64,000 nucleotides of DNA from IMG/VR virus record IMGVR_UViG_3300008459_011050, positions 62,001-126,000 of that record, one strand, 5' to 3'. A program made the position numbers and the translations under genes. This document shows, one piece after another, positions 1 to 64,000 of this stretch (its first letter is position 1; each line of letters begins with the position of its first letter). Under the pieces are notes generated by a model. The model was not told where the DNA came from. It worked only from the letters and a program-made list of their open reading frames with translations, and made no database searches. This stretch comes from a virus.

Positions 1-159
1 GGTAAATTTTCACTCAGTTATTATTACTTTGACAAATTAACAGAGTGGTTCCCATCCCAAAATTACGCTTGGGCAAATAGACAATTTTCCAAGGCTGCTA
101 TGGCTAAATCAGGTAAAGAACAAACAAAAGCTACTGAACTTCTAATCATGAACTACTAA
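1..159 (+). CDS. 3' end of an unidentified phage gene (5' end outside window)
   Basis: The first frame is open from base 1 and stops at a TAA just before the next gene, giving 52 C-terminal residues. The tail ends in KATELLIMNY. An (E)xLIxNY/F ending preceded by a basic stretch resembles the C-terminus of D12-class adenine DNA methyltransferases (Dam type), but the catalytic motifs are outside the window, so this is only a guess. The next gene begins two bases after the stop, which suggests co-transcription. Confidence 0.6.
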   Translation, partial: GKFSLSYYYFDKLTEWFPSQNYAWANRQFSKAAMAKSGKEQTKATELLIMNY

Positions 160-160
160 T

Positions 161-550
161 ATGTGGGTAATAATTGCTAAGACTGGTCTAGATAAACATA
201 GAGAAGATATCATTTCAGATATCTTAGATCAAGAACCAAATCTCGAACCAGACCTTTTCATAAAAAAGAAGGGGACAAAATATAATGTAACAGGTAGTAT
301 GTCTGAGGCTCAATTTTATAAATTAGAATCCTCTTGTAAAAAACTTATTCAGAGGTTTCAAAAGTCTAAAGCTACAAACATTGTTCCGTACTACGATAAA
401 TTTTACTGGGTGAAGGATTATCACCTTTCCTACAAAAAAGTCACCAAAGATGAGTGGAACAAAATGTGTGACAGTGACATAAACTTACTAACACAAAGCT
501 TTCATTATCAGAAGTCTTTAATCGAAAATCGTAGGAAGTCATTCAAATGA
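161..550 (+). CDS. hypothetical protein, 129 aa
   Basis: I do not recognise a family. The protein is lysine-rich and mixed charged, without signal peptide or membrane segment; it opens with a hydrophobic strand (MWVIIAKTGL) and ends in a basic stretch (ENRRKSFK). It is the first of three small tightly packed genes: its last codons overlap the next start by four bases (ATGA type), so the set is probably one transcript with the partial gene upstream. Packing and lack of hallmark motifs are typical of accessory phage genes. Confidence 0.7.
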   Translation: MWVIIAKTGLDKHREDIISDILDQEPNLEPDLFIKKKGTKYNVTGSMSEAQFYKLESSCKKLIQRFQKSKATNIVPYYDKFYWVKDYHLSYKKVTKDEWNKMCDSDINLLTQSFHYQKSLIENRRKSFK

Positions 551-831
551 TGAGGTCTAAAACTTGGGTTAAAGATAAATCTTTTGAGTATAAATCAGGA
601 GATATTGTAAAGTTAGTTAGGAAAAAGAAAAATGGACACCCAAGGACTTTGGATTTCGGAGTCATCTATAAGGTTTTGAAAGTTGAGAATGAAGATTTAT
701 ATGTCCAAAAATTAGATGAAGAAGAACTACATCTAGGAGATATTCGCATTAAAAAAGTAAATAAAAATTACTTTGCCCCAATTCAAAAGATGAGGGACGA
801 ACTAATAAATGACATTTTGAATAATGATTAA
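547..831 (+). CDS. hypothetical small protein, possible SH3-like fold, 94 aa
   Basis: The protein begins with two adjacent Met codons; the first overlaps the upstream gene by four bases and is used here. The pattern YKSGDIVKLV ... GVIYKVLKVENEDLYVQKL is a run of short beta strands like a small SH3 or KOW-type barrel, and the following gene has a similar GDLV...MRVVSIV opening. No catalytic motif is visible. It overlaps the next gene by eight bases. Function unknown; the SH3-like idea is an inference from strand pattern only. Confidence 0.7.
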   Translation: MMRSKTWVKDKSFEYKSGDIVKLVRKKKNGHPRTLDFGVIYKVLKVENEDLYVQKLDEEELHLGDIRIKKVNKNYFAPIQKMRDELINDILNND

Positions 832-1048
832 GGTAGGTGATTTAGTGATAAAAAATACAGGTGGGAATAAAATGAGAGTTGTTTCCATTGTTGATAATAA
901 AGCTGAGTGTGCTTGGATTACCGAATCATTCAATCAAGATTTTTTTCCAGTAAAAGATTTACTACCACTCAGTGAATATGGATCTCTTTTCACAGAAGAA
1001 AAGAGAAACGATAAAATTCAAAGTATATTAAATTGGACCCAATCATAA
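824..1048 (+). CDS. YodC-like (DUF2158) small protein, 74 aa
   Basis: The sequence KVGDLVIKNTGGNKMRVVSI followed by a Cys-Trp strand (ECAWI) and a FFPVKDLLPL ending follows the layout of the YodC/DUF2158 family (GD-V-x-L-x-SGGPxM-x-V ... C-x-W ... F-x-x-x-x-L-x-P), a small beta-barrel family of unknown function found in bacteria and phages. The N-terminal part overlaps the upstream gene by eight bases. The stop codon overlaps the end of the convergent tail-fibre gene, leaving no room for a terminator between them. Confidence 0.65.
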   Translation: MIKVGDLVIKNTGGNKMRVVSIVDNKAECAWITESFNQDFFPVKDLLPLSEYGSLFTEEKRNDKIQSILNWTQS

Positions 1049-3619
1049 AAATATTACTGAAGATCCATTATTAGAATTCGAGCTTGGTACAGGTGAAGCA
1101 TTAAGCCAATATTTGAAACCTTTAGTCGCATTTTGTTTAGAGATAAACATATCATCGACATTCACCCAACCAGCGGTTCCGTCACAGTCAACAACTATTT
1201 CAAAGGCCGAATTGTCTGATGCGATTGGGGTTACTCCACTAATATATTCAAAAGCACCACTTGACGCAGCACTTGCAGTTGCCAAAATAATATCTGTTGA
1301 ACCTGTCCAAGTGGCTGAATTAACTTTACAAACAAGTCTGGGGAAATTTCCACTGTAAGTAGCTCCATCACCTATAACAGATTTTCTTACCCAAACACCA
1401 ACTGTAATAGTTTTTCCAGTTTCTACTGGCACGTAAACAGGATTTGATTCTATTTTATAAGTTGCATTTAATGGTGATAACCTCAATGAGCTCGGAGAAG
1501 TTCTAAATATTGTTAAATCACTACGTATCGTCCCATTAAATTTATATATGAGGTGAGTACCATCAACCTGACCATCTCTAGCTGAGTAAACATAACTAGG
1601 TCTACTAAATAAAGTAGTCGGTGATTGAACTTTTGTCGTGGAAAGAAATGAACTATTTTTGAATATCAATTGACTGATAGCGCCAGTTTGAACTAATGAT
1701 ACATCCGCAGTCGAGTGGGTACTCATAATGAAATTTTCAAATGTAATTGGTACTAGGGGGTTTAAAGACCTCACTCCTATTGGTGAAGCTTGCGTTGGTC
1801 CACCATAAAGGGTTGCACCTAAGAACCTAAAATCTCCAGATACGGATAAGTTAACATTAGCAGTTGCATTTGAAAATGCTTCAAATTGTCCAATTATCCA
1901 ACCCCAAGAATACCCAGTACCCGCCGCTCCCGCAAATCCAAACTGAGCGTTTAAATACATTCGATTATTGGATATGTCATGTTGCTCACCGATATTGGTA
2001 TAAGCGCCAGAATTCGGTGCAAAACTAATTCCATTAGTAGTGTTACACTTAAACACAGAATTTCTAATTATGATAGGACCAGTATCATAAGAACTATTAT
2101 TTCCGAATAAAATACCAGATCCAGCGGAAGCGATAAATCTACAATTATCTATGGTGAAAGCATTGTTAGCACTTGGATAAGACCAGTTACTGACAGCCCT
2201 TATACCCCAAGAGTTAGTAAACTTTACAGTTGATTGTGTACTACTAACTAAGTTACCTGCTCCAAACATTGAGTTATAGTTGTGAAATACACAATCATCA
2301 AAACTCATAGTCACACCTGCCGGAATGGCACTATCGGTTATAAGATTTCTTGAGCTACTACCCCAAAAAGAACATCCTACAAAATTTATTAAACTAGTCG
2401 ATGTTGTTTCGGTTGCTGAATTTGATATTGCACCAAAATTAAATTCAGTATAATCCATATCGATTGTTATTTGACCATTATAAGTATGTAAAGAATCAAC
2501 GGAGCTACTTAGCCCCCCCACAATCTTAACATTTCTAGTCAAATTAATTATTTCACAATCTGTATTAGCCCATATTGTTTTTGCATTTGATAATGTTCCA
2601 GTCAAGGTTATTGTTGTACCGGAAGCCGTTGCCGACATTGTAAGAAAGTTAAAACCAGCGGAACTATTTGTGGTTGGAGCAATAACGATGTTGTCACTTC
2701 GATTCCAACCAGTCGAAGTTGAAGTTGTTATTGATGAAGTACCCAAAGAAGCATTAGATCCAAGTAGTGCTCTACCACTTTTGGTTGCTCCATAACTATA
2801 CAAATACCCAAATTGTCTAACATTAATTTGGAATTGATTGTTAGTTGACATTGTAAACCTTATCAAAGCTGAAGAACTTGATGGGATCGGATTTCCAGAA
2901 GTACCAATATTCAATATACCTCCACCCCCAATATTTATAGCACCATTACAAACCAATTGATATGATGTACTTGCACTTATACCAAAGTTAACAATTCCCC
3001 TTCTACCAATTTCAAGAGATGGAAAAACAGCACTTGCACTTCCAAAAATTGTGGAGGTGGTGTTATTCATTGTAACCGTGTAGTCAACACCAACTCCGGC
3101 AGCAGTGTGTTCTCCAGCAACAATTAGTGTGTCTGTAGAAGATGGTGTAGCATTTGTTGAAGTTACTAAACATCTTATCCAGTTTGAACCAATTAAAGAA
3201 TGCCCAAGTGAAACCTGTGAGGTCACTGATGTGGCTGCTTGAACATTATATGCAGTAGCAGCTAACAATGTAACCGGTGATGCAAACTTGAAATAACACC
3301 AATAAAAGGAGGTTGGTACTGAAAGAGTGGTTAGTGGTAAATCAGAAACATTTAAAGTAACTGTAGTACCAGTAACTGCAGATCCACCAGTAGATAACCT
3401 TATAGTTATAGTACCACTTGGACTAGCTACTCTACTCGTTACCTTTACTGCGATCCCTTCTACTGTAATAGCACCTGGAGTAAATGCACTAGAAGTTTGA
3501 AAGGTTGTTATAAGTGTTGTAGCACTAGTTTCTGTATTCGCAAATGATGTTGGATCAACTACTTTCCAAGTTGTTGATGTTGTCCAATCGCCTGATTGTA
3601 CTGAAAATAAAACCGCCAT
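1043..3619 (-). CDS. putative tail fibre / adhesin-like virion protein, 858 aa
   Basis: A long Ser/Thr/Asn/Gly-rich protein with few charged residues and regularly spaced short strands. The middle (roughly residues 190-620) reads like a right-handed beta-helix (INIGGGGILNIG, many N-rich turns), and the last ~180 residues look like a carbohydrate-binding-type jelly-roll (GKTITVGVWVRKS, then a GWVNVDDMF strand). This is the usual make-up of phage receptor-binding or fibre proteins. An upstream in-frame ATG at 3634 exists, but the chosen start forms a TAATG junction with the preceding gene, so it is preferred. No exact family is claimed. It lies at the 3' end of the three-gene fibre block. Confidence 0.7.
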   Translation of the reverse strand: MAVLFSVQSGDWTTSTTWKVVDPTSFANTETSATTLITTFQTSSAFTPGAITVEGIAVKVTSRVASPSGTITIRLSTGGSAVTGTTVTLNVSDLPLTTLSVPTSFYWCYFKFASPVTLLAATAYNVQAATSVTSQVSLGHSLIGSNWIRCLVTSTNATPSSTDTLIVAGEHTAAGVGVDYTVTMNNTTSTIFGSASAVFPSLEIGRRGIVNFGISASTSYQLVCNGAINIGGGGILNIGTSGNPIPSSSSALIRFTMSTNNQFQINVRQFGYLYSYGATKSGRALLGSNASLGTSSITTSTSTGWNRSDNIVIAPTTNSSAGFNFLTMSATASGTTITLTGTLSNAKTIWANTDCEIINLTRNVKIVGGLSSSVDSLHTYNGQITIDMDYTEFNFGAISNSATETTSTSLINFVGCSFWGSSSRNLITDSAIPAGVTMSFDDCVFHNYNSMFGAGNLVSSTQSTVKFTNSWGIRAVSNWSYPSANNAFTIDNCRFIASAGSGILFGNNSSYDTGPIIIRNSVFKCNTTNGISFAPNSGAYTNIGEQHDISNNRMYLNAQFGFAGAAGTGYSWGWIIGQFEAFSNATANVNLSVSGDFRFLGATLYGGPTQASPIGVRSLNPLVPITFENFIMSTHSTADVSLVQTGAISQLIFKNSSFLSTTKVQSPTTLFSRPSYVYSARDGQVDGTHLIYKFNGTIRSDLTIFRTSPSSLRLSPLNATYKIESNPVYVPVETGKTITVGVWVRKSVIGDGATYSGNFPRLVCKVNSATWTGSTDIILATASAASSGAFEYISGVTPIASDNSAFEIVVDCDGTAGWVNVDDMFISKQNATKGFKYWLNASPVPSSNSNNGSSVIFL

Positions 3620-3810
3620 TATAAATTCTCCCAATAGGTCGTAGCCTCATCAATTGAAAGCTGCTTCCATAGTTCTATATTTTCGTCAGTTACCTTATCA
3701 TCAGTAACTGATATTTCTTTGAAATAATACCTACCATCTTCATTATCTACACGAATGAAACATTCATAAAATCCACCATATTGGTAAAAATTTGCAATCG
3801 AAGCTGTCAT
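3619..3810 (-). CDS. small hypothetical protein between two fibre genes, 63 aa
   Basis: This small acidic protein (IRVDNEDGRYYFKEISV, then an amphipathic C-terminal helix) is not recognised. It overlaps the collagen-like fibre gene upstream by four bases (ATGA) and the large fibre gene downstream by one base (TAATG), so translation of all three is probably coupled. A small protein in this place could be a fibre chaperone or connector, as with the small accessory proteins beside tail-fibre genes in other phages, but this rests on position only. Confidence 0.7.
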   Translation of the reverse strand: MTASIANFYQYGGFYECFIRVDNEDGRYYFKEISVTDDKVTDENIELWKQLSIDEATTYWENL

Positions 3811-6800
3811 GTTCTTTTTCCTATTAATTCTACCAACCCCGTAGAAGCCATAAAATATAAATGGGTTCTTGAATTAGCTGTGTAATTTAGATCTGTATCA
3901 ATATCACCAGTATTATACTGCGTATCATATGATAAAGTTCTTGAACCAGTACCATCTTGTGTAACAATTACACCAAAATATTTTACATCAGTCCCTGTTG
4001 GCATATTAGTTGGGTTTTCTAAAGTTCTATTACCTCCCAATGTAACACTAAATATGGAACTATTAGAGTCGGTTATATCAATCGAAATTGTAGCGGCATC
4101 TATCAAAACAGTAGGTGTGATACTTCCACCACCCCCACCACCTGATCCGGCTGGTCCTTGTGGACCAGTTGGGCCCTGAGAACCAGTTGATCCCTTAGCC
4201 GATAATTGATCCCACCCATTTGCTACAGAGGGTGTTACGGACAAAGGTCCCCCCGAATTATTATACCAGGTCTCACCATTATAGGTGACTATATCACCCA
4301 CAGCATAAATACTTGGTGGTGCCTGCCAGGTACCTTGAAAATACCAATCTGGAGTTGTGCCACTATCACCTGCTGGACCTGTTGACCCCTGAGGGCCAGT
4401 GGGTCCTTGGGATCCAGTTGCACCAGTAGCACCTCTAGATCCTTGAGAACCAGTTGCACCACCGGATAATTCCGAAATAGTATAGATAGAACCACTCGAT
4501 AATGTACCACCACCTGAAACGAATGTTAAACCCCAATTCCAAGTAGGTGTAGGAATACCATGAGAAGTAAGACGATATATGCCATAATTTGAAGAATTTC
4601 CTACTTCTGATATTTGTGCAGTTATTGGCTTTGGTGCCAGATAGTCAGTGAAAATATTCACTAACCAATTATAGATAATATTTCCATAAATATCTGTAGG
4701 ATATCCTGTAGGGGATGGTGGTGAATTGAAACTAATACTTGAGATAGAGCTAAAACTATAACCACCTGATGTACCAAAGTTAACATTAAAACTACCAGTC
4801 GCACTTGGTGTGCTCGAAGCGGAAGATCCAAATGAAAGCCTTACTGAATTTGGACCGTCAGATCCTGTTAATCCAGTCGATCCTTGTGGACCAGTAGTTC
4901 CTTGAAATCCAGTTGATCCCTGAAAACCTTGAGGTCCTTGTGGACCAGTAGCACCAATTGACGATATAACTAATATAACTTCGTGATTGTTTGGAAAATT
5001 AGTATATCCAAGACCAGTAGCAGTCACTAAACTTACTGGTATCTCTACATAAGTATTTGGTACTATAGTCAATGATCCATTAACTAACCATTGTTGGTAA
5101 GAGGTAGAATCATTTCTATCTTGGATAATTATTTTATCACCAGCAGATATTAATTCTAAAAATATATCTACATCATCTCCTGACTCATCTATGTGTGACA
5201 CGGATAATGCAGTAGCTGATATTTGTGTTGGGTTATTCCAAATTATATATCCTGTGGGTGCAACGTAACCATCTACAAAATAAGAACCTGTTACATATGA
5301 CTCTACAGTTGAACTAGTAATTGCTAAATAGTTGAAAAATTGATTCGACTGTCCTTTTTGACCCTGAGGACCTTGTGGACCTGTATTTCCTTGAAATCCT
5401 TGTGGACCAGTAAATCCTTGTGGTCCGGTTGTTCCTTGGGTTCCTGTATTTCCTTGTGGACCAGTGTTTCCTTGGGTTCCAGTCGAACCTTGGGATCCAC
5501 TACCTTGCGGACCTGTTTCACCTTGTGGTCCGGTTGTTCCTTGGTCACCAGTAAATCCTTGTGAACCAGTTACACCCTGATAACCTGTAAATCCTTGTGG
5601 ACCTGTTGAACCTTGACTACCGGTGGGTCCAGTACTTCCGGAACCTGTTCCGCCACCCGCTGGACCTTGAGGACCTGTCGTACCCTGGGGACCGGTTGTT
5701 CCAGAACCTGTACCACCAGTTGATGGTTTAGCCTCCCATCTCGAATTTGTGCCACTCCATTGTAGAACATCACCATCGTTTGGAGTTGTATAAAAGACAT
5801 CATGTAATTCTTTTAATTCATATCCAGTATCAACCTTGACAAATATTTTCCCATTGTTTTGATGAGCATATACCACATATCCAACAATTATTATGTGATT
5901 TGGAGCCTGTGGAATGACATTCGTTATACCACCTGGTACACTAGATGACAGATATAAAACATCTCCATCGGACCAAGATTCGCCATGAAAACTAGTAGCC
6001 GTGGTATTTATACCGTTAACAAGTCCAAAGGTAGTTATAAAACCTTCCTCATTATTTAATATTGTTTCAGTTACTATACCTAGTGTAGTAGTTGAGTCTG
6101 GATCATTATCACCTTGTGATAGAACAACTGCTAATCTTTGACCTTGAGAACCACCCTCAGTTGTTATACGTATCCTAACTACCTTATATTCTGATTCTAA
6201 TAAATCACTGCCCGACTTATTAACTACTCTTACTACATTCTCTTGACCAATTTGAAGATTGACATTACCACCCTTTAAACCTAAATTTAATGTACCATCA
6301 GTATCATTCCAATAAAGTCGACCTGGTGATGAGATAGATGTGCTCTGTGTGTAAAAATCTATATAATCTAAATTGGTAATCTCGTGGTTCAACATATTAA
6401 TTGATGTTGAAGCGGTATTTCCCTGTGTCAAAACAATTGACAGTGATGGTGTAGGACCGAGTGGACCAGTCACTCCTTGATATCCTTGTGGACCAGTCAC
6501 TCCTTGATATCCTTGTGGACCACCAGCGGGCCCAGATGGTCCAGCTGGACCTTGATTACCAGCACCGCCACCAATAATTATTGTACCACTTAATGTAGCA
6601 CCAAAATTTATATCGATTGAATATGTGGATGTGTGTATAATGGAAGCGGGAAAGATATTGTTTCCCAAATCATCAATAATTTGAACCAATGGATAAGAAC
6701 CACTACTGTGTGTGACAGTTATATTATCAACAAGTATGAATGGGATATTTAATGAAGGAGCAGCTGAAGGACCAGTAACACCCTGTGATCCGGTAACACC

Positions 6801-7043
6801 TTGTATTCCTGTAGATCCTTGTGGTCCGGTAGATCCTTGTGACCCATCTATACCAGTAGATCCAGCATCTCCTACTGGTCCTTGTGGGCCAGTAGGACCC
6901 ACATCTCCTTGAGGTCCAACTGAAACAGAACCTATTATAGAAAAAAGTTCGTTACCAAACCCATCATAATAGGTATCACCTATTACTTGCACTAATCTAC
7001 CATAAGTTGAGGACACCGTTTGACCGGTTAAACTATATGTCAT
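3807..7043 (-). CDS. collagen-like tail fibre protein, 1078 aa
   Basis: Six blocks of Gly-X-Y triplets rich in GPQG, GSTG and GFTG alternate with globular beta-rich segments: near residues 45-95, 165-200, 443-570, 690-730, 860-900 and 960-985. The C-terminal ~90 residues (SNSSIFSVTLGGNRTLENP and following) resemble a globular cap seen on many phage fibre proteins. Collagen-like stretches in phage fibres form trimeric rods; that is family knowledge, the trimer here is inferred. An AT box (7050-7059) lies just upstream of the start, facing the divergent gene. It is the first gene of the leftward fibre block. Confidence 0.85.
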   Translation of the reverse strand: MTYSLTGQTVSSTYGRLVQVIGDTYYDGFGNELFSIIGSVSVGPQGDVGPTGPQGPVGDAGSTGIDGSQGSTGPQGSTGIQGVTGSQGVTGPSAAPSLNIPFILVDNITVTHSSGSYPLVQIIDDLGNNIFPASIIHTSTYSIDINFGATLSGTIIIGGGAGNQGPAGPSGPAGGPQGYQGVTGPQGYQGVTGPLGPTPSLSIVLTQGNTASTSINMLNHEITNLDYIDFYTQSTSISSPGRLYWNDTDGTLNLGLKGGNVNLQIGQENVVRVVNKSGSDLLESEYKVVRIRITTEGGSQGQRLAVVLSQGDNDPDSTTTLGIVTETILNNEEGFITTFGLVNGINTTATSFHGESWSDGDVLYLSSSVPGGITNVIPQAPNHIIIVGYVVYAHQNNGKIFVKVDTGYELKELHDVFYTTPNDGDVLQWSGTNSRWEAKPSTGGTGSGTTGPQGTTGPQGPAGGGTGSGSTGPTGSQGSTGPQGFTGYQGVTGSQGFTGDQGTTGPQGETGPQGSGSQGSTGTQGNTGPQGNTGTQGTTGPQGFTGPQGFQGNTGPQGPQGQKGQSNQFFNYLAITSSTVESYVTGSYFVDGYVAPTGYIIWNNPTQISATALSVSHIDESGDDVDIFLELISAGDKIIIQDRNDSTSYQQWLVNGSLTIVPNTYVEIPVSLVTATGLGYTNFPNNHEVILVISSIGATGPQGPQGFQGSTGFQGTTGPQGSTGLTGSDGPNSVRLSFGSSASSTPSATGSFNVNFGTSGGYSFSSISSISFNSPPSPTGYPTDIYGNIIYNWLVNIFTDYLAPKPITAQISEVGNSSNYGIYRLTSHGIPTPTWNWGLTFVSGGGTLSSGSIYTISELSGGATGSQGSRGATGATGSQGPTGPQGSTGPAGDSGTTPDWYFQGTWQAPPSIYAVGDIVTYNGETWYNNSGGPLSVTPSVANGWDQLSAKGSTGSQGPTGPQGPAGSGGGGGGSITPTVLIDAATISIDITDSNSSIFSVTLGGNRTLENPTNMPTGTDVKYFGVIVTQDGTGSRTLSYDTQYNTGDIDTDLNYTANSRTHLYFMASTGLVELIGKRT
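5345..5720 (-). repeat. longest collagen-type triplet repeat block
   Basis: Degenerate 9-base units coding for Gly-X-Y triplets fill this stretch; on the plus strand they appear as repeated CCTTGTGGACC, CCTTGGGTTCC and related words. Five shorter blocks of the same kind lie at about 6768-6908, 6455-6560, 4850-4955, 4355-4470 and 4130-4195. Such low-complexity DNA can gain or lose units and so change fibre length. Boundaries are approximate. Confidence 0.8.
6461..6522 (-). repeat. 27-bp direct tandem repeat inside the collagen-like gene
   Basis: Two identical 27-bp copies (6461-6487 and 6488-6514) are followed by the first 8 bases of a third. Each encodes one nine-residue unit of the GYQGVTGPQ type in the second collagen block. 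Exact identity at the DNA level, rather than the degenerate similarity seen in the other blocks, points to recent duplication. Confidence 0.85.
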
Positions 7044-7049
7044 ATCCTA

Positions 7050-7094
7050 TTATATATTAACAATAGTCCCTTGGAAAGGGATACTAAATATATA
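7050..7094. promoter_or_regulatory. divergent promoter region with central inverted repeat
   Basis: The 56-bp gap between the divergent fibre gene and the gene at 7100 holds an AT box on each side (TTAATATATA reading left at 7059-7050; AAATATATA reading right at 7086-7094). A short inverted repeat TCCCTT-GGA-AAGGGA at 7067-7081 lies between them. The arrangement looks like two back-to-back promoters with an operator-like site. The same AT box occurs upstream of many other genes in the window. Function is inferred. Confidence 0.45.
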
Positions 7095-7099
7095 CGGTA

Positions 7100-7438
7100 A
7101 TGGCGACTAAAGTTTTTCTTGAATGGGAAAATGTTAATTTTACTTGGGATAACCTAGATATGTTATGGGAAGATGTTGCCATACTAATTGAGGTAGGACA
7201 AGTCGTAAAAAAAGGTGGTGGTGGACTTGCTGAATATGTCCGTGGTAATCCTTGGGATGTTACAAAAAGAGAATTAGGTGAGGAGAAAACTAAAAAATTC
7301 ATTAAGATATTTTGTAGAGTAAATAATTTGGATTTTGAGGAAGTTATTGAACCGAATTCGAAAGTCAAAGTCACGGTCGAACAAATGGAAAAAACGCTTA
7401 ATGAGTCTCTTAAAATAGGCGTAAAAATTGACTTTTAA
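7100..7438 (+). CDS. hypothetical Trp-rich N-terminal protein, 112 aa
   Basis: The N-terminal third has a regular Trp pattern (LEWENVNFTWDNLDMLWEDV), then a glycine run, then a lysine-rich helical part ending in a predicted strand (KIGVKIDF). No known motif was identified. It starts 6 bp after an AT box and is followed 17 bp later by the next gene, which has its own AT box. It sits next to fibre genes, so a virion or assembly role is possible but not shown. Confidence 0.7.
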   Translation: MATKVFLEWENVNFTWDNLDMLWEDVAILIEVGQVVKKGGGGLAEYVRGNPWDVTKRELGEEKTKKFIKIFCRVNNLDFEEVIEPNSKVKVTVEQMEKTLNESLKIGVKIDF

Positions 7439-7455
7439 AAATAATATATAATCTT

Positions 7456-8139
7456 ATGGAAAACAAGGACATTATCAACTTTTCTAAATTCTTTGAGTCA
7501 TCTGGTAAGACCAATACATTCAAAAGAGAAGATTTTTCTGATTTTTTTGTGAATGATAATGAAACAGAAACAGAAAATGAATCCAAGAGTGAGATAGAAT
7601 TCGATCCTTCTAAAATATTCAAAATTGAAGAACCTGAGTTACAAGAACCATTTGATCCACCCATCAAACCAGAGGAATTTGTCATTGACGAAGAGGATCC
7701 TGAGGAACTTGATTTTGAAGAATCATTACCAGAACCCAAACATAAAATTAAGGAAAACGTTTCTAATGACGATTTCTATGCTGTTTATAAAGATAAATCG
7801 GAAAATTTCTCTTGTGATGTTTTAGTTGAAGGTGCTAGTATAAATGACACTCAAGCAAGACTTATTTTAGAATCTGATGATTGGACTTTAATGTTCGAGG
7901 GTGATATTGATAGAAATGGAAAATGTACTATACCTATCAAAAAACTTAACATCCTTAACGAAGGTACTATGGGTAGAATTAGATTGGAGGTTATCGCTGA
8001 TAATACTGTTTTTATTCCTTGGGAAGATGATTTCAAGGTAAAGATGAGTAAGAGAGTAACGGTTCAGGTTAATGAAGGTAGGAGAAATCAACCAGTACGT
8101 CAAAATAGAGAATCCAACGTCAAAGTTAAACTTAGATAA
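7456..8139 (+). CDS. acidic hypothetical protein with C-terminal beta domain, 227 aa
   Basis: Residues 1-110 are very acidic and Pro/Glu-rich (for example EEFVIDEEDPEELDFEESLP) and probably disordered. Residues ~115-205 form a strand-rich domain (CDVLVEGASINDTQARLIL ... GRIRLEVIADNTVFIPWEDDF). The C-terminal ~20 residues are strongly basic (NEGRRNQPVRQNRESNVKVK). This split charge is seen in phage scaffold or internal proteins, but no homologue is recognised. It is preceded by an AATATATA box at 7443-7450 and overlaps the next gene by one base (TAATG). Confidence 0.7.
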   Translation: MENKDIINFSKFFESSGKTNTFKREDFSDFFVNDNETETENESKSEIEFDPSKIFKIEEPELQEPFDPPIKPEEFVIDEEDPEELDFEESLPEPKHKIKENVSNDDFYAVYKDKSENFSCDVLVEGASINDTQARLILESDDWTLMFEGDIDRNGKCTIPIKKLNILNEGTMGRIRLEVIADNTVFIPWEDDFKVKMSKRVTVQVNEGRRNQPVRQNRESNVKVKLR

Positions 8140-8387
8140 TGAAACATCTTCTTAGATTTGAAGAATTAAGTGAGGGGGCTCTACCTAGAAAATCAACAGT
8201 ATCACAACTGAAAAGATTGAGGAAACTCACCAAGGGCACCGACATCGGTGATAAAATTTCCGATATGAACAAACAAGGTGCAAATATTCATTACATACAC
8301 AATCCTGTAGATACTGGTGTAGAATCATATGAGGACTATATTAGTAAAGCTGAACCACAAAAAATTGTATCTAGTAAATCCAAATGA
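8139..8387 (+). CDS. small basic protein with possible capsid-targeting N-terminus, 82 aa
   Basis: The N-terminus MKHLLRFEELSEGALP resembles the short capsid-targeting sequence of T4 internal head proteins (MKTYxEFIAE type). It contains an L-S-E-G site that fits the T4 prohead protease preference (Leu/Ile-x-Glu before a small residue, here after residue 13). The rest is basic and unstructured-looking. If processed, it would be an internal head protein; this is an inference. It overlaps the next gene by four bases. Confidence 0.6.
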   Translation: MKHLLRFEELSEGALPRKSTVSQLKRLRKLTKGTDIGDKISDMNKQGANIHYIHNPVDTGVESYEDYISKAEPQKIVSSKSK

Positions 8388-8932
8388 TTATTAAAACATT
8401 TGAAAAATTTATTCTTTTTTTGGAAAAGGATTCGAAAATGTATGAGTATGGGTGTTTGATGGTTTATTTAAATTTACCATATTGGGATCAATTTTTATCA
8501 AAAATCCAACCTGAGGACTTATATCAAACAGATAACGATAGGTATGGTTTAGAAACAGAACCACATTGTACTATTTTGTATGGTATACACTCAGATGTAA
8601 ATGATGAAGATGTATTCAAATTATTTGATGGAATTAAAAAATCCGACTTTGATTTATCGATAGATGGTATTGATTGTTTTTATAATAAAGACTATGATGT
8701 TTTGAAAATGAATGTGAAATCTGAAAAACTAAATGAATTAAATTCTCTCGCAAAATCATTACCACACACATCACATTTCCAAGACTATAAACCACATTTA
8801 ACTCTAGCTTATTTACAAAAAGGAGAAGGAAGAAAATACATAGATCCAACTTTCATGATGGAAATTAATAGTATTGACAAAATAGTATATTCTAAACCAA
8901 GTGGTGAAAAGATTGATATTACCCTTTTATAG
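8384..8932 (+). CDS. 2H phosphoesterase superfamily protein, 182 aa
   Basis: Two H-x-T motifs, PHCTILYG (His61, Thr63) and PHLTLAYL (His138, Thr140), are spaced as in the 2H phosphoesterase / 2'-5' RNA ligase-like fold. Known relatives hydrolyse 2',3'-cyclic phosphates or 2'-5' bonds; in T4-type phages the family includes Acb1, which destroys CBASS cyclic nucleotides. Both catalytic pairs are intact. The first ~18 residues (MIIKTFEKFILFLEKD) look like an extra leader, similar to the start of the upstream protein. The substrate cannot be told from sequence. Confidence 0.8.
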   Translation: MIIKTFEKFILFLEKDSKMYEYGCLMVYLNLPYWDQFLSKIQPEDLYQTDNDRYGLETEPHCTILYGIHSDVNDEDVFKLFDGIKKSDFDLSIDGIDCFYNKDYDVLKMNVKSEKLNELNSLAKSLPHTSHFQDYKPHLTLAYLQKGEGRKYIDPTFMMEINSIDKIVYSKPSGEKIDITLL

Positions 8933-9079
8933 GATTTGGATGGTATATTCCAAATATTCTAACAACCGAATCGAGACCAGAAAAAACTGGTAAGAAACCA
9001 AAACTTTTACTCCCCACCAACTATAAATATTAACCATACGAAATACGTATTGGTATAAATAAAAATTAATAAAAAAATT
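8933..9079 (+). promoter_or_regulatory. structured leader and promoter boxes upstream of the gp32-like gene
   Basis: This 147-bp gap holds two possible hairpins (ATTTGGA...TCCAAAT near 8934-8955; ACCAG-AAAAAA-CTGGT near 8979) and a small inverted repeat ATACG-AAATA-CGTAT at 9037-9050. It also has two exact TATAAATA boxes (9022-9029 and 9054-9061), the T4 late-promoter consensus. T4 gene 32 is autoregulated through its mRNA leader, so a structured leader fits. No Shine-Dalgarno-like site is evident before the ATG. Confidence 0.45.
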
Positions 9080-10030
9080 ATGGCAAATTTAAATGAAATG
9101 GATGATTTATTTGGAGGCAATCTAGACAGTAAAATGGACTTCCTAAATGAAAAGAAAAGTGTAAATGCTGATGGTATTTATCGTATTGATCTTACCAAAG
9201 CAAAAGACAAAAAGAAAGGATATAAATCTATTATTAGATTTCTACCCAATCTGACCAAAGAAGGAAAAGTTGGTCAAGCCGCAATTGAAAAAATTGCACA
9301 TTATGTAGACATCAAAAATCAAAAAGAAATCTCTGGTTGGTTTGACTCAGCTAAGAACTTCAATGAGAAATGTCCACTTACTGACCTTTATTACAGTATG
9401 GTTAATTCTAAAAACGCAATTCTCCAAGAGAAGGCAAAAAGTCTGAAATACACCAAGAAATACTATTCATATTGTTTGGTTATTGAAGATGAACAACAAC
9501 CAGAACTAGTCGGTAAAATTATGATTTTCCAATATGGAAAAACTATTAAGGATAAAATCGCAGCTGAGCGAAATGGTGAAATCACTGGTGTTCCTTGTAA
9601 CGTATTCGATCTTTCTCAAGGTAAAGATTTTGTAATCCTCGTTAAAGAAATTTCTACTGGTGATGAAAGTTATCCAGACTATAAGAACTCTATGTTCAAA
9701 CCAGAAATGACTTCTCTCCCAATCTACAACGAAGAGAAGAGTGTTTTCAAAAATGTACCTGTATCTGATGGTAAAGTTGACGCTAGGGCTCAAGGTATGG
9801 TTAAAGATTTCCTTATGAAGAGGGATCACGACTTAGAAGAATTCGCACCAAAGAAACTTACCGATGAGCAGTTAGTTAAAGTAAATCAGATCACTGCTTA
9901 TCTTACTGGTAAATCAAGTGGTAATTCTTTCTCAAATGCACCGAGTTCAGATGATTTTGAACTAGAGGGTATGGTCACTTCTGGTACTAAAGCCACAGAA
10001 GATGAGGATGATTTTTTCTCTGATTTCTAA
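9080..10030 (+). CDS. gp32-like single-stranded DNA-binding protein, 316 aa
   Basis: This protein coats single-stranded DNA during replication and recombination. The layout matches T4 gp32: a short N-terminal cooperativity region, an OB-fold core with YYSYCLVIEDEQQPELVGKI followed by FQYGKTIKDKI (compare the ILVVKDPAAPENEGKV / FGKKIWDKI region of gp32), and an acidic aromatic tail (TEDEDDFFSDF). The gp32 zinc site is not intact: the C-P-x-C pair reads CPLT (Cys then Thr), so it may fold without zinc. Length is close to T4 gp32 (301). It has its own leader and is followed by a strong terminator, as expected for a highly expressed single gene. Confidence 0.88.
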   Translation: MANLNEMDDLFGGNLDSKMDFLNEKKSVNADGIYRIDLTKAKDKKKGYKSIIRFLPNLTKEGKVGQAAIEKIAHYVDIKNQKEISGWFDSAKNFNEKCPLTDLYYSMVNSKNAILQEKAKSLKYTKKYYSYCLVIEDEQQPELVGKIMIFQYGKTIKDKIAAERNGEITGVPCNVFDLSQGKDFVILVKEISTGDESYPDYKNSMFKPEMTSLPIYNEEKSVFKNVPVSDGKVDARAQGMVKDFLMKRDHDLEEFAPKKLTDEQLVKVNQITAYLTGKSSGNSFSNAPSSDDFELEGMVTSGTKATEDEDDFFSDF

Positions 10031-10035
10031 TAAAT

Positions 10036-10075
10036 AAAAAAAGGGGGAGTGTTTCTACACCCCCCTTTATAATTT
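10036..10075 (+). terminator. intrinsic terminator after the gp32-like gene
   Basis: A GGGGG-A-GTGT stem pairs with ACAC-CCCCC around a TTCT loop, flanked by AAA on the left and TTTAT plus a T-rich tail on the right. It lies six bases after the stop codon and just before the next gene, whose start follows within a few bases. Confidence 0.85.
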
Positions 10076-10080
10076 TTAAT

Positions 10081-10875
10081 ATGAAAAATCGAAAATTCAA
10101 AGACTTGTCTAATGATCGAGTTGTCAAGGTAACTGATCAATTCGAAGACATCATAATTTTAGATGGTAAAAATAAAATTAGAATGAACCAATTACTAGAT
10201 AAAAGACTTTTCGAGGAATATGTTGATCCATCATCTTTCTTCAATAATGAGGGTTTGATAAACTCTTTTGCGGAACAGATTAAAAAGATACCGTTAGACG
10301 ATTGGAATAATCGAATACCGGCCGAAGAAATGGGTTACGAAAATAAAGATTTATATCCCAATATGAATGAAAGTGCTGTTGTACCATATGATCCAGAAAT
10401 CGAAAAACAAGAATTATTGAGAAAGGCTCAAACAGTTTACAACATGGGTAACACAAATGACCTATTGCAAAAACAAAAAGAATCTCTTAGGGATATACTG
10501 GAAGAAGACGATGAAATATCTCAAACTATAACAAACACTCAGAACATCTCTGTTACATCACAACAAGTTAGGATGGAAAATATACAACAAGAAACAATAC
10601 AAGAAAAGAAAATGGATCCCATCCTAGAAATGTTTAAAAATGTAAAAAGGAACACAAGTTTCAAAATAGAGTTCACTGTTGAAAATAAAATACCAAGAGT
10701 TGACTTTATCGAAATGATGGAAGATTCTTACAATACTAGTATCATAGATTTTTTAGCTCAGGAATTCACAGATGATATCCTCAGAGATCCAACAATTATC
10801 AAGGAAAGAATCAAGAAAAAACTAACTGACTTGGTATACCCAGAGGTCGAAAATTTAAAGAAAAGTCATGATTGA
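10081..10875 (+). CDS. hypothetical protein, 264 aa
   Basis: No family recognised. Residues 1-50 read as a small strand-rich piece (VVKVTDQFEDIIILDGKNKI). The middle is Gln/Glu-rich and probably disordered (~110-195). Residues 195-264 form a helical domain (FKIEFTVENKIPRVDFIEMM ... ILRDPTIIKERIKKKLTDLV). The gene overlaps the downstream coiled-coil gene by eight bases, and the pair ends in a terminator, so they form a two-gene unit. Position between the DNA-binding protein and tail-type genes suggests a virion or assembly role, unproven. Confidence 0.7.
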   Translation: MKNRKFKDLSNDRVVKVTDQFEDIIILDGKNKIRMNQLLDKRLFEEYVDPSSFFNNEGLINSFAEQIKKIPLDDWNNRIPAEEMGYENKDLYPNMNESAVVPYDPEIEKQELLRKAQTVYNMGNTNDLLQKQKESLRDILEEDDEISQTITNTQNISVTSQQVRMENIQQETIQEKKMDPILEMFKNVKRNTSFKIEFTVENKIPRVDFIEMMEDSYNTSIIDFLAQEFTDDILRDPTIIKERIKKKLTDLVYPEVENLKKSHD

Positions 10876-11257
10876 AGAAAGATTTATTGCAGCTGCCAGA
10901 GAAATAAGAAAAAAATACAAACAGTTATCTGATGAACTAGATAATCATAAAGGCGATTTGAAAGAATTGACCAATTATTTACAAAATAAAATTGATGAAT
11001 TAAATTCTTTCAAAGTGGAACTAGCCAAAAAGAAGATAAAGACAAAGGAGGAGATTTTTGAAGTATCCAAGGAATTATTGAAAAAAATGTCCGAAATAGA
11101 AACCCAAGAAAAAAATCTGTCAAAAAAAATTGATGAGGTTGATACAAGAATGTCAAAACTTCGTGATGAAGAAACTACATTAATGGTGAAAATGAGAGAA
11201 AAGTATCCAGAAAAAACACCCGAAGAAATAAAAGATGAACTTCACTCTAGGATCTAA
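10868..11257 (+). CDS. coiled-coil protein, 129 aa
   Basis: Almost the whole protein is charged heptad-like helix (KYKQLSDELDNHKGDLKELT ... MSEIETQEKNLSKKIDEVDT), predicted to form a long coiled coil, with only the last ~20 residues different (EKYPEKTPEEIKDELHSRI). No signal peptide. The start overlaps the upstream gene by eight bases. Such proteins act as spacers, scaffolds or tape-type pieces in phages; nothing more specific is visible. Confidence 0.72.
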   Translation: MIEERFIAAAREIRKKYKQLSDELDNHKGDLKELTNYLQNKIDELNSFKVELAKKKIKTKEEIFEVSKELLKKMSEIETQEKNLSKKIDEVDTRMSKLRDEETTLMVKMREKYPEKTPEEIKDELHSRI

Positions 11258-11259
11258 AC

Positions 11260-11288
11260 AAAAACCCTCAAATTGTTGAGGGTTTTTT
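11260..11288 (+). terminator. intrinsic terminator
   Basis: The stem AAAACCCTCAA pairs with TTGAGGGTTTT around an ATTG loop and is followed by a T tract. It starts three bases after the stop codon of the coiled-coil gene and separates that unit from the following tail-type genes. Confidence 0.9.
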
Positions 11289-11322
11289 AATTTTAATATA
11301 TATTCAAAATCATTTTTTATAA

Positions 11323-13458
11323 GTGAGAGTTTCAAAATTTGTCAAAGCACACAAGGACATTTTAGTTGAGTATATCTATGACGATGGCAATAACATAAGT
11401 GAAGGCTACAAAGTTTTAGTAAATTCAAGAGAAAATACTTATTCTTTTGTATCTACAAAAACATCTGGTTCTAATAACACAGAATTGAACCAATTGTTTC
11501 CTTTGGATAGAGTTACAGACTACTATGGTATAGTCGATACAAAAAACTATAGTTTTCTACAATATAAAGATTATTCGGCTGGTTTTCCAATAAGATTTGA
11601 TACCATCAAAATACACCTACCAATAAATTATACTTTCGGTGAGTATTTGGGTTGTTATATTAGAGTTTATACTCTAGATACGGATAACAAAAAAGAATAT
11701 AGTCTAAGTAATTTCTATTATGATCAAACAAATGTAGAACTATCTAAGATCATAAATTTTACAGCACCACCACTCAGATTTCAAGAAAAACTTTGGGGTA
11801 AATCTTTAGATATAAATGTACCATCTGCTTATTTTGTCTCAAGACAGATCAGTGGAATAGCTCCAAAAAACAACACAGTTAATGCAAATTTAACAAATGG
11901 TAAGGGTTTAAGTCAAACTGCTCCAATATTCATAGATTTTTCTTTTATAACTAAGAAAACAACGATTAATTCTATAACATCATACTATCTGACAACTCCG
12001 AAAAAAATAAGTTTTGCACAAACGCCAGAATTCGAAAACTTAGGAGTTAAAATAGAAGAATCCGTGAATGGTGACTTTTTCGAGATATATGGGATATTTA
12101 ATGGTTCGTTAGCAGATTTCAAGAAATTTATTGATGACTCTAGACTTCAAGGAAAAAGGTTTCATGTGGAATTTGATATCACACTTTTCGAACAAAATAT
12201 TAGAGGCAAATCTATCAATGTAACAGTAACATCAAATTTTAACGAAAAAGTAGAATATAGACCTATAATAAAATACACAACCACTACCGCTGTAATAGAT
12301 GTCGAAATGAGATTAGTTGATACTGTAGACGATTCAATCATTTATAGGAGAGCATCTTACGGGATGTTACAAGATGAGGTCAGTAAGTATAGTCTGAACA
12401 TGACCAAAATCAACATTTCAAGGGCAAACAAACCAAAAATTTACGGTCTGAAGAATTTGACCACAAACTCTGGAGATATGAGTGGTCTTTTAGGGAATAG
12501 AATTTTTCTAGAACCAATTAGAGTTGACAGAACGGTTCTAGTGGATAAATTTAATCTAATAGCAAAGAGTGATAGTGTTAATGTAGGCAAGAATGTATTT
12601 TATGGTTTGGGTAAATTGAAAATTGTGTTACAACCATTTGATAACACATTATTGTTTATAATAGCACGAGACATATCCACTGAGCAAACACCTGGTATAA
12701 ATAATATTGGGGATCTAGCATTTGTTAAAGCTCCAGAATACTTGGATATGAGTAATATGGGGGAAATAAGTTTTATCATAAAAAATGACACACTCAAATT
12801 TGAAACTGGTTTGTATGAAACATCTGGTTCAATAGACTTGACAAGGGGACAATGTGTTTTCAGAATACCCGAATCAAAAATGAGGGACATAAAGAGTATA
12901 TTTGAGAGTGGAAGAAATTTATTTTACATAACAAGTAAGTTGAATTCACAGACCGCTGTGATTTATTCAGGTTTATTCGATATATTTGATAGTCAATCTA
13001 ATATTGATACAATAAATGCTGAACAAATTGATATTATTAGGAGTGTGGAGCAATCAGAGACACTTATAGACACGTATAGTCAAAACACAGCAATAGTCTA
13101 CAGAAGAAGGATTACCACACCTACAGCTACGGGCGCGACCTCTAGCTCCACTAACTCAGTTACAAACTCTTCACTACCAGCGACAACAAAACTAGAAGGA
13201 GTGACCTATACAATCAATCAAAATTCATCACTTTTAATCGATGGATATGAGTGGACCACACAACAAATTAAAACTGCACTCGCGCTAGATACAAATCCTA
13301 TTGGACTATCATTCAGAACAGACAGTTTATTTTCATCAGACAAATTCTTGGATACTCTTTTGGCTCTATCAAAGAAATTACAAAATCTATTGACCACCAC
13401 AGAAGAAAAAACGAAATACGAACAGACGCAACAAAATTTCAAAAATACTAATCCATAA
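11323..13458 (+). CDS. putative virion (tail/baseplate-type) structural protein, 711 aa
   Basis: The reading frame begins with GTG, 18 bases after an AATATATATT box. The protein is a long beta-rich chain (YYGIVDTKNYSFLQYKDYSA, many alternating hydrophobic/polar strands). A Thr/Ser-rich linker lies near residues 590-620 (TTPTATGATSSSTNSVTNSS), and the last ~80 residues contain a Gln/Lys-rich helix. Style and size match the other large structural proteins in this window (43269, 57534, 60737). The gene joins the next at a TAATG overlap. Exact role unknown. Confidence 0.65.
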   Translation: MRVSKFVKAHKDILVEYIYDDGNNISEGYKVLVNSRENTYSFVSTKTSGSNNTELNQLFPLDRVTDYYGIVDTKNYSFLQYKDYSAGFPIRFDTIKIHLPINYTFGEYLGCYIRVYTLDTDNKKEYSLSNFYYDQTNVELSKIINFTAPPLRFQEKLWGKSLDINVPSAYFVSRQISGIAPKNNTVNANLTNGKGLSQTAPIFIDFSFITKKTTINSITSYYLTTPKKISFAQTPEFENLGVKIEESVNGDFFEIYGIFNGSLADFKKFIDDSRLQGKRFHVEFDITLFEQNIRGKSINVTVTSNFNEKVEYRPIIKYTTTTAVIDVEMRLVDTVDDSIIYRRASYGMLQDEVSKYSLNMTKINISRANKPKIYGLKNLTTNSGDMSGLLGNRIFLEPIRVDRTVLVDKFNLIAKSDSVNVGKNVFYGLGKLKIVLQPFDNTLLFIIARDISTEQTPGINNIGDLAFVKAPEYLDMSNMGEISFIIKNDTLKFETGLYETSGSIDLTRGQCVFRIPESKMRDIKSIFESGRNLFYITSKLNSQTAVIYSGLFDIFDSQSNIDTINAEQIDIIRSVEQSETLIDTYSQNTAIVYRRRITTPTATGATSSSTNSVTNSSLPATTKLEGVTYTINQNSSLLIDGYEWTTQQIKTALALDTNPIGLSFRTDSLFSSDKFLDTLLALSKKLQNLLTTTEEKTKYEQTQQNFKNTNP

Positions 13459-14057
13459 TGAGGTTATCATCACAAAATTCACAATTCGTATTCAATTTAC
13501 CATCTGATTTTTTACCTGGTGAAATTATTAGCACATATAAACCAATACTAGAAAAAAATTGGGTCCAATATGAAAATGTAATTGATTATCTGAATTCTAC
13601 GATCAAATCTGTGTCTTACCCAGGATTAAATATCACCACACCCGAACAAACCTTAATACGTGGTAAAAAAAGATCTTATAAACCAGCAACCAACGTTCAA
13701 GACATTTTAACATCTAGAGAAATAGACATAACCTTCCGTTCAGTAGACGCAGATTTAAACTATTGGATTTTATATGACATATTTATTAAACATTATTTAG
13801 ATGTAATAAATCTTTATATAAATCCGTTTGTATTGACAGCGGTAGATATATGGAGAGATGCCATCTACAGAATAAAGTTTTATGAAATAATAGCGATGTC
13901 TTTGAGTGAAAATAAATTTGACTATAGTCAACAAAAAGTTAATGCAAAGGATTTCACTATAAAATTCAAATTCAATTTTTCTGAGGTTGAATTCCTACTC
14001 AACAAATCCAAAGTTCTAGAACTCGGATCAGTTCCGAAGATTATCCAAAGGCTTTGA
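13458..14057 (+). CDS. possible tail tube-like structural protein, 199 aa
   Basis: The order of a beta start (SQFVFNLPSDFLPGEI), a central REIDITFRSVDADLNYWILY segment, and a C-terminal IRFYEI/MSLSENKFDYSQQKVNA-type part with DFTIKFKFNFSEVEFLL is reminiscent of the T4 gp19/gp54 tail tube family (N-W-x-I-Y-D middle, then alternating strands F-x-V/I-x-F-x-F/Y). The match is by eye and weak. It overlaps the upstream structural gene by one base, and its last 30 bases overlap the convergent end of the glycan island. It thus marks the left border of that island. Confidence 0.5.
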   Translation: MRLSSQNSQFVFNLPSDFLPGEIISTYKPILEKNWVQYENVIDYLNSTIKSVSYPGLNITTPEQTLIRGKKRSYKPATNVQDILTSREIDITFRSVDADLNYWILYDIFIKHYLDVINLYINPFVLTAVDIWRDAIYRIKFYEIIAMSLSENKFDYSQQKVNAKDFTIKFKFNFSEVEFLLNKSKVLELGSVPKIIQRL

Positions 14058-14498
14058 ACCAACCTTGTATAACTGCACGTAATCACTACAAATTCCAAAA
14101 CATTTACTGAAATCATCATCAAAAATTTCTGGTAGTACGGCAATACTATTGATAATTGGTTGTTTACCAGGGTATACCCACATAAATTTTCGAGAGGTTA
14201 GTGTTAGTGTGTCTTCTTGATGCCAGAAAAAGTTCAAATCAAAATTCAGAGACAACAAATGACTAACAAGTGGTGTATTTTTACAGTGTATCCACAAATT
14301 ATTTTGTCTCTCTAAAATCCAATCTAAACTTATTGGTGTTTTAGGCTCATCATGACCCAAATAAAGAATATCATCAACAATCCATAGATCTATTTCAACA
14401 TCAAATCCTTGTGACAAGGCATCATCTATATAATCTTGTTGATTTTCTCTATCCGAGTTTCTTCCGTTAGTATTTCCCCTATGAGATATGTATTTCAT
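14028..14498 (-). CDS. short glycerophosphodiester phosphodiesterase-like protein, 156 aa
   Basis: The N-terminal half carries the GDPD active-site set: His6-Arg7 (ISHRGN), Glu18-Asn19 (REN), Glu35-x-Asp37 (VEIDLW) and His49 (LGHD). GDPD enzymes hydrolyse glycerophosphodiesters in a TIM barrel of about 240-300 residues; this protein has only 156, so the barrel is incomplete or remodelled. Short forms of this kind occur beside polysaccharide genes. It overlaps the RuBisCO-like gene by one base (TAATG), so it is translated last in the island, and its 3' end runs 30 bp into the tail gene on the other strand. Confidence 0.72.
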   Translation of the reverse strand: MKYISHRGNTNGRNSDRENQQDYIDDALSQGFDVEIDLWIVDDILYLGHDEPKTPISLDWILERQNNLWIHCKNTPLVSHLLSLNFDLNFFWHQEDTLTLTSRKFMWVYPGKQPIINSIAVLPEIFDDDFSKCFGICSDYVQLYKVGSKPLDNLRN

Positions 14499-15727
14499 TA
14501 AAAAATTCTATAAGCTAAATCTTCATGAAAATTCTTTACACCCCATTTTTCGATTGCTGCCAAATACTCTTTTTCAGTAGTGTGTCCATCGATAGATTGT
14601 CTCATCGCTCTACCACCAGCTAGTGTGCCCATCGGGTGACCATGCATCGCACCACCAACATTAGCCATCCAATCATGTGATTTCAGATACTCATTGACGT
14701 ACTGAACCAATCCTGGATGCATTCCACAACTCAAAGCTGGAACGACATTATACTTCCATAAAACCTCAAGGGCATCTTTGAGTTCGGTATCATCTTGGTT
14801 CATATATCCACCAATCATACCAGCGTGAATTGAATCAACACCGGACCATCCAGCAATCTTACAAAGTACAGGCCAGTAAATGTGATTTGGAGCACGTTTA
14901 TCGGTGAAAAACTTATCACCACTTTTCTGAAAATGTATCCAAAGGTTTGGATTTTGTTTTCGAATTGCTCTAAATACCCCCAATCCACTCCAAACATTTA
15001 TATGAATTCCGGTTCCACCTTCTTGAGCAACAAAATTAGCTCTTTCGAGAGCATATGGAGAATCACCATTTATACAAAAGGTATAAATTACATCAGGTGC
15101 ATTTTTTTGTAACCAGTTAGAAATTAAAGGAACCCTTTGTTTTAAAGAACAGTGGTTTGGATCTCCAAGTAACTCATCTTCTTTGATAAAGTTGACACCA
15201 CCATCTACCATCTCCTTGACAGCTTCTAACAGTATTGTTGGTGACATTCCAACCTTTGGTTTGATGATACCACCGAAAAACGGTTTTTCATGTGTGTTGG
15301 AATATTTTCTAAAACCATCAATACCATACGCAGGTTTCAGTCTAAAACTGTTTTCAATATCTTTTGGTAATTCAATATCCAAAACATGACATTGTTCGAT
15401 TTCTAATATATCAACCTGACCACCAGCAATATGACATAAAATTTGTGAAATACCATCTTCCTCAAGATTGATGTTTTCAAAAGGGAAAGCGATTTTTACT
15501 ATTCCCTCATTCTTGGATTTTAGTACACTCTCATCCTCTAAAATAAAACAAGAATGATCCAAAAACATTTGGTCGGTCTCCCAAACACTTCTATTGTTTG
15601 GATTACCAATGCTTTGACCTATTGCCAAATTCCAAGCGGCATCTCTAAGTGAAGTTTTACCTTTGAGGAAGTATGTAACTATGAAGTATTTGTCGTAATC
15701 TATAATATCAGTAAATATATTGACCAT
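14498..15727 (-). CDS. RuBisCO-like protein (form IV-type, not a canonical carboxylase), 409 aa
   Basis: Full-length RuBisCO large-subunit fold. By alignment to spinach RbcL it keeps Lys175/Lys177 (FGGIIKPKVG, here K156/K158), the carbamate-lysine metal set Lys201/Asp203/Glu204 (FIKEDELLGDP, K182/D184/E185), His294 (H265), His327 (H301), Ser379/Gly381 (SCG, 333-335) and Gly403/404 (G358/G359). It lacks Glu60/Thr65 (GQSIGN), Asn123 (His99), Arg295 (Phe266) and the loop-6 Lys334 (Tyr308). It can probably bind metal and enolise a sugar phosphate but not fix CO2 normally. Known RuBisCO-like proteins are enolases, isomerases or decarboxylases of sugar-type phosphates. It sits between UDP-galactopyranose mutase and a GDPD-like gene at the end of the glycan island, so a role in making or trimming an unusual sugar is inferred. 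Confidence 0.9.
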   Translation of the reverse strand: MVNIFTDIIDYDKYFIVTYFLKGKTSLRDAAWNLAIGQSIGNPNNRSVWETDQMFLDHSCFILEDESVLKSKNEGIVKIAFPFENINLEEDGISQILCHIAGGQVDILEIEQCHVLDIELPKDIENSFRLKPAYGIDGFRKYSNTHEKPFFGGIIKPKVGMSPTILLEAVKEMVDGGVNFIKEDELLGDPNHCSLKQRVPLISNWLQKNAPDVIYTFCINGDSPYALERANFVAQEGGTGIHINVWSGLGVFRAIRKQNPNLWIHFQKSGDKFFTDKRAPNHIYWPVLCKIAGWSGVDSIHAGMIGGYMNQDDTELKDALEVLWKYNVVPALSCGMHPGLVQYVNEYLKSHDWMANVGGAMHGHPMGTLAGGRAMRQSIDGHTTEKEYLAAIEKWGVKNFHEDLAYRIF

Positions 15728-15766
15728 TTATTTTTTTTATTTTTATATTAAAAACCTAGCATAAGT

Positions 15767-16879
15767 TTAATCTCCATCACTGAGTGATATTTTTTTTGTT
15801 TTTGATAGGGCTGAACCAATTACTTGGTGCATGTCATAATATTTATATTCCGCTAATCTTCCACCAAAAATAAATTTATTATCATCCATTGATAATTTTT
15901 TATATTGATCATAAATTTTATTATTTGTGTCATCATTGATCGGATAATAAGCTTCATTGTTTATCGAAAAGTCCTGTGGGTATTCTTTTGTAATTATGGT
16001 ATAATTAGTATTTTTGAATTCGAAGTGTTTGTGTTCGATTATTCTAGTCCAAGGTATGTCTTTATCGGTGTAATTCACACCAGCCACTCCTTGATAGTTA
16101 TCTACATCAACTAATTCGTTTACAAACTTGAGACTTCTATATTTTAACTTACCGTACCGGTATCCGTAAAACTCATCTATCTTTCCAGTGAAAACTATTT
16201 TTTTAGCTATACCATTCCAATAATCTTTACTATTGAAATAGTCAACATTCAATTTAATCTCGATTCCATCTAATATGTTACTCACCATCTGTGTATATCC
16301 ACCGATTGGAATTCCTTGGTACAGATCATTAAAATAATTATTATCGTAATTAAATCTGAGTGGTATTCTTTTTATAATAGATACAGGTAAATTTTTTGGA
16401 TCCGTACCCCATTGTTTGTAGGTGTATCCGTATATGAGTTTTTCATAGATATCTTTACCAACATTACTTAGAGCAAACTCCTCAAGATTGTTACAAAATT
16501 CAAAATTTATTAAATCTTGATTGATCTTTTTTCTGGCCTCGTTTGGTGTAGTAACCCCCCAAAGACCCTTGAAAGTGTTCATATTGAAAGGTAGATTATA
16601 AAGTTGATCCCCATATCTTGCTAATGGTTCATACCGAAAATTATTGAAACTTATAAATCTGTTTACATAATCCCAAATACCTTTGTCAGATGTGTGAAAG
16701 ATATGTGGTCCGTATTTGTGAACATTTATACCATCCAAATTTTCAGTAAATACATTCCCCCCTATATGATTTCTTTTGTCTATAATCAGACAACTTTTAC
16801 CTCGATCTGTCATCTCTCGAGCAAATACAGCACCAAATAACCCACATCCAACGATCAGATAATCGTATTCATATTTCAT
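15767..16879 (-). CDS. glf: UDP-galactopyranose mutase
   Basis: Converts UDP-galactopyranose to UDP-galactofuranose using reduced FAD. The N-terminus has the Rossmann FAD site (DYLIVGCGLFGAVFAREM, then IDKRNHIGGN) and the family signature HKYGPHIFHT. The middle has YGYTYKQWGTDP and the C-terminus GRLAEYKYYDMHQVIGSAL, also conserved in Glf. At 370 residues the length is normal. A 39-bp gap separates it from the RuBisCO-like gene downstream and 11 bp from the methyltransferase upstream. Its presence implies galactofuranose in the phage-encoded glycan. Confidence 0.93.
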   Translation of the reverse strand: MKYEYDYLIVGCGLFGAVFAREMTDRGKSCLIIDKRNHIGGNVFTENLDGINVHKYGPHIFHTSDKGIWDYVNRFISFNNFRYEPLARYGDQLYNLPFNMNTFKGLWGVTTPNEARKKINQDLINFEFCNNLEEFALSNVGKDIYEKLIYGYTYKQWGTDPKNLPVSIIKRIPLRFNYDNNYFNDLYQGIPIGGYTQMVSNILDGIEIKLNVDYFNSKDYWNGIAKKIVFTGKIDEFYGYRYGKLKYRSLKFVNELVDVDNYQGVAGVNYTDKDIPWTRIIEHKHFEFKNTNYTIITKEYPQDFSINNEAYYPINDDTNNKIYDQYKKLSMDDNKFIFGGRLAEYKYYDMHQVIGSALSKTKKISLSDGD

Positions 16880-16890
16880 ATATAAAAAAT

Positions 16891-17592
16891 TTAAAATGAT
16901 TTGATGATATATGCTGTAGGTGCTATGAAATTCAAGTTCTTCACTTTAAGTCCCCTTTCTTTAAGAAATCTGTCGACACCAATAGACTCGCTCCACTTAG
17001 AGTGAGCATATTCATCAAATACTACTATACCACCAATTGAGACATAATCCCAAAGGTTTACTAAAGTGTTGTAAGTAGGAACTTCTAAATCGAGATCAAT
17101 GTATAATATTGATATTTTCAAACCAGGATTATCATCAACATATTTTTTTGATGTTATAGATATATCACCTTTAACAAGTTCGAAATCTGTTTGTTTGAAA
17201 CCGTGTCCTTTAAGGTTCTGTTCTAAGTATAATTTATAATCTGAATTATGCTCAAAATTTCTTCCTTGGAAAAGCGTATCCATGGTTTTACGTTGAACCT
17301 CATCATTTATTGTTGATAGAAGTTGAAATGTATCAAACATATCAAACCCAACAACTTTCTTTATGCTATTTGGATTTAACACTTCTTTCAATTTCAGAAA
17401 AGTGTAGAGTCCAGATCCCTTGAAAACTCCACATTCTAGTATGTCACCTGTAATATTTTTTACTTTATTATAGATAAGTGTTCTGGCAACGAGTTTCTGA
17501 AATACTTTTCTATCATCACTAATTATAAAACCGTTAAAATCATCAAAAATTTTTTGGGTTGTTGAAATCATCTCTATAGTTTTTATATCCAT
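16891..17592 (-). CDS. TylF/macrocin O-methyltransferase-like protein, 233 aa
   Basis: SAM-dependent methyltransferase of the TylF class. GDILECGVFKGSGLYTFLKL is the SAM-binding loop, VVGFDMFDTF and LVKGDI follow, and YIDLDLEVPTYNTLVNLW with GGIVVFDEYAHSKW holds the metal/acceptor acidic residues typical of the family. Such enzymes methylate sugar hydroxyls. A second member of the family is encoded at 27848, with which it shares the IEFGV/ILECGV and FDE motifs. Position in the island points to a sugar acceptor. Confidence 0.8.
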   Translation of the reverse strand: MDIKTIEMISTTQKIFDDFNGFIISDDRKVFQKLVARTLIYNKVKNITGDILECGVFKGSGLYTFLKLKEVLNPNSIKKVVGFDMFDTFQLLSTINDEVQRKTMDTLFQGRNFEHNSDYKLYLEQNLKGHGFKQTDFELVKGDISITSKKYVDDNPGLKISILYIDLDLEVPTYNTLVNLWDYVSIGGIVVFDEYAHSKWSESIGVDRFLKERGLKVKNLNFIAPTAYIIKSF

Positions 17593-17598
17593 AAATTT

Positions 17599-17919
17599 TC
17601 AAATTATATATTTGTCACCGACAATCGAAGGTGATTTTATTACTAAAATATTACAATCGGTCAGAAATATAGGATCAGCAATCTCATTTGGTCTTAATAT
17701 AAAAATATCATCCTTTTTTAATTTACGACCTTGAATGATCATCTTTCCCTTTAGAATAAGGTTAATCTCCGTTGCTAATTTATGAAAATGGGTTGGCCAT
17801 TTTTCGCCCTTTTTGTGTGTGAGGATCCCGACTTCAAAATCACCTTGTTTAAAACAAGAAGGTTCGAAGTCACCAATAAACCAACCTCTGTGAAAATTAT
17901 TGAGTTTGAATGTTTCCAT
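17599..17919 (-). CDS. cupin-domain protein, 106 aa
   Basis: A small single-domain cupin with motif 1 intact: HFHKLATEINLILKG gives H-x-H, Glu and Gly at the expected spacing. Motif 2 (DDIFILRPNEIADPIF) lacks the usual final His. Cupins in sugar-nucleotide clusters act as isomerases, epimerases or binding proteins; no choice can be made here. The ATG overlaps the end of the upstream nucleotidyltransferase gene by 23 bases, which suggests coupled translation and a shared pathway step. No alternative Met gives a full domain. Confidence 0.75.
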   Translation of the reverse strand: METFKLNNFHRGWFIGDFEPSCFKQGDFEVGILTHKKGEKWPTHFHKLATEINLILKGKMIIQGRKLKKDDIFILRPNEIADPIFLTDCNILVIKSPSIVGDKYII

Positions 17920-18598
17920 TTTGTAGATATTTTTTTAAATCGTCTGGAGTACCAATAGGAAAGTGTTGATTAAAAAGGTATATACCGATTTTTTGATTAT
18001 TTTTGATTAGATAGTTATATGTTGGTGCAACATAATATTCACCATTTGTTTTGTCTTCATTTTTTACCATTTGTTCATAAGATTCAAAAAAATCCGAGGC
18101 TTTATTCCAATAATGCAACCCGTTTGTGGCTAAATTAGATATTACTTGTTTTTCCTTCACATCTTTGACTAAATTATTTTCGTCAATTTGAACATAAGAA
18201 TTTTTTTGGTGGTTGGATATAAAACATCCAAAACATCCATCAAATTGCCTAGCATATCTGATAAATAAATCTAAATTCCAATCTTTTATTATTTGGTCAC
18301 AGTTTGTTATGATTAATTCTGAATTAGGATCAATCGAATCTTTGGCTAAATAAGCTGTCGAAGCAGGTCCCTCTGTCGTATAATCGATTTCTATTACTTT
18401 CGATCCAAAAGATTGGAAACTATGTCCCTTTCTTCCAATGACTGTTATATCAATTTTTTGATCTACAAAATTATTGATTACGTGCTCGATCATATTTCTA
18501 CCATCCCAAGAAATCAAAGGTTTTGGCTCGATCCACTCAGAATTAATAAATCTAGTCCCCCTACCCGCAGCTAATATAATTAAATTTATTTTATCCAT
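17897..18598 (-). CDS. sugar-phosphate nucleotidyltransferase, 233 aa
   Basis: NTP-transferase (GT-A-like) fold. Nucleotide loop LIILAAGRGTRF, followed by EPKPLISWDGRNMIEHVINN, the TEGPAST acceptor segment, the metal Asp in NCDQI, and the C-terminal NGEYYVAPTYNYLI and PIGTPDDLKKYL. These are all seen in hexose/heptose-1-phosphate nucleotidyltransferases. It is a paralogue of the C-terminal half of the protein at 20194 (shared TEGxA, ATxGxYW, NGExYVxPxYN). One of the two is a candidate for the nucleotidyl-transfer step of the heptose pathway. Nucleotide preference cannot be read from sequence. Confidence 0.85.
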   Translation of the reverse strand: MDKINLIILAAGRGTRFINSEWIEPKPLISWDGRNMIEHVINNFVDQKIDITVIGRKGHSFQSFGSKVIEIDYTTEGPASTAYLAKDSIDPNSELIITNCDQIIKDWNLDLFIRYARQFDGCFGCFISNHQKNSYVQIDENNLVKDVKEKQVISNLATNGLHYWNKASDFFESYEQMVKNEDKTNGEYYVAPTYNYLIKNNQKIGIYLFNQHFPIGTPDDLKKYLQNGNIQTQ

Positions 18599-18601
18599 AG
18601 T

Positions 18602-19339
18602 TTATCTATAAACACCAATGTGAATTGAACAATGTTCGACTACCAAGTCATTAATTTTCTCTAGGTGAACTTTTAAATTAGATTCATCATAACTAGCATA
18701 TTGGTTGGTCTTAATAATTTCGGGATAATTATCATATACAAGACTATACTTTTTCATTGCTTCTGATGTTCCAATTGCAAATAAATTTGAACACCCATGC
18801 CCATCAGGCCAATCGTATCCTGGATTTACCAAAATTAGTTTGGGATTTTCGTCTATCCGCTTTTTTATATTTTCCCAATCAACTATGGTTTTATCCCATT
18901 CAACGTCATGATCCATCCTATATTTGATTGCGTATTTATAAGATACATTATTTTCATTTTCATACTGTTCTTTGACCTCGAATGCTTTTTTTATAGAATA
19001 AAACTGTGACCACGATGACCAAACTTTGTTTATGGGATTTCTATATCCTGGTGAAACGCTAGTATTTTTATAAAAGTCGGTTTTATCATAATCCTCAATT
19101 ATGTATTTTTTAGGTTTATATAATTCAACGAATTGTGTCGCGTCATGAACTTTACTTTGCTTATTTTCCCAACCCATCTGGTCTCCCCAACTACTCAATA
19201 ATTTATCATGTTGCCAAATATGACCAAATACGTCATATTCAAGCCCATTAAACAAATTTAAAAAATCCTCATATCCCTTCTCGACACACCTTGGTTGTCC
19301 ACTAAAACAAATTCCAAAATCCTTTATAATTTTTTCCAT
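18602..19339 (-). CDS. glycosyltransferase-like protein of the 'SGQxR' type, 245 aa
   Basis: The protein opens with FGICFSGQPRCVEKGYEDFL and has an internal YKYAIKYRMDHDVEW segment with acidic residues of a DxD kind. The same pattern (ALCLSGQIRSF ... YDVCIRARYDLKYN) is in the protein at 21579, so the two are distant paralogues. Proteins of this type occur in viral and bacterial polysaccharide clusters and are thought to be glycosyltransferases. No membrane segment. The 84-bp gap before the plus-strand gene at 19424 holds AT-rich promoter-like DNA for both directions. Confidence 0.6.
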   Translation of the reverse strand: MEKIIKDFGICFSGQPRCVEKGYEDFLNLFNGLEYDVFGHIWQHDKLLSSWGDQMGWENKQSKVHDATQFVELYKPKKYIIEDYDKTDFYKNTSVSPGYRNPINKVWSSWSQFYSIKKAFEVKEQYENENNVSYKYAIKYRMDHDVEWDKTIVDWENIKKRIDENPKLILVNPGYDWPDGHGCSNLFAIGTSEAMKKYSLVYDNYPEIIKTNQYASYDESNLKVHLEKINDLVVEHCSIHIGVYR

Positions 19340-19423
19340 TAAATCTTATATGAAATATATCATTTGAGTTTTTAAATTTAAAAAACTTTTCTCTGATTTA
19401 TATTTATAATAAATAAAATTATT

Positions 19424-20146
19424 ATGAATTACAATCCAACCCAAAAATATAACTTCAAATTTGAAGTGGATCAATTTGGTTTTAATCATTTGGATAAAGA
19501 TTTTTTTGATCGTGATGAGATTATTCTTATTGAAAAATTCGAAAAATTATGCCAAATAATAAAAATCTATGATCAAAAAAAATACAAAATGATTGAATTG
19601 GGATGCAATCAATGTTTCTATTCTTTATTCTTTAAATTTATATTAGGTATTAACAATACAAACACTGTTCTCGTAGAACCATATAAACCTTTCCTAGAGA
19701 GGGGTAAGAGAAATTTTCATATCAACGGTCTTGATTGTGAAATAATAAACAAGTGTGTTGGAAGGAAGAAATGGCTGGGTACAAGTTCACCAGATTATGA
19801 ATTCGATGTTGAACTTACTACTTTAAATGAATTGATGTGTGGTGATACTTTCGATATACTCCATTCAGATATTGATGGTAATGAATTATATATGTTACTA
19901 GAAAACAAAGATATATTCCAAGAAAAAAAAATAAAAAATATATTTCTTTTGACCCACGGTGGTAGTGTTCACTTCAATGAAATGCTTGAAAATGACAGAC
20001 CAGATACAACACATTATAAATGCAAAGAATTTTTTACAAACACTGAGTATAAATTAATATATGAGTGTGAAGAGTGGGAAGTTGGTGGTGATTCATTATT
20101 GATTTATTCGATCGATGAAAACGTTATATCAAGTTTTCAGAATTGA
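19424..20146 (+). CDS. FkbM-like methyltransferase, 240 aa (only + gene in the island)
   Basis: SAM-binding motif KMIELGCNQCFYSLFF is followed by VLVEPYKPFLERGKRNFHIN, INKCVG and the FkbM-type VELTTLNEL...HSDIDGNELYMLLENKD segment. This indicates a methyltransferase on sugar or amide groups. It is the only gene of the island on the plus strand, with its own AT-rich upstream region and a perfect 34-bp palindrome right after its stop. This looks like an insertion or inversion into an otherwise continuous leftward operon. A shorter family length than usual (~250-280) is still plausible. Confidence 0.78.
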   Translation: MNYNPTQKYNFKFEVDQFGFNHLDKDFFDRDEIILIEKFEKLCQIIKIYDQKKYKMIELGCNQCFYSLFFKFILGINNTNTVLVEPYKPFLERGKRNFHINGLDCEIINKCVGRKKWLGTSSPDYEFDVELTTLNELMCGDTFDILHSDIDGNELYMLLENKDIFQEKKIKNIFLLTHGGSVHFNEMLENDRPDTTHYKCKEFFTNTEYKLIYECEEWEVGGDSLLIYSIDENVISSFQN

Positions 20147-20149
20147 TTT

Positions 20150-20183
20150 ATAGAAAATATGACTACGTAGTCATATTTTCTAT
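20150..20183. terminator. perfect 34-bp palindrome between convergent genes
   Basis: Arms ATAGAAAATATGACTAC and GTAGTCATATTTTCTAT meet with no spacer. It lies three bases after the FkbM-like stop codon and eleven before the end of the leftward HAD-nucleotidyltransferase gene. A hairpin in either transcript could act as a two-way terminator, although it is unusually AT-rich and without a loop. It could instead be a protein-binding site or a recombination scar. Confidence 0.6.
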
Positions 20184-20193
20184 GGAATTAATA

Positions 20194-21561
20194 TTATTTA
20201 TAATTTTCTAAAAAATAATTTAGATCTTCTGGTGTACCCAATCCCCACATATTTTCGACATGGTAAGTTTTTATTTTTTTACCATCATTAATCGCCAGAT
20301 TATAAACAGGACACACATAAAATTCACCATTTATCCTCATATTCTTTTCAATCATTTCCTCCGAATATTTAACAAAATCACTACCACGTTTCCAATAATA
20401 AAAACCAACGGTTGCTAAATCCGATATTGGGTTTTTTTCCGAAACTTCACTAACATAACCATCTTCACCTACTCTAGCGAATGACCACTTTGGGTGAGTT
20501 GAAGTAAATGTCACTATACCACCATCCAAATCACACTCATTCATTTTGTAAAAAAAATCGTTGGAATCCCACTCTACAAACTGATCCGAATTAGCAAAAA
20601 ACAATGGTAGGTCTACATTTATAATATCTTTAGATAAAAGAGCACTACAAGCGGCCCCTTCGGTCACACCATCAACTTCTACGATTTTACAATTTGGAGT
20701 AATTAGGTTTAGTAGTGTTCCTAAATTATATTTTTCCTTATGTGACTTTTGAACAATGTAAATGTAGTTAGCTTTGATATTCAAATTTTCAACAACAACT
20801 TGAATCATGGGTTTATTCCTAACATCAATTAGTGGCTTAGGAAAAGTATACCCAACTTTTTCAAATCTCGAACCTTGTCCAGCCATGGGTATAATCACAT
20901 TTAATTTCTCATCAGACCAATAAGGTATTGGATTTTTTTTATCCATCTCCAAAATGTTGATTTTACTCTTGATGAAATCCGAAGTTATTTCAGATGGTGA
21001 ATTTATCCTTATAACATTCGATTTACTATTTGAGGCCGCGTACAATCCTGGTGGCGAATCTTCTAAAATTAAAGTTTCGTTGGGTAAAAAACCGAAGTAG
21101 GACATCGCTTTCCAATAAATCTCAGGATGTGGTTTTGGAAATTCAACATCTTCATTTGACAAAAGTAAGTCAAAGAATTCTATAATACCCAATCTAGATA
21201 ATGAAGTTAAAACGGTTTTCTTAATACTATTTGAACAAACAGCGATTTTATATTTCTCTGATAACTCAGTTAAACAATCTATGAGGTTATTGTTAATACT
21301 CAAACTTTGTAGTTTTTGTAAGGTGATTTTTTGTTTTTTCTGCCAAATTTCGTCATACTCCGTTACTGGTAAATTTTTCTCCAGTGTCAAAATTTGTAAT
21401 TTCTGATTTGTTTTAAGACCATCAAATTTTGACAAATGATCTTCCCAAGATATAGAGTATTTATCACCAAGTGCCAAATTCAAGGCTTCGTAATGAATCT
21501 TTTTAGCATCAACTAAGACACCATCAAGATCAAAAATAATAAATTTAATTTTGTTTTTCAA
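20194..21561 (-). CDS. HAD phosphatase fused to a sugar nucleotidyltransferase, 455 aa
   Basis: Residues 1-205 are a HAD phosphatase/mutase of the beta-phosphoglucomutase type: IIFDLDGVLVDAKKIHYEAL, CSNS, KPHPEIYWKAM and LILEDSPPGLYAA hold the four HAD motifs. Residues ~218-455 are an NTP transferase (NVIIPMAGQGSRF, FPKPLIDVRNKPMI, VTEGAACSAL, ANSDQF, NGEFYVCPVYN). The C-terminal half is paralogous to the protein at 17897. The fusion could remove a phosphate and then activate the sugar-1-phosphate, two adjacent steps of NDP-heptose synthesis. It could equally serve another sugar. Two catalytic domains appear intact. Confidence 0.85.
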   Translation of the reverse strand: MKNKIKFIIFDLDGVLVDAKKIHYEALNLALGDKYSISWEDHLSKFDGLKTNQKLQILTLEKNLPVTEYDEIWQKKQKITLQKLQSLSINNNLIDCLTELSEKYKIAVCSNSIKKTVLTSLSRLGIIEFFDLLLSNEDVEFPKPHPEIYWKAMSYFGFLPNETLILEDSPPGLYAASNSKSNVIRINSPSEITSDFIKSKINILEMDKKNPIPYWSDEKLNVIIPMAGQGSRFEKVGYTFPKPLIDVRNKPMIQVVVENLNIKANYIYIVQKSHKEKYNLGTLLNLITPNCKIVEVDGVTEGAACSALLSKDIINVDLPLFFANSDQFVEWDSNDFFYKMNECDLDGGIVTFTSTHPKWSFARVGEDGYVSEVSEKNPISDLATVGFYYWKRGSDFVKYSEEMIEKNMRINGEFYVCPVYNLAINDGKKIKTYHVENMWGLGTPEDLNYFLENYK

Positions 21562-21578
21562 TTTTTATTTTTATTTTT

Positions 21579-22229
21579 TCATAAGACTATTCTACCATCA
21601 GATCTGACTAAATCAAAAGTCCTTGGGATTGAATTGTTACCAATATTATGATGGCTCAAATGTTCCGAAATTATTCCCTCAGGACACATTTGATTAATCC
21701 TTTCTGTTTGGTCATATTCGTCAAAAATATTCGAATAAATGTCCATCAACTCCGAACTTCCGTATGCAAACCAATCATTTAATCCACCACAACCACCAGA
21801 TCTGTTGATTAGGTTTATTCCACCATTTGAAATATCAAAAGATATCCTTTGGTTATACTTCAGATCGTACCTCGCTCTGATGCAAACATCATATTTAAAA
21901 TTATTTAATAATTCATAGTCAACCTTCATTCTATTTGATTCACGTATAGAATAAAACATACTTCTTGTAGGAACATCAATAGATGGATGATCAAATCGGA
22001 AAGATTTTGGCTTCAATGTATTCAAAACGTCAATAATATCATCCATAGAGTATCCCCCAAAATCTGTTGGATCATAATTCCAAAAATTTTGGTATTTACT
22101 GTTATCATACTTATACCAAGAATGACAAAAAATATCCACGTCGTTATTTTCTAAAATATTTTCAATCAAACTTTGTTTCACCAGTGGGAAACTTCTGATT
22201 TGTCCAGATAAGCAAAGGGCAATTTTCAT
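21579..22229 (-). CDS. glycosyltransferase-like protein of the 'SGQxR' type, 216 aa
   Basis: Opens with IALCLSGQIRSFPLVKQSLI and carries YDVCIRARYDLKYN, matching the protein at 18602 in layout. A late GGLNDWFAYGSSELMDIYS segment corresponds to CSNLFAIGTSEAMKKYS in that paralogue. The role as a glycosyltransferase is inferred from the island and acidic site. It overlaps the upstream gene by four bases and no signal or membrane segment is visible. Confidence 0.6.
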   Translation of the reverse strand: MKIALCLSGQIRSFPLVKQSLIENILENNDVDIFCHSWYKYDNSKYQNFWNYDPTDFGGYSMDDIIDVLNTLKPKSFRFDHPSIDVPTRSMFYSIRESNRMKVDYELLNNFKYDVCIRARYDLKYNQRISFDISNGGINLINRSGGCGGLNDWFAYGSSELMDIYSNIFDEYDQTERINQMCPEGIISEHLSHHNIGNNSIPRTFDLVRSDGRIVL

Positions 22230-23233
22230 AATGAATATTTACTTTCTATATAATTTTTAATCCATTTATAGTTGAAATATTTATCTACAATATAAATCTG
22301 ATTCAATAAGCATTTTTGATAAAGGAATTCATCCTTTTGTAACAACGTATACTTCTCTACAAATTCCTCAGCGGTTGAAAATAAAGTTTCTTCTGAAAAA
22401 TAATCACCATCCTCAAATGGAAAAACCAAATCTGTTCTTTGCATCAACATAAGTGAGTTTGTAGATAATCCCTCAAAAAACCTTTTACATAAATGACCAG
22501 TACCGTTAAGATTAAGGAAATATTTAAAACTTGAAATTGCTTTAATAAAGTCAGCGTTGCTCAAGTTATTAGCAGTCAATAGATATGGATGAATTTTTTG
22601 CAAAATTTCCAAGCGGTTACAATACTCATCTGGGTATGGTTCTCTTGTTCTGTATATTGCTGTCCCAGCCCAAAAACAAGATGGTATTCTATTTTCTGGA
22701 ATTATTTTAATTCTCTCCTCATAAAGTGTCCAAGGAGCATTTGGTTTACCATAAACAATAAACGGAAATGGGAAAACATCATCATCATACTCATCAATCC
22801 AATCCTTTCTGTATTCTCTTTTGAAAACAAAATCACATTTCATATTGTTTTCTCTGAGCCACATCAATCCACCTCGGACCACTGCTCTGTCAGTGTCGTC
22901 CAAATAAATAACTCTATTTATTTTGATGTTTGAAAGTTTATCGTAGATCATTTTGAAATACTCTCTTCTTTCTGAGGTATTTGGTGTGTATGGCATGTCA
23001 TTGAATGTATGGACTGGCCAAATGAATACTACCATATCATATTCATTTTCCAAAAGAGACCAATCTTCAATAACATCGATACCGTATCTATCCTCACAAT
23101 ATTTTTTGTCCGGAATAACTTGAAGTTCCTTAAATTGATCCAAGGGAATGAATGGAGAAAAATAATCACAAGGTTCAAAAAGATGAAAAGCTGGTGGAAA
23201 ATGTTTCTCTAAATCGATGATTAAATTTTTCAT
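22226..23233 (-). CDS. GT-B-like glycosyltransferase, 335 aa
   Basis: The N-terminal part has the aromatic/acidic pattern WPVHTFNDMPYTP and VIYLDDTDRAVVRGGLMWL. The C-terminal half reads like a glycosyltransferase group-1 / CgeB-type domain (LSNADFIKAISSFKYFLNLN, HLCKRFFEGLSTNSLMLMQR, then GDYFSEETLF). No exact family is claimed. It overlaps neighbours on both sides by four bases (stop/start ATGA junctions), so it is translated together with the epimerase gene upstream and the SGQxR gene downstream. Confidence 0.65.
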   Translation of the reverse strand: MKNLIIDLEKHFPPAFHLFEPCDYFSPFIPLDQFKELQVIPDKKYCEDRYGIDVIEDWSLLENEYDMVVFIWPVHTFNDMPYTPNTSERREYFKMIYDKLSNIKINRVIYLDDTDRAVVRGGLMWLRENNMKCDFVFKREYRKDWIDEYDDDVFPFPFIVYGKPNAPWTLYEERIKIIPENRIPSCFWAGTAIYRTREPYPDEYCNRLEILQKIHPYLLTANNLSNADFIKAISSFKYFLNLNGTGHLCKRFFEGLSTNSLMLMQRTDLVFPFEDGDYFSEETLFSTAEEFVEKYTLLQKDEFLYQKCLLNQIYIVDKYFNYKWIKNYIESKYSL

Positions 23234-24135
23234 AGTGTGTTTAAATTTTTTTTAATCCAATCAATAACATCAACTCTTGGTTCAAATCCAAGTACCTCCC
23301 TAATTTTACTAATATCAGCGAGAGTATTTTCGGCCTCACCAGGTCTATAATCCAAGTGTACTTGTTTACTACTGATAAGATCTGCTATTTCTTTTATTGA
23401 TATGTTTTTACCAGAACCAACATTTAATACAGTGGCTCCAATTTTATTTTTTGAATTCATCGCTAAAATATTTACATCAACTACGTCACCAACATAGATG
23501 AAGTCCCTTCTTTTATCACCCATCCCAACAATAGTTAAATCTTGTTGTTTTTCAAATTGATCCAAGAAAATACCTAAAACAGGAGCGTAATTACCCTTCA
23601 CTGGGCTTCTTTCTCCAAACACATTAAAGTACCTGAAAATGACTGAATCTAATTTGTGCATTTTCCAATAATATCTGAAGATATCCTCTCCCAAAAATTT
23701 TGAATGTGAGTATGGATTAAGAAAATCAGTCGAATTGTCTTCCTTAGTAGGTAGATTTTCAGTCAAACCATATACAGATGATGTAGATGAATACATTACC
23801 CTTTTTATCCCATGTTTGAGAGATAAATCTAGAATATTTAACGTGCCTATTACATTCACATTATATGCTCGATGAGGGTTTTGTATTGCGGGTTGAATCC
23901 TTGATTCTGCAGCTAAGTGAAAAACATAGTCCACCCCAACAAATAGACAGTCTATTTGTTCCTTATCACAAATATCAAATTTGTGATAAGTTGTCCTCTC
24001 ATTGAAGTAAAATTTATCATTTTCGGATGCTGATAAGTCATCAATAACAACTACTTCATGACCTAGATTGACCAACTTATCAACTAGATTACTCCCAATA
24101 AACCCAGAACCACCGGTTACTATTATTTTATACAT
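23230..24135 (-). CDS. NAD-dependent sugar epimerase/dehydratase (SDR), 301 aa
   Basis: Extended short-chain dehydrogenase with the NAD motif VTGGSGFIGSNLVDKL, VFHLAAESR, catalytic Ser-Tyr-Lys (SSTSSVYG, PYSHSKFLGE) and the RYFNVFGER strand. Family: UDP-glucose 4-epimerase / related NDP-sugar epimerases, about 300-330 residues. Substrate could be UDP-galactose (feeding the mutase at 15767) or an activated heptose. It lies four bases downstream of the HAD-cytidylyltransferase gene, so both are likely coordinated. Confidence 0.85.
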   Translation of the reverse strand: MYKIIVTGGSGFIGSNLVDKLVNLGHEVVVIDDLSASENDKFYFNERTTYHKFDICDKEQIDCLFVGVDYVFHLAAESRIQPAIQNPHRAYNVNVIGTLNILDLSLKHGIKRVMYSSTSSVYGLTENLPTKEDNSTDFLNPYSHSKFLGEDIFRYYWKMHKLDSVIFRYFNVFGERSPVKGNYAPVLGIFLDQFEKQQDLTIVGMGDKRRDFIYVGDVVDVNILAMNSKNKIGATVLNVGSGKNISIKEIADLISSKQVHLDYRPGEAENTLADISKIREVLGFEPRVDVIDWIKKNLNTL

Positions 24136-24139
24136 AATT

Positions 24140-24856
24140 TTATTGTTCTTTTATCATTTTTTTGAATTTGGTTGCCGACCAACCGTGTTTTCTTGGAATA
24201 AAAAATGTATTTATATTTAGTTTCAACCCATTATGGTCTTTACCAATATAATCATCTCCCAAAAAAAGTATATCTGGTTTTACATTTTCAGTCAAAGAAA
24301 TCAATTCACTTTCAGTATTATAAAAAAATACTTCATCAACATATTTTAATGAAGTCAATATTTTTTTTCTTTCTTCTTTGGAAAGTATTGGTTTGGGCTT
24401 ACCCCTCTCAATCGAAGGATTATTGTGCAACCCAACCACCAAATACTCACAATTTTTCTTCGCCAATTCAAACATATGAATATATCCAGGATGAATTACA
24501 TCAAAAGCGCCTGCTATAAAACCAATTTTGGGATTTGTATTCTTTTTGAAATCTTCAATAGATAAATTTTTATCATCTATAAAAAAATCAAAAGATGGTT
24601 TTCCTAAAATCAATTCATTATATTTTACACCCCACGATTTAAGCTGTGTAGTAGTCAGGTCAAATAAATTATTATAAACTAAACTGACATTACCTTTGTA
24701 AGTTGTCATCCCTCTAGCCGTAAATATTTTTATATAATGACCCACATCAAACAAATTGTTGACTTTTAAGATCATTTCATCATTTGGATAAGATGAGGAA
24801 TAATTATTTGAGTCTGTACTACAAATAGTGTTATCTAGGTCGAAACAATAAATCAT
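24140..24856 (-). CDS. HAD phosphatase fused to a cytidylyltransferase-type domain, 238 aa
   Basis: Residues 1-105 form a small HAD domain (YCFDLDNTIC, IFTARGM, FFIDDKN) like phosphatases of capsule clusters. Residues ~110-238 are a nucleotidyltransferase of the RfaE/GlpT class: IGFIAGAFDVIHPGYIHMFE is the HxGH-type motif, here H-P-G-Y, followed by LVVGLHNN and FLGDDYIGKDHNG. The C-terminal domain resembles that of HldE, which transfers a nucleotide to heptose-1-phosphate, and the HAD half could do the GmhB step. Whether it makes an activated heptose or a glycerol-type product is open. It lies ten bases from the HddA-like gene. Confidence 0.78.
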   Translation of the reverse strand: MIYCFDLDNTICSTDSNNYSSSYPNDEMILKVNNLFDVGHYIKIFTARGMTTYKGNVSLVYNNLFDLTTTQLKSWGVKYNELILGKPSFDFFIDDKNLSIEDFKKNTNPKIGFIAGAFDVIHPGYIHMFELAKKNCEYLVVGLHNNPSIERGKPKPILSKEERKKILTSLKYVDEVFFYNTESELISLTENVKPDILFLGDDYIGKDHNGLKLNINTFFIPRKHGWSATKFKKMIKEQ

Positions 24857-24865
24857 AAAATTGAA

Positions 24866-25846
24866 TTAATTAAAATTACCTAGAATAACTGAACCAAGTT
24901 TGTCTATGTCAAAATGTAACCTTTTATAACCTCTACCTGTCATAAAATTCTCAACTTCTGTGTGATTTTTTTCAGTGAACAGTAGTAAAAATCCACCACC
25001 ACCAGCGCCCACTATTTTACCACCAAGAACGCCAAATAACTCCTTTGTCATTTCATAGGTCATATCAACTTCCGACACTGATATCTTATCAGAAAGACTC
25101 TTTTTCATTTTCCAATATTCGTCTAAGAGTATTCCATACTTCTTAAAGTCTCCAGACTCAAGAATACTCAATACCTCATAAGCTTGCTGTTTTATTTTCA
25201 AGAGGGTTTCCTCTGAATTACCCTTTAATTGTTTCTGATCTTGTAAAACCTCTGATGCGTCTCTTTTGACGTTTGTGTAATAAAGATGGACGTGCGAAAG
25301 AAATCTATTAAGCTCACTTTGTGATAAGTTTACCTCTTTTATATCAACGTTTCCATTGGTATCTATATCTAAGATTTTCAAACCACCAAACGCAGCAATA
25401 TATTGATCCTGTTTACCAACTGGCTCACCTAACTTATCAATCTCAATATAACATGCCTCTTCTGCCAGAACGATTGGTTCACGGTTTAACCTTTTGATTT
25501 CTCTAACAACGTTTGATAGACCCACTAAGAAACTACCCGAACTACCAAGACCGGTATTAGAAGGTAGATCAGCACAGGTGTTGACCTCAAATGAGTTAAA
25601 CATATTGTGGTGTAAAAATAGTTCTTTAGCTCTATGATTTTTTAAATCTGATGCATTATCAACAATTTCAATTTGAGAATACCTAAGTTTAAGGTAATTT
25701 TCGAATTCATCAGGTTTCAAAGTTATATAGATGTATTTGTTAATAGCTAGAGATATTACAAATCCTCCGTGTTTGGAGTAGAAGGATGGTAAGTCGGTAC
25801 CACCACCAGCAATTGTTATTCTCAAAGGTGTTCTGGAAAGTATCAT
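24866..25846 (-). CDS. hddA: HddA-like heptose-7-phosphate kinase (GHMP family)
   Basis: GHMP kinase with TPLRITIAGGGTDLPSFYSK at the N-terminus and the ATP loop DLPSNTGLGSSGSFLVGL. The later KQDQYIAAFGG segment and C-terminal KIVGAGGGGFLLLF motif are also typical of HddA, which phosphorylates D-glycero-D-manno-heptose-7-phosphate at C1. Related kinases of the family use fucose or other sugars, but the neighbours (transaldolase, GmhA-like isomerase) favour heptose. Length 326 is normal. It overlaps the transaldolase gene by four bases. Confidence 0.82.
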   Translation of the reverse strand: MILSRTPLRITIAGGGTDLPSFYSKHGGFVISLAINKYIYITLKPDEFENYLKLRYSQIEIVDNASDLKNHRAKELFLHHNMFNSFEVNTCADLPSNTGLGSSGSFLVGLSNVVREIKRLNREPIVLAEEACYIEIDKLGEPVGKQDQYIAAFGGLKILDIDTNGNVDIKEVNLSQSELNRFLSHVHLYYTNVKRDASEVLQDQKQLKGNSEETLLKIKQQAYEVLSILESGDFKKYGILLDEYWKMKKSLSDKISVSEVDMTYEMTKELFGVLGGKIVGAGGGGFLLLFTEKNHTEVENFMTGRGYKRLHFDIDKLGSVILGNFN

Positions 25847-26541
25847 AGTTTATATCCAGCGTTTTTAGCGTCATCAAAAAACATTTGAACTGTTTCTCTT
25901 GAATATTCTGTCAAATCTTTATTAGACAAATTCAATTTTTTTATAAGATCTGGTGTAACAGTAATTATATCACATCCAATTCTATCAGCTTCGAAGATAT
26001 TGTATACTTCTCTAGTACTAGCCCATAAAATCTCATGCTTCGTAGAATCTCTTTTACCTAAAGCATACTCGATAATTGGTGATGGATTCACACCAGTGTC
26101 GGCGATTCGACCGGAAAAAATCGATATCACACTTTCGGTGTCTGAGTTCAATGAATTTAAAACATTATCTATTTGTTCTTCAGTAAATACGGCTGTAATA
26201 TTTAGTTTTATTTTCAGATCACTCATTTCCTTAATCAATTCATAAGTTGGAACACCTTTCGTATTCATAACCGGAACTTTCACGTAAATATTTGGTGATA
26301 TATTTGATAGTTTCATGATCTGAGATTTCATCTCTTGATAATCATCAGCGAAAATTTCAAAGGAAATTGGTAGATCCTTCACCTGATCAGTCACCTCCTT
26401 TATGAATGATAAATAATCTTTTACACCGGATTTCTTCATAAGTGAAGGGTTGGTTGTAAATCCACTCACCATTGGATTGTTCTTGTATGTTTCCAATATT
26501 TCTGAGATATTAGAACCATCTGAAAAAATTTTTACTCTCAT
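25843..26541 (-). CDS. transaldolase (TalC/MipB-type), 232 aa
   Basis: Class I aldolase barrel with GFTTNPSLMKKSG at the N-terminus, the Schiff-base lysine in NIYVKVPVMN, then LNITAVFTEEQ, SIFSGRIADTG and EILWASTRE. These are the usual transaldolase sequence blocks. Short TalC-type enzymes of about 215-230 residues are common in phages. Transaldolase makes sedoheptulose-7-phosphate from fructose-6-phosphate and erythrose-4-phosphate, exactly the substrate of the isomerase encoded two genes upstream. The overlap with the kinase gene supports joint function rather than only a host-metabolism boost. Confidence 0.9.
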   Translation of the reverse strand: MRVKIFSDGSNISEILETYKNNPMVSGFTTNPSLMKKSGVKDYLSFIKEVTDQVKDLPISFEIFADDYQEMKSQIMKLSNISPNIYVKVPVMNTKGVPTYELIKEMSDLKIKLNITAVFTEEQIDNVLNSLNSDTESVISIFSGRIADTGVNPSPIIEYALGKRDSTKHEILWASTREVYNIFEADRIGCDIITVTPDLIKKLNLSNKDLTEYSRETVQMFFDDAKNAGYKL

Positions 26542-26555
26542 ATTAAATATTTTTT

Positions 26556-27269
26556 TTAGGGTTTATAGAAAAATAACGCGTTTTCAGCGACGTGTGGTAC
26601 TAAAAATCCAACATTTTTATTAGCGACGGCAGCTGGTCCTCTGTATTCTCTTTCACCAGTCTGTGATTGCCAATTTCTAAAATCATTAAAATCTTCCATC
26701 GCAATCTTTCTAATTTTGTTTGTTTCATCCTCATCGAATATGAAACCATACTCAGAAAATATTTGTTTCCAGTAGGTAAATGGTTGACAATTCACATGAT
26801 TGTGACCAGACTGACCCGGTAAAGCGTGTGTCATAATCACACATTTAGACTTATCAAAGTCTTTCATAAAGTTGTGGACACCTAATTCATCAACGTGTTC
26901 AACAAATTCGACCGACCAACACAAATCAAAACTACCCGTAAGATCAGAAGGTCCAGTTGTGTAATCATGTGCTAAAATTTTTTCAGGAAAGAATGAAACG
27001 TCTCTAGCAATCTTAGAACCCTCAACTCCTTGTACCTCTAGACCTAAAAAATCCTTGAAATATTTAAGATGGTATCCAAATCCACATCCGATATCTAAAA
27101 CCGATTTAATATTGTATTTATCTACAATATATTTCCACATTTTCGGACACTCTGTTCCTGGGTCCCCATCGACATTACAACCACCTAAGTGACCATCGTT
27201 AAAACTCTGGTCAAAAAGTAATGATTCATGTTTATATTTTTTTATAGATTCTCTTATAGTATTAATCAT
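26556..27269 (-). CDS. class I SAM-dependent methyltransferase, 237 aa
   Basis: Residues ~55-75 give the SAM site SVLDIGCGFGYHLKYFKDF, followed by VQGVEGSKIARDVSFF, DLCWSVEFVEHV and the acceptor-side MTHALPGQSGHNHVNCQPF. The Gln/His-rich segment and FTYWKQIFSEYGF are seen in the Methyltransf_11/25-type proteins of phage sugar clusters. It lies between transaldolase and the GmhA-like isomerase, three bases from the latter, so a sugar target, possibly the heptose, is likely but not proven. Confidence 0.78.
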   Translation of the reverse strand: MINTIRESIKKYKHESLLFDQSFNDGHLGGCNVDGDPGTECPKMWKYIVDKYNIKSVLDIGCGFGYHLKYFKDFLGLEVQGVEGSKIARDVSFFPEKILAHDYTTGPSDLTGSFDLCWSVEFVEHVDELGVHNFMKDFDKSKCVIMTHALPGQSGHNHVNCQPFTYWKQIFSEYGFIFDEDETNKIRKIAMEDFNDFRNWQSQTGEREYRGPAAVANKNVGFLVPHVAENALFFYKP

Positions 27270-27271
27270 AA

Positions 27272-27844
27272 TTATATTTTTTTATATAGAGCATTTACAA
27301 CTAGGTGCAATATTACACCCTGCCATTCCTCTGCATGAGGTGTTATCTTTTCTTGGTCAACAACTGGTATCAAAACACAACAATCGGATAATTCTTTTGA
27401 TTTACCACCATCTCTAGACACAACTGATAACTTCATAGATCCAATCTCACTAGCGTATTCAAGACACCTAACAAGGTTTAAGGAAACTTTATCGGTACCA
27501 CCACCAACAGAAAAAATCAGAATAGCATCATTTTCACCAAACTGAGAAACCTTAAGCCAATTTAGATAAGAAGTTTCCCAACTTTCATCGTTTATTCTAG
27601 CGGTAAGTTCAGAAACATTCTCAGAAATTGAATATGATTCAATGTTGAGTATCTTTCTAAAATCATTCACAGCATGAGCAGCATTTGCTGCACTCCCACC
27701 AACACCAGCGATGAACAATCTTCCTTTGCGATTTTTTAAAACTTGTATGTGATTTATAAAACTTATAATGTTTTCTTTATCAATCAAATCACATATTTGC
27801 TTTATCTGATTTAGGTAGTCACTTACGTAAATATTAAGATCCAT
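27272..27844 (-). CDS. gmhA: GmhA-like sedoheptulose-7-phosphate isomerase (SIS domain)
   Basis: SIS-domain protein of 190 residues, the size of GmhA. RLFIAGVGGSAANAAHAVND is the phosphosugar-binding loop; ILIFSVGGGTDKVSLNLVRC and VVSRDGGKSKELSDC form the second half; the C-terminal ITPHAEEWQGVILHL carries the conserved His. GmhA converts sedoheptulose-7-phosphate to D-glycero-D-manno-heptose-7-phosphate, using the transaldolase product. In E. coli GmhA a catalytic Glu follows the loop; here that spot reads NDF, as in SIS proteins of capsule clusters. Isomerase function is likely rather than certain. Confidence 0.78.
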   Translation of the reverse strand: MDLNIYVSDYLNQIKQICDLIDKENIISFINHIQVLKNRKGRLFIAGVGGSAANAAHAVNDFRKILNIESYSISENVSELTARINDESWETSYLNWLKVSQFGENDAILIFSVGGGTDKVSLNLVRCLEYASEIGSMKLSVVSRDGGKSKELSDCCVLIPVVDQEKITPHAEEWQGVILHLVVNALYKKI

Positions 27845-27847
27845 AAT

Positions 27848-28522
27848 TTATTTTTTAATTATTCTGAAACACCCTTGGCTGTATCCTAAGTTTTGGTAAA
27901 CTAGTGGTATGTAATCAAAACCAGTCTCAAGTAAAAATTCAGCAAATGCTTTAATTTCGTGATTTTTATAATCAGGATAATCATTAATTTCATCAAATAC
28001 TATGACTGTTCCATCAACAATTTTTTCTTTTAAATGTTTGAATATGGTTACCGCTGCGGAATAAATATCACTATCGATGTGTATAAGGGCACAAACACCT
28101 GGTGTTTCCTGTACAAATTTAGGAAGAGTATCTTCGAACCACCCTTTTACTAAACTTACATTTTTTTTCCAGGGTTTTGTTCTGACGATAGCATTTGGAA
28201 GGAATGGTGAAACATTATCATCGTCTATAGATCCTGTAGGTATATTACCATTCAAATTAAACATACCTTGTGGATTATCATTATCCCATTTTTCAGGTAA
28301 TCCCTCAAAAGAATCGAATCCATAAACAGGATTCTCTGTTCTATCAGCAAATTGAGCAAGACTTCTTCCTCTAAAAACACCAAATTCTATCCACATACCA
28401 TCAATGGTTACTTGGTCAGCACATAGATTATGAAATGTTAGATGATTATCCCAAACGCCTACTGTGTTTGATTCTTGCTTCATTCTATTTTCAATCTCGT
28501 CGATTTTTTCTTCAATTGTCAT
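27848..28522 (-). CDS. TylF/macrocin O-methyltransferase-like protein, 224 aa
   Basis: Second TylF-type enzyme: MWIEFGVFRGRSLAQFADRT is the SAM site, GFDSFEGLPEKW and LVKGWFEDTLP follow, then HIDSDIYSAAVTIFKHL and TVIVFDEINDYPDYKNHE hold the metal and catalytic acidic residues. It matches the family better than the copy at 16891. Probably methylates a sugar hydroxyl of the island product. Starts after a 41-bp AT-rich gap from the glycosyltransferase upstream, the largest gap in this part of the operon. Confidence 0.82.
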   Translation of the reverse strand: MTIEEKIDEIENRMKQESNTVGVWDNHLTFHNLCADQVTIDGMWIEFGVFRGRSLAQFADRTENPVYGFDSFEGLPEKWDNDNPQGMFNLNGNIPTGSIDDDNVSPFLPNAIVRTKPWKKNVSLVKGWFEDTLPKFVQETPGVCALIHIDSDIYSAAVTIFKHLKEKIVDGTVIVFDEINDYPDYKNHEIKAFAEFLLETGFDYIPLVYQNLGYSQGCFRIIKK

Positions 28523-28563
28523 TTTTTTATTTTTTTATTTTATATAATTTTAAAAACTCAAGT

Positions 28564-29574
28564 TTAAATTTTTCTACTCAAAAACAAATTATCAAATTCA
28601 GACATAACTCTACTAGGTGAATATCTGTCCTTATAAACGTCCCAATCTTTTGATTCAATATCTTTTTTTGAAATATTTATCAATATGTTAGATATATCTT
28701 TATCATCAGAATAGTATATAGCCTGGTCACCAAACACATAAAAGTGTCCAAAATCATATGGTGGAAAATTAAAATTTGGTTTCCAAGTTATTATAGGTTT
28801 ATTCCTTATCGAAAATTCAGCAAGTGATAAGCTAAATATTTCACCATCCTCTCTAGCATGAATCATCGCGTCACAAGTATTTACAAACTTAGATTTCAAT
28901 GAAAAGTCGGATGTATAATCAATGTAAAAAATATTCTTATGTTTATAAAATACATCAGTATTTAGAAATACAAAATAAATATCATTCCTGATATTTAAAA
29001 CATCAATAATAGCCTTTTTAACAAAGTTCAAATTAAAAGTATCTTTACCACCATGTCTACCGAGGACAATAGCCTCTTTTGGTATACCAAACTCCTCCCT
29101 AAAATTTGAAACATTATCTGAATCATCTCTCTCTACAATAGGATATAAACAAGGGAAATCCATTTTGTATTTATCAACCAAGTACTTACAAAGTAATGTA
29201 AAAACAGAACCATGTGGTGATATCCCTGGTCCACCAACCGCAGATACACAAGTATCTACATTTGTAGGCAAAACCCCATCATTAGAACCCTGTTTAATTG
29301 ACCAAAAGTGAGTAACATTATTTTCGGAACAAATCTTCTCATGGGCTTGTCTCATATGGGAATTATCTCCACCCAAGTCATATGGACATAGAATTGTTTT
29401 GAATTCTTTGTTGAACATTTCAAAACTAGGAGTTGGTCTAGCTGACGTCGAAATTATCAATGATTCGTTACCAAGTATTTCCCTATTGTATTTTGCATAT
29501 TTATACATATGAATTTCAGTACCCCGCTCACCAAGTTGGTAGGAATGAAAAGCTACAACCTTTGACATAATCAT
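28564..29574 (-). CDS. GT-B-type glycosyltransferase (GT4-like), 336 aa
   Basis: N-terminal domain begins VVAFHSYQLGERGTEIHMYK, as expected for the acceptor half of GT4-type enzymes. The C-terminal half has VLGRHGGKDTFNLNFVKKAI, then DAMIHAREDGEIFSLSLAEF, which matches the donor-binding E-x7-E type motif of group 1 glycosyltransferases. It probably adds a sugar from an NDP donor. The start overlaps the upstream gene by one base (TAATG). An in-frame Met two codons later is an alternative start. Confidence 0.75.
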   Translation of the reverse strand: MIMSKVVAFHSYQLGERGTEIHMYKYAKYNREILGNESLIISTSARPTPSFEMFNKEFKTILCPYDLGGDNSHMRQAHEKICSENNVTHFWSIKQGSNDGVLPTNVDTCVSAVGGPGISPHGSVFTLLCKYLVDKYKMDFPCLYPIVERDDSDNVSNFREEFGIPKEAIVLGRHGGKDTFNLNFVKKAIIDVLNIRNDIYFVFLNTDVFYKHKNIFYIDYTSDFSLKSKFVNTCDAMIHAREDGEIFSLSLAEFSIRNKPIITWKPNFNFPPYDFGHFYVFGDQAIYYSDDKDISNILINISKKDIESKDWDVYKDRYSPSRVMSEFDNLFLSRKI

Positions 29575-30473
29575 TATTTCTTATTTTTAATCATTGTTTG
29601 AAGTATACTCAAAGCCCTAGCTTCTGTAGTCCCATATTTTAGTAGCCATTCCCTCTGAGCGAATAAAAGATCCACATATTCCTGTGTTGGGTTACCATCT
29701 TTAACCAATCTATTTATCGTGGATGTGAGTTCGTCAGGACTCGAGTATGATATACAAGGTAAATTTTGAGGAGCACACAAAGGTGGTTTTTTATCATAAT
29801 CCCTGAATAGTAATAAAGCACCCGAGGCCATAATTTCATAATGTCTAAGACTATCCCACCCACCTTTCTTTGATGTAAGTCCAAAAAAAGACCTTGACAT
29901 ATCATCAAAATAATCTTCCTCGCTCTGAAATATGTGGTGAAATCTAGTTCCCAAATCAGTCGCTGGTTGAAATACTGAATGATAAGGTGTTGTCTTCTGA
30001 TGAAATTGTTGTTTATTATTTAGATTAATGGGTCTAATTTGATAGTGGGGTATGCCAAAACCAGTCGGATAAACATCATCATCTTCTGAAAACAATTCTC
30101 TTTTGAAGCAGGGTTTTCTTCTTATTCTTTCATCATCATGTCCATCTAAATACCAAACATTTGGAGTTAATTTATTAATTTCAGGATATTCACTAATACC
30201 ATATGCGTCAGTCACACCATATAGAACAAAATCGACGTTGTCGATATTTCTAAGGGAGTCGTCGATCTCCATAATAGATCTCGTATAAAGTGTAAATCCC
30301 GAACCATGAAGTTCCCTCTGTGGAGTTTCTGAAAAATCTCTGTACATAACTTTTTTCTTTGGTAAATCAACACAAGAATCACCAAGTATTGATCTGAGAC
30401 CATTGAGAATCATGACCTCTTGAAAGTCACCTTGTACTCTTGGATTTACTGTTGTTAAATATAAAATTTTCAT
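29574..30473 (-). CDS. glycosyltransferase-like protein (CgeB/GT1-type), 299 aa
   Basis: Begins KILYLTTVNPRVQGDFQEVM (a typical GT-B opening). The C-terminal part has RSFFGLTSKKGGWDSLRHYE and EIMASGALLLFRDYDKKPPL, close to the C-terminal motif of CgeB-type glycosyltransferases (S-x-x-G...R-x-x-E-x-x-A-x-G). Donor and acceptor are unknown. It overlaps neighbours by one base and by four, so it is tightly coupled in translation. Confidence 0.7.
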   Translation of the reverse strand: MKILYLTTVNPRVQGDFQEVMILNGLRSILGDSCVDLPKKKVMYRDFSETPQRELHGSGFTLYTRSIMEIDDSLRNIDNVDFVLYGVTDAYGISEYPEINKLTPNVWYLDGHDDERIRRKPCFKRELFSEDDDVYPTGFGIPHYQIRPINLNNKQQFHQKTTPYHSVFQPATDLGTRFHHIFQSEEDYFDDMSRSFFGLTSKKGGWDSLRHYEIMASGALLLFRDYDKKPPLCAPQNLPCISYSSPDELTSTINRLVKDGNPTQEYVDLLFAQREWLLKYGTTEARALSILQTMIKNKK

Positions 30474-31261
30474 ATCTTAAATTTTTTTTGATCGATTATT
30501 TGCTCTTTAATTGATTTTATTGTATATTCGGATTCAAAAATAGTTTTTAAATTCCTCTTACATGATTTCACATCATCATATTGATTTATCGATAAGTTAA
30601 GATCGTAGACATCATTCAATATATGAAGTAAATCAAACTTACTTAAATCTTCCGAAAAAAAATGTCTAGAGCCGATCCAATATTTTTTATTATCCACTAC
30701 CCACTCTATAAATTTAGATAATTCTAAACAAGTGACACCATTCCAAATATGGTTCTCATACCCATTTACCTCATTCCCTTTGTTTGATTTCGCCCACTCA
30801 ATAAGTGACAGTTTGTTTTTAATTTCCTCACCAATTATTGAGGTTCTTATTGAACAGTGTTCTCCCTCCCCGAGAGATTTTGATCTACCATAATCATCTT
30901 CAGCGTCATGTGGGTGATTCTCATCATAAAATCCTTTATTACCATTAAAAACACAATCTGTAGTTATATGTATAAAATTACAATTCAATTTTTTGGATAT
31001 TTTATTTAAAATGTGGGGGAGTAAAGAATTTATCCTTATAGCTTCAAATTTATTGAAATTGCGTTGTTTTATAATTCCTATACAATTGACAATCACATCT
31101 TGTTCCCCAATATCGATACCTTCAAAAAATTTGATTATTTCAGATTCTTCGGAAATAAAGTCAATATCTTTCCTAGTAATCTGCAATACTTTATTTTTCA
31201 ATAATAAATATTTTGATAAATATGTACCCAACATACCATCACCTAATATAATATATTTCAT
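30470..31261 (-). CDS. RmlD-like NAD(P)-dependent sugar reductase, 263 aa
   Basis: SDR of the dTDP-4-dehydrorhamnose reductase type: YIILGDGMLGTYLSKYLLLK, VIVNCIGIIKQ, NCNFIHITTDCVFNGNKGF, and the catalytic YGRSKSLGE. It is slightly shorter than RmlD (~290-300). No RmlA/B/C set is present nearby, so the substrate is more likely the product of the adjacent dehydratase-like gene (four-base overlap), as in CapE/CapF-type pathways to acetamido sugars. Reductase role is inferred from family. Confidence 0.8.
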   Translation of the reverse strand: MKYIILGDGMLGTYLSKYLLLKNKVLQITRKDIDFISEESEIIKFFEGIDIGEQDVIVNCIGIIKQRNFNKFEAIRINSLLPHILNKISKKLNCNFIHITTDCVFNGNKGFYDENHPHDAEDDYGRSKSLGEGEHCSIRTSIIGEEIKNKLSLIEWAKSNKGNEVNGYENHIWNGVTCLELSKFIEWVVDNKKYWIGSRHFFSEDLSKFDLLHILNDVYDLNLSINQYDDVKSCKRNLKTIFESEYTIKSIKEQIIDQKKFKI

Positions 31262-32196
31262 GGTCTATAAAAATCTTTTTCTTTAAGAAATTTAAATAGT
31301 TCCTCTTTTGATAACATGAAGTCTTTTGACGAGTATTGATCGTTTTTGAAATTTAACTCATTGAATTCCTTACCAGGACACATTAAAAAAATATCACGTT
31401 CTTTTATGTACTCCATCCTCCTTATCTCTTCACTAGAAGCCATGATTTCGTGAATTTTCTCTCCAATTCTTGGCTCACCAATATCAAACTTCAATCCAAA
31501 TTGATCAACATAAATTTCACATAGATCTAGTACGGAGAAAGATTTCGCATTTGGTATAACATTTACACCGTTATAATCCAAAGATTCTTTTATCAAAGAA
31601 ATTGCGCTTTCGACAGTGAGTAAAAATCGTGTCATGTTTTTACCATAGAGGGTTAGTTTCCTATTCTCTTTAATAAATTCAAATATAAGAGGTATAATAC
31701 TACCAGTTGAATTCATAACATTACCATACACTGCGGTTGATAAATTTATATCACCATTTGAGTGGGATATAAATGACTCACCAGCGACATATTTCATAGA
31801 CCCATATATTGTTGTAGCAGCTCTAGATTTATCCGTAGAAATGAAACAAGCGGATTTAAATCCATTTTCCTCAGCAACCCTCCGAGAGTTAAAAGATCCA
31901 TCTATAATGACTTTACTAGCCTCTTCAAAATTGGTATCACAAGCATCAATTTGTTTTAATGAAGCCGCAAAAATACCAATTGTGTGGTTTGTAGATTTCC
32001 TTTTCATCAAATCATAATTTCTGATATCACCAATAGCAAAATTAACTCTTGGATATTTTTTCTTTAAAAAATAATGTTTGGATTCATCTCTAGAATAAAC
32101 TGTTATTTCATTATCCTCATATAAATCTTTGATGAGGTTTTTTCCTAGAAAACCAGCACCACCAGTTATGAATATTTTTTCGTTTTTTAAATCCAT
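31258..32196 (-). CDS. CapD/FlaA1-type sugar 4,6-dehydratase-epimerase, 312 aa
   Basis: Extended SDR with FITGGAGFLGKNLIKDLYED, FISTDKSRAATTIYGSMKYV (STDK and YxxxK) and the MTRFLLTVESAISLI segment. The last two are marks of the soluble UDP-GlcNAc 4,6-dehydratase / 5-epimerase group (PseB, CapE, FlaA1). It lacks the N-terminal membrane part of large CapD proteins. With the reductase downstream it could make an N-acetyl-6-deoxyhexose, a good substrate for the N-formyl- or methyltransferases nearby. Confidence 0.8.
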   Translation of the reverse strand: MDLKNEKIFITGGAGFLGKNLIKDLYEDNEITVYSRDESKHYFLKKKYPRVNFAIGDIRNYDLMKRKSTNHTIGIFAASLKQIDACDTNFEEASKVIIDGSFNSRRVAEENGFKSACFISTDKSRAATTIYGSMKYVAGESFISHSNGDINLSTAVYGNVMNSTGSIIPLIFEFIKENRKLTLYGKNMTRFLLTVESAISLIKESLDYNGVNVIPNAKSFSVLDLCEIYVDQFGLKFDIGEPRIGEKIHEIMASSEEIRRMEYIKERDIFLMCPGKEFNELNFKNDQYSSKDFMLSKEELFKFLKEKDFYRP

Positions 32197-32945
32197 TAGA
32201 TACTTGTGACTTTTCTGTATTCGTTACCGTTGTTATCCACAAACCAATGAGTTCTCGACAAAGAACCCCTTTCCCTGAAAAAAATATTGACTTTAGACTT
32301 GTCCCATCCAGTCCAGGTGTCTGAGATATCTGGTCTAGAAGGTCCTAATTTACCTTCATATTTTTCATATGATTCTTCCGTAATAACTCTTTTGATTTCA
32401 TCGTTGGTCACCTGCCATTTGGATTGGAAAAACGGTTCTGATTTCTCAAGTCTACGACCATCGATTGGTTGTAAGGGTGTCTTCCAACTCATATCATATT
32501 GACCTTCTAGTGACTCATAATAAGATAAATTCGCCATCCTCAACCTTAAAACAAAATCATCATCATCATACCCACCACCATAATATCTTTCATCCCACCA
32601 TCCAATTTTTCTAATTACTTCTTTAGACATAGCCATAAAAGCCACACTATATTTGGCGGATACAGCAAATCCATTCTCCAACATTTCTAACATTTGGAGA
32701 ACCTCATATGGCTTAGGGTGACATCTATCATTTATAAAAACTACTATCTCAGTGGGTGATGAAATTATATCATCATTGATCATCTCAGAAAACGAATCAT
32801 ATGTATCTGGATGCCTTTCAATTCTTAAATTCCAGTGTACCTTAAATATTTGTTCAAGCGGCTTTAATAAATTAATTTGATGATTTACTACATCCATTGA
32901 ACAACCACAATGTAGACAAATTGTAATTTCTTTAATTTTTTCCAT
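32196..32945 (-). CDS. GT2-like glycosyltransferase, 249 aa
   Basis: Short GT-A protein. The donor region includes PTEIVVFINDRCHPKPYEVL (in place of DxD) and the acceptor region has IGWWDERYYGGGYDDDDFVL, a GWxDE...DD pattern common to GT2/GT27-type C-termini. It probably transfers one sugar in the island's glycan. It joins the SDR gene by a TAATG overlap and is 15 bp from the formyltransferase gene upstream. Confidence 0.7.
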   Translation of the reverse strand: MEKIKEITICLHCGCSMDVVNHQINLLKPLEQIFKVHWNLRIERHPDTYDSFSEMINDDIISSPTEIVVFINDRCHPKPYEVLQMLEMLENGFAVSAKYSVAFMAMSKEVIRKIGWWDERYYGGGYDDDDFVLRLRMANLSYYESLEGQYDMSWKTPLQPIDGRRLEKSEPFFQSKWQVTNDEIKRVITEESYEKYEGKLGPSRPDISDTWTGWDKSKVNIFFRERGSLSRTHWFVDNNGNEYRKVTSI

Positions 32946-32960
32946 AAAAATTTTTATTTT

Positions 32961-33605
32961 TTAAGATTCGTATCTACAATCCAGTAAAAAAAGTTTCTTA
33001 CCACCCTTACATCTTATGTAAGCATTTGGATATGGAGAATTTAAACATCTTACTTTATTGTATAAGTACACGGGGTCATTGTTGATTATTTCATCTAAAG
33101 TAATCTCACTTTCCAAAGACGTTCTTCTCTTGTACGTAGTTGAATTTGAATTATCTTGTTTAATTCTGATAACTTGCAAATTTTCGAAATTTTCAATAAT
33201 ATATTTTATTCCATTAACCCCCAGATCTATTATTCTTCTAAATATATCTATCAAACTACCATCCAGAGAAAAATAAGACTGATATAGAATATCACCCGTA
33301 TCCAAACCTTCATCCATAATGAAAAAAGTTACAGCACTTTCCGTCTCTCCTTGTAAAATTTGATGTTGTATAGGACTACCACCTCTATATTTGGGTAAAG
33401 GTGAGGGGTGGAGACAAATACATCTGAAGTCTTTAATTATTCTGTCTGGAACTATTTCACTCCAACCTAAAAAAAACACAAGTGATGGATTTATTGAATA
33501 AAGTAAATCATAATCACCGTGATTTAATAAGTATTTTTCTTTTGGAACAATTTGTGAAAATATCTCAATTGACCAATCTCTATATCCAAAAAATACTATT
33601 TTCAT
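32961..33605 (-). CDS. sugar N-formyltransferase-like protein, 214 aa
   Basis: Formyltransferase fold of the Fmt/ArnA family: LHPSPLPKYRGGSPIQHQIL is the folate site and MDEGLDTGDILYQ carries the catalytic Asp. The Asn two residues before the catalytic His in Fmt (N-x-H) is Cys here (CLHPS), which departs from the usual catalytic triad. It probably formylates an amino sugar. Overlaps the deacetylase-like gene upstream by four bases, so the two likely act in turn (deacetylate, then formylate). This order is an inference. Confidence 0.75.
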   Translation of the reverse strand: MKIVFFGYRDWSIEIFSQIVPKEKYLLNHGDYDLLYSINPSLVFFLGWSEIVPDRIIKDFRCICLHPSPLPKYRGGSPIQHQILQGETESAVTFFIMDEGLDTGDILYQSYFSLDGSLIDIFRRIIDLGVNGIKYIIENFENLQVIRIKQDNSNSTTYKRRTSLESEITLDEIINNDPVYLYNKVRCLNSPYPNAYIRCKGGKKLFLLDCRYES

Positions 33606-34498
33606 GGGAGTGGTACTTTTTGGGGAGAATCATATCTAGGCATATCCAAAAAATCCACAACATCAAGCTCGGTTAAAGTCATCTGATTGACAGTGTATGA
33701 TAATATACAATCGATTTCTCCCATAAAACTCTTTATACTATCATTGTACCCACCATTTGGATACGAGAAATAAAATTTATCCGAAAACCTAGACACGAAA
33801 TCTTTTGATTTTTTCAAATCTAAAAATGGATCTGGTAGAGATAATAGATTCTCCGAAACGTAACCATGTCCACCTATTATCATACCGTTGTTCGACATCT
33901 CTTCTATTTGTTCAACCGTTAAATAGAGGTCTTTAGAAAATCCCTCTTCGTCTTGTGTAATTAATTTTTCAAATAAAGAATCTAAATAATCAAAATTTTC
34001 ATACATCCTTAAAAAATTGGTAACAAAAATCATTTCCTTACTCCACCAATTATTTTTCCACTTTGTTTGAGAGTATTTATTCCAAATTGAACCATCATCA
34101 CCAAAATCTGATAATATTTTATCAACTATAATTTTCTCTCCTACTTTAGCAAGTATAAATTGTATTTTGTGAGAATACATGACTTTTTCCTCTACTATTG
34201 GTCTAGCTGGGACAAAAAAAGAACCTTTAAGTCTTTTAGATTTTAGAATCTGGTAAACATAAAAATGATCTGACAGACCATCATCAAAAGTGAGAGTCGC
34301 GTAGTTTTTTTTTGATCTGTTCAAATCCAAGTATAATAATTCCTCTGTACTTACAATTTCGTAATTTTTATTAATCCAATCCAATTGGTATTCAAATTGT
34401 TTCTTAGATAGAAAGGACTTTAGTGTGTATCTCCTAGGAAATTCTGTATCTTCTAAGTTTCTAACATCATGAAACATAAATGACCTAACAGTACCCAT
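33602..34498 (-). CDS. polysaccharide deacetylase-like (NodB) protein, 298 aa
   Basis: The NodB domain shows YATLTFDDGLSDHF (metal-binding Asp pair) and FYFSYPNGGYN. Motif 2 is changed: GGHGYVSENLL keeps the first His but has Ser where the second metal His stands in H-S/T-x-x-H. Activity may be altered. The frame is open 57 bp further upstream (Met at 34555), but the chosen ATG lies just after the stop of the preceding gene and keeps the conserved MFHDV opening, so it is preferred. It would remove acetyl or similar groups from an amino sugar. Confidence 0.75.
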   Translation of the reverse strand: MGTVRSFMFHDVRNLEDTEFPRRYTLKSFLSKKQFEYQLDWINKNYEIVSTEELLYLDLNRSKKNYATLTFDDGLSDHFYVYQILKSKRLKGSFFVPARPIVEEKVMYSHKIQFILAKVGEKIIVDKILSDFGDDGSIWNKYSQTKWKNNWWSKEMIFVTNFLRMYENFDYLDSLFEKLITQDEEGFSKDLYLTVEQIEEMSNNGMIIGGHGYVSENLLSLPDPFLDLKKSKDFVSRFSDKFYFSYPNGGYNDSIKSFMGEIDCILSYTVNQMTLTELDVVDFLDMPRYDSPQKVPLP

Positions 34499-34499
34499 A

Positions 34500-35273
34500 T
34501 CATGAAAATAAATTAGTTTGTATCCACTCGGATCTCCAAGGTTGACCACCAGCAAAATGTCTAATTATAACATTTTCCTTTTTAGATTTATTTATATTAA
34601 ATTGGCCTCCAGTTTCTCCCTCAAGTTCTGTAACATTCCAATCAGCTGATAGAATTTCAACATTTTCGTAGAGATCTTCAAGTGAGTAGTAAGTATCTTC
34701 ATTTTTGTCACTATGCCAACCGTAGTTCGGTAGTTCGGTAAATGGCATCCAACTGTGTCTTTTAACACCAGATAAGGAATACCAAGAAGCTTGCTCTCTA
34801 AACTCATGCCAAAAAGAACTGAAATGACCAAAAGCCTCATGTTGAGTAACTCTATCATTTAGCTTTTGATATCTATCTTCATCTAAGATTAAATCAATCA
34901 ATTTTCTCGACCAATCATTTACCTTTATACTATAACTGCCCATACAATGGGTGTTACCGGAGTCAATAGAATATGAAAACGACTTATTAGTTTTATATTC
35001 CTTTTCAAAATCAACAATCACCATATCAGCATCAAGATGTGTGAAAATATCCCCATCTTGGATCCTACCATCTTTCAACATGTCTCTGAGTATGGTAAAC
35101 TTCCACCAAGTAGGGTTGTTCCTATAAATTGGTAGATCTACATCATTTTTGATTTCAATATACTCAAATCCCCACTTTTCACAATACTTTTTGTTTAGAG
35201 GGGAAATCAAATTTTCAAAAAAATTTTGTCGTTGATCTTTATACCGAGCTATTACTAATAAATATTTTTTCAT
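34500..35273 (-). CDS. GT-A-type glycosyltransferase (GT34-like), 257 aa
   Basis: Begins KKYLLVIARYKDQRQNFFEN and has IFTHLDADMVIVDF with a DxD metal site. The later NTHCMGSYSIKVNDWSRKL and RHFAGGQPWRSEW segments and many Trp/His residues are typical of GT34/galactosyltransferase-like enzymes that transfer from UDP- or GDP-sugars. No membrane anchor. It overlaps the fused glycosyltransferase gene upstream by four bases. Confidence 0.72.
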   Translation of the reverse strand: MKKYLLVIARYKDQRQNFFENLISPLNKKYCEKWGFEYIEIKNDVDLPIYRNNPTWWKFTILRDMLKDGRIQDGDIFTHLDADMVIVDFEKEYKTNKSFSYSIDSGNTHCMGSYSIKVNDWSRKLIDLILDEDRYQKLNDRVTQHEAFGHFSSFWHEFREQASWYSLSGVKRHSWMPFTELPNYGWHSDKNEDTYYSLEDLYENVEILSADWNVTELEGETGGQFNINKSKKENVIIRHFAGGQPWRSEWIQTNLFS

Positions 35274-36760
35274 ATCATTTTTAAAATTATTTTGGAGACC
35301 GATTCCAATTTAAAGAATTTTTCGTAATATTCTATACACCTTTGACTCATAAGTTTAATTTTATCCTCATCAAAAGAGTTTAATATATTTTTAATATTTC
35401 CTATTTCAGATTGATGAATCGATATAGAAAACTCAGACCAATCCACCGTTTCCTTAAATGGTCGCCAATCATCATCGTAAATATAAATAGGTATACTACC
35501 AACTTGCATACACTCAAACATACGGAAAGATGTTTTACCATATCCCCTAGGACAAAGGGTGAATTTACTTTTTGAACTAGTTTCCAAAAAGTGTAACATA
35601 TTTTCTTCTGTCACTTTATTTTTCCAACTATCATAAGATAAGTAAAATTTAGGATCATTAGACAAAAAATCAACCATTTGTTTCCTTATCGGATGAGTAA
35701 TTGAACCCACAAAAGAACAGAATATTGTTTTATCTGTTTGTTTGTAAACTTCAACATTAGGTATGGAAGAACAAATTAGTGGTAATGGAATTCCACCCAT
35801 GTTACCACCCGAACAGAATTTCTTAGTATTTGGTGGTAGATATTCTTTTATAGCATCATCGTGTTGACTAACTGTAAAATAATATTTCGATTTATCTAAA
35901 CTCAATAGTTTTTCTTGCAAAAGAACCAAATTAGAATTTTGAATGTAACAAGTCGTCCAACTTACTGGAATGAAGAAAACTTCTTTCACCATTTTGTTAG
36001 TTTTAAAATACTCAAAGAAATAATCTTCTAGGTATTTACCAGTGTGGTAAGGTGGATAAACAGGATACGTTGGTTCAGGTCTGAATTCTTTAAAATAATC
36101 ATTGAGAAAATTTTGATAATTATTTAAGTTATTCTTTACTAACCTTTTCAAATCCATCTTTTGTCTAACAAAATCTAAAAGTAACTTCTTATTTTGCAAA
36201 CCCTCTGTCCAATTTGCATGATGCATCAAAATATCATCAGGTATTTCAAAATTTTGATTTTTCCATTGTGTCTGATAAGCACCAAATGTCCAAAATTTGG
36301 AAGACAGAGGTTTGAATTTTACATGATTTAAATTCATATTCAAAGCATGTTGGTCTTCTAAATAAGTAGATTCATTTTTCTTCATGTTTTGAAACATTTT
36401 CAGTGTTCTTTCATTTCCTCTACAAACAAAAAAACCAGAACACATTCCACCTAAATAATCGTTTTGGAAAGCGATATCATAATCACCGAGTTCCTCTAAT
36501 AAAGTTTGTTTAATTGGTCCAAAAAATTGTATATCTACATCAGAATACAAAAAAATATCATTTTGATTTTCTTCACAAGCTTTTATAAAAATATCAACTT
36601 TTTTCATAGTTGTATTTTTCCAACCATCTTGGTAATAACTACCAGTCTTACATTCTTGTTCACCCTTGAACGCAACAATTTCAAATCCCTCTAATGTTTT
36701 GCTAAAATAGCCATCATAAAAATTTTTGTGACTATCAGTGTAATAAGTATAAACTTTCAT
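35270..36760 (-). CDS. two-domain glycosyltransferase: GT-A domain fused to an exostosin (GT47) domain, 496 aa
   Basis: Residues ~1-180 are a nucleotide-diphospho-sugar transferase: DIFLYSDVDIQFFGPI carries the DxD motif and GGMCSGFFVCRGNERTLKMF and DQHALNMNL follow, as in GT77-type enzymes. Residues ~265-496 match the exostosin domain: SFVGSITHPIRKQM, KFTLCPRGYGKTSFRMFECM and GSIPIYIYDDDWRPF. Exostosins polymerise alternating sugars in animals and similar GT47 domains occur in plants and some giant viruses. Two transferases in one chain suggest a repeated two-sugar addition. Donors unknown. A 15-bp gap separates it from the GT-D-like gene. Confidence 0.78.
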   Translation of the reverse strand: MKVYTYYTDSHKNFYDGYFSKTLEGFEIVAFKGEQECKTGSYYQDGWKNTTMKKVDIFIKACEENQNDIFLYSDVDIQFFGPIKQTLLEELGDYDIAFQNDYLGGMCSGFFVCRGNERTLKMFQNMKKNESTYLEDQHALNMNLNHVKFKPLSSKFWTFGAYQTQWKNQNFEIPDDILMHHANWTEGLQNKKLLLDFVRQKMDLKRLVKNNLNNYQNFLNDYFKEFRPEPTYPVYPPYHTGKYLEDYFFEYFKTNKMVKEVFFIPVSWTTCYIQNSNLVLLQEKLLSLDKSKYYFTVSQHDDAIKEYLPPNTKKFCSGGNMGGIPLPLICSSIPNVEVYKQTDKTIFCSFVGSITHPIRKQMVDFLSNDPKFYLSYDSWKNKVTEENMLHFLETSSKSKFTLCPRGYGKTSFRMFECMQVGSIPIYIYDDDWRPFKETVDWSEFSISIHQSEIGNIKNILNSFDEDKIKLMSQRCIEYYEKFFKLESVSKIILKMI

Positions 36761-36775
36761 AAAATAATTTAATTT

Positions 36776-37606
36776 TTACCAATAACAACCACCCTCTACC
36801 AAATTACCTCTCAGTGGTTTTTCATCTTGGTCTGGTCTTGTCCAATATTCGTTCATTTCTGATTTAATTTCATCTCCCTCCCATCTCTTACCAATGATTC
36901 CAAAATATAATTGTAATCCTCCGCCGACATAAATAGCGCTTTTATTTAGTTGAGTTTTTATAAAGTCTGTCAGTGGTAATCCATAAGAACCACACCCAAG
37001 AAGTGCAATATCAAAATCTATTTTGGTGATGTCATCACACATTTTATTGAAAGATTCGAACCAATCTTTATGTGGTCCTATACCACCTATTGATTGTACC
37101 GATTGATAGACTATCCAATCTGCTTCGGGTAAAATATTTTGATTTTTCCAAATTTTTGTTCTATTGATGAGCTGTTTGTCTATTGTATTCTTGAAAGGAT
37201 TTATTATGAGGACTTTCTTTTTTTTCAAAAATTCAGTCCAAGGTTCTTTAAATCTAAATGCTTCGAGGGCGGAAATATCTATAAGTTCTTTGTCTTCTTT
37301 AACAAGGAAATCTTCCATCTCAATAAATCCTGGGAAATTCCAATAGGATACACAGTCTGAGTTATCAAGTGATGCTTTGTATTTAGTTGCGTAATTAAAA
37401 AAATCATCAGTCCCATAAAAACCAGCGTTTGTATAAAACCAATTTTTGATGTTATCTGGAATAAATTGATTTGATAGTGTCAGTGCCGAAACAGCAGTTT
37501 CGCCACCCAAACCAACTCTGGTAATTGAAAATGGTTTATTAGAATTAATCAATTCTTTTATTTTTGAATTACTATCTGCGGGCGAAAGTCTTTTATCTAC
37601 TCTCAT
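36776..37606 (-). CDS. GT-D-like (DUF1792-type) putative glycosyltransferase, 276 aa
   Basis: PFSITRVGLGGETAV near residue 30 resembles the IxRxGDGE-type motif of GT-D glycosyltransferases, and DIALLGCGSYGLPLTDFI matches their GxGxxGxPL strand. The Trp-rich end (FGIIGKRWEG ... EYWTRPDQDEKP) is seen in several phage homologues. Donor and acceptor unknown. It joins the upstream gene by a one-base overlap. Assignment is by motif only. Confidence 0.6.
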   Translation of the reverse strand: MRVDKRLSPADSNSKIKELINSNKPFSITRVGLGGETAVSALTLSNQFIPDNIKNWFYTNAGFYGTDDFFNYATKYKASLDNSDCVSYWNFPGFIEMEDFLVKEDKELIDISALEAFRFKEPWTEFLKKKKVLIINPFKNTIDKQLINRTKIWKNQNILPEADWIVYQSVQSIGGIGPHKDWFESFNKMCDDITKIDFDIALLGCGSYGLPLTDFIKTQLNKSAIYVGGGLQLYFGIIGKRWEGDEIKSEMNEYWTRPDQDEKPLRGNLVEGGCYW

Positions 37607-38295
37607 TAGAAATGTGGGATTGTTTTTATTTCACTTTTTGAATTAATTTCATCAGTCGGTGTAATCAATAAGTAAGGACCTGGTACTAAATCCATATGGT
37701 TATATGTTCTGTAGTTTGTTTGATGTAAATGTTTTATAATAACGGATTTACTTGGATTACGAACATCATAACCCAATTCATGATAAATTTGTGAAATTCT
37801 GTTATCACATCCTGGTTTACCCATCAAAAATTTTGATCTTTTATCAAGTTGGACTGGTGACTTAAAAATCCAAGTATCTTGTGACATTTGACCAGTTGTA
37901 ATGTTATCTCTCCAAATATGGTCATAATACTCAATCATCCATTTATCCGCAACTTTGAAAACATCCCATCTAGTTAAAGCTAAAAAAAGTTTATCAAAAT
38001 CTATATTTTTTAAATATTGCAAAGTTTCATCAAAAAATATATCAGTATTGGCTATAATATTTACTTGGTGATTTAGATTTTTATTGGAATACTCAATTAA
38101 ATCATAAAATGTTGGTCTATTATCAATATTAATAATTTTTACTTTTGGGTGAGAAATAGATAATTCGGAATTGTCAGAAATAAAAACAAAAATATTCTCT
38201 ATTAAAATATTTTGTATGTTCTGGTTGATGCAAGTCAAATATTCATAATCTCGTTCTTGATTAGAAGATTTGAAATATTCAATGAGTAAATTCAT
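37606..38295 (-). CDS. glycosyltransferase-like protein, 229 aa
   Basis: A short protein with VNIIANTDIFFDETLQYLKN, followed by FLALTRWDVFKVADKW and SQDTWIFKSPV. The NTDIxFD pattern resembles a DxD site in GT-A enzymes from viral and marine bacterial polysaccharide clusters. It is the first glycan gene of the leftward operon, three bases from the ClpC-like gene upstream. Nothing more specific can be said. Confidence 0.6.
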   Translation of the reverse strand: MNLLIEYFKSSNQERDYEYLTCINQNIQNILIENIFVFISDNSELSISHPKVKIINIDNRPTFYDLIEYSNKNLNHQVNIIANTDIFFDETLQYLKNIDFDKLFLALTRWDVFKVADKWMIEYYDHIWRDNITTGQMSQDTWIFKSPVQLDKRSKFLMGKPGCDNRISQIYHELGYDVRNPSKSVIIKHLHQTNYRTYNHMDLVPGPYLLITPTDEINSKSEIKTIPHF

Positions 38296-38298
38296 AGA

Positions 38299-40410
38299 CT
38301 ATTGAGGATTATTTTTCTTCCTTCCCTTCTTTTTCAAAATCTCAATCTCAGTCACATCTTTATCTTTGTTATATTTCAAGACAAGTTCTTGTGTTGGTTT
38401 CAAGTTTTTATCAATAATAAACTCCGTAACATAATCATCAACCCATTTCTGTATTGCTCTTTTTAAAGGTCTTGCTCCATATTCTTGATCATAACCAACC
38501 GTAATAAGATGTTCCTTCAGAGAATCCTCTATTGTCAATTCAAATCCCAAATCTTTTGATCTAGTAAGTGTTTTGTTTAATTCCAATTCAACAATTTTGG
38601 AAATATTATCTTTACTTAAGTCCTTAAAATAAATTATTTCATCCAATCTATTAATAAATTCCGGTGCGAATTTTTTCTTAAGTTCTTTCTCAAGAAGATC
38701 TTTCATATCTTGATCCTTCGATTCTTCTTTCGACTTAGTTGTGAAACCAATCCCTCCACCAAAATCTTTTGCTATCTTTGTTCCGACGTTAGAGGTCATA
38801 AGAATGACACAGTTTTTGAAACTAACCTTACGACCATGAGAATCGGTCATAAATCCATCATCAAGAACTTGTAGGAATAAATTGAAGATGTCGGTGTGAG
38901 CTTTTTCTATTTCATCAAACAAAACTACGGAATATGGTTTTCTTCTTATCTTATCCAAAAAGTTTGAATCATCATAACCAACATAACCTGGTGCCGCACC
39001 TTGAATTCGGGAGAGATTAATTTTTTCTTGAAACTCTGACATATCCAACCTAAGTAGGGAATCCTCACTGTCGAAAAGATATTTAGCCAATTGTTTAGCT
39101 AGTTCTGTCTTACCAACACCCGAATTACCAATCAGTATACCCGAAAAAAGAGGTTTATTTGGGTCCTTGAGGCCAACTCTGGCCCTTTGGATGGCTTTTA
39201 CTACTTTCGATACTGCATCGTCTTGTCCAATTACTTTACCCCTTATCTCTGACGGCATCTTGGACAACTTTTCATTTTCCTTTACTCCTACTCTTTGTAA
39301 TGGTATTCCAGTCATCATAGAGACTACTTCAGCAACATTATCTTCTGTAACTGGTTGTCTATTAACCTTTTGTTCTTCATCCCATTTGACCCTAGCTTCA
39401 TCGAGGTTCAAATTTAGTTGTCTTTCTACGTCACGTAATTTAGCAGCTTCCTCATATTTCTGACTTCTTACCACTAGGGTTTTTTTATCTTTGATTTCTT
39501 GAATTTTATTTTCAATGTCAGTGATTTCTTTTGGGACAAGGATATTAGAAATATGAACTCTTGAACCTGCTTCATCCAGAGCATCGATGGCTTTGTCGGG
39601 TAAAAATCTATCTGACATAAATCTTGATGTTAGTTCAACACAAGCTTTTACCGCATCATCTGAGTAAATAACATTGTGGTGGTCTTCATATTTGTCTTTG
39701 ATGTTATTGATGATTTGAATTGTTTCTTCTTCAGTGGCCGGTTCCACGACCACTTTTTGAAACCTTCGTTCTAATGCACCATCCTTTTCGATGTGTTTTC
39801 GGTATTCATCTAAAGTAGTTGCACCAATTATCTGGAGTTCTCCTCTAGCCAAAGCTGGTTTAAACATATTGGAAGCATCCAAAGAACCTGAAGAACCACC
39901 AGCTCCTATGATAGTGTGTATTTCATCAATAAACAAAATCACATCTGGTTCCTTTTCTAATTCTAACATCAAAGCTTTTACTCTTTCCTCAAATTGTCCG
40001 CGGTATTTAGTACCGGCGACCATAGAACCTATATCCAAAAGGACAATTCGTTTATTGAAAAGTACTCTTGAAACTTTTTTCTGTATGATCCTAAGTGCAA
40101 GACCCTCAGCTATAGAGGATTTACCAACACCTGGTTCACCGATTAACATAGGATTGTTTTTTTTCCTTCTACCAAGGATCTGTGAAACTCTTTCGATTTC
40201 TTTTTCTCTCCCTATTATAGGATCAATTTTTCCTTCTTCAGCAGATTTTGTAAGGTCTCTACCAAATGTATCCAATACCGGTGTTTTGGACTTAGTTTCG
40301 GTGACTTTCTTAGAAGATTTGAATTTATCATCTGACTCATCATCATCAGATAACGACGAGGTGATTTTAATAAAATCATCGTAATGATTTTGATTGATAA
40401 TTTTATCCAT
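38299..40410 (-). CDS. ClpC-like AAA+ unfoldase with ClpP-docking loop, no N-domain, 703 aa
   Basis: Two AAA+ modules: Walker A GEPGVGKS (91-98) with Walker B VILFIDE, and Walker A GNSGVGKT (428-435) with VVLFDE. A UVR-type coiled motif EEAAKLRDVERQL (320-332) lies between them, as in ClpC. The second module holds an IGF tripeptide (554-556) at the place of the VGF/LGF loop that ClpC uses to bind ClpP. The ~150-residue Clp N-domain is replaced by a ~50-residue acidic, Ser/Asp-rich tail, so adaptor binding is probably different. The protein likely unfolds substrates and may feed host ClpP. It is the upstream gene of the glycan operon. No clear promoter was identified in the 97 bp before it. 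Confidence 0.88.
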   Translation of the reverse strand: MDKIINQNHYDDFIKITSSLSDDDESDDKFKSSKKVTETKSKTPVLDTFGRDLTKSAEEGKIDPIIGREKEIERVSQILGRRKKNNPMLIGEPGVGKSSIAEGLALRIIQKKVSRVLFNKRIVLLDIGSMVAGTKYRGQFEERVKALMLELEKEPDVILFIDEIHTIIGAGGSSGSLDASNMFKPALARGELQIIGATTLDEYRKHIEKDGALERRFQKVVVEPATEEETIQIINNIKDKYEDHHNVIYSDDAVKACVELTSRFMSDRFLPDKAIDALDEAGSRVHISNILVPKEITDIENKIQEIKDKKTLVVRSQKYEEAAKLRDVERQLNLNLDEARVKWDEEQKVNRQPVTEDNVAEVVSMMTGIPLQRVGVKENEKLSKMPSEIRGKVIGQDDAVSKVVKAIQRARVGLKDPNKPLFSGILIGNSGVGKTELAKQLAKYLFDSEDSLLRLDMSEFQEKINLSRIQGAAPGYVGYDDSNFLDKIRRKPYSVVLFDEIEKAHTDIFNLFLQVLDDGFMTDSHGRKVSFKNCVILMTSNVGTKIAKDFGGGIGFTTKSKEESKDQDMKDLLEKELKKKFAPEFINRLDEIIYFKDLSKDNISKIVELELNKTLTRSKDLGFELTIEDSLKEHLITVGYDQEYGARPLKRAIQKWVDDYVTEFIIDKNLKPTQELVLKYNKDKDVTEIEILKKKGRKKNNPQ

Positions 40411-40507
40411 TAATTAAATTAATTTTATGGAGTTTATAGAACTAAAATCTGAAAAAGTTTCTTTGTGATTTCAAGTTCAAATTTCTGAATTAAAAAATAA
40501 AAAATAA

Positions 40508-41005
40508 TTAGTTTGAAATAGGAATTAATTTATCTTTGTATAGTACAAATTCCTTGGTATAAACAACCTTGCCCGAATGAGAATAAAGATTGACTAATAA
40601 TTTCATCTTATCTTTACGTCCAAATATTGATTTGATTGATAGAAGTTCAGTTTTCATGTAAATACTCTCAATCTCATCTTCTTTCAGATAATAATTATCA
40701 ACATCCAATTCTTTAGAGTAAACTTTTGAAATTTCAAAGTCGTATATTCTCAAGATCTTGAACCACCAAAAATCATGTAACCAATCCCAAAAAGTTCTTT
40801 TTGTTTTGACTTTAGTAATGTCTTTTATTTCTATATGTGAAAGACAATCAGACATCCTTACGTCTATCTCAAAAAAAATAGTGCCATCATTTGATAAAGC
40901 ACTATAATTTTCTACGTATATTTTTGGTGGGTGTCTACCTATTTTCTGACCTGATGATGTAAATGATCTAAGGGTTAGTATTACAAATAGGAGGTAGTAT
41001 TTCAT
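40508..41005 (-). CDS. small exported protein with signal peptide, 165 aa
   Basis: The N-terminus MKYYLLFVILTLRSFTSSGQ is a signal peptide of the Bacteroidota type with cleavage near SSGQ. The mature part is mixed beta/helix with ENYSALSNDGTIFFEIDV and many aromatic residues (WDWLHDFWWFKI). No domain is recognised. It overlaps the gene upstream by four bases and its product would work outside the cytoplasm, perhaps at the cell envelope. Confidence 0.7.
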   Translation of the reverse strand: MKYYLLFVILTLRSFTSSGQKIGRHPPKIYVENYSALSNDGTIFFEIDVRMSDCLSHIEIKDITKVKTKRTFWDWLHDFWWFKILRIYDFEISKVYSKELDVDNYYLKEDEIESIYMKTELLSIKSIFGRKDKMKLLVNLYSHSGKVVYTKEFVLYKDKLIPISN

Positions 41006-41484
41006 TCATCTTTTATGACTTTGTCAATTTGTTTATCTCTATATATTTCTGGTGCAATTTCGGATAAATCATAATCCCAAATCTGACATGCCTCTTCTAA
41101 ACCATAAGTAACAAAATTAATTTCCTTACCATCTTTGAACTCATAGAACCCACAATTATATCCCAAATCTTCATCAGCAAATGTAACCTCAAATATTAAG
41201 TCAGGATATCTTTCTGAAAGGGTACACATTAATTCATGTGGTGTTGACCAAGCGGTATCAAAACATATATAACCGTTTTCATCTTCGTAAGTTTCATCCA
41301 CATCCCATTTGGTCCCCCAATTTTCCACAGACCAATCATACCAACCATCACCAATATCTTTTGGTCTTGGTAGGATTTTTTCAAATGAAATATGTTGACA
41401 ATCACTCGCAATATCAAGTGTACATTGTTTGACCTTATCCGAAGGTCCATGTATAAATAATTTGTTTCTAACCCAGTTTGGCAT
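41002..41484 (-). CDS. Api92-like (DUF1281) ferredoxin-like fold protein, 160 aa
   Basis: MPNWVRNKLFIHGPSDKVKQ, the Trp-rich segment WYDWSVENWGTKWDVDE, then CFDTAWSTPHELMCTLSERY and EVTFADEDLGYNCGFYEF match the Api92/YubB-like family of phages and plasmids (MPNW-N-x-L start, NWGTKWD, FxTAWxPP). The function of this family is not settled. Lies in a small leftward group with the exported protein and the kinase. Confidence 0.85.
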   Translation of the reverse strand: MPNWVRNKLFIHGPSDKVKQCTLDIASDCQHISFEKILPRPKDIGDGWYDWSVENWGTKWDVDETYEDENGYICFDTAWSTPHELMCTLSERYPDLIFEVTFADEDLGYNCGFYEFKDGKEINFVTYGLEEACQIWDYDLSEIAPEIYRDKQIDKVIKDE

Positions 41485-41488
41485 AATA

Positions 41489-41962
41489 TTAAAGATTTAT
41501 GATTTTGTCGAATCCTTCGTCATTTGTTACTGTTTCCCAATTATCCAACATATTCCGTATGACTGATATTGGTATGTGCTTATTTTCTTTTTCTTTTCTT
41601 ATGATATTTCTATTGTTATATTCTTCGAGATCTAATTTTGGAAATACAATTGCAATCTTCTCATACTCTGAAGATGGAAACTTTGATAGGTGTCGATGTC
41701 TACTCTTTTTTGTTAGATTGGTCATGTTTATTACTACGAATTTCCTGTCATTTATACACTGGTTTATTTTATCATTTAACAGTTTGTCCACCTCTCTTGG
41801 ATTCACTTCCAAGAATGCCTGTGAGTAGTTATTATTTTTATGTAGAGACATCAATATATCGTCTCTACTTATGATTTGGTGGTTAGAATAAATACCGGTC
41901 CTAAGGTAAGTGTCCTTTCCACTAAGGGGTGGTCCTATTAATAGTATTACTCTTGGTTTCAT
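41489..41962 (-). CDS. P-loop kinase, polynucleotide-kinase-like, 157 aa
   Basis: MKPRVILLIGPPLSGKDTYL holds the Walker A motif (GPPLSGKD), then ISRDDIL, NMTNLTKKSRHRHL and NIIRKEKENKHIPISVIRNM follow. This is the layout of the kinase domain of T4 polynucleotide kinase and related phage P-loop kinases (lid Arg, Asp). No phosphatase domain is attached. An upstream Met gives 13 hydrophobic residues more, but starting at the MKPR Met keeps the normal kinase N-terminus. It may phosphorylate nucleic-acid 5' ends, as in phage RNA or DNA repair. Confidence 0.75.
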   Translation of the reverse strand: MKPRVILLIGPPLSGKDTYLRTGIYSNHQIISRDDILMSLHKNNNYSQAFLEVNPREVDKLLNDKINQCINDRKFVVINMTNLTKKSRHRHLSKFPSSEYEKIAIVFPKLDLEEYNNRNIIRKEKENKHIPISVIRNMLDNWETVTNDEGFDKIINL

Positions 41963-42007
41963 ATACAAATATAAAAATAAAATCTGAATTATCAAAATCA
42001 TGTAACA

Positions 42008-43174
42008 TCATGATATACTATTATATTTTATTTCTGTCTCGATCCAATCGTTTAAACTTGATATGTATTCACTGATTTCTTTTCTTTTTAAGATAATATC
42101 TTTATCATTTAGGTTTTTAATTACTAAATTATTCCCATCCCAGTGAATTTCGTCGTAGTCTATTTCAAGGTCTGTAAGTAGTTTGTCAATTCTTGACTTT
42201 TCATTTGCTAATCTTGCAACATGGGGTTTTACTTCTATAATTTCAAAGGTGTTGTAGTTATATTTAACTAATGTTTCGTGTCCATAGTATTCCGTGTCAA
42301 GTACAGTGGTTTTAACTTCTGTTGGTAAATCAGAACCTAAACTTTCATCTGAGTAAGATTTGTAAATTCTATCACTATAAGAGTATCCAGTACCATAGTC
42401 AAAATCATCATCCAAATCATAGTAATTATTTTTGGTTATATCTCTATAAACTTTTAGATTATCCCAATCGATTTTACAAACTACTTCACATAGTTTTTCA
42501 AGGTGTTTAATGTCTTGCTGTTCATATTTGGTATGTTCATTTTGATATCCAACTGATATATTTGTACACTCAGGATAAATATCTATAAATTGAGCTGAGT
42601 CTGTATAGATACCAGTAGAATCGGGTAGGTACTTAAAAGGTTTGTCAAAAATTTTTGATTTGTTGTTCAACTCATTTGATAAGTCACTTGCAAAATTGAA
42701 TGAACAGCTTCTGCCAGACAATTGGTGTGTAATGACTGAGTCATATCCTCTTCTATCAAATGATACTACTTTATTCACCCCTTCTATTGGGTTGTCTTTA
42801 TGTAGATTAGCAACTTTTCTTGAACCTACACAACCCCTTTCCTCCCCTACAAAAAAATAATACAAACCTGGTACGTTTTTCTCTATTAGTGTCAAAAGTA
42901 CTACAACACCTGCCTTATCATCAGCACCTAAGATAGAAGTACCATCTGAGTAAATCATATCCCCTTTGATTAAATGATTTACCTCAACCGAATCATAAGA
43001 AGCGGTGTCTAGATGACTTGTAAACATAGTAGTTGGTTTATCTCCAATTTGATGATAAAGATTACCGAATTGATCTTGTTTTAGAAAATTAGGTAAGAAT
43101 TTTGATACTTCTATCTCAACACCATGTGGATATGTTTGTTTGGTGAGTTCAATAAATTTTTCTTTTACGTTCAT
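42008..43174 (-). CDS. M20/M28-type metallopeptidase, 388 aa
   Basis: The di-zinc site residues are visible: TMFTSHLDTA (His54, Asp56), SILGADDKAGVVVLL (Asp85), GEERGCVGS (Glu111/112), FDRRGYDS and NEHTKYEQ (late His). The first ~215 residues look like the catalytic core. The C-terminal ~150 residues, with an Asp/Tyr-rich linker (YYDLDDDFDYGTGYSYSD), have no match that I know. Phage members of this group are known but their role is unclear; cleavage of small peptides is likely. It has a good Bacteroidota-type promoter 40 bp upstream. Confidence 0.85.
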   Translation of the reverse strand: MNVKEKFIELTKQTYPHGVEIEVSKFLPNFLKQDQFGNLYHQIGDKPTTMFTSHLDTASYDSVEVNHLIKGDMIYSDGTSILGADDKAGVVVLLTLIEKNVPGLYYFFVGEERGCVGSRKVANLHKDNPIEGVNKVVSFDRRGYDSVITHQLSGRSCSFNFASDLSNELNNKSKIFDKPFKYLPDSTGIYTDSAQFIDIYPECTNISVGYQNEHTKYEQQDIKHLEKLCEVVCKIDWDNLKVYRDITKNNYYDLDDDFDYGTGYSYSDRIYKSYSDESLGSDLPTEVKTTVLDTEYYGHETLVKYNYNTFEIIEVKPHVARLANEKSRIDKLLTDLEIDYDEIHWDGNNLVIKNLNDKDIILKRKEISEYISSLNDWIETEIKYNSIS

Positions 43175-43214
43175 ATTTTTTTTGTTCTACGATGAACACT
43201 CTTATTCATCTTTA

Positions 43215-43245
43215 CAAAGATAGTAATAAATATTTTAAATGTCAA
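43215..43245 (-). promoter_or_regulatory. Bacteroidota-type promoter for the M20 peptidase gene
   Basis: Reading left, TTG (43245-43243) is separated by 20 bases from TATCTTTG (43222-43215), which fits the Bacteroidota sigma-ABfr consensus TTG - N19-21 - TAnnTTTG exactly. It leaves a ~40-base leader before the ATG. The plus-strand AT box for the structural gene (43255-43266) lies just to its right, so the 94-bp gap serves both genes. Confidence 0.7.
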
Positions 43246-43268
43246 GATATATTTAATATATATTTTAT

Positions 43269-45533
43269 ATGCTTCAAATAATCTCTGATCCTACGGAAGA
43301 AACCTTTAAGATTTACGAATCATGGTCACTCACAGCTACAATGAGTGCTGAGCTACCACCAGTTTTTGGAAGGATAGGTGACCAATATATTGTAGGTGTA
43401 ACTGACTTAAACAATATCCTAAGTTTCAAAACCTTTAATTTCGATTACACTATGAAAACCGACAATAGGTTTCTTAAAACTTATTACCGCTTAAGTAGAG
43501 ATACAGAAAACTGGACTGAATGGTATGATTTACCATCAACCATAAAGGAATTCCCACCTTTTAATGATGGTGATACACTTTCTTTGGATATAAAATTTGT
43601 TAGAGAGGGAAATTCTGAATATGGTTTAATAAAATTACTTAGTTGGTCAATAGATGGTCTTAAACAAAGAAATCAAACTGATGGGGAATCTAAAATCATA
43701 TTGACTGAGGAAAACAATCAAGTAATAATCAAACCCCCCTTTATATTTAAAGTTTTCAAAATTGAAGACATAGAAATTTTATCCTCTGACAAATCTTTGA
43801 CCGATGTCTCAATAAAGTATAGATACTCACAGGATTATGGTAGAACTGTCACCAATTGGGAATACTTTACCAAAGAAAATATAACAACCACAAAAATAAA
43901 CCCAATTAGATTTTTTCAAATAGAGTATCTTTTGGAATATACAGGTAAAGGTCAAACAAAAATATTTGATATAAATTTAATAGGAGACTTTCAAAATGTT
44001 ACCGAAGACTACAAGAAGAGTAATGTATATGGCATAAGGGAAAACTGTAATTGTGAAAGACTTGGAATTGTTGGAGATACAACATCGAGTACCACAACTC
44101 CGACCGGAGGTCAACCAAACCTATTGACACAAACAGAACCAACCAATGTCCTTCCAATATTGTCTAATGACCAAATAAACTCATTATATAAACCCTATCA
44201 ACTACCAAAGGCCACTGAACTTCTAACGAAAATGGTGAATGATGCTAATCAGATGTTTGGACATGAGGTAGTATACTTTATAACTGATCCTGACAAAAAG
44301 GGTATAGATCACACATTCCATGAATATCAATTATTTAACTATGTATGTGAAAGGTTAATTAAAGTGTCTGTGGAAAATAATCAATTTCCAGACAATCAAA
44401 TAGTGATGAACCAATTTGATCTATCATTATTTGAAGCTTTTGAGGTCCATGTTCCAAAATTATTTTTTAAAGAACAATTCGGACCAGAAAAAAGACCGTC
44501 AAAAGAAGATTTTCTTTGGTTTTGTGAATTGAATAGAATGTTTATTGTTGAACATGCTCAACAGTTTAGGTCTTTCAACAATAATGCAGTCTATTACAAG
44601 TTACACCTCAAGAAATACGTACAAAAATCCAATGTCATTGGAGTTAATCAAACAATCACTGAGAAAGTTCAAGAACTTACTAAGAATTCAACAATCAATG
44701 AATTGTTTGGTCAAGAAAATACACTTGATAAAAAATCCGTATCCAACAAAGAGGAATTCAGACCGTTGACTAGAGATATCACTAGGGTTAGTATAGTTGC
44801 TAATATAGTAAAACAATTGGTTGAAAATGCAGAATTAGTGATAAGTAAGTCTCACTATGATTTGTCCACTGTGACGTTTTCTGTTACACAGTCTTATCCA
44901 GCTGTAACTTACAGAAATATCAAAGATTATTTTGCACCAAGTGATAATTTATGTTATACTTGTTGGTTCAATTTGAATAATTATATTAACGATGACAAAT
45001 ATAATTTTTTCAATTATTATGACAATTTGAATAATGTTGGATTAAATTTCCAATTGAAGTCAGATGAAATACAAATAAAAATAAACCAAAATAGTTACAG
45101 TTTCGAGCTTATGGGTGTAACTGGTGGATCCGAGGGTTTATATGAGGATACTTGGTATGCCTATTTGGTGAATATAGATCAAAGAAAGAGGGAACTAAGT
45201 CAGTATATTTATAAAAGGGATATAGAAGACGAAGACCTTGGGAGTAAAGTTAATTCCACTAAACTTAAATTAATAAAGACCAAAACCCAAACTTTGTCTA
45301 ATTTTGAATTTTCTATTGATAATATTCATGCGTCTATTCTCTCAAGTGATATGAGGATAACCAACATAAGACTTCTTTCAGAAGTGATACCTATTAACCA
45401 ACATTCAATTTTCTTAAACCAATATCACCTAAGAGACGACACAAAATATTTAATTTTTGGGGATAATGCGAATCAAAGATTAAGTTTACCTTATATGCCA
45501 TTAAATCAAGTTGGTAGCAATGATGTTGGATAA
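43269..45533 (+). CDS. large virion structural-type protein, 754 aa
   Basis: Starts two bases after an AATATATATTTT box. Beta-rich, with many YRLSRDTENWTEWYDLP-type strands in the first 250 residues, a Thr/Pro linker near residue 280 (TTSSTTTPTGGQP), a helical middle (VYFITDPDKKGIDHTFHEYQ) and a C-terminal lectin-like stretch (CYTCWFNLNNYINDDKYNFF ... TWYAYLVNIDQ). Size and style match other structural genes here, but no homologue is recognised. A tail or baseplate role is inferred. Confidence 0.6.
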   Translation: MLQIISDPTEETFKIYESWSLTATMSAELPPVFGRIGDQYIVGVTDLNNILSFKTFNFDYTMKTDNRFLKTYYRLSRDTENWTEWYDLPSTIKEFPPFNDGDTLSLDIKFVREGNSEYGLIKLLSWSIDGLKQRNQTDGESKIILTEENNQVIIKPPFIFKVFKIEDIEILSSDKSLTDVSIKYRYSQDYGRTVTNWEYFTKENITTTKINPIRFFQIEYLLEYTGKGQTKIFDINLIGDFQNVTEDYKKSNVYGIRENCNCERLGIVGDTTSSTTTPTGGQPNLLTQTEPTNVLPILSNDQINSLYKPYQLPKATELLTKMVNDANQMFGHEVVYFITDPDKKGIDHTFHEYQLFNYVCERLIKVSVENNQFPDNQIVMNQFDLSLFEAFEVHVPKLFFKEQFGPEKRPSKEDFLWFCELNRMFIVEHAQQFRSFNNNAVYYKLHLKKYVQKSNVIGVNQTITEKVQELTKNSTINELFGQENTLDKKSVSNKEEFRPLTRDITRVSIVANIVKQLVENAELVISKSHYDLSTVTFSVTQSYPAVTYRNIKDYFAPSDNLCYTCWFNLNNYINDDKYNFFNYYDNLNNVGLNFQLKSDEIQIKINQNSYSFELMGVTGGSEGLYEDTWYAYLVNIDQRKRELSQYIYKRDIEDEDLGSKVNSTKLKLIKTKTQTLSNFEFSIDNIHASILSSDMRITNIRLLSEVIPINQHSIFLNQYHLRDDTKYLIFGDNANQRLSLPYMPLNQVGSNDVG

Positions 45534-45630
45534 TTTTTTTCAAAATTGGAAAAACTTCTGTTTTTTGTTGTGATATATATTTGAACAGAAATTGATTGGT
45601 CAACTCAGATCAATCAAAAAAAAAATTTCT

Positions 45631-46476
45631 ATGTTTAACACACAAACTTATCACACTCTCGTACAGAAGATGCGAGAATTTTTTTTGCAAAAAGGTTTCT
45701 ATGAGGTACCTACACAATCAAGATTATCAATCTTGGCAGCTTGTGAAAATCCTCATTCAATTACAACATATAACTATCAAGGTCTAGTTTGGCCACTACC
45801 CCAAACAGGCCAAATGTGGTTAGAGTATGAGTTACTAAAAAACCCCGAGTGGAAAGGATGTTTCTGTATCTCAACTTCCTATCGACAAGAAAAAAACCCA
45901 ATTCCTGGTCGTCACGAATTAATTTTCCCAATGTTCGAATTTGAATCCAAAGGAACTATGGAAGATATGTTGAGACTTGAAAGTGAATTACTAACTCATT
46001 TGGGTTTTGATAGTCCAGTGGAAGTTAAGTATGACGATGTTTGTCAAGAGTATGGTGGTGTTCCGATCTTGGAAAATGAACATGAACAAAGGATGTGGGA
46101 TGAAAAGGGTCCTGTTATATCACTTCAACATTTCCCTTTGAGGACTAATCCGTTTTGGAATATGAGACATAACGATAATGGAATTTTCAATAAAGTAGAT
46201 GTTATTCTATATGGTCAAGAGACCATTGGTTCGGCCGAAAGGAGTTCTGATATTGAAAAAATGAGAGAAATGTTCTACACAATCGAAGATGGAAAATATT
46301 CTGAAAAACTTTTTGAATTATTTGGAAAAGATAGAGTTGAAAAGGAATTAGAAGATTTTTTCAAACATGACTTCTTTCCAAGATTTGGTGGTGGTATAGG
46401 AATGACCAGAATGGCTAGAGCCTACGAAATGCTACAAAAAGATAAATTAGTTGAGTCTGTACTCGAAGAAGCATAA
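45631..46476 (+). CDS. class II aminoacyl-tRNA-synthetase-like enzyme (AsnRS/AspRS core, no anticodon domain), 281 aa
   Basis: Motif 2 (CISTSYRQEKNPIPGRHELI, then PMFEFES) and motif 3 (GGGIGMTRMARAY) of class II synthetases are present. NKVDVILYGQETIGSAERSS matches the class IIb GQE...R segment. The protein is only the catalytic core of AsnRS/AspRS, without the N-terminal anticodon OB domain. Relatives without this domain make asparagine (archaeal AsnRS-like, AsnA) or attach amino acids to other targets (EpmA/GenX). Start: a TTG at 45592 adds 13 residues, but the ATG at MFNTQTYHTL is preferred. A TATATTTG box lies at 45576-45583. Ends at a terminator. Confidence 0.8.
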   Translation: MFNTQTYHTLVQKMREFFLQKGFYEVPTQSRLSILAACENPHSITTYNYQGLVWPLPQTGQMWLEYELLKNPEWKGCFCISTSYRQEKNPIPGRHELIFPMFEFESKGTMEDMLRLESELLTHLGFDSPVEVKYDDVCQEYGGVPILENEHEQRMWDEKGPVISLQHFPLRTNPFWNMRHNDNGIFNKVDVILYGQETIGSAERSSDIEKMREMFYTIEDGKYSEKLFELFGKDRVEKELEDFFKHDFFPRFGGGIGMTRMARAYEMLQKDKLVESVLEEA

Positions 46477-46508
46477 TAAAAAAGGGGGATAAATTCCCCC
46501 TTTTTTAT
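46477..46508. terminator. bidirectional intrinsic terminator
   Basis: A GGGGGA stem pairs with TCCCCC around a TAAAT loop, with A and T tracts on either side. It serves the plus-strand synthetase-like gene and, in reverse, the leftward lytic transglycosylase gene, whose stop lies in the T tract. Confidence 0.9.
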
Positions 46509-47269
46509 TTTAAGTCGGTTGAGAAATACATCATGTTATGTTTTGCTAAACGAAAACTTCCACCGTTGTAGTCAACTAATGACAACAACCAAGCCCTTTC
46601 GTTATTGTTACCCGAGGTCTTATGTACTTCATATTGTTCTCTTAAGTGATAGGAGGCAACTCTGATATCATCAATAAGATGGTGGTTTGTCTTACCTATT
46701 TTATTCAAAATATATTTTCTAGTACAAGGCATAATCTGTGGTATACCTTTTGCACCAGAGTTTTTATTGGTGATATTACAAAAACCAGATTCTTGGTCTA
46801 AAAGTCTGAAGAATATACTTGCTGGTATCTTATTTGAGTTTATCTCCGAAACAATTGTGAAAAAAACTTCATCCGAAAGTTTCTGTAAATTTACATAGTT
46901 TTTTACTTTGTATTTTGAATGAGCTAGATATTCGATATATCTTCTCTCCTCCCTAAGTTTGTCAAAATCCAAATTGTCGATTGACTTATTAATAAAACTT
47001 TTCTTGACTACTACAACTGTTTTTTCTGATGCTGTAATTCTTCCGAATGTAAAAAAAGTCAGACATAATAATATTGGAATCAATATTATCGATAAGATAA
47101 ACTTATTATGTCTGATAACCATTATCAATGAGTTTTGAGATCTATAGTCTGGGTAAATTACCCAACTCAGTAGAGATATGAATTGTATCTTTATATTTTC
47201 CTCGAACCATTTACTTTTGAATGTAGATGTAAGTAACCAATGATGGAATTTAATGAGGTCATAATTCAT
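46505..47269 (-). CDS. lytic transglycosylase (SLT family), membrane-anchored, 254 aa
   Basis: The C-terminal half is an SLT/goose-lysozyme fold with the catalytic Glu in RLLDQESGF, GAKGIPQIMPCTRKYI, and LVDYNGGSFRLAKHN. Residues ~58-76 form one membrane segment (ILSIILIPILLCLTFFTFG). Muralytic enzymes of this kind cut peptidoglycan during entry or lysis. An in-frame Met at 47122 begins just before the membrane segment and is a possible alternative start; the first Met is kept since it follows the upstream gene by 16 bases. Confidence 0.82.
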   Translation of the reverse strand: MNYDLIKFHHWLLTSTFKSKWFEENIKIQFISLLSWVIYPDYRSQNSLIMVIRHNKFILSIILIPILLCLTFFTFGRITASEKTVVVVKKSFINKSIDNLDFDKLREERRYIEYLAHSKYKVKNYVNLQKLSDEVFFTIVSEINSNKIPASIFFRLLDQESGFCNITNKNSGAKGIPQIMPCTRKYILNKIGKTNHHLIDDIRVASYHLREQYEVHKTSGNNNERAWLLSLVDYNGGSFRLAKHNMMYFSTDLK

Positions 47270-47285
47270 AAGGTTAAATTAATTT

Positions 47286-48020
47286 TTAATAAGGATATAG
47301 ATGATAAATTTCATTTATATCCAGTAAATGATGGTCAACTTCATTGTGAGTTTCTAATTTACTCTTATGAAAATGACCATAAAAATGTTTCTTGATTTTA
47401 TTATTTTCGTATATGTCAAGAAATATATTTGTCATTAGATTTCTTTCAAATGAAAGATCTCCAATTAAACCACTATCATGTTTTGACCAATCCTCAACAA
47501 AGGAACCAAACCCAAGTTTATTACATGGATCGCACCAATCGGGTGCTGTGTGGGTTATGATAATATCAATATCTTTTAAGTTCTTAGTAATTTCGGGATT
47601 ATATACGATACCCTCCTTTTCCCAATAACATCTTTTTCTACTTCCGTATTTGATGTTACTATTATTTTCCTTAATTCTTTGGGTCCTATCAACACTAATA
47701 GCACCACCAATAAATAAGAATTTGTAACCTTCTAAATTAAGGGTGGTGTAGTCTGGTAAAAGTTTCAAATGACTAAAATCATAGTCACCATTGAAGAAAC
47801 CTGGACTATCATGGTTTCCTCGAATAGCGAGCAAGGTAACATTAACATCCTTCAAGAAGTCATTAAGATTCTTCAAAGTTTGTTCATCATTTTCCTTGTA
47901 ACTAAACCCAATTCCAAAATCACCAACTTGAATAATAGTACAATCAGTAATTTGTTTAGAGTGGATTTGATGTTTGAGGAAATTGAAATTTCCGTGTATG
48001 TCGCCTAATAATAAAACCAT
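47286..48020 (-). CDS. calcineurin-like metallophosphoesterase, 244 aa
   Basis: All motifs of the family are present: LGDIHGNFN, VGDFG, IRGNHDS, ITHTAP and YGHFHKS. Such enzymes cleave phosphate esters (nucleotides, polynucleotides or protein phosphate). No extra domain. Substrate unknown. It sits between the lytic enzyme and the deoxyhypusine-synthase-like gene. A promoter-like site is just upstream (48025-48055), close enough that the transcript would have almost no leader. Confidence 0.87.
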   Translation of the reverse strand: MVLLLGDIHGNFNFLKHQIHSKQITDCTIIQVGDFGIGFSYKENDEQTLKNLNDFLKDVNVTLLAIRGNHDSPGFFNGDYDFSHLKLLPDYTTLNLEGYKFLFIGGAISVDRTQRIKENNSNIKYGSRKRCYWEKEGIVYNPEITKNLKDIDIIITHTAPDWCDPCNKLGFGSFVEDWSKHDSGLIGDLSFERNLMTNIFLDIYENNKIKKHFYGHFHKSKLETHNEVDHHLLDINEIYHLYPY

Positions 48021-48024
48021 ATTG

Positions 48025-48055
48025 CGAAGATACGAAATTTATATATCTTTACCAA
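48025..48055 (-). promoter_or_regulatory. possible Bacteroidota-type promoter for the metallophosphoesterase gene
   Basis: Reading left, TTG (48055-48053) is followed after 20 bases by TATCTTCG (48032-48025), one mismatch from TAnnTTTG. The expected start of transcription falls at about the ATG, so the mRNA would be leaderless or nearly so, which makes this weaker than the site at 43215. Confidence 0.35.
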
Positions 48056-48100
48056 AACTATAAAAAAAGCAATACCCTAAATTTTCTGTAAATTTCAAGG

Positions 48101-49072
48101 TTATTGACCCATTATGTAGGAAAACATTAAGGGGGCAACTATAGTGGCATCACTTTCGATTATAAATTTTGGAGTATTTATATCTAACTTACCCCAAGTA
48201 ATTTTCTCATTTGGAACTGCACCCGAATATGATCCATAACTTGTGGTTGAGTCGGAAATCTGACAGAAGTAAGACCAGAAAGGAACATCGGTCCATTCTA
48301 AGTCTTGATACATCATTGGGACTACACAAATTGGGAAATCACCAGCAATACCACCACCAATCTGAAAGAATCCAACACCTTTACCACCAGAGTTTTTTCT
48401 ATACCAATCAGAAAGGAAAACCATATAATCAATGCCACATTTAACTGTAGTAGATTTTAATTTACCCTTGATTACATTTGAAGCAAAAATATTTCCTAGT
48501 GTGGAATCTTCCCAACCTGGAACGATAATAGGTAAGTTTCTCTCACAAGCCGCGATCAACCAACTATCTTTAGGATTGATTTCATATTCCTTTTCCAAAT
48601 CTCGATTCCTTATTATTTGGTAAATAAATTCATGGGGAAACATGGGATAATTCTTTCTTTCAGCAGTCTCCCAATAGAATTCAATTACTTTCTGAATTTT
48701 TCTGAAAGCTTCTTCTTCTGGTATACAAGTATCGGTTACTCTATTTAGTCCTCGTTCCAATAAATCCCATTCATCTTGTGGTGTTAGGTCTCGATAGTTT
48801 GGAACTCTTTTATAATGAGAATGAGCTACTAAATTCATTAAATCTTCTTCTAGGTTTGCTCCTGTACAAGAAATGATATGGACCTTATTTTGTCTAATCA
48901 TCTCTGCGAGGGAAATACCAAGTTCAGCTGTACTCATAGCACCTGCTAAAGTGATCATCATTTTACCACCCTCTTCCAAATGTTTTTGGTAGGCGATGGA
49001 TGCGTCCCTTAAAGATGCTGCGTTAAAATGTTTAAAATTTTTATCAATAAAAGAGGTGATAGTCTTTTCCAT
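48101..49072 (-). CDS. deoxyhypusine-synthase-family protein, 323 aa
   Basis: Clear family resemblance: SCTGANLEEDLMNLVAHSHY, IPIIVPGWEDSTLGNIFA, FFQIGGGIAGDFPICVVPM and SGAVPNEKITWGKLD, in which Lys295 stands at the place of the catalytic lysine of human DHS (WGK). The His-rich piece KHH after GGG in the eukaryotic enzyme is AGD here, as in bacterial members of this family. Eukaryotic DHS puts an aminobutyl group from spermidine on eIF5A; bacterial members make homospermidine-type polyamines or have unknown roles. Full length; possible effects on host polyamines or a translation factor. Confidence 0.88.
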   Translation of the reverse strand: MEKTITSFIDKNFKHFNAASLRDASIAYQKHLEEGGKMMITLAGAMSTAELGISLAEMIRQNKVHIISCTGANLEEDLMNLVAHSHYKRVPNYRDLTPQDEWDLLERGLNRVTDTCIPEEEAFRKIQKVIEFYWETAERKNYPMFPHEFIYQIIRNRDLEKEYEINPKDSWLIAACERNLPIIVPGWEDSTLGNIFASNVIKGKLKSTTVKCGIDYMVFLSDWYRKNSGGKGVGFFQIGGGIAGDFPICVVPMMYQDLEWTDVPFWSYFCQISDSTTSYGSYSGAVPNEKITWGKLDINTPKFIIESDATIVAPLMFSYIMGQ

Positions 49073-49114
49073 CTAATTTATATTGAAAAAATCAAAAATG
49101 TTTATATATAGAAT

Positions 49115-49486
49115 ATGAACAGACCAGAGGTAAGAGTGATAGAAACTCAACACGAAGAAGTAAAACCAATTGAGGTAAGTAATTGGGAAAGGGAACAACT
49201 TCTAGCTAAGTATGGATATGTCAATCAATCGACTTACAAACAACCAATCCAAGAATTTGATCCAACAAGGGATTTATCATATCAAGAAATGATGGAAATT
49301 GAGGATCGTAAACAACAGATTGAAATGGAAAGGGGTCGTCAACAAATGACGAACAGACCCACCACCTACACTATTGACCAAGACCAGGTTAGATACAATG
49401 AGACTAGGTGGTCAAATATGGATTTGGGTGGACAAGATTTTGGTATACAAGTTCAGATAGTTTCTGATATGAAGTTTACTAGATAA
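49115..49486 (+). CDS. hypothetical Gln/Glu/Arg-rich protein, 123 aa
   Basis: No known family. Most of the chain is a highly charged helix (DLSYQEMMEIEDRKQQIEME) with a C-terminal strand (FGIQVQIVSDMKF). It starts four bases after a TTTATATATA box. Its stop codon abuts the stop of the leftward protease gene (TAA/TCA back to back). Probably a small phage accessory or structural protein. Confidence 0.65.
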   Translation: MNRPEVRVIETQHEEVKPIEVSNWEREQLLAKYGYVNQSTYKQPIQEFDPTRDLSYQEMMEIEDRKQQIEMERGRQQMTNRPTTYTIDQDQVRYNETRWSNMDLGGQDFGIQVQIVSDMKFTR

Positions 49487-52400
49487 TCAAGGTGGTGGTA
49501 TATAAAAATATTGTTTTGTAATGGGATTACTTGAACAAGTACCGTTACATTTAACATTTAAACTATACCAAGTTCCGTTTACAGGGTCTCCAAAAGGTTG
49601 TGGCTTCATTAACAATCTCACATATCCATTATTGAGGTCTGTTATTGATGGTGTGTAAGGATTTGCATTATTTATCACGTAAGTTTGAACTGGTGTCAAA
49701 TTAGGATTATTGGTTGGATCTGATGTATATCTTGACACATCCACTTTATAACTTTGACAATTTATATTTAGGTTGAATTGTGAAAACCACCTCACTCCAC
49801 CAGCAGTGGGTCCTTGTGAAACACTCATTTCAGAGATGGCACATTGTTTGTCACCTGATTGTGGGGTAGTAACGCCTACTAAATTTCCATACCCAACCCC
49901 AATACTATTTTTAGCGTAGGCTTTTATATAATAAGTAGTATTTGGATTTAATCCAGTTATACTACTTGTGAATTGACCAACACCAATACCATTTGATGTC
50001 TTGGTAGGGAGGGCGATAGTCAAGTTATCGAATGTGGTTGACCAGATGACACCACGTTGTGTCACTGGTGCATCACCTTGATTTGTTATCTCACCTCCTG
50101 ATGAAGCTGTTGTACTAGTGGTCGCAGCACTGTTGGATGTTAATACTACTGGAAATGGTGATGGGGGGGTGGTAAAAGATAATTCATTCCCATAACCAGT
50201 ACCTACTGAGTTTGTGGCATAAGATCTGATAAAGTATGTCTGAAGTGGTTCTAATCCGGATAAGTTAGATATGAAGCTGGTTGAATTCGGACCATTGGTG
50301 GTCTTTGTAGTCAAGTCTATTGTTGGGTTAGGTGACGTGGACCAACAAACACCAGTTTGTGTAATGTTAGAAAATCCGTTGGATAGTATGTTCCCCCCAG
50401 AGGTAGCGGAATTATAAGTTAAATTCGAAATTGTGGTTGTTGTCAGAGTGGGTGATGTAACAGACGAAGTAGTAAAACTTTGTACTTCACCTTTACCCTG
50501 ACCATCGGATGTAGTAGCGTAAGCATAAAAATAATATGTAGTGTTTGGTTGTAAACCAGTGATTATCATGTTGAATGAGTTGTCAGTTGGTGGTGAATAT
50601 GTGCGTATAATCGATGGGTTAAAGGAAGGTTGAGTGCTAAAAACAATGCCCATGTTTGTGATAGTTTTACCCCATCTGTTCAAGACCTGACCCGAAACAG
50701 TCGCAGAATTTTGGGTTATATTTTGGACAATTGGATTAGTAAAAACGACCGGTAGTTGTAATGGTGTAGCTATGATATACAGTATGGAACCTCCAACAAA
50801 ATTATTCTGATTTTTAGCAAAGGCGGAAAAAAAGTACGTAGTGCCGGGAGTCAAATTGGTAACACTAACCCCAAATGAACCCAATTGACCGGGTGTGGTA
50901 ATTTTTGTGGTGGATGGGTCTGTATAACTCGGAATAGTACCAGATTTATAGAGCACACCTCTTTCAATTATCGGAGACCCACCATCACTAACCACAGTTG
51001 CACCAAATGACACAGTTGTAGGACTCGAAGCGCTCGCACCATTAGCTTGAACTACAGGTCTGTCTGGGTATACAAATGGCATGGCATCTCCATAATTATA
51101 TTCTCTGAAGTCGTCTATTATAACTGGTCTAACATAAACCGTCTGACCGGGCAATAAATTACTAGGGTTGAGTGGGATGCTAACGTCCCTTGTGCCAATG
51201 AATGGTGTTTGGGGGAATCCATCACCGGTTAGATTGGTGGCGTTTGAATTTACTATAGTTACATTTGGGGTTGTTTTTGATGCAACGATCCCATTTTGCC
51301 AAGGTACTTCATCAGTATCAATGAATGTGGTTGACATAGCTCCAGTTACCGTCGGAACGATACCGGTCAGATAAAAAACTAATTTTTTTGTAGTAAAGCT
51401 TATTTCATCAGAGTAAAAGACACCTTGTGAATTTTCAGCAAAAATCCTTATAAAATACTGCGTTTGTTGACTAAGATCTCTTATTATTCCATTAAATGAA
51501 CCCATTCCTTGACCAATTTCTAAATATTGATCATTCAGAGTGGGACTAGAATTGGTAGACCAGCAGAAACCCCTTCTTATAATTGGAGATCCACCGTCTG
51601 ACAAAAACGCAAGGGTACTTGTGCCACCTACACCAAACTTAGATTTAGTTGAAAGAATTCGAATTGATTGAATTGGTTTAAAAATTATTTGTGAAGAGCT
51701 TTGAGTTGTTAAACTTCTAACTTGTCCGTATCCTATACCGCCTGATGTTTTAACAAAAGCTCTAAAAAAATAATTAGTGGACGGAATCAAATTATCTAAG
51801 CTTAGTATAAAATTTGCAGTATTATTATTTGGATCAAAGACCTTCGTAGTCAAATCATATGTGATGTTGTTTTGTGAGGTTGAATAAATTACACCTCTTT
51901 CTAAAACTGAAGAACCATAAGTGTTGATACTGAACCCTCCAGAAATTATTGAAGTGTTTGTTGATTCGTAGAGAGCTGTTGATATTATTGGTTCTTGGGG
52001 TGATGTGGTTGTAAATTGTATAGATTGACCATAAGAAACACCAGCAAGATTGGTAGCGAAAGAACGCACATAATAAGTTGAACCTGGTTCCAAATTTTTC
52101 ATCATTATATTGAATGAACCCAATTGACCGTAGTCAGCTATTTCAAAATCTAAACAATTTTCAATGGTTGGATCAAGTGTGGTCGACCAAATTAGACCTC
52201 TCACTAAAAATGGGGCGTTACCTGTATCAGATACAACACCTCCAGATCCTGCGGTGGTTCTGGTAACATTAATTACAGTAGGATAAGTCGTCGTTGTAGG
52301 TTTTGTTGTGAAATCTACGAAAGGTAACTGATCACTCAGATACAAATTCGATCTTATAGCGTGTCTTGGATATTTCCAGAAACCTCTCACCAACATATTT

Positions 52401-53677
52401 TTAGTACTTCGATAGGTGAAGAATTGGCCTGGTCCATCATAAGAGTATTCCCATTTTGTAGGATCGACTGGTGGTAATGTGAATACAGATTTGACGAGGT
52501 GACAATAACTCATTATTGATGAATTCCAGGATCCATAAGGTATATTAATATTATCACAACTTTGATTAGCAATTGTCTCACCATTCGAACAACTATCCAA
52601 AACTCCTATGGGATTATTTTGATCGTCTTTCCATCCACACCAATGGGTATGACGGGAACCTAAATTATGTCCCAACTCATGAACAGCAGCAACTATAGGT
52701 AAATTATAGTTCGATGTTCCAACTGGATTTTGACTCAGTTGTAATAAATTTTGAGTCGATCCAATATTTAAAACACTGTGACAAGTAGTTGGATAAATTT
52801 GGGGTGAAGTAGTTTCATATCCATTAGCTGAGTTGTTAGCACCTAGGTTTCCGATACCACCTGCATTTTGATTGATGTCTAATAACATTTTGAAGTGACT
52901 TTCTGTATTGACTGGTGTGTTAGAGTTACTTCTTTGTCTGAATATCTCCAATGTATTTTGTATAGAAGTGATTGTATAAAGATCCTGATTGGTATTTATG
53001 TAAACTTTTCTGAGACGAAAATAAATTCCTTCTCTGGCATATAAATTCTTAATCGATAAAAATAGATTTGAAACATAATTTATAGTTTCGGTTTCATTTG
53101 ATCCAAATAACTGGTAAGATCTGTAACTTACCTCAATGTACAAATCGCAAATTTTGTTGATTGGTTTTAATCTATTGTAAAAATCTGAATTACCAAATTG
53201 GATATCTTGTATTGTTCTACTTTTTTTTATTGTAATATTTTTTGTATCTTTTTTTGAGGTATCCAAAACCTCTACACATGTATTATCGACTGAAAATGTA
53301 TCTAAATTAACCTTATTTGTCAAAGAATTGATAGAATAGTTTTTTCCATCTTTAGTTTTTGAGTACCCACTCCACCCACCCTTACCATTATGTGTGATAA
53401 CACTCATTGTCTTTCTAGACACATAAGTTTGTGGTTTATAAATATATTGACCCTTGGATGTCACCACCAATATAGAGGGTAATTCTATTTTATCATAAAT
53501 GTCAATAGTGCCATCTGGTAAAGTCGACTCAAACGACTTTGGTAGATTTGACACACTCAAATTTTGTTGAGTTGTTTTACCCGCCTTCGGTGATTTGTTC
53601 CAAACATCCATTCTAACCTGTGAGAATAAGTTGTTTATAATAAGTAGAGAAATTACTAGTCCTATAAATCTTTTCAT
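49487..53677 (-). CDS. secreted metzincin metalloprotease with many C-terminal repeats, 1396 aa
   Basis: Signal peptide MKRFIGLVISLLIINNLFSQ. Catalytic zinc site HELGHNLGSRH (333-343, HExxHxxGxxH) and Met-turn SIMSYC (~387-392) make this an M12B/reprolysin-like protease. After ~490 come about eight repeats of ~90 residues, FN3-like, of the pattern RGxxWSTxxxP ... LxPxTxYYxRxxAxNxxGxxYG, found in secreted Bacteroidota proteins. Starting at the signal-peptide Met is chosen because a Met 18 codons upstream falls inside the thioredoxin terminator. The host-like build suggests acquisition from a bacterium. It may cut host surface proteins or matrix, or be carried on the virion. Confidence 0.87.
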   Translation of the reverse strand: MKRFIGLVISLLIINNLFSQVRMDVWNKSPKAGKTTQQNLSVSNLPKSFESTLPDGTIDIYDKIELPSILVVTSKGQYIYKPQTYVSRKTMSVITHNGKGGWSGYSKTKDGKNYSINSLTNKVNLDTFSVDNTCVEVLDTSKKDTKNITIKKSRTIQDIQFGNSDFYNRLKPINKICDLYIEVSYRSYQLFGSNETETINYVSNLFLSIKNLYAREGIYFRLRKVYINTNQDLYTITSIQNTLEIFRQRSNSNTPVNTESHFKMLLDINQNAGGIGNLGANNSANGYETTSPQIYPTTCHSVLNIGSTQNLLQLSQNPVGTSNYNLPIVAAVHELGHNLGSRHTHWCGWKDDQNNPIGVLDSCSNGETIANQSCDNINIPYGSWNSSIMSYCHLVKSVFTLPPVDPTKWEYSYDGPGQFFTYRSTKNMLVRGFWKYPRHAIRSNLYLSDQLPFVDFTTKPTTTTYPTVINVTRTTAGSGGVVSDTGNAPFLVRGLIWSTTLDPTIENCLDFEIADYGQLGSFNIMMKNLEPGSTYYVRSFATNLAGVSYGQSIQFTTTSPQEPIISTALYESTNTSIISGGFSINTYGSSVLERGVIYSTSQNNITYDLTTKVFDPNNNTANFILSLDNLIPSTNYFFRAFVKTSGGIGYGQVRSLTTQSSSQIIFKPIQSIRILSTKSKFGVGGTSTLAFLSDGGSPIIRRGFCWSTNSSPTLNDQYLEIGQGMGSFNGIIRDLSQQTQYFIRIFAENSQGVFYSDEISFTTKKLVFYLTGIVPTVTGAMSTTFIDTDEVPWQNGIVASKTTPNVTIVNSNATNLTGDGFPQTPFIGTRDVSIPLNPSNLLPGQTVYVRPVIIDDFREYNYGDAMPFVYPDRPVVQANGASASSPTTVSFGATVVSDGGSPIIERGVLYKSGTIPSYTDPSTTKITTPGQLGSFGVSVTNLTPGTTYFFSAFAKNQNNFVGGSILYIIATPLQLPVVFTNPIVQNITQNSATVSGQVLNRWGKTITNMGIVFSTQPSFNPSIIRTYSPPTDNSFNMIITGLQPNTTYYFYAYATTSDGQGKGEVQSFTTSSVTSPTLTTTTISNLTYNSATSGGNILSNGFSNITQTGVCWSTSPNPTIDLTTKTTNGPNSTSFISNLSGLEPLQTYFIRSYATNSVGTGYGNELSFTTPPSPFPVVLTSNSAATTSTTASSGGEITNQGDAPVTQRGVIWSTTFDNLTIALPTKTSNGIGVGQFTSSITGLNPNTTYYIKAYAKNSIGVGYGNLVGVTTPQSGDKQCAISEMSVSQGPTAGGVRWFSQFNLNINCQSYKVDVSRYTSDPTNNPNLTPVQTYVINNANPYTPSITDLNNGYVRLLMKPQPFGDPVNGTWYSLNVKCNGTCSSNPITKQYFYIPPP

Positions 53678-53710
53678 ATAAAAATAGATTTTATTTTTAT
53701 ATATCAGATA

Positions 53711-53745
53711 ATATAAAAAAAAATCCACCAATTGGTGGATTTTAG
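53711..53745 (-). terminator. intrinsic terminator of the thioredoxin gene
   Basis: Reading left, the stem AAAATCCACC pairs with GGTGGATTTT around AATT and is followed by nine T. It lies three bases beyond the thioredoxin stop. The palindrome is perfect. Confidence 0.88.
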
Positions 53746-53747
53746 AG

Positions 53748-54068
53748 TTAAGAATTCTTCTCTATCATTTCCAAGATATCTTTCTTGGATTTTAGACCCG
53801 TTGTTCTATCAACTAATTCCCCATTTTTGAATAATAAAAGAGTTGGGATGTTTCTAACATTATATTCTTTACAGAAGTTCATATTTTCATCAGCGTCAAC
53901 AACACCAACGGATACTTTTCCATATGTTTCAGAACTAATCTCATCGATAATTGGGCTCAGTTGTTTACAAGGTCCACACCATTCTGCTTTGACGTCGATA
54001 AGAGATAGATCATTTTCTAAAAATGGTTTCAAATCCTCTTCTTTAAGTTTCTTTGTATAAATTACCAT
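53748..54068 (-). CDS. thioredoxin, 106 aa
   Basis: Disulphide reductase with the active site AEWCGPCKQL (Cys31, Cys34), the cis-Pro loop RNIPTLLLFKNG and a typical length. No signal peptide, so it acts in the cytoplasm. In other phages thioredoxin serves ribonucleotide reductase or, for T7, the DNA polymerase, though in T7 the host copy is used. No reductase gene is in this window. Strong terminator downstream and AT-rich divergent promoter region with the barrel gene upstream. Confidence 0.93.
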   Translation of the reverse strand: MVIYTKKLKEEDLKPFLENDLSLIDVKAEWCGPCKQLSPIIDEISSETYGKVSVGVVDADENMNFCKEYNVRNIPTLLLFKNGELVDRTTGLKSKKDILEMIEKNS

Positions 54069-54105
54069 AACTAACTATTAATTTTTAGACAATATATATC
54101 TTATC

Positions 54106-54858
54106 ATGAAATTAACCTTTAGTTTGTTTTTTATTTTTCTTGTTACTTTAGTTAGATCTCAGACCAATAACTTCTCAATTGGTGGAAATTTAACCACAGG
54201 TAATCTATTAAGTTATGGTATAAATATTAGAGCAAATCTGAACACTAATCCTGAAAAATTAAACCAAATTGTATTTTCGCCAAGTTTTGATTATGGTAAG
54301 ATTTCGGATCAGTCTGGTGAATTTCAATTAAGGAGAAAAGAAATACTAACTGTTCTAAATTATGAGAGGACAAAAAATAGATTTAAGTTTTATGTCTATA
54401 ATGAATTCGAAAAATCATTTCTGAGGAAGATAAGGATAAGAGGTGCATTTGGTACAGGACTTTCGTATAGGATAGTAGAAAATGAAACTACCAATTTTGA
54501 TGTGTCTCAGCTTATTTTGCCAGAATTTTTTCAGTCAAGTTTCACAAATAAAAGAGATAACTGGGCTTTAAGACTATCGACAAGGATACGATTATCCAAA
54601 AAATTTCCCAAGTATAGATATTCCTCACAATTATTGTTTCAACCAGCTGTTTATACAGAACTAAGTGATGGTACTGAAGTTGCACCAAAAAATAATACGA
54701 CAGTCAGGATTAATAATTCCTACGAGTTTGTATTATCAAAAAATTTGTCTATAGGGTTCATGGGTGAAATGATCGTTCAAACATATACGAGTTATATCAA
54801 TCCAACCGTTAAACCCTACGATACAAATTTAAATTTATTTATAAAGGGTAATTTCTAA
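54106..54858 (+). CDS. outer-membrane beta-barrel protein (DUF481-like), 250 aa
   Basis: Signal peptide MKLTFSLFFIFLVTLVRSQ followed by alternating hydrophobic/polar strands (FSPSFDYGKISD, EFQLRRKEILTVLNYERTKN, IRGAFGTGLSYRI) and a terminal aromatic strand ending in F (NLNLFIKGNF). This is the build of the DUF481 barrel family. An AATATATAT box is six bases from the start. Its stop overlaps that of the sigma factor gene by four bases. The product would be placed in the host's outer membrane. Exclusion of other phages is one possible role. Confidence 0.75.
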   Translation: MKLTFSLFFIFLVTLVRSQTNNFSIGGNLTTGNLLSYGINIRANLNTNPEKLNQIVFSPSFDYGKISDQSGEFQLRRKEILTVLNYERTKNRFKFYVYNEFEKSFLRKIRIRGAFGTGLSYRIVENETTNFDVSQLILPEFFQSSFTNKRDNWALRLSTRIRLSKKFPKYRYSSQLLFQPAVYTELSDGTEVAPKNNTTVRINNSYEFVLSKNLSIGFMGEMIVQTYTSYINPTVKPYDTNLNLFIKGNF

Positions 54859-55469
54859 AGATACGTTTCATCTAAGAAATCAAATTCCTTTTTGGTTTCG
54901 GAAATAAGGATTAATCTACCGTTTCTAATTTGAGATTTGATGGTAGATAGATTTTTACCCAATTCATCAGCAATGTCTTTATAAGCCATCTTTTTGATTT
55001 CTCTCATTTCGATAACCTTCCTATATGGTTCTTTGAGGTTTTGGATATGTTTCTTCATGATCTCGGCTTTTCGGTCCGAAACGTCATGTTTATTATTTTC
55101 CGAAACTTCTTCTTGTATAAAGTCCTTTAGGGTTGTACCCTCCTCGTCGATTTCAATGTCGATGGATACATTCTTTTTTGAGAGTTTTATGTCTTGGAGA
55201 AGAATATTCCTTGCGATGGTGAATAACCACGTTGAAAATTGTGCCTTTTCTTTTTCATACTTGTCAATTTTTTCGAACGCTGTGAGGAATGATTCTGTAG
55301 TTACGTCTTCAGCTTTTTGGTGGTCTCCACACATTTTAGCCGTATAGTAAATTAACTTTGGATAATACTTTTTGTAAAAGAAAGTAAAGTCACTACCTGT
55401 TCTTTCTTTGAATAGAACTTCTTGTTCTGAGAATGATTTGACTGCCGTTGAATTGTACATATATTTCAT
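54855..55469 (-). CDS. RNA polymerase sigma factor (sigma-70 / ECF type), 204 aa
   Basis: Region 2 is seen in FTFFYKKYYPKLIYYTAKMC and AQFSTWLFTIARNILLQDIK; region 4 in LKEPYRKVIEMREIKKMAYK and DIADELGKNLSTIKSQIRNG (helix-turn-helix). The family redirects bacterial RNA polymerase. A phage-encoded one probably turns on middle or late phage genes, and the recurring ATATATA-type boxes are possible targets. An in-frame Met three codons later is an alternative start. The 128-bp gap upstream is AT-rich with no clear promoter. Confidence 0.87.
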   Translation of the reverse strand: MKYMYNSTAVKSFSEQEVLFKERTGSDFTFFYKKYYPKLIYYTAKMCGDHQKAEDVTTESFLTAFEKIDKYEKEKAQFSTWLFTIARNILLQDIKLSKKNVSIDIEIDEEGTTLKDFIQEEVSENNKHDVSDRKAEIMKKHIQNLKEPYRKVIEMREIKKMAYKDIADELGKNLSTIKSQIRNGRLILISETKKEFDFLDETYL

Positions 55470-55597
55470 TTAATTTTTTTTTAGATTGCCACGAATGTAT
55501 AACAACAATTATACCATATTTATATCCTATTTATGAATAAAGTTTTGTCATCTCAGTAAATAAACCAAACAAATATTCATATAAAATTATAATTTTT

Positions 55598-57490
55598 ATG
55601 GTCACACTTAATATAATCACACGTTGTTCACGAACTACAAAGATAAGAGAAATTTTTGAAAGTTTTGATAAAAAAAATAAAAAATTTTCAATCAAATGGT
55701 TTGTGTTATTTGATCTGACATCACTACTCGAAATACCAACTGACATATTGTCTTTTTTGAAAGACAGATCTGAAATTAGATTTTATGAATCCGATCCAAG
55801 TGATTATGGACATGACATGATTAACAAAACACTTGATGAAATACCTAATGGTTTAGTATATGTTTTAGATGACGATAATATTATACACCCAAACTTCATT
55901 GATCTGATAAATAATTGGATTGAAAATAATTTCTATTTTGATGGAATAATTTTCAGTCAAAAAATTGGAGGTATTGATTTTACCGGTCAAGACATAAGAT
56001 TTGCTAACGAAGAAAATATCAAAGTTAGTAAAATTGATATGGCTCAATTTTGTTTAAAGCGGGAATTAATTGGTGATAATAGAATTCCACCCAATCAATA
56101 TGTTGGTGATGGTATTTTCATTGAGAATTTATTTGAAGAAAACAAAGATAAATTTTTAATCATAGATGAAATAGGATGTTATTATAATTACTTCAAACAA
56201 ATTGAGAAAAAAGACTATTTTTTACCCAAAGTTTTAATTATCGGAGAAGAAAATGATATTGAAATAAAATCTCATAAATATGCAAATTATGAAGATGATA
56301 GGTTGAAATCCATTTCCAACCTTACCGATGAAGGAATCCAAAAAATACTCCATGAGTTCAATCCCGATGGAATATTGACTACAGGAGATGATTGGCAAAA
56401 TTATAAGGAATTATCAAACATGAATTTAGATTTTAGAAGAAAATGGATACATATCAAAAGGATTGATGATAATTCGGGTGAACTTATTTTTAATTGTCTA
56501 ATGCAATCAATGTTAGATCCAATTTATGATAAAAATCCACTTATCAGTGTATTTACACCGACTTATAACACCAAAGAGGTTCTTTATAGGAGTTATGAAT
56601 CTTTAAAAAATCAAACTTATAATAATTGGGAATGGGTGGTTGTTGATGATTCCACTGATGGTGGTAAAACTCTGAAAATAGCCCAAGAAATTTCGAAAAA
56701 AGATCCTAGGGTCAAAGTTTATGAATTCAGAGATAAATCAGGTGGGGTTGTTGGAGAATCGAAGTACCGAGCAGCTTCATTGTGTTCCGGTAAATACCTA
56801 ATTGAATTTGATCACGACGATTTGTTATTACCAGATGCGTTACTTTACACAGTAGAGGCTTTTCAAAGGTATCCAGATGCTAAATTTGTTTACTCGGACT
56901 GTGCTGAAATAGATCAGAATCACAATTCCCTTACTTATGGAGATGATTTTGCCTTTGGATATGGTTCATACCGTGATGAAGAATATAATGGTAAAATTTA
57001 TAAAGCTGTCAATACTCAGAATATAAATCCAAAAACTATAAGACACATAGTTGGTGTACCAAACCATTTAAGAGCATGGGATAGATTTTTCTATCATTCT
57101 ATTGGTGGACATAATAGAAATTTATCCATAGCTGATGATTATGAATTATTGGTTAGAACTTTCTTGAAAACTCGATTTGTTAGGATACCAAAAATGTTGT
57201 ATCTCCAATTTTTCCATAGTTCGAATACACAGAATGATTCTAGATCTGATATACAAAGAAGAGTGAGAGTAATCTCTTCTTTTTATAATGAAAAAATCAA
57301 AAATAGGTTTGAGGAGTTGGGTTGCACAGATTGGGCCTACGAAGGTAATCCTCAGTGGCCAACCAACACTCCGAGTAGGTTCGGTGTAGAAGAGTGTGCG
57401 GTCAACTACGTTATGGAAATAGATCCTGTTAAAAATTCGAACCTTGATTACAACTTCGATACTATGACTGGATTTTCAATATTAAATTGA
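55598..57490 (+). CDS. two-domain glycosyltransferase (GT-A plus GT2), 630 aa
   Basis: Residues ~1-215 form one GT-A-like domain with VYVLDDDNIIHPNF (DDD metal site). Residues ~215-310 are a linker domain. Residues ~318-600 are a GT2 domain: LISVFTPTYNTKEVLYRSYE, WVVVDDSTDGG and LIEFDHDDLLLPDAL with DHDD, then YSDCAEID. It is not in the main island but is flanked by structural genes, which could mean that it glycosylates a virion protein. Donor unknown. Confidence 0.82.
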   Translation: MVTLNIITRCSRTTKIREIFESFDKKNKKFSIKWFVLFDLTSLLEIPTDILSFLKDRSEIRFYESDPSDYGHDMINKTLDEIPNGLVYVLDDDNIIHPNFIDLINNWIENNFYFDGIIFSQKIGGIDFTGQDIRFANEENIKVSKIDMAQFCLKRELIGDNRIPPNQYVGDGIFIENLFEENKDKFLIIDEIGCYYNYFKQIEKKDYFLPKVLIIGEENDIEIKSHKYANYEDDRLKSISNLTDEGIQKILHEFNPDGILTTGDDWQNYKELSNMNLDFRRKWIHIKRIDDNSGELIFNCLMQSMLDPIYDKNPLISVFTPTYNTKEVLYRSYESLKNQTYNNWEWVVVDDSTDGGKTLKIAQEISKKDPRVKVYEFRDKSGGVVGESKYRAASLCSGKYLIEFDHDDLLLPDALLYTVEAFQRYPDAKFVYSDCAEIDQNHNSLTYGDDFAFGYGSYRDEEYNGKIYKAVNTQNINPKTIRHIVGVPNHLRAWDRFFYHSIGGHNRNLSIADDYELLVRTFLKTRFVRIPKMLYLQFFHSSNTQNDSRSDIQRRVRVISSFYNEKIKNRFEELGCTDWAYEGNPQWPTNTPSRFGVEECAVNYVMEIDPVKNSNLDYNFDTMTGFSILN

Positions 57491-57505
57491 GATATTGATG
57501 TATTT

Positions 57506-57517
57506 AATATATAAATA
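57506..57517 (+). promoter_or_regulatory. late-promoter-like box AATATATAAATA
   Basis: Contains an exact TATAAATA (57510-57517), the T4 late -10 consensus, 17 bases before the ATG of the giant structural gene. Similar AT boxes precede the genes at 7100, 7456, 9080, 11323, 43269, 49115 and 54106, always near the start codon, which makes chance less likely despite the AT-rich background. Confidence 0.45.
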
Positions 57518-57533
57518 AAAAAAAATTGCACTT

Positions 57534-60500
57534 ATGGCAATACAAAGTTCCTTTCCAAAAGTAGCTGATCAAATCATATCATTCAATAAAAATGTAATAG
57601 ATTCTTTATCCAAAATAAACACACTTGTCACATCTTCGGATCCATCTGTGACTGTTAGTATTATAGATACATCGGGTGTTACCCGTCAATTCAATCTACC
57701 TACTGTTGGTTACTTGAAATCCGAAATTGATAGGTTGAATAACAACATCAACTCAATTTATTCGATAAATGAAGCTGGTGCTTTGATCCAACCGGTCAAC
57801 GGGACAAAATTTAAGAAAGTTGTTACTGTTGATTTAAATAAAGAACCAAATGACCTTGGTGATCTAAATTTAGTTACATTTTTCAAAAGTGGTAAAAACT
57901 GGTTTTTTGATTCTATGTTGAATCCACAGATTTTTATTGAACTTGATTTATCTAATAAAGTCGAAAATAACGTCAGAAAAATTGTTTGTAGGAGATATAT
58001 TCCAGAGTTTGAACGTGACGGGAATGGAAATTTGACAACAAATGGTCAAAAGGGATTGGATAGTTTCAATCTTTTATTCAGAAATAAAAATGATTTTTCC
58101 TTAGAAGCTTATCTCACTTGGCATGAAACAACATCAGGTGTTCTTAAACCATTTAATCCAAATTATGATGAACAAATGTTTGATTTGGAACCAAACATAG
58201 TCGAATATGATGGTACTTTTACTGTTTTAAAAGTTGAGGAGGATACTTTAAATAAAAAACTATTTTATCACTTAAATTCTTTGACATACGTCAAAAATCA
58301 GATGGGTCAAATGGGTGATATAATACAACAAGAAAAGGAATTAGTTGTTGGTGATGAAATGATAATCAATACACCAGCATCTTATACTAGATATAAAATC
58401 TTAGAAATTTCTAAGACAGCACAAAATCCAAGAGTGAGGTTTGAGAGAGTGGAGGGTAATCAACCCATCCCATCTGGTGTTGTAGGGGTTCTTAAGGTTT
58501 ATTCTCCGGTTGTCTATAACAAAAGGGTTAGGGTAAGTGTCGGATTTGATGAGAGAAATACCATCTTCATTAAAGCTCTAAACATGGATAACTATATTCT
58601 ATCTAAAAATTGGAGTAGTGGTATCGGATTTTATACAAACGATTTGTATGAATTCGATACTAGACAGAGCTTACCCGACTATTATAATTCAACAATTAAT
58701 GATTATGGTGAGGTCCTCAAAGATTTAGTTAAGAAAAAAACCCCTAACACCGCTGCTAGTAAGCCAAATTTTCCTGTTTTATCTGGTGGTGAATTCAAGG
58801 TGGTTCAGATCAATAAACATCAAACCGACTCACCGGATGCTTTGAGATTGAGAGATCTGAGTAATCAACAAAGGACACTCCAATCGGATATGCAACAATT
58901 ATTAGCAGCAATCGATGATAAAAAGAAGCAAATAAGGTTGACAGCATTCGCGTCAGACGCTACGAGGTCACAGTTTGAGAACGAGATCCAACTTTTGAAT
59001 GGTAAATATGAAAGTAAGCAAAAATTAGCGACATCAATCAATATTCAAATATTAGCTTTGTCGAATTCACTCTCTACTAAAATTGATCCTGTATACAGAA
59101 TTCGAGGATTTTTCCCCCTTCCTGAACCAGCGATTAGACCAGGTGGAAAAGTTCAAGAAGTGGTACAATTCAAAGTACAATATAGATATCTTTCTAAAAG
59201 TGGACAAGAGTCTCCTATAGAAACGTTCAGATTAGATAGTGGGAACAATAATTCCGATTTAGCCGCCTTTTCAAACTGGAATGAGTATTTATCACCAGTT
59301 CGTAAAAGAACATTCAATAAATCAACAGGTGAATATACTTGGGACACTGAGGAGATTTCGAACCCAGATGTACCAAATATAAACCAAGTTGATATACCAA
59401 TTAAGGTTAATGAAAAAGTTGAAATGAGAGTAAAGTCAATTTCTGAGGTTGGATATCCAGAGTCCCCAGTTGAATCCGATTGGAGTCAGTCCGTCACTGT
59501 GGAATTTCCCGACGAACTTGCGACAGTAGCTACTCAAAATGATACCATTCGGTCGGAAGCTCAGAAGGAAGAACTTCAAGTTGCGGTCAGAGGTGACTTA
59601 TCAGCTTTGGGTGTGATTCAACACGTATCCGAACAAGTTTCGATTGGAACTACAACATATTATCATACTACAGAGGGTATACTTTCTGGATTTAGAGACA
59701 CAAACAATATTCCTATGGATTTGTTCACTTTCATGCAAAAACTTTTGGATAGAATTAAAGTCCTCGAAGACAAAGTTAATAGAGTTGCGGGTGAACTTGA
59801 AGTTACTGTTATACGAAATAGTGAGATATTTATTGTTAAAAACGGATCTGAATTATCTTTCAACGTCGAGTGTGAAGATTATTTAGATTTTTATCAATCA
59901 CCTGGTGTACCAAGTGGTCGAGTTTATACAAACAGTATATACGTTATAAAAGATTTCTTACTTAAAATACGCAATAAATCAGTTGAAAGTAGTTTGGGTC
60001 TTTTATCCAATAGGGCTTACAATTCTAGTACAAATGGTGCTGTATATAGTGCTGCTGCTCCTCAAGTATTTTGGGTTGATCAGCAAGATCAACTTTTAGT
60101 TTCCAATATCTCAGGTATTACTAAATCACAATTAGATAACCAATTTATTTGGATGGTTAATTATGATGGATTGAACCAGAACACAGTCATGAAATTGGCA
60201 CAAAGCGTACCAAGTGATCTACTTTTGCAACAGAATAATTCAATAACAAAGGCTTTATCTTCAAATGAATACAATATTGGTTTTTCGGGTGTCTCTATTT
60301 TGAATTTTGTCGGTAATAATTTGTCACTTTTCGACAGATCCAAATGGATTGATGCATTCCCATCGAGCACTTCGACTACAAAGTTATTGTCTACAATTCA
60401 CCCAAGGGTCACAAATCTAGAACAGATACAAGAAACCAATGCTGACAAAGTTTATTACCTTGATGGTGGTGCCGAGAATGATATAGACATTCCACTCAAC

Positions 60501-60737
60501 ATATATTTTAAAATGAACGCTATGGATAATAGTAAGCCTGGTTTAAATTTCGAATATATCAATTTGAATGGTGTTAAAAGTACAGTGAAACACATTAAAA
60601 AAATAAAATTTCTATTGGAAAATGAGAGTGATAATAAACCATTTATTTTCACAATCAAATTTACATTAAATAGAGCGAAATTAGTTGTTAAGAAAACAAT
60701 CGAATCAACTCCATTCGCAACAACTGCTAACAGATAA
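57534..60737 (+). CDS. giant virion structural protein, 1067 aa
   Basis: The N-terminus (MAIQSSFPKVADQIISFNKN) and first 60 residues are helical. Then comes a beta-rich body (LNKEPNDLGDLNLVTFFKSG ...), a coiled coil near residues 440-520 (LRDLSNQQRTLQSDMQQLL), an FN3-like piece around 535-665 (VQFKVQYRYLSKSGQESPIE) and a C-terminal strand domain. This is baseplate or tail-fibre connector-like. No family is claimed. It is joined to the next gene by a TAATG overlap. Confidence 0.68.
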   Translation: MAIQSSFPKVADQIISFNKNVIDSLSKINTLVTSSDPSVTVSIIDTSGVTRQFNLPTVGYLKSEIDRLNNNINSIYSINEAGALIQPVNGTKFKKVVTVDLNKEPNDLGDLNLVTFFKSGKNWFFDSMLNPQIFIELDLSNKVENNVRKIVCRRYIPEFERDGNGNLTTNGQKGLDSFNLLFRNKNDFSLEAYLTWHETTSGVLKPFNPNYDEQMFDLEPNIVEYDGTFTVLKVEEDTLNKKLFYHLNSLTYVKNQMGQMGDIIQQEKELVVGDEMIINTPASYTRYKILEISKTAQNPRVRFERVEGNQPIPSGVVGVLKVYSPVVYNKRVRVSVGFDERNTIFIKALNMDNYILSKNWSSGIGFYTNDLYEFDTRQSLPDYYNSTINDYGEVLKDLVKKKTPNTAASKPNFPVLSGGEFKVVQINKHQTDSPDALRLRDLSNQQRTLQSDMQQLLAAIDDKKKQIRLTAFASDATRSQFENEIQLLNGKYESKQKLATSINIQILALSNSLSTKIDPVYRIRGFFPLPEPAIRPGGKVQEVVQFKVQYRYLSKSGQESPIETFRLDSGNNNSDLAAFSNWNEYLSPVRKRTFNKSTGEYTWDTEEISNPDVPNINQVDIPIKVNEKVEMRVKSISEVGYPESPVESDWSQSVTVEFPDELATVATQNDTIRSEAQKEELQVAVRGDLSALGVIQHVSEQVSIGTTTYYHTTEGILSGFRDTNNIPMDLFTFMQKLLDRIKVLEDKVNRVAGELEVTVIRNSEIFIVKNGSELSFNVECEDYLDFYQSPGVPSGRVYTNSIYVIKDFLLKIRNKSVESSLGLLSNRAYNSSTNGAVYSAAAPQVFWVDQQDQLLVSNISGITKSQLDNQFIWMVNYDGLNQNTVMKLAQSVPSDLLLQQNNSITKALSSNEYNIGFSGVSILNFVGNNLSLFDRSKWIDAFPSSTSTTKLLSTIHPRVTNLEQIQETNADKVYYLDGGAENDIDIPLNIYFKMNAMDNSKPGLNFEYINLNGVKSTVKHIKKIKFLLENESDNKPFIFTIKFTLNRAKLVVKKTIESTPFATTANR

Positions 60738-63700
60738 TGAAAAGTAGTGCAATATTAAGAACTAATGTGGGATTGACTACTAACGTGAAGTTAGTAGTTA
60801 GAAGTAACTATGGTCTTTATTTGGATTCTATTGTTTCTTCACCAGAATTATCCGAAAACAGATTCAAGAAATTCCAGATAGATAAGGACACATTTTGGGA
60901 GGATATAGTTCCAGTCTTTTTTCAAAAGACTCCTGTTGATTTAGCATACAAAATAAAATATGATGGTGATGTAGATAAGATGTCTACCGATTTTACTAGC
61001 CAATTTGATGACTTATATCAATATGGGGCTAGAAATATTGTAGATAATAAATTTTATAGTGAGGAATTCGAATATTTTGCTCCACTATACATAAGTAAAA
61101 ATAGTCTACCTAAAAATTTCATCATATTCCGTGTTGATGGTCCTGGTATTATAAACCTAACCAAGGATAATTTTAGATCAGAGATTCTGAATAAATTAAA
61201 AGTAGTAAAAAACTACGATTTAACACAAAAAAGTTATTTGGGTCAATGGATTAATAATAACATTACAAATAATAGATTTTATCCCAATAATAGTTTATAC
61301 ATTGATTTCAGAAGACTTGAGTTTTCTACTTGGCGTGGTATAGATTATGAAAAGGGTGGGTATACCGAAAAAAACTTTCTTCTTGATAGTACACTTGAGT
61401 TTGAACTACCATATTATGAAATGGAAAAATTAATTTTGGAGGGTTATAAAAATAACAAAATTGTCTTTCCAAACATCATAAACTTCAGCTTTTTATTCGA
61501 TGACACACCTGCTACACCCGATTCTCTTAGAAAGTGGTCGTTGAATAGATATTTGGGTTTCTATCTCGATGAGATGAAATTGGTAGATTCTTTTTCACCG
61601 AATAAGTTACCAACTCTGAAATCGGATGTTAAAATAGATGATGAGAACATCCTTTCTAGTCCTAGTAGTCAATCCCCATTTCTAAATGAATGGGAAGTCA
61701 ATGATTACCCATTCATAGAGGTAGATGGTGTTTACTATAGGTTGGAAAAATTCGAACAAGTCACATCGTCCGTAATTCAAAGAGTACAGAACACAAGAAA
61801 TACCTACGAAGAACGCAGGGCTAGTAGTAATGTTATAAAATATAAAGTAATTTCAGACATATCACTATCGGGTAAATCATTTTCCGACATCAATAATAAA
61901 TTGATAATCATAAATTCAGACAAGACCATAGGTCTCCAAAATGGAAACACATTTATGATTAATGACTTTGGAAATGCTGATGTGTGGTTGATTGAAATTG
62001 ATAATTTTTTACACCACTTGGTATTTGAAGATGGTAAATATAGAATATTGACTGATTATGGGTTTAGACAATCCGCTGAAAGATTTGATTATTACATAAA
62101 TGGTATAAATTCTGATACATCTAAGAGCGTAAATTTAGTGACTAGTAAAGATTATGGTCCAGTGGAATTCAAAATCTACAAATGTAAATTTACTGACATC
62201 AAGGATTTTGATACAGATATTGTTGATACTACCTATTCCAAATATGAGTATATAAAGTCGGAAACTCTAACTGATACCGATGAGCCAAAAATGTATGTAC
62301 AGGATTTGGAATCAACTAATCAACCAAAAGATTACGTTCAGTTCAAATTACAAAATAAAGTTGTTACTATACCAACATCTTCCGAATATACTGCAAATTC
62401 TGAAACTTTTAGAATAGAAGACAATAACCTCACACAATTATGGAGAAAAAATTCTCAAAGATTGAAATGGGGGTTTGGGGGTTCTATATCATCCAATGAT
62501 TATCCTTATTTACTTAATAATAGTATAATCTCCGAAGATTATAATAAATCTCCAAATACAAAAGATGTTATACTACAACGAGAAAAAAGAAATCTAGACC
62601 ACTTTTATACTATTAACTCTGATAGTAATCAATATTCTCATCACACCCTTCACATTGAAGATTGGTCTAATGATAAATTGAATATTGATTTCAAATTTGA
62701 ATTGGATAAATATCTAGGTATAGGATATAATTTGGATTACTTTTCCTACTTTTTTGGTAAAAAGACTTATTTTGAGGAAGGTAAAGTTTCAAAGAGGACT
62801 GAGAAGTTTTCTTATTTTCAGAGTGGGGATGGATCAACTCCAAATATTACCCTATTCAAAGGATTGAAATTCAGTATTTCTGAAATAGATAATATAAATA
62901 TAGTTGATGGTAAAATTGAAAAGATCAATTTAAGAAATTCAAACAAATTCGAAAGTTGGAGGTTTTCTGTTTTGTTGTCAAACAATTCTCACTTGATAGT
63001 TGGATCTGATACTGATCCAACCAACCCGAACGTTATTAAATCTGAGACCGCACTCAAGTGGAGAGTTATTGATGAGTGGAAACACGATAAAGATTACTTC
63101 ACCAACAGTTTGGTGTTGTACGAACAGACTTTGTACAAAAATACTGTTCATTCTAGGATAGTCGATCCGATATACAATCCAAAGAATACCACAGATTGGC
63201 AACTCTATACAAATCCAACAATATTTTACAGCCCACTTTTTGACGGAACCTCAACAAAAAATAACATGGTAGGATTTGGAGCTACAATTCCACCACTGAT
63301 TTACAATGATGGTCAATATTATTTTTCAAACCCTTTTAATAGTAATGATTTTTGGAATAGTTCTTTTACATATTCGGATTTTGATGTGGTGACTTACAAA
63401 AATAAAAATTGGGTATCCCTTACATCTAGCAATATAACTATTCCAAGTGAAAACTCTGGTATCAATATTGGTGGTGAATTTTTTAGTACTTGGGAAGAGA
63501 CAGGTGTGTCTGTGAGATGGAATCCAGTTAGTATTTGGAAATCTGATTTTGAATATGATGTATCTTCTTGGCAACAGAATTCTTTTGGGTTTGGTAATTA
63601 TGTAATACACGATGACGTAGTTTATGGCAGCACATCGTCTCCAGTTTACGGTGTTCCACCACCACTTGACAATAATTGGAGAAGAATTTATAGTCTTGAA

Positions 63701-64000
63701 CCAGATACCTCGTATTTTTATGGACCATCAATATCCAATAATAATATTATTGAGATGAATGGTAAATATTATGAGTGTGTTGGGAATAATTTTAACGGTA
63801 GTTTATCTTCTGATACTTTAATAAATTATTCTATCGATAATGGTATTTACATAGTAATCAATGAAAAATTCAAAAATGTTCTCATAAATATTTATGTGAA
63901 TGACAATACTTATTCGGAAGTAAGTGAAATCTCACAAAGTGTGTGGGATGTGACAAGTAACAATGTCAAAAACACCAATAGGGATGATATTTACACTACT
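60737..64000 (+). CDS. giant virion structural protein, N-terminal 1088 aa (runs off window)
   Basis: The ATG overlaps the stop of the preceding gene (TAATG). The frame read MKSSAILRTNVGLTTNVKLV and stayed open in the stretches I translated, about 60737-61200 and 62000-64000, ending in frame at the window edge; 61200-62000 was not checked codon by codon. The product is beta-rich and Asn/Tyr/Ser-rich with YFAPLYISKNSLPKNFIIFR and repeated aromatic strands, like the neighbouring structural proteins. It would be one of the largest virion proteins. Short leftward frames in 62978-63731 are shadows. Confidence 0.75.
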   Translation, partial: MKSSAILRTNVGLTTNVKLVVRSNYGLYLDSIVSSPELSENRFKKFQIDKDTFWEDIVPVFFQKTPVDLAYKIKYDGDVDKMSTDFTSQFDDLYQYGARNIVDNKFYSEEFEYFAPLYISKNSLPKNFIIFRVDGPGIINLTKDNFRSEILNKLKVVKNYDLTQKSYLGQWINNNITNNRFYPNNSLYIDFRRLEFSTWRGIDYEKGGYTEKNFLLDSTLEFELPYYEMEKLILEGYKNNKIVFPNIINFSFLFDDTPATPDSLRKWSLNRYLGFYLDEMKLVDSFSPNKLPTLKSDVKIDDENILSSPSSQSPFLNEWEVNDYPFIEVDGVYYRLEKFEQVTSSVIQRVQNTRNTYEERRASSNVIKYKVISDISLSGKSFSDINNKLIIINSDKTIGLQNGNTFMINDFGNADVWLIEIDNFLHHLVFEDGKYRILTDYGFRQSAERFDYYINGINSDTSKSVNLVTSKDYGPVEFKIYKCKFTDIKDFDTDIVDTTYSKYEYIKSETLTDTDEPKMYVQDLESTNQPKDYVQFKLQNKVVTIPTSSEYTANSETFRIEDNNLTQLWRKNSQRLKWGFGGSISSNDYPYLLNNSIISEDYNKSPNTKDVILQREKRNLDHFYTINSDSNQYSHHTLHIEDWSNDKLNIDFKFELDKYLGIGYNLDYFSYFFGKKTYFEEGKVSKRTEKFSYFQSGDGSTPNITLFKGLKFSISEIDNINIVDGKIEKINLRNSNKFESWRFSVLLSNNSHLIVGSDTDPTNPNVIKSETALKWRVIDEWKHDKDYFTNSLVLYEQTLYKNTVHSRIVDPIYNPKNTTDWQLYTNPTIFYSPLFDGTSTKNNMVGFGATIPPLIYNDGQYYFSNPFNSNDFWNSSFTYSDFDVVTYKNKNWVSLTSSNITIPSENSGINIGGEFFSTWEETGVSVRWNPVSIWKSDFEYDVSSWQQNSFGFGNYVIHDDVVYGSTSSPVYGVPPPLDNNWRRIYSLEPDTSYFYGPSISNNNIIEMNGKYYECVGNNFNGSLSSDTLINYSIDNGIYIVINEKFKNVLINIYVNDNTYSEVSEISQSVWDVTSNNVKNTNRDDIYTT

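Follow-up and report, generated by a model that had tools for sequence, protein, structure and literature searches.

The 64,000-nt window analysed here (positions 62001-126000 of a virus record of 178,052 bases) encodes an intact RuBisCO-like protein (RLP) between a UDP-galactopyranose mutase gene (glf) and a small GDPD-like gene (Table 1). A T4-type single-stranded DNA-binding protein and an RNA-ligase-family protein encoded near by support the phage nature of the record. The first-pass annotation had described a complete RuBisCO-fold protein with these two neighbours in a phage sugar or glycan island, and our analysis supported each of these points. Both RuBisCO domains were detected by Pfam above cut-off (RuBisCO_large, E 1.4e-33; RuBisCO_large_N, E 2.2e-06), and an AlphaFold2 model built from 40 family members (pLDDT 92.7, pTM 0.90) showed the large-subunit fold that places the protein in the RuBisCO superfamily. 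The top PDB match of the model in Foldseek was the form III RuBisCO 3a13 (E 2.9e-29), with further matches to the RLP 3nwr and to MtnW; the BFVD viral structure library returned no RuBisCO fold for the model, its best match (TM 0.40) being among generic barrels. At near-saturated dS, dN was 0.10-0.19, and by this measure the gene is under purifying selection.

Table 1. Genes of the RLP operon, the glycan island and other parts of the window.
Feature	Coordinates	Strand	Remarks
Large collagen-like repeat protein, probably virion fibre	3807-7043	minus	GxQGxTGxQG repeats; from ORF list
GDPD-like protein, 156 aa	14028-14498	minus	Overlaps RLP stop by 1 base
RuBisCO-like protein (RLP), P0001, 409 aa	14498-15727	minus	Intact ORF; Pfam, AlphaFold2 and Foldseek agree
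UDP-galactopyranose mutase (glf)	15767-16879	minus	NCBIfam UDP-GALP_mutase, 395.9 bits
TylF/Methyltransf_24 methyltransferase	16891-17592	minus	Accessory
Small metal-cupin, 106 aa	17599-17919	minus	HxHx4E motif
Sugar-1-phosphate nucleotidyltransferase (NTase), 233 aa	17897-18598	minus	Overlaps cupin gene by 23 bases
Protein without Pfam match	18602-19339	minus	Head of RLP operon; 'SGQxR' protein by inspection
HAD_2-nucleotidyltransferase fusion	20194-21561	minus	
Putative full phage heptose pathway	23230-27844	minus	Comprises the next five rows
Epimerase	23230-24135	minus	
HAD-cytidylyltransferase fusion	24140-24856	minus	
HddA-like kinase	24866-25846	minus	
Transaldolase	25843-26541	minus	
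GmhA-like SIS protein	27272-27844	minus	TIGR00441, E 5e-12; Pfam SIS_2 only marginal
Class II aminoacyl-tRNA synthetase-like protein	45592-46476	plus	PF00152, phrog_29758
Deoxyhypusine synthase homologue	48101-49072	minus	PF01916, E 6.3e-41; no PHROG match
Sigma-70 family factor	54855-55469	minus	Regions 2 and 4

Relatives of RLP were found in 88 viral stretches of IMG/VR by single-protein search and in at least 317 IMG/VR contigs by profile search. The viral proteins comprise one subfamily of about 409-411 aa with 73-86% identity and a broader one with 47-58% identity; no member was matched among INPHARED phages, which are isolates, or in PHROGs. A single scan across 84,980 species genomes recovered 19 cellular relatives, carried by SAR11 single cells, Patescibacteria, DPANN archaea, Verrucomicrobiia, Elusimicrobia, Azospirillum and Bacteroidota MAGs. 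Some of these may be phage contigs within MAGs or SAGs, and two look chromosomal: L093, which by inspection adjoins mrp- and hflKC-like genes, and L086, on a 232-kb contig. Among 347 Pelagibacteraceae genomes, 3 carried the gene. In the class to which the Azospirillum genome belongs, 1 of 385 genomes reached a family-level score; at 370 bits it stood clearly apart from the RuBisCO homologue that came next, at 114 bits. The family is carried mainly by viruses and is rare in cells, and its occurrence is real, widespread and far beyond chance.

Clustering of neighbouring genes at 81 viral loci revealed three recurrent partners, a sugar-1-phosphate nucleotidyltransferase (NTase) at 73 loci, a small metal-cupin at 69 and a GDPD-like protein at 58, the next family occurring at 23. 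When 45 non-redundant viral loci were considered, these partners were present at 42, 39 and 34, all co-directional with RLP, with the three together at 28 and RpiB at 0 of 45. Distant cellular RLPs (SAR11, Elusimicrobia, an archaeon) also adjoin the NTase and/or the GDPD-like gene. The NTase is closest to sugar-1-phosphate nucleotidylyltransferases (PDB match 4evw), and in relatives such as L120 and L170 it is replaced by a HAD_2-NTase-family member directly upstream of the cupin. The GDPD-like protein, which has no Pfam hit and gives weak but specific matches (PDB profile E 1.8e-4; fold match E 0.013), retains the GDPD catalytic residues as invariant H6, R7, E18, N19, E35, D37 and H49. Mini GDPD-like proteins of ~150 aa (model pLDDT 95.3) are also common in cyanophages that carry no RLP.

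In the window, the TylF methyltransferase gene and glf are inserted between RLP and the cupin and NTase genes, which lie just upstream of them. Methyltransferases of TylF and related types frequently flank RLP; glf, which had first been taken as meaningful context, is absent from nearly all related loci and is therefore incidental to the cassette, so a functional role for it with RLP was rejected. The protein at the head of the operon is perhaps a glycosyltransferase. An 'SGQxR'/WavE-like glycosyltransferase was considered as a constant fifth partner and rejected, being found at 7 of 45 loci only. The heptose genes appear to form a pathway of their own, which RLP need not serve, and the candidacy of RLP as their missing isomerase was rejected because a GmhA-like SIS gene is already present among them. 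It had also been stated that no known RLP role has its partner genes here. This held for methionine salvage, since neither PF01008 nor PF01048 (MtnA-type and MTA-phosphorylase-type families) was matched in the possibly incomplete phage record, and it has to be amended in that conserved NTase, cupin and mini-GDPD partners do exist. The accompanying idea of a sugar-modifying use was supported and gains a specific form from these three partners.

We mapped active-site residues by profile alignment to 2cwx and in a 102-row alignment, covering 68 family members (52 viral and 16 cellular); numbers such as K201, N123 and K334 are RuBisCO positions, and numbers such as K182 and Tyr308 are those of this RLP. 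K175, K177, K201, D203, E204, H327, G329, S379, G381 and G403 are invariant in 68/68 members, and G404 is kept in 66/68. These include the metal ligands K201, D203 and E204, corresponding to K182, D184 and E185, and the lysines K175 and K177, corresponding to K156 and K158, as the first-pass annotation had assigned them. K177 is common to RuBisCOs and this family and is not found in the other RLPs compared. Every member carries the substitutions E60G, S61Q, T65N, W66P, N123G, D202E, H294Q, A296S, K334Y and G380C, and two further changes are near-invariant (R295K, 67/68; H298D, 65/68). The replacement of Lys334 by Tyr had been correctly identified (Tyr308), and two other assignments were wrong: Asn123 is matched not by His but by Gly103 in both alignments, and Arg295 not by Phe but by Lys268, Phe266 aligning with Ile293. 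Loss of K334 and N123 is known to make carboxylation by RuBisCO very unlikely. Since all 68 members have Tyr in place of Lys334 and Gly in place of Asn123, carboxylation by RLP is unlikely, in agreement with the earlier view that it does not fix CO2. The active-site set of forms I-III, some 19 residues, is incomplete here, and residues essential for carboxylation are replaced throughout (K334Y, N123G, E60G, T65N, W66P, H294Q), as in form IV. As read from the alignments, the metal set together with K175/K177 is compatible with enolisation.

Phylogenetic analysis, in which the reference RuBisCOs were taken from alphaproteobacterial and DPANN genomes and the catabolic RLPs from plasmids, recovered the family as a single clade of 34 rows (bootstrap/SH-aLRT 100/100), present in 100% of bootstrap trees. 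In AU tests, grouping with form III was strongly rejected (p 4.6e-5), and grouping with MtnW, represented by two PDB-derived sequences of which one is partial, was rejected at p 0.03. The family falls outside the MtnW clade; a position inside it, with partner genes elsewhere in the genome, is what the first-pass annotation had regarded as fatal to its reading. A sister relationship to OiaX/four-carbon-acid-kinase RLPs was not rejected (p 0.28). The 3qfw-type RLPs, which we take as proxies for Deep-Ykr RLPs, and the phage family formed separate clades, each at 100/100. RLP scored below the cut-offs of NCBIfam rubisco_III (157 bits; cut-off 497), TIGR03332 for MtnW (86 bits; cut-off 513.6) and NF042437 for OiaX (119 bits; cut-off 700), which assigns it neither to forms I-III nor to either equivalog. 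For IV-Photo, represented by C. tepidum 1tel and R. palustris rlp2 2qyg, 1tel gave 67 bits by phmmer, the best hit giving 118 bits. IV-GOS is a serious candidate for the family given its SAR11 and marine members. On this tree, built without IV-GOS and IV-Photo sequences, the family is a new RLP clade outside the MtnW and OiaX clades.

A related cassette in cyanophages, such as Synechococcus phage Bellamy, likewise lies in a glycan cluster with a homologous NTase, a cupin and often a GDPD-like gene. Unlike the RLP cassette, it has no RLP, its NTase is fused to RpiB, and it contains additional KdsC-like HAD and PfkB-like genes; the gene order is KdsC-like HAD, PfkB-like, NTase-RpiB, cupin and, in many cases, GDPD-like. 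In Bellamy the fusion is gp206 (L250:5835-6992; RpiB domain, PF02502 E 3.9e-32 and TIGR00689 102 bits, cut-off 88.3), followed by the cupin gp207. The gp206 product is misannotated as a 'phosphatase'; such NTase-RpiB/LacAB fusions occur in dozens of viral contigs. Since the KdsC-like HAD and PfkB-like genes occur in RpiB-type cassettes and are missing from the RLP type, the two pathways may differ. Cupin-anchored scans found RLP at 70 loci, RpiB at 60, neither at 12 and both at 0, proportions that count near-copies and are biased because each scan was seeded from one cassette type. No RLP was found in 16 records taken from the RpiB-type scan, several of which are fragments, and a stand-alone rpiB lay elsewhere in 2 of 25 RLP-bearing records. 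In the NTase tree all RpiB loci fall on a single long branch, so the RLP/RpiB exchange counts once and independent repeats of the swap were rejected; three loci with neither enzyme lie inside this branch. Surface-polysaccharide clusters on bacterial plasmids contain GDPD-like, HAD phosphatase, NTase and cupin genes, with neither RLP nor RpiB seen. We also observed NTases with a small C-terminal HAD phosphatase domain (L384:4904-5998, L375:6308-7429, L401:4919-5998) that adjoin a cupin, again with neither RLP nor RpiB.

We consider it about an even bet that RLP belongs to a mobile cassette for NDP-sugar synthesis and acts in glycan decoration, most likely by isomerising a sugar phosphate. The cassette of NTase, cupin, RLP and mini-GDPD, found in tailed phages and rarely in cells, would make one activated monosaccharide for surface glycans. 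RLP would bind Mg2+ via a probably carbamylated Lys182 together with Asp184 and Glu185 and would abstract a proton from the carbon adjacent to the carbonyl group of a sugar phosphate, giving an enediolate as in RuBisCO's first step. Without the loop-6 Lys and Asn123, the proton would be returned at another carbon rather than CO2 being added, which makes isomerisation the most likely outcome. The NTase would then activate the product, with the cupin and GDPD-like protein acting before or after. We infer the catalysis, substrate, order of steps and glycan target, the glycan context coming from gene content; the biochemical role is probable in kind. This reading draws on the fold, the clade, the invariant active site, the conserved partners and the RLP-free cyanophage cassette with RpiB. 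Both RpiB and RuBisCO perform enediol(ate) chemistry on phosphorylated sugars, and in the simplest reading RLP would supply the isomerase step before nucleotidyl transfer. Against it stand the single occurrence of the RLP/RpiB exchange in the NTase tree, the three neither-enzyme loci in the RpiB branch, the stand-alone rpiB of two RLP-bearing records and the extra genes of the RpiB-type cassettes. The broader proposal, a previously undescribed viral class of the RuBisCO superfamily serving anabolic NDP-sugar synthesis and swapped with the unrelated RpiB in a mobile NTase-cupin-GDPD cassette, we advance tentatively, at somewhat below even chances.

Other reactions have to be weighed against isomerisation. 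RLP could, in the manner of OiaX, decarboxylate or cleave a phosphorylated (branched) sugar acid or act on it as a transcarboxylase, yielding an unusual short sugar phosphate for the NTase to activate; this we regard as unlikely. The permitted sister relationship to the OiaX/four-carbon-acid-kinase RLPs (e.g. L244-L249, 3nwr), which act on phosphorylated sugar derivatives, speaks for it, as do several retained phosphate-site residues, e.g. H327. However, those RLPs lie in catabolic operons with kinases and transporters, whereas the phage RLP has neither a four-carbon acid kinase nor a gene of sugar-acid catabolism beside it, and they keep E60, K334, R295 and H294 and lack K177, whereas the phage protein has Tyr for K334 and keeps K177. 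That RLP acts instead on the NDP-sugar that the NTase produces, as an epimerase or in a ring or keto rearrangement via enolisation, seems to us quite unlikely. Thr65, Trp66, Arg295 and Lys334, which belong to the phosphate sites of RuBisCO, are all changed, and other island enzymes (glf, epimerases) use NDP-sugars; but H327, S379, G381 and G403 do not vary and G404 hardly does, so a phosphate site may survive, and we know of no RLP that acts on an NDP-sugar.

A thiosugar or methionine-salvage type, either an MtnW enolase or a Deep-Ykr isomerase with its cupin, recycling MTA for the phage, is improbable. The phage RLP shares with the MtnW DK-MTP-1-P enolase (2oek) the metal ligand set and, as proposed here, metal-dependent enolisation; in MtnW, however, N123 is Lys, R295 is Pro and K177 is lost, the phage record gave no PF01008 or PF01048 match that would point to its partner genes, and the tree places RLP in a separate, fully supported clade. 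The 3qfw-type RLPs also differ at the K177, R295 and K334 positions, and they lack K177, R295 and E204, all three of which the phage RLP keeps or conservatively changes. In favour of this type, the R. rubrum Deep-Ykr RLP Rru_A1998, an MTRu-1-P isomerase, also works with a cupin (Rru_A2000) encoded near by (PMC4958253); an RLP isomerase is thus already known (PMC4958253, PMC6302742), which agrees with the main reading too. The R. rubrum RLP resembles the phage system in its RuBisCO fold, the sugar-phosphate enolisation and isomerisation proposed here and the cupin, but it belongs to a different clade and to sulfur salvage and has no NTase. That RLP is a working RuBisCO feeding carbon during infection is hardly credible: form III (2cwx, 3a13) is its nearest relative in solved fold and sequence and shares K175, K177 and the carbamate lysine set K201/D203/E204, but identity is ~25%, K334 (the loop-6 Lys), N123, E60, T65, W66 and H294 are replaced in 68/68, the form III grouping is rejected, and the partner genes serve sugar activation.

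Viral or marine homologues outside the known forms have been reported as a viral RbcL, an AMG of landfill phages, that clusters with 'RbcL-like' proteins (PMC12607003) and as unplaced RuBisCO groups in the GOS survey, whose homologues, like the phage RLP, vary at N123 (PMC1821046). Those reports present an AMG or a branch of a tree and analyse neither a cassette nor the active site or function; they are compared with RLP here by description only. A jumbo-phage survey described cupins and PfkB kinases in phage glycan clusters and made no mention of RuBisCO (PMC7824862). Our text search found no paper tying RuBisCO to an NTase, cupin and GDPD, though the subscription literature could contain one, and we propose that an NDP-sugar or glycan role for the RuBisCO fold is new. 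The RLPs to which a job has been assigned serve, as far as is known, to salvage sulfur or to break down sugars (PMC4958253, PMC6302742). The four linked genes form a small testable pathway, for which the RpiB-fused cyanophage version provides a substrate clue. The family is also a warning against equating 'rbcL' auxiliary genes called in viral metagenomes with carbon fixation, as such genes may encode sugar enzymes instead. If our reading is true, it would add an anabolic role for RLPs, make viruses the main carriers of one RuBisCO-fold enzyme and mean that the enediol chemistry of RuBisCO has been put to building phage-encoded glycans.
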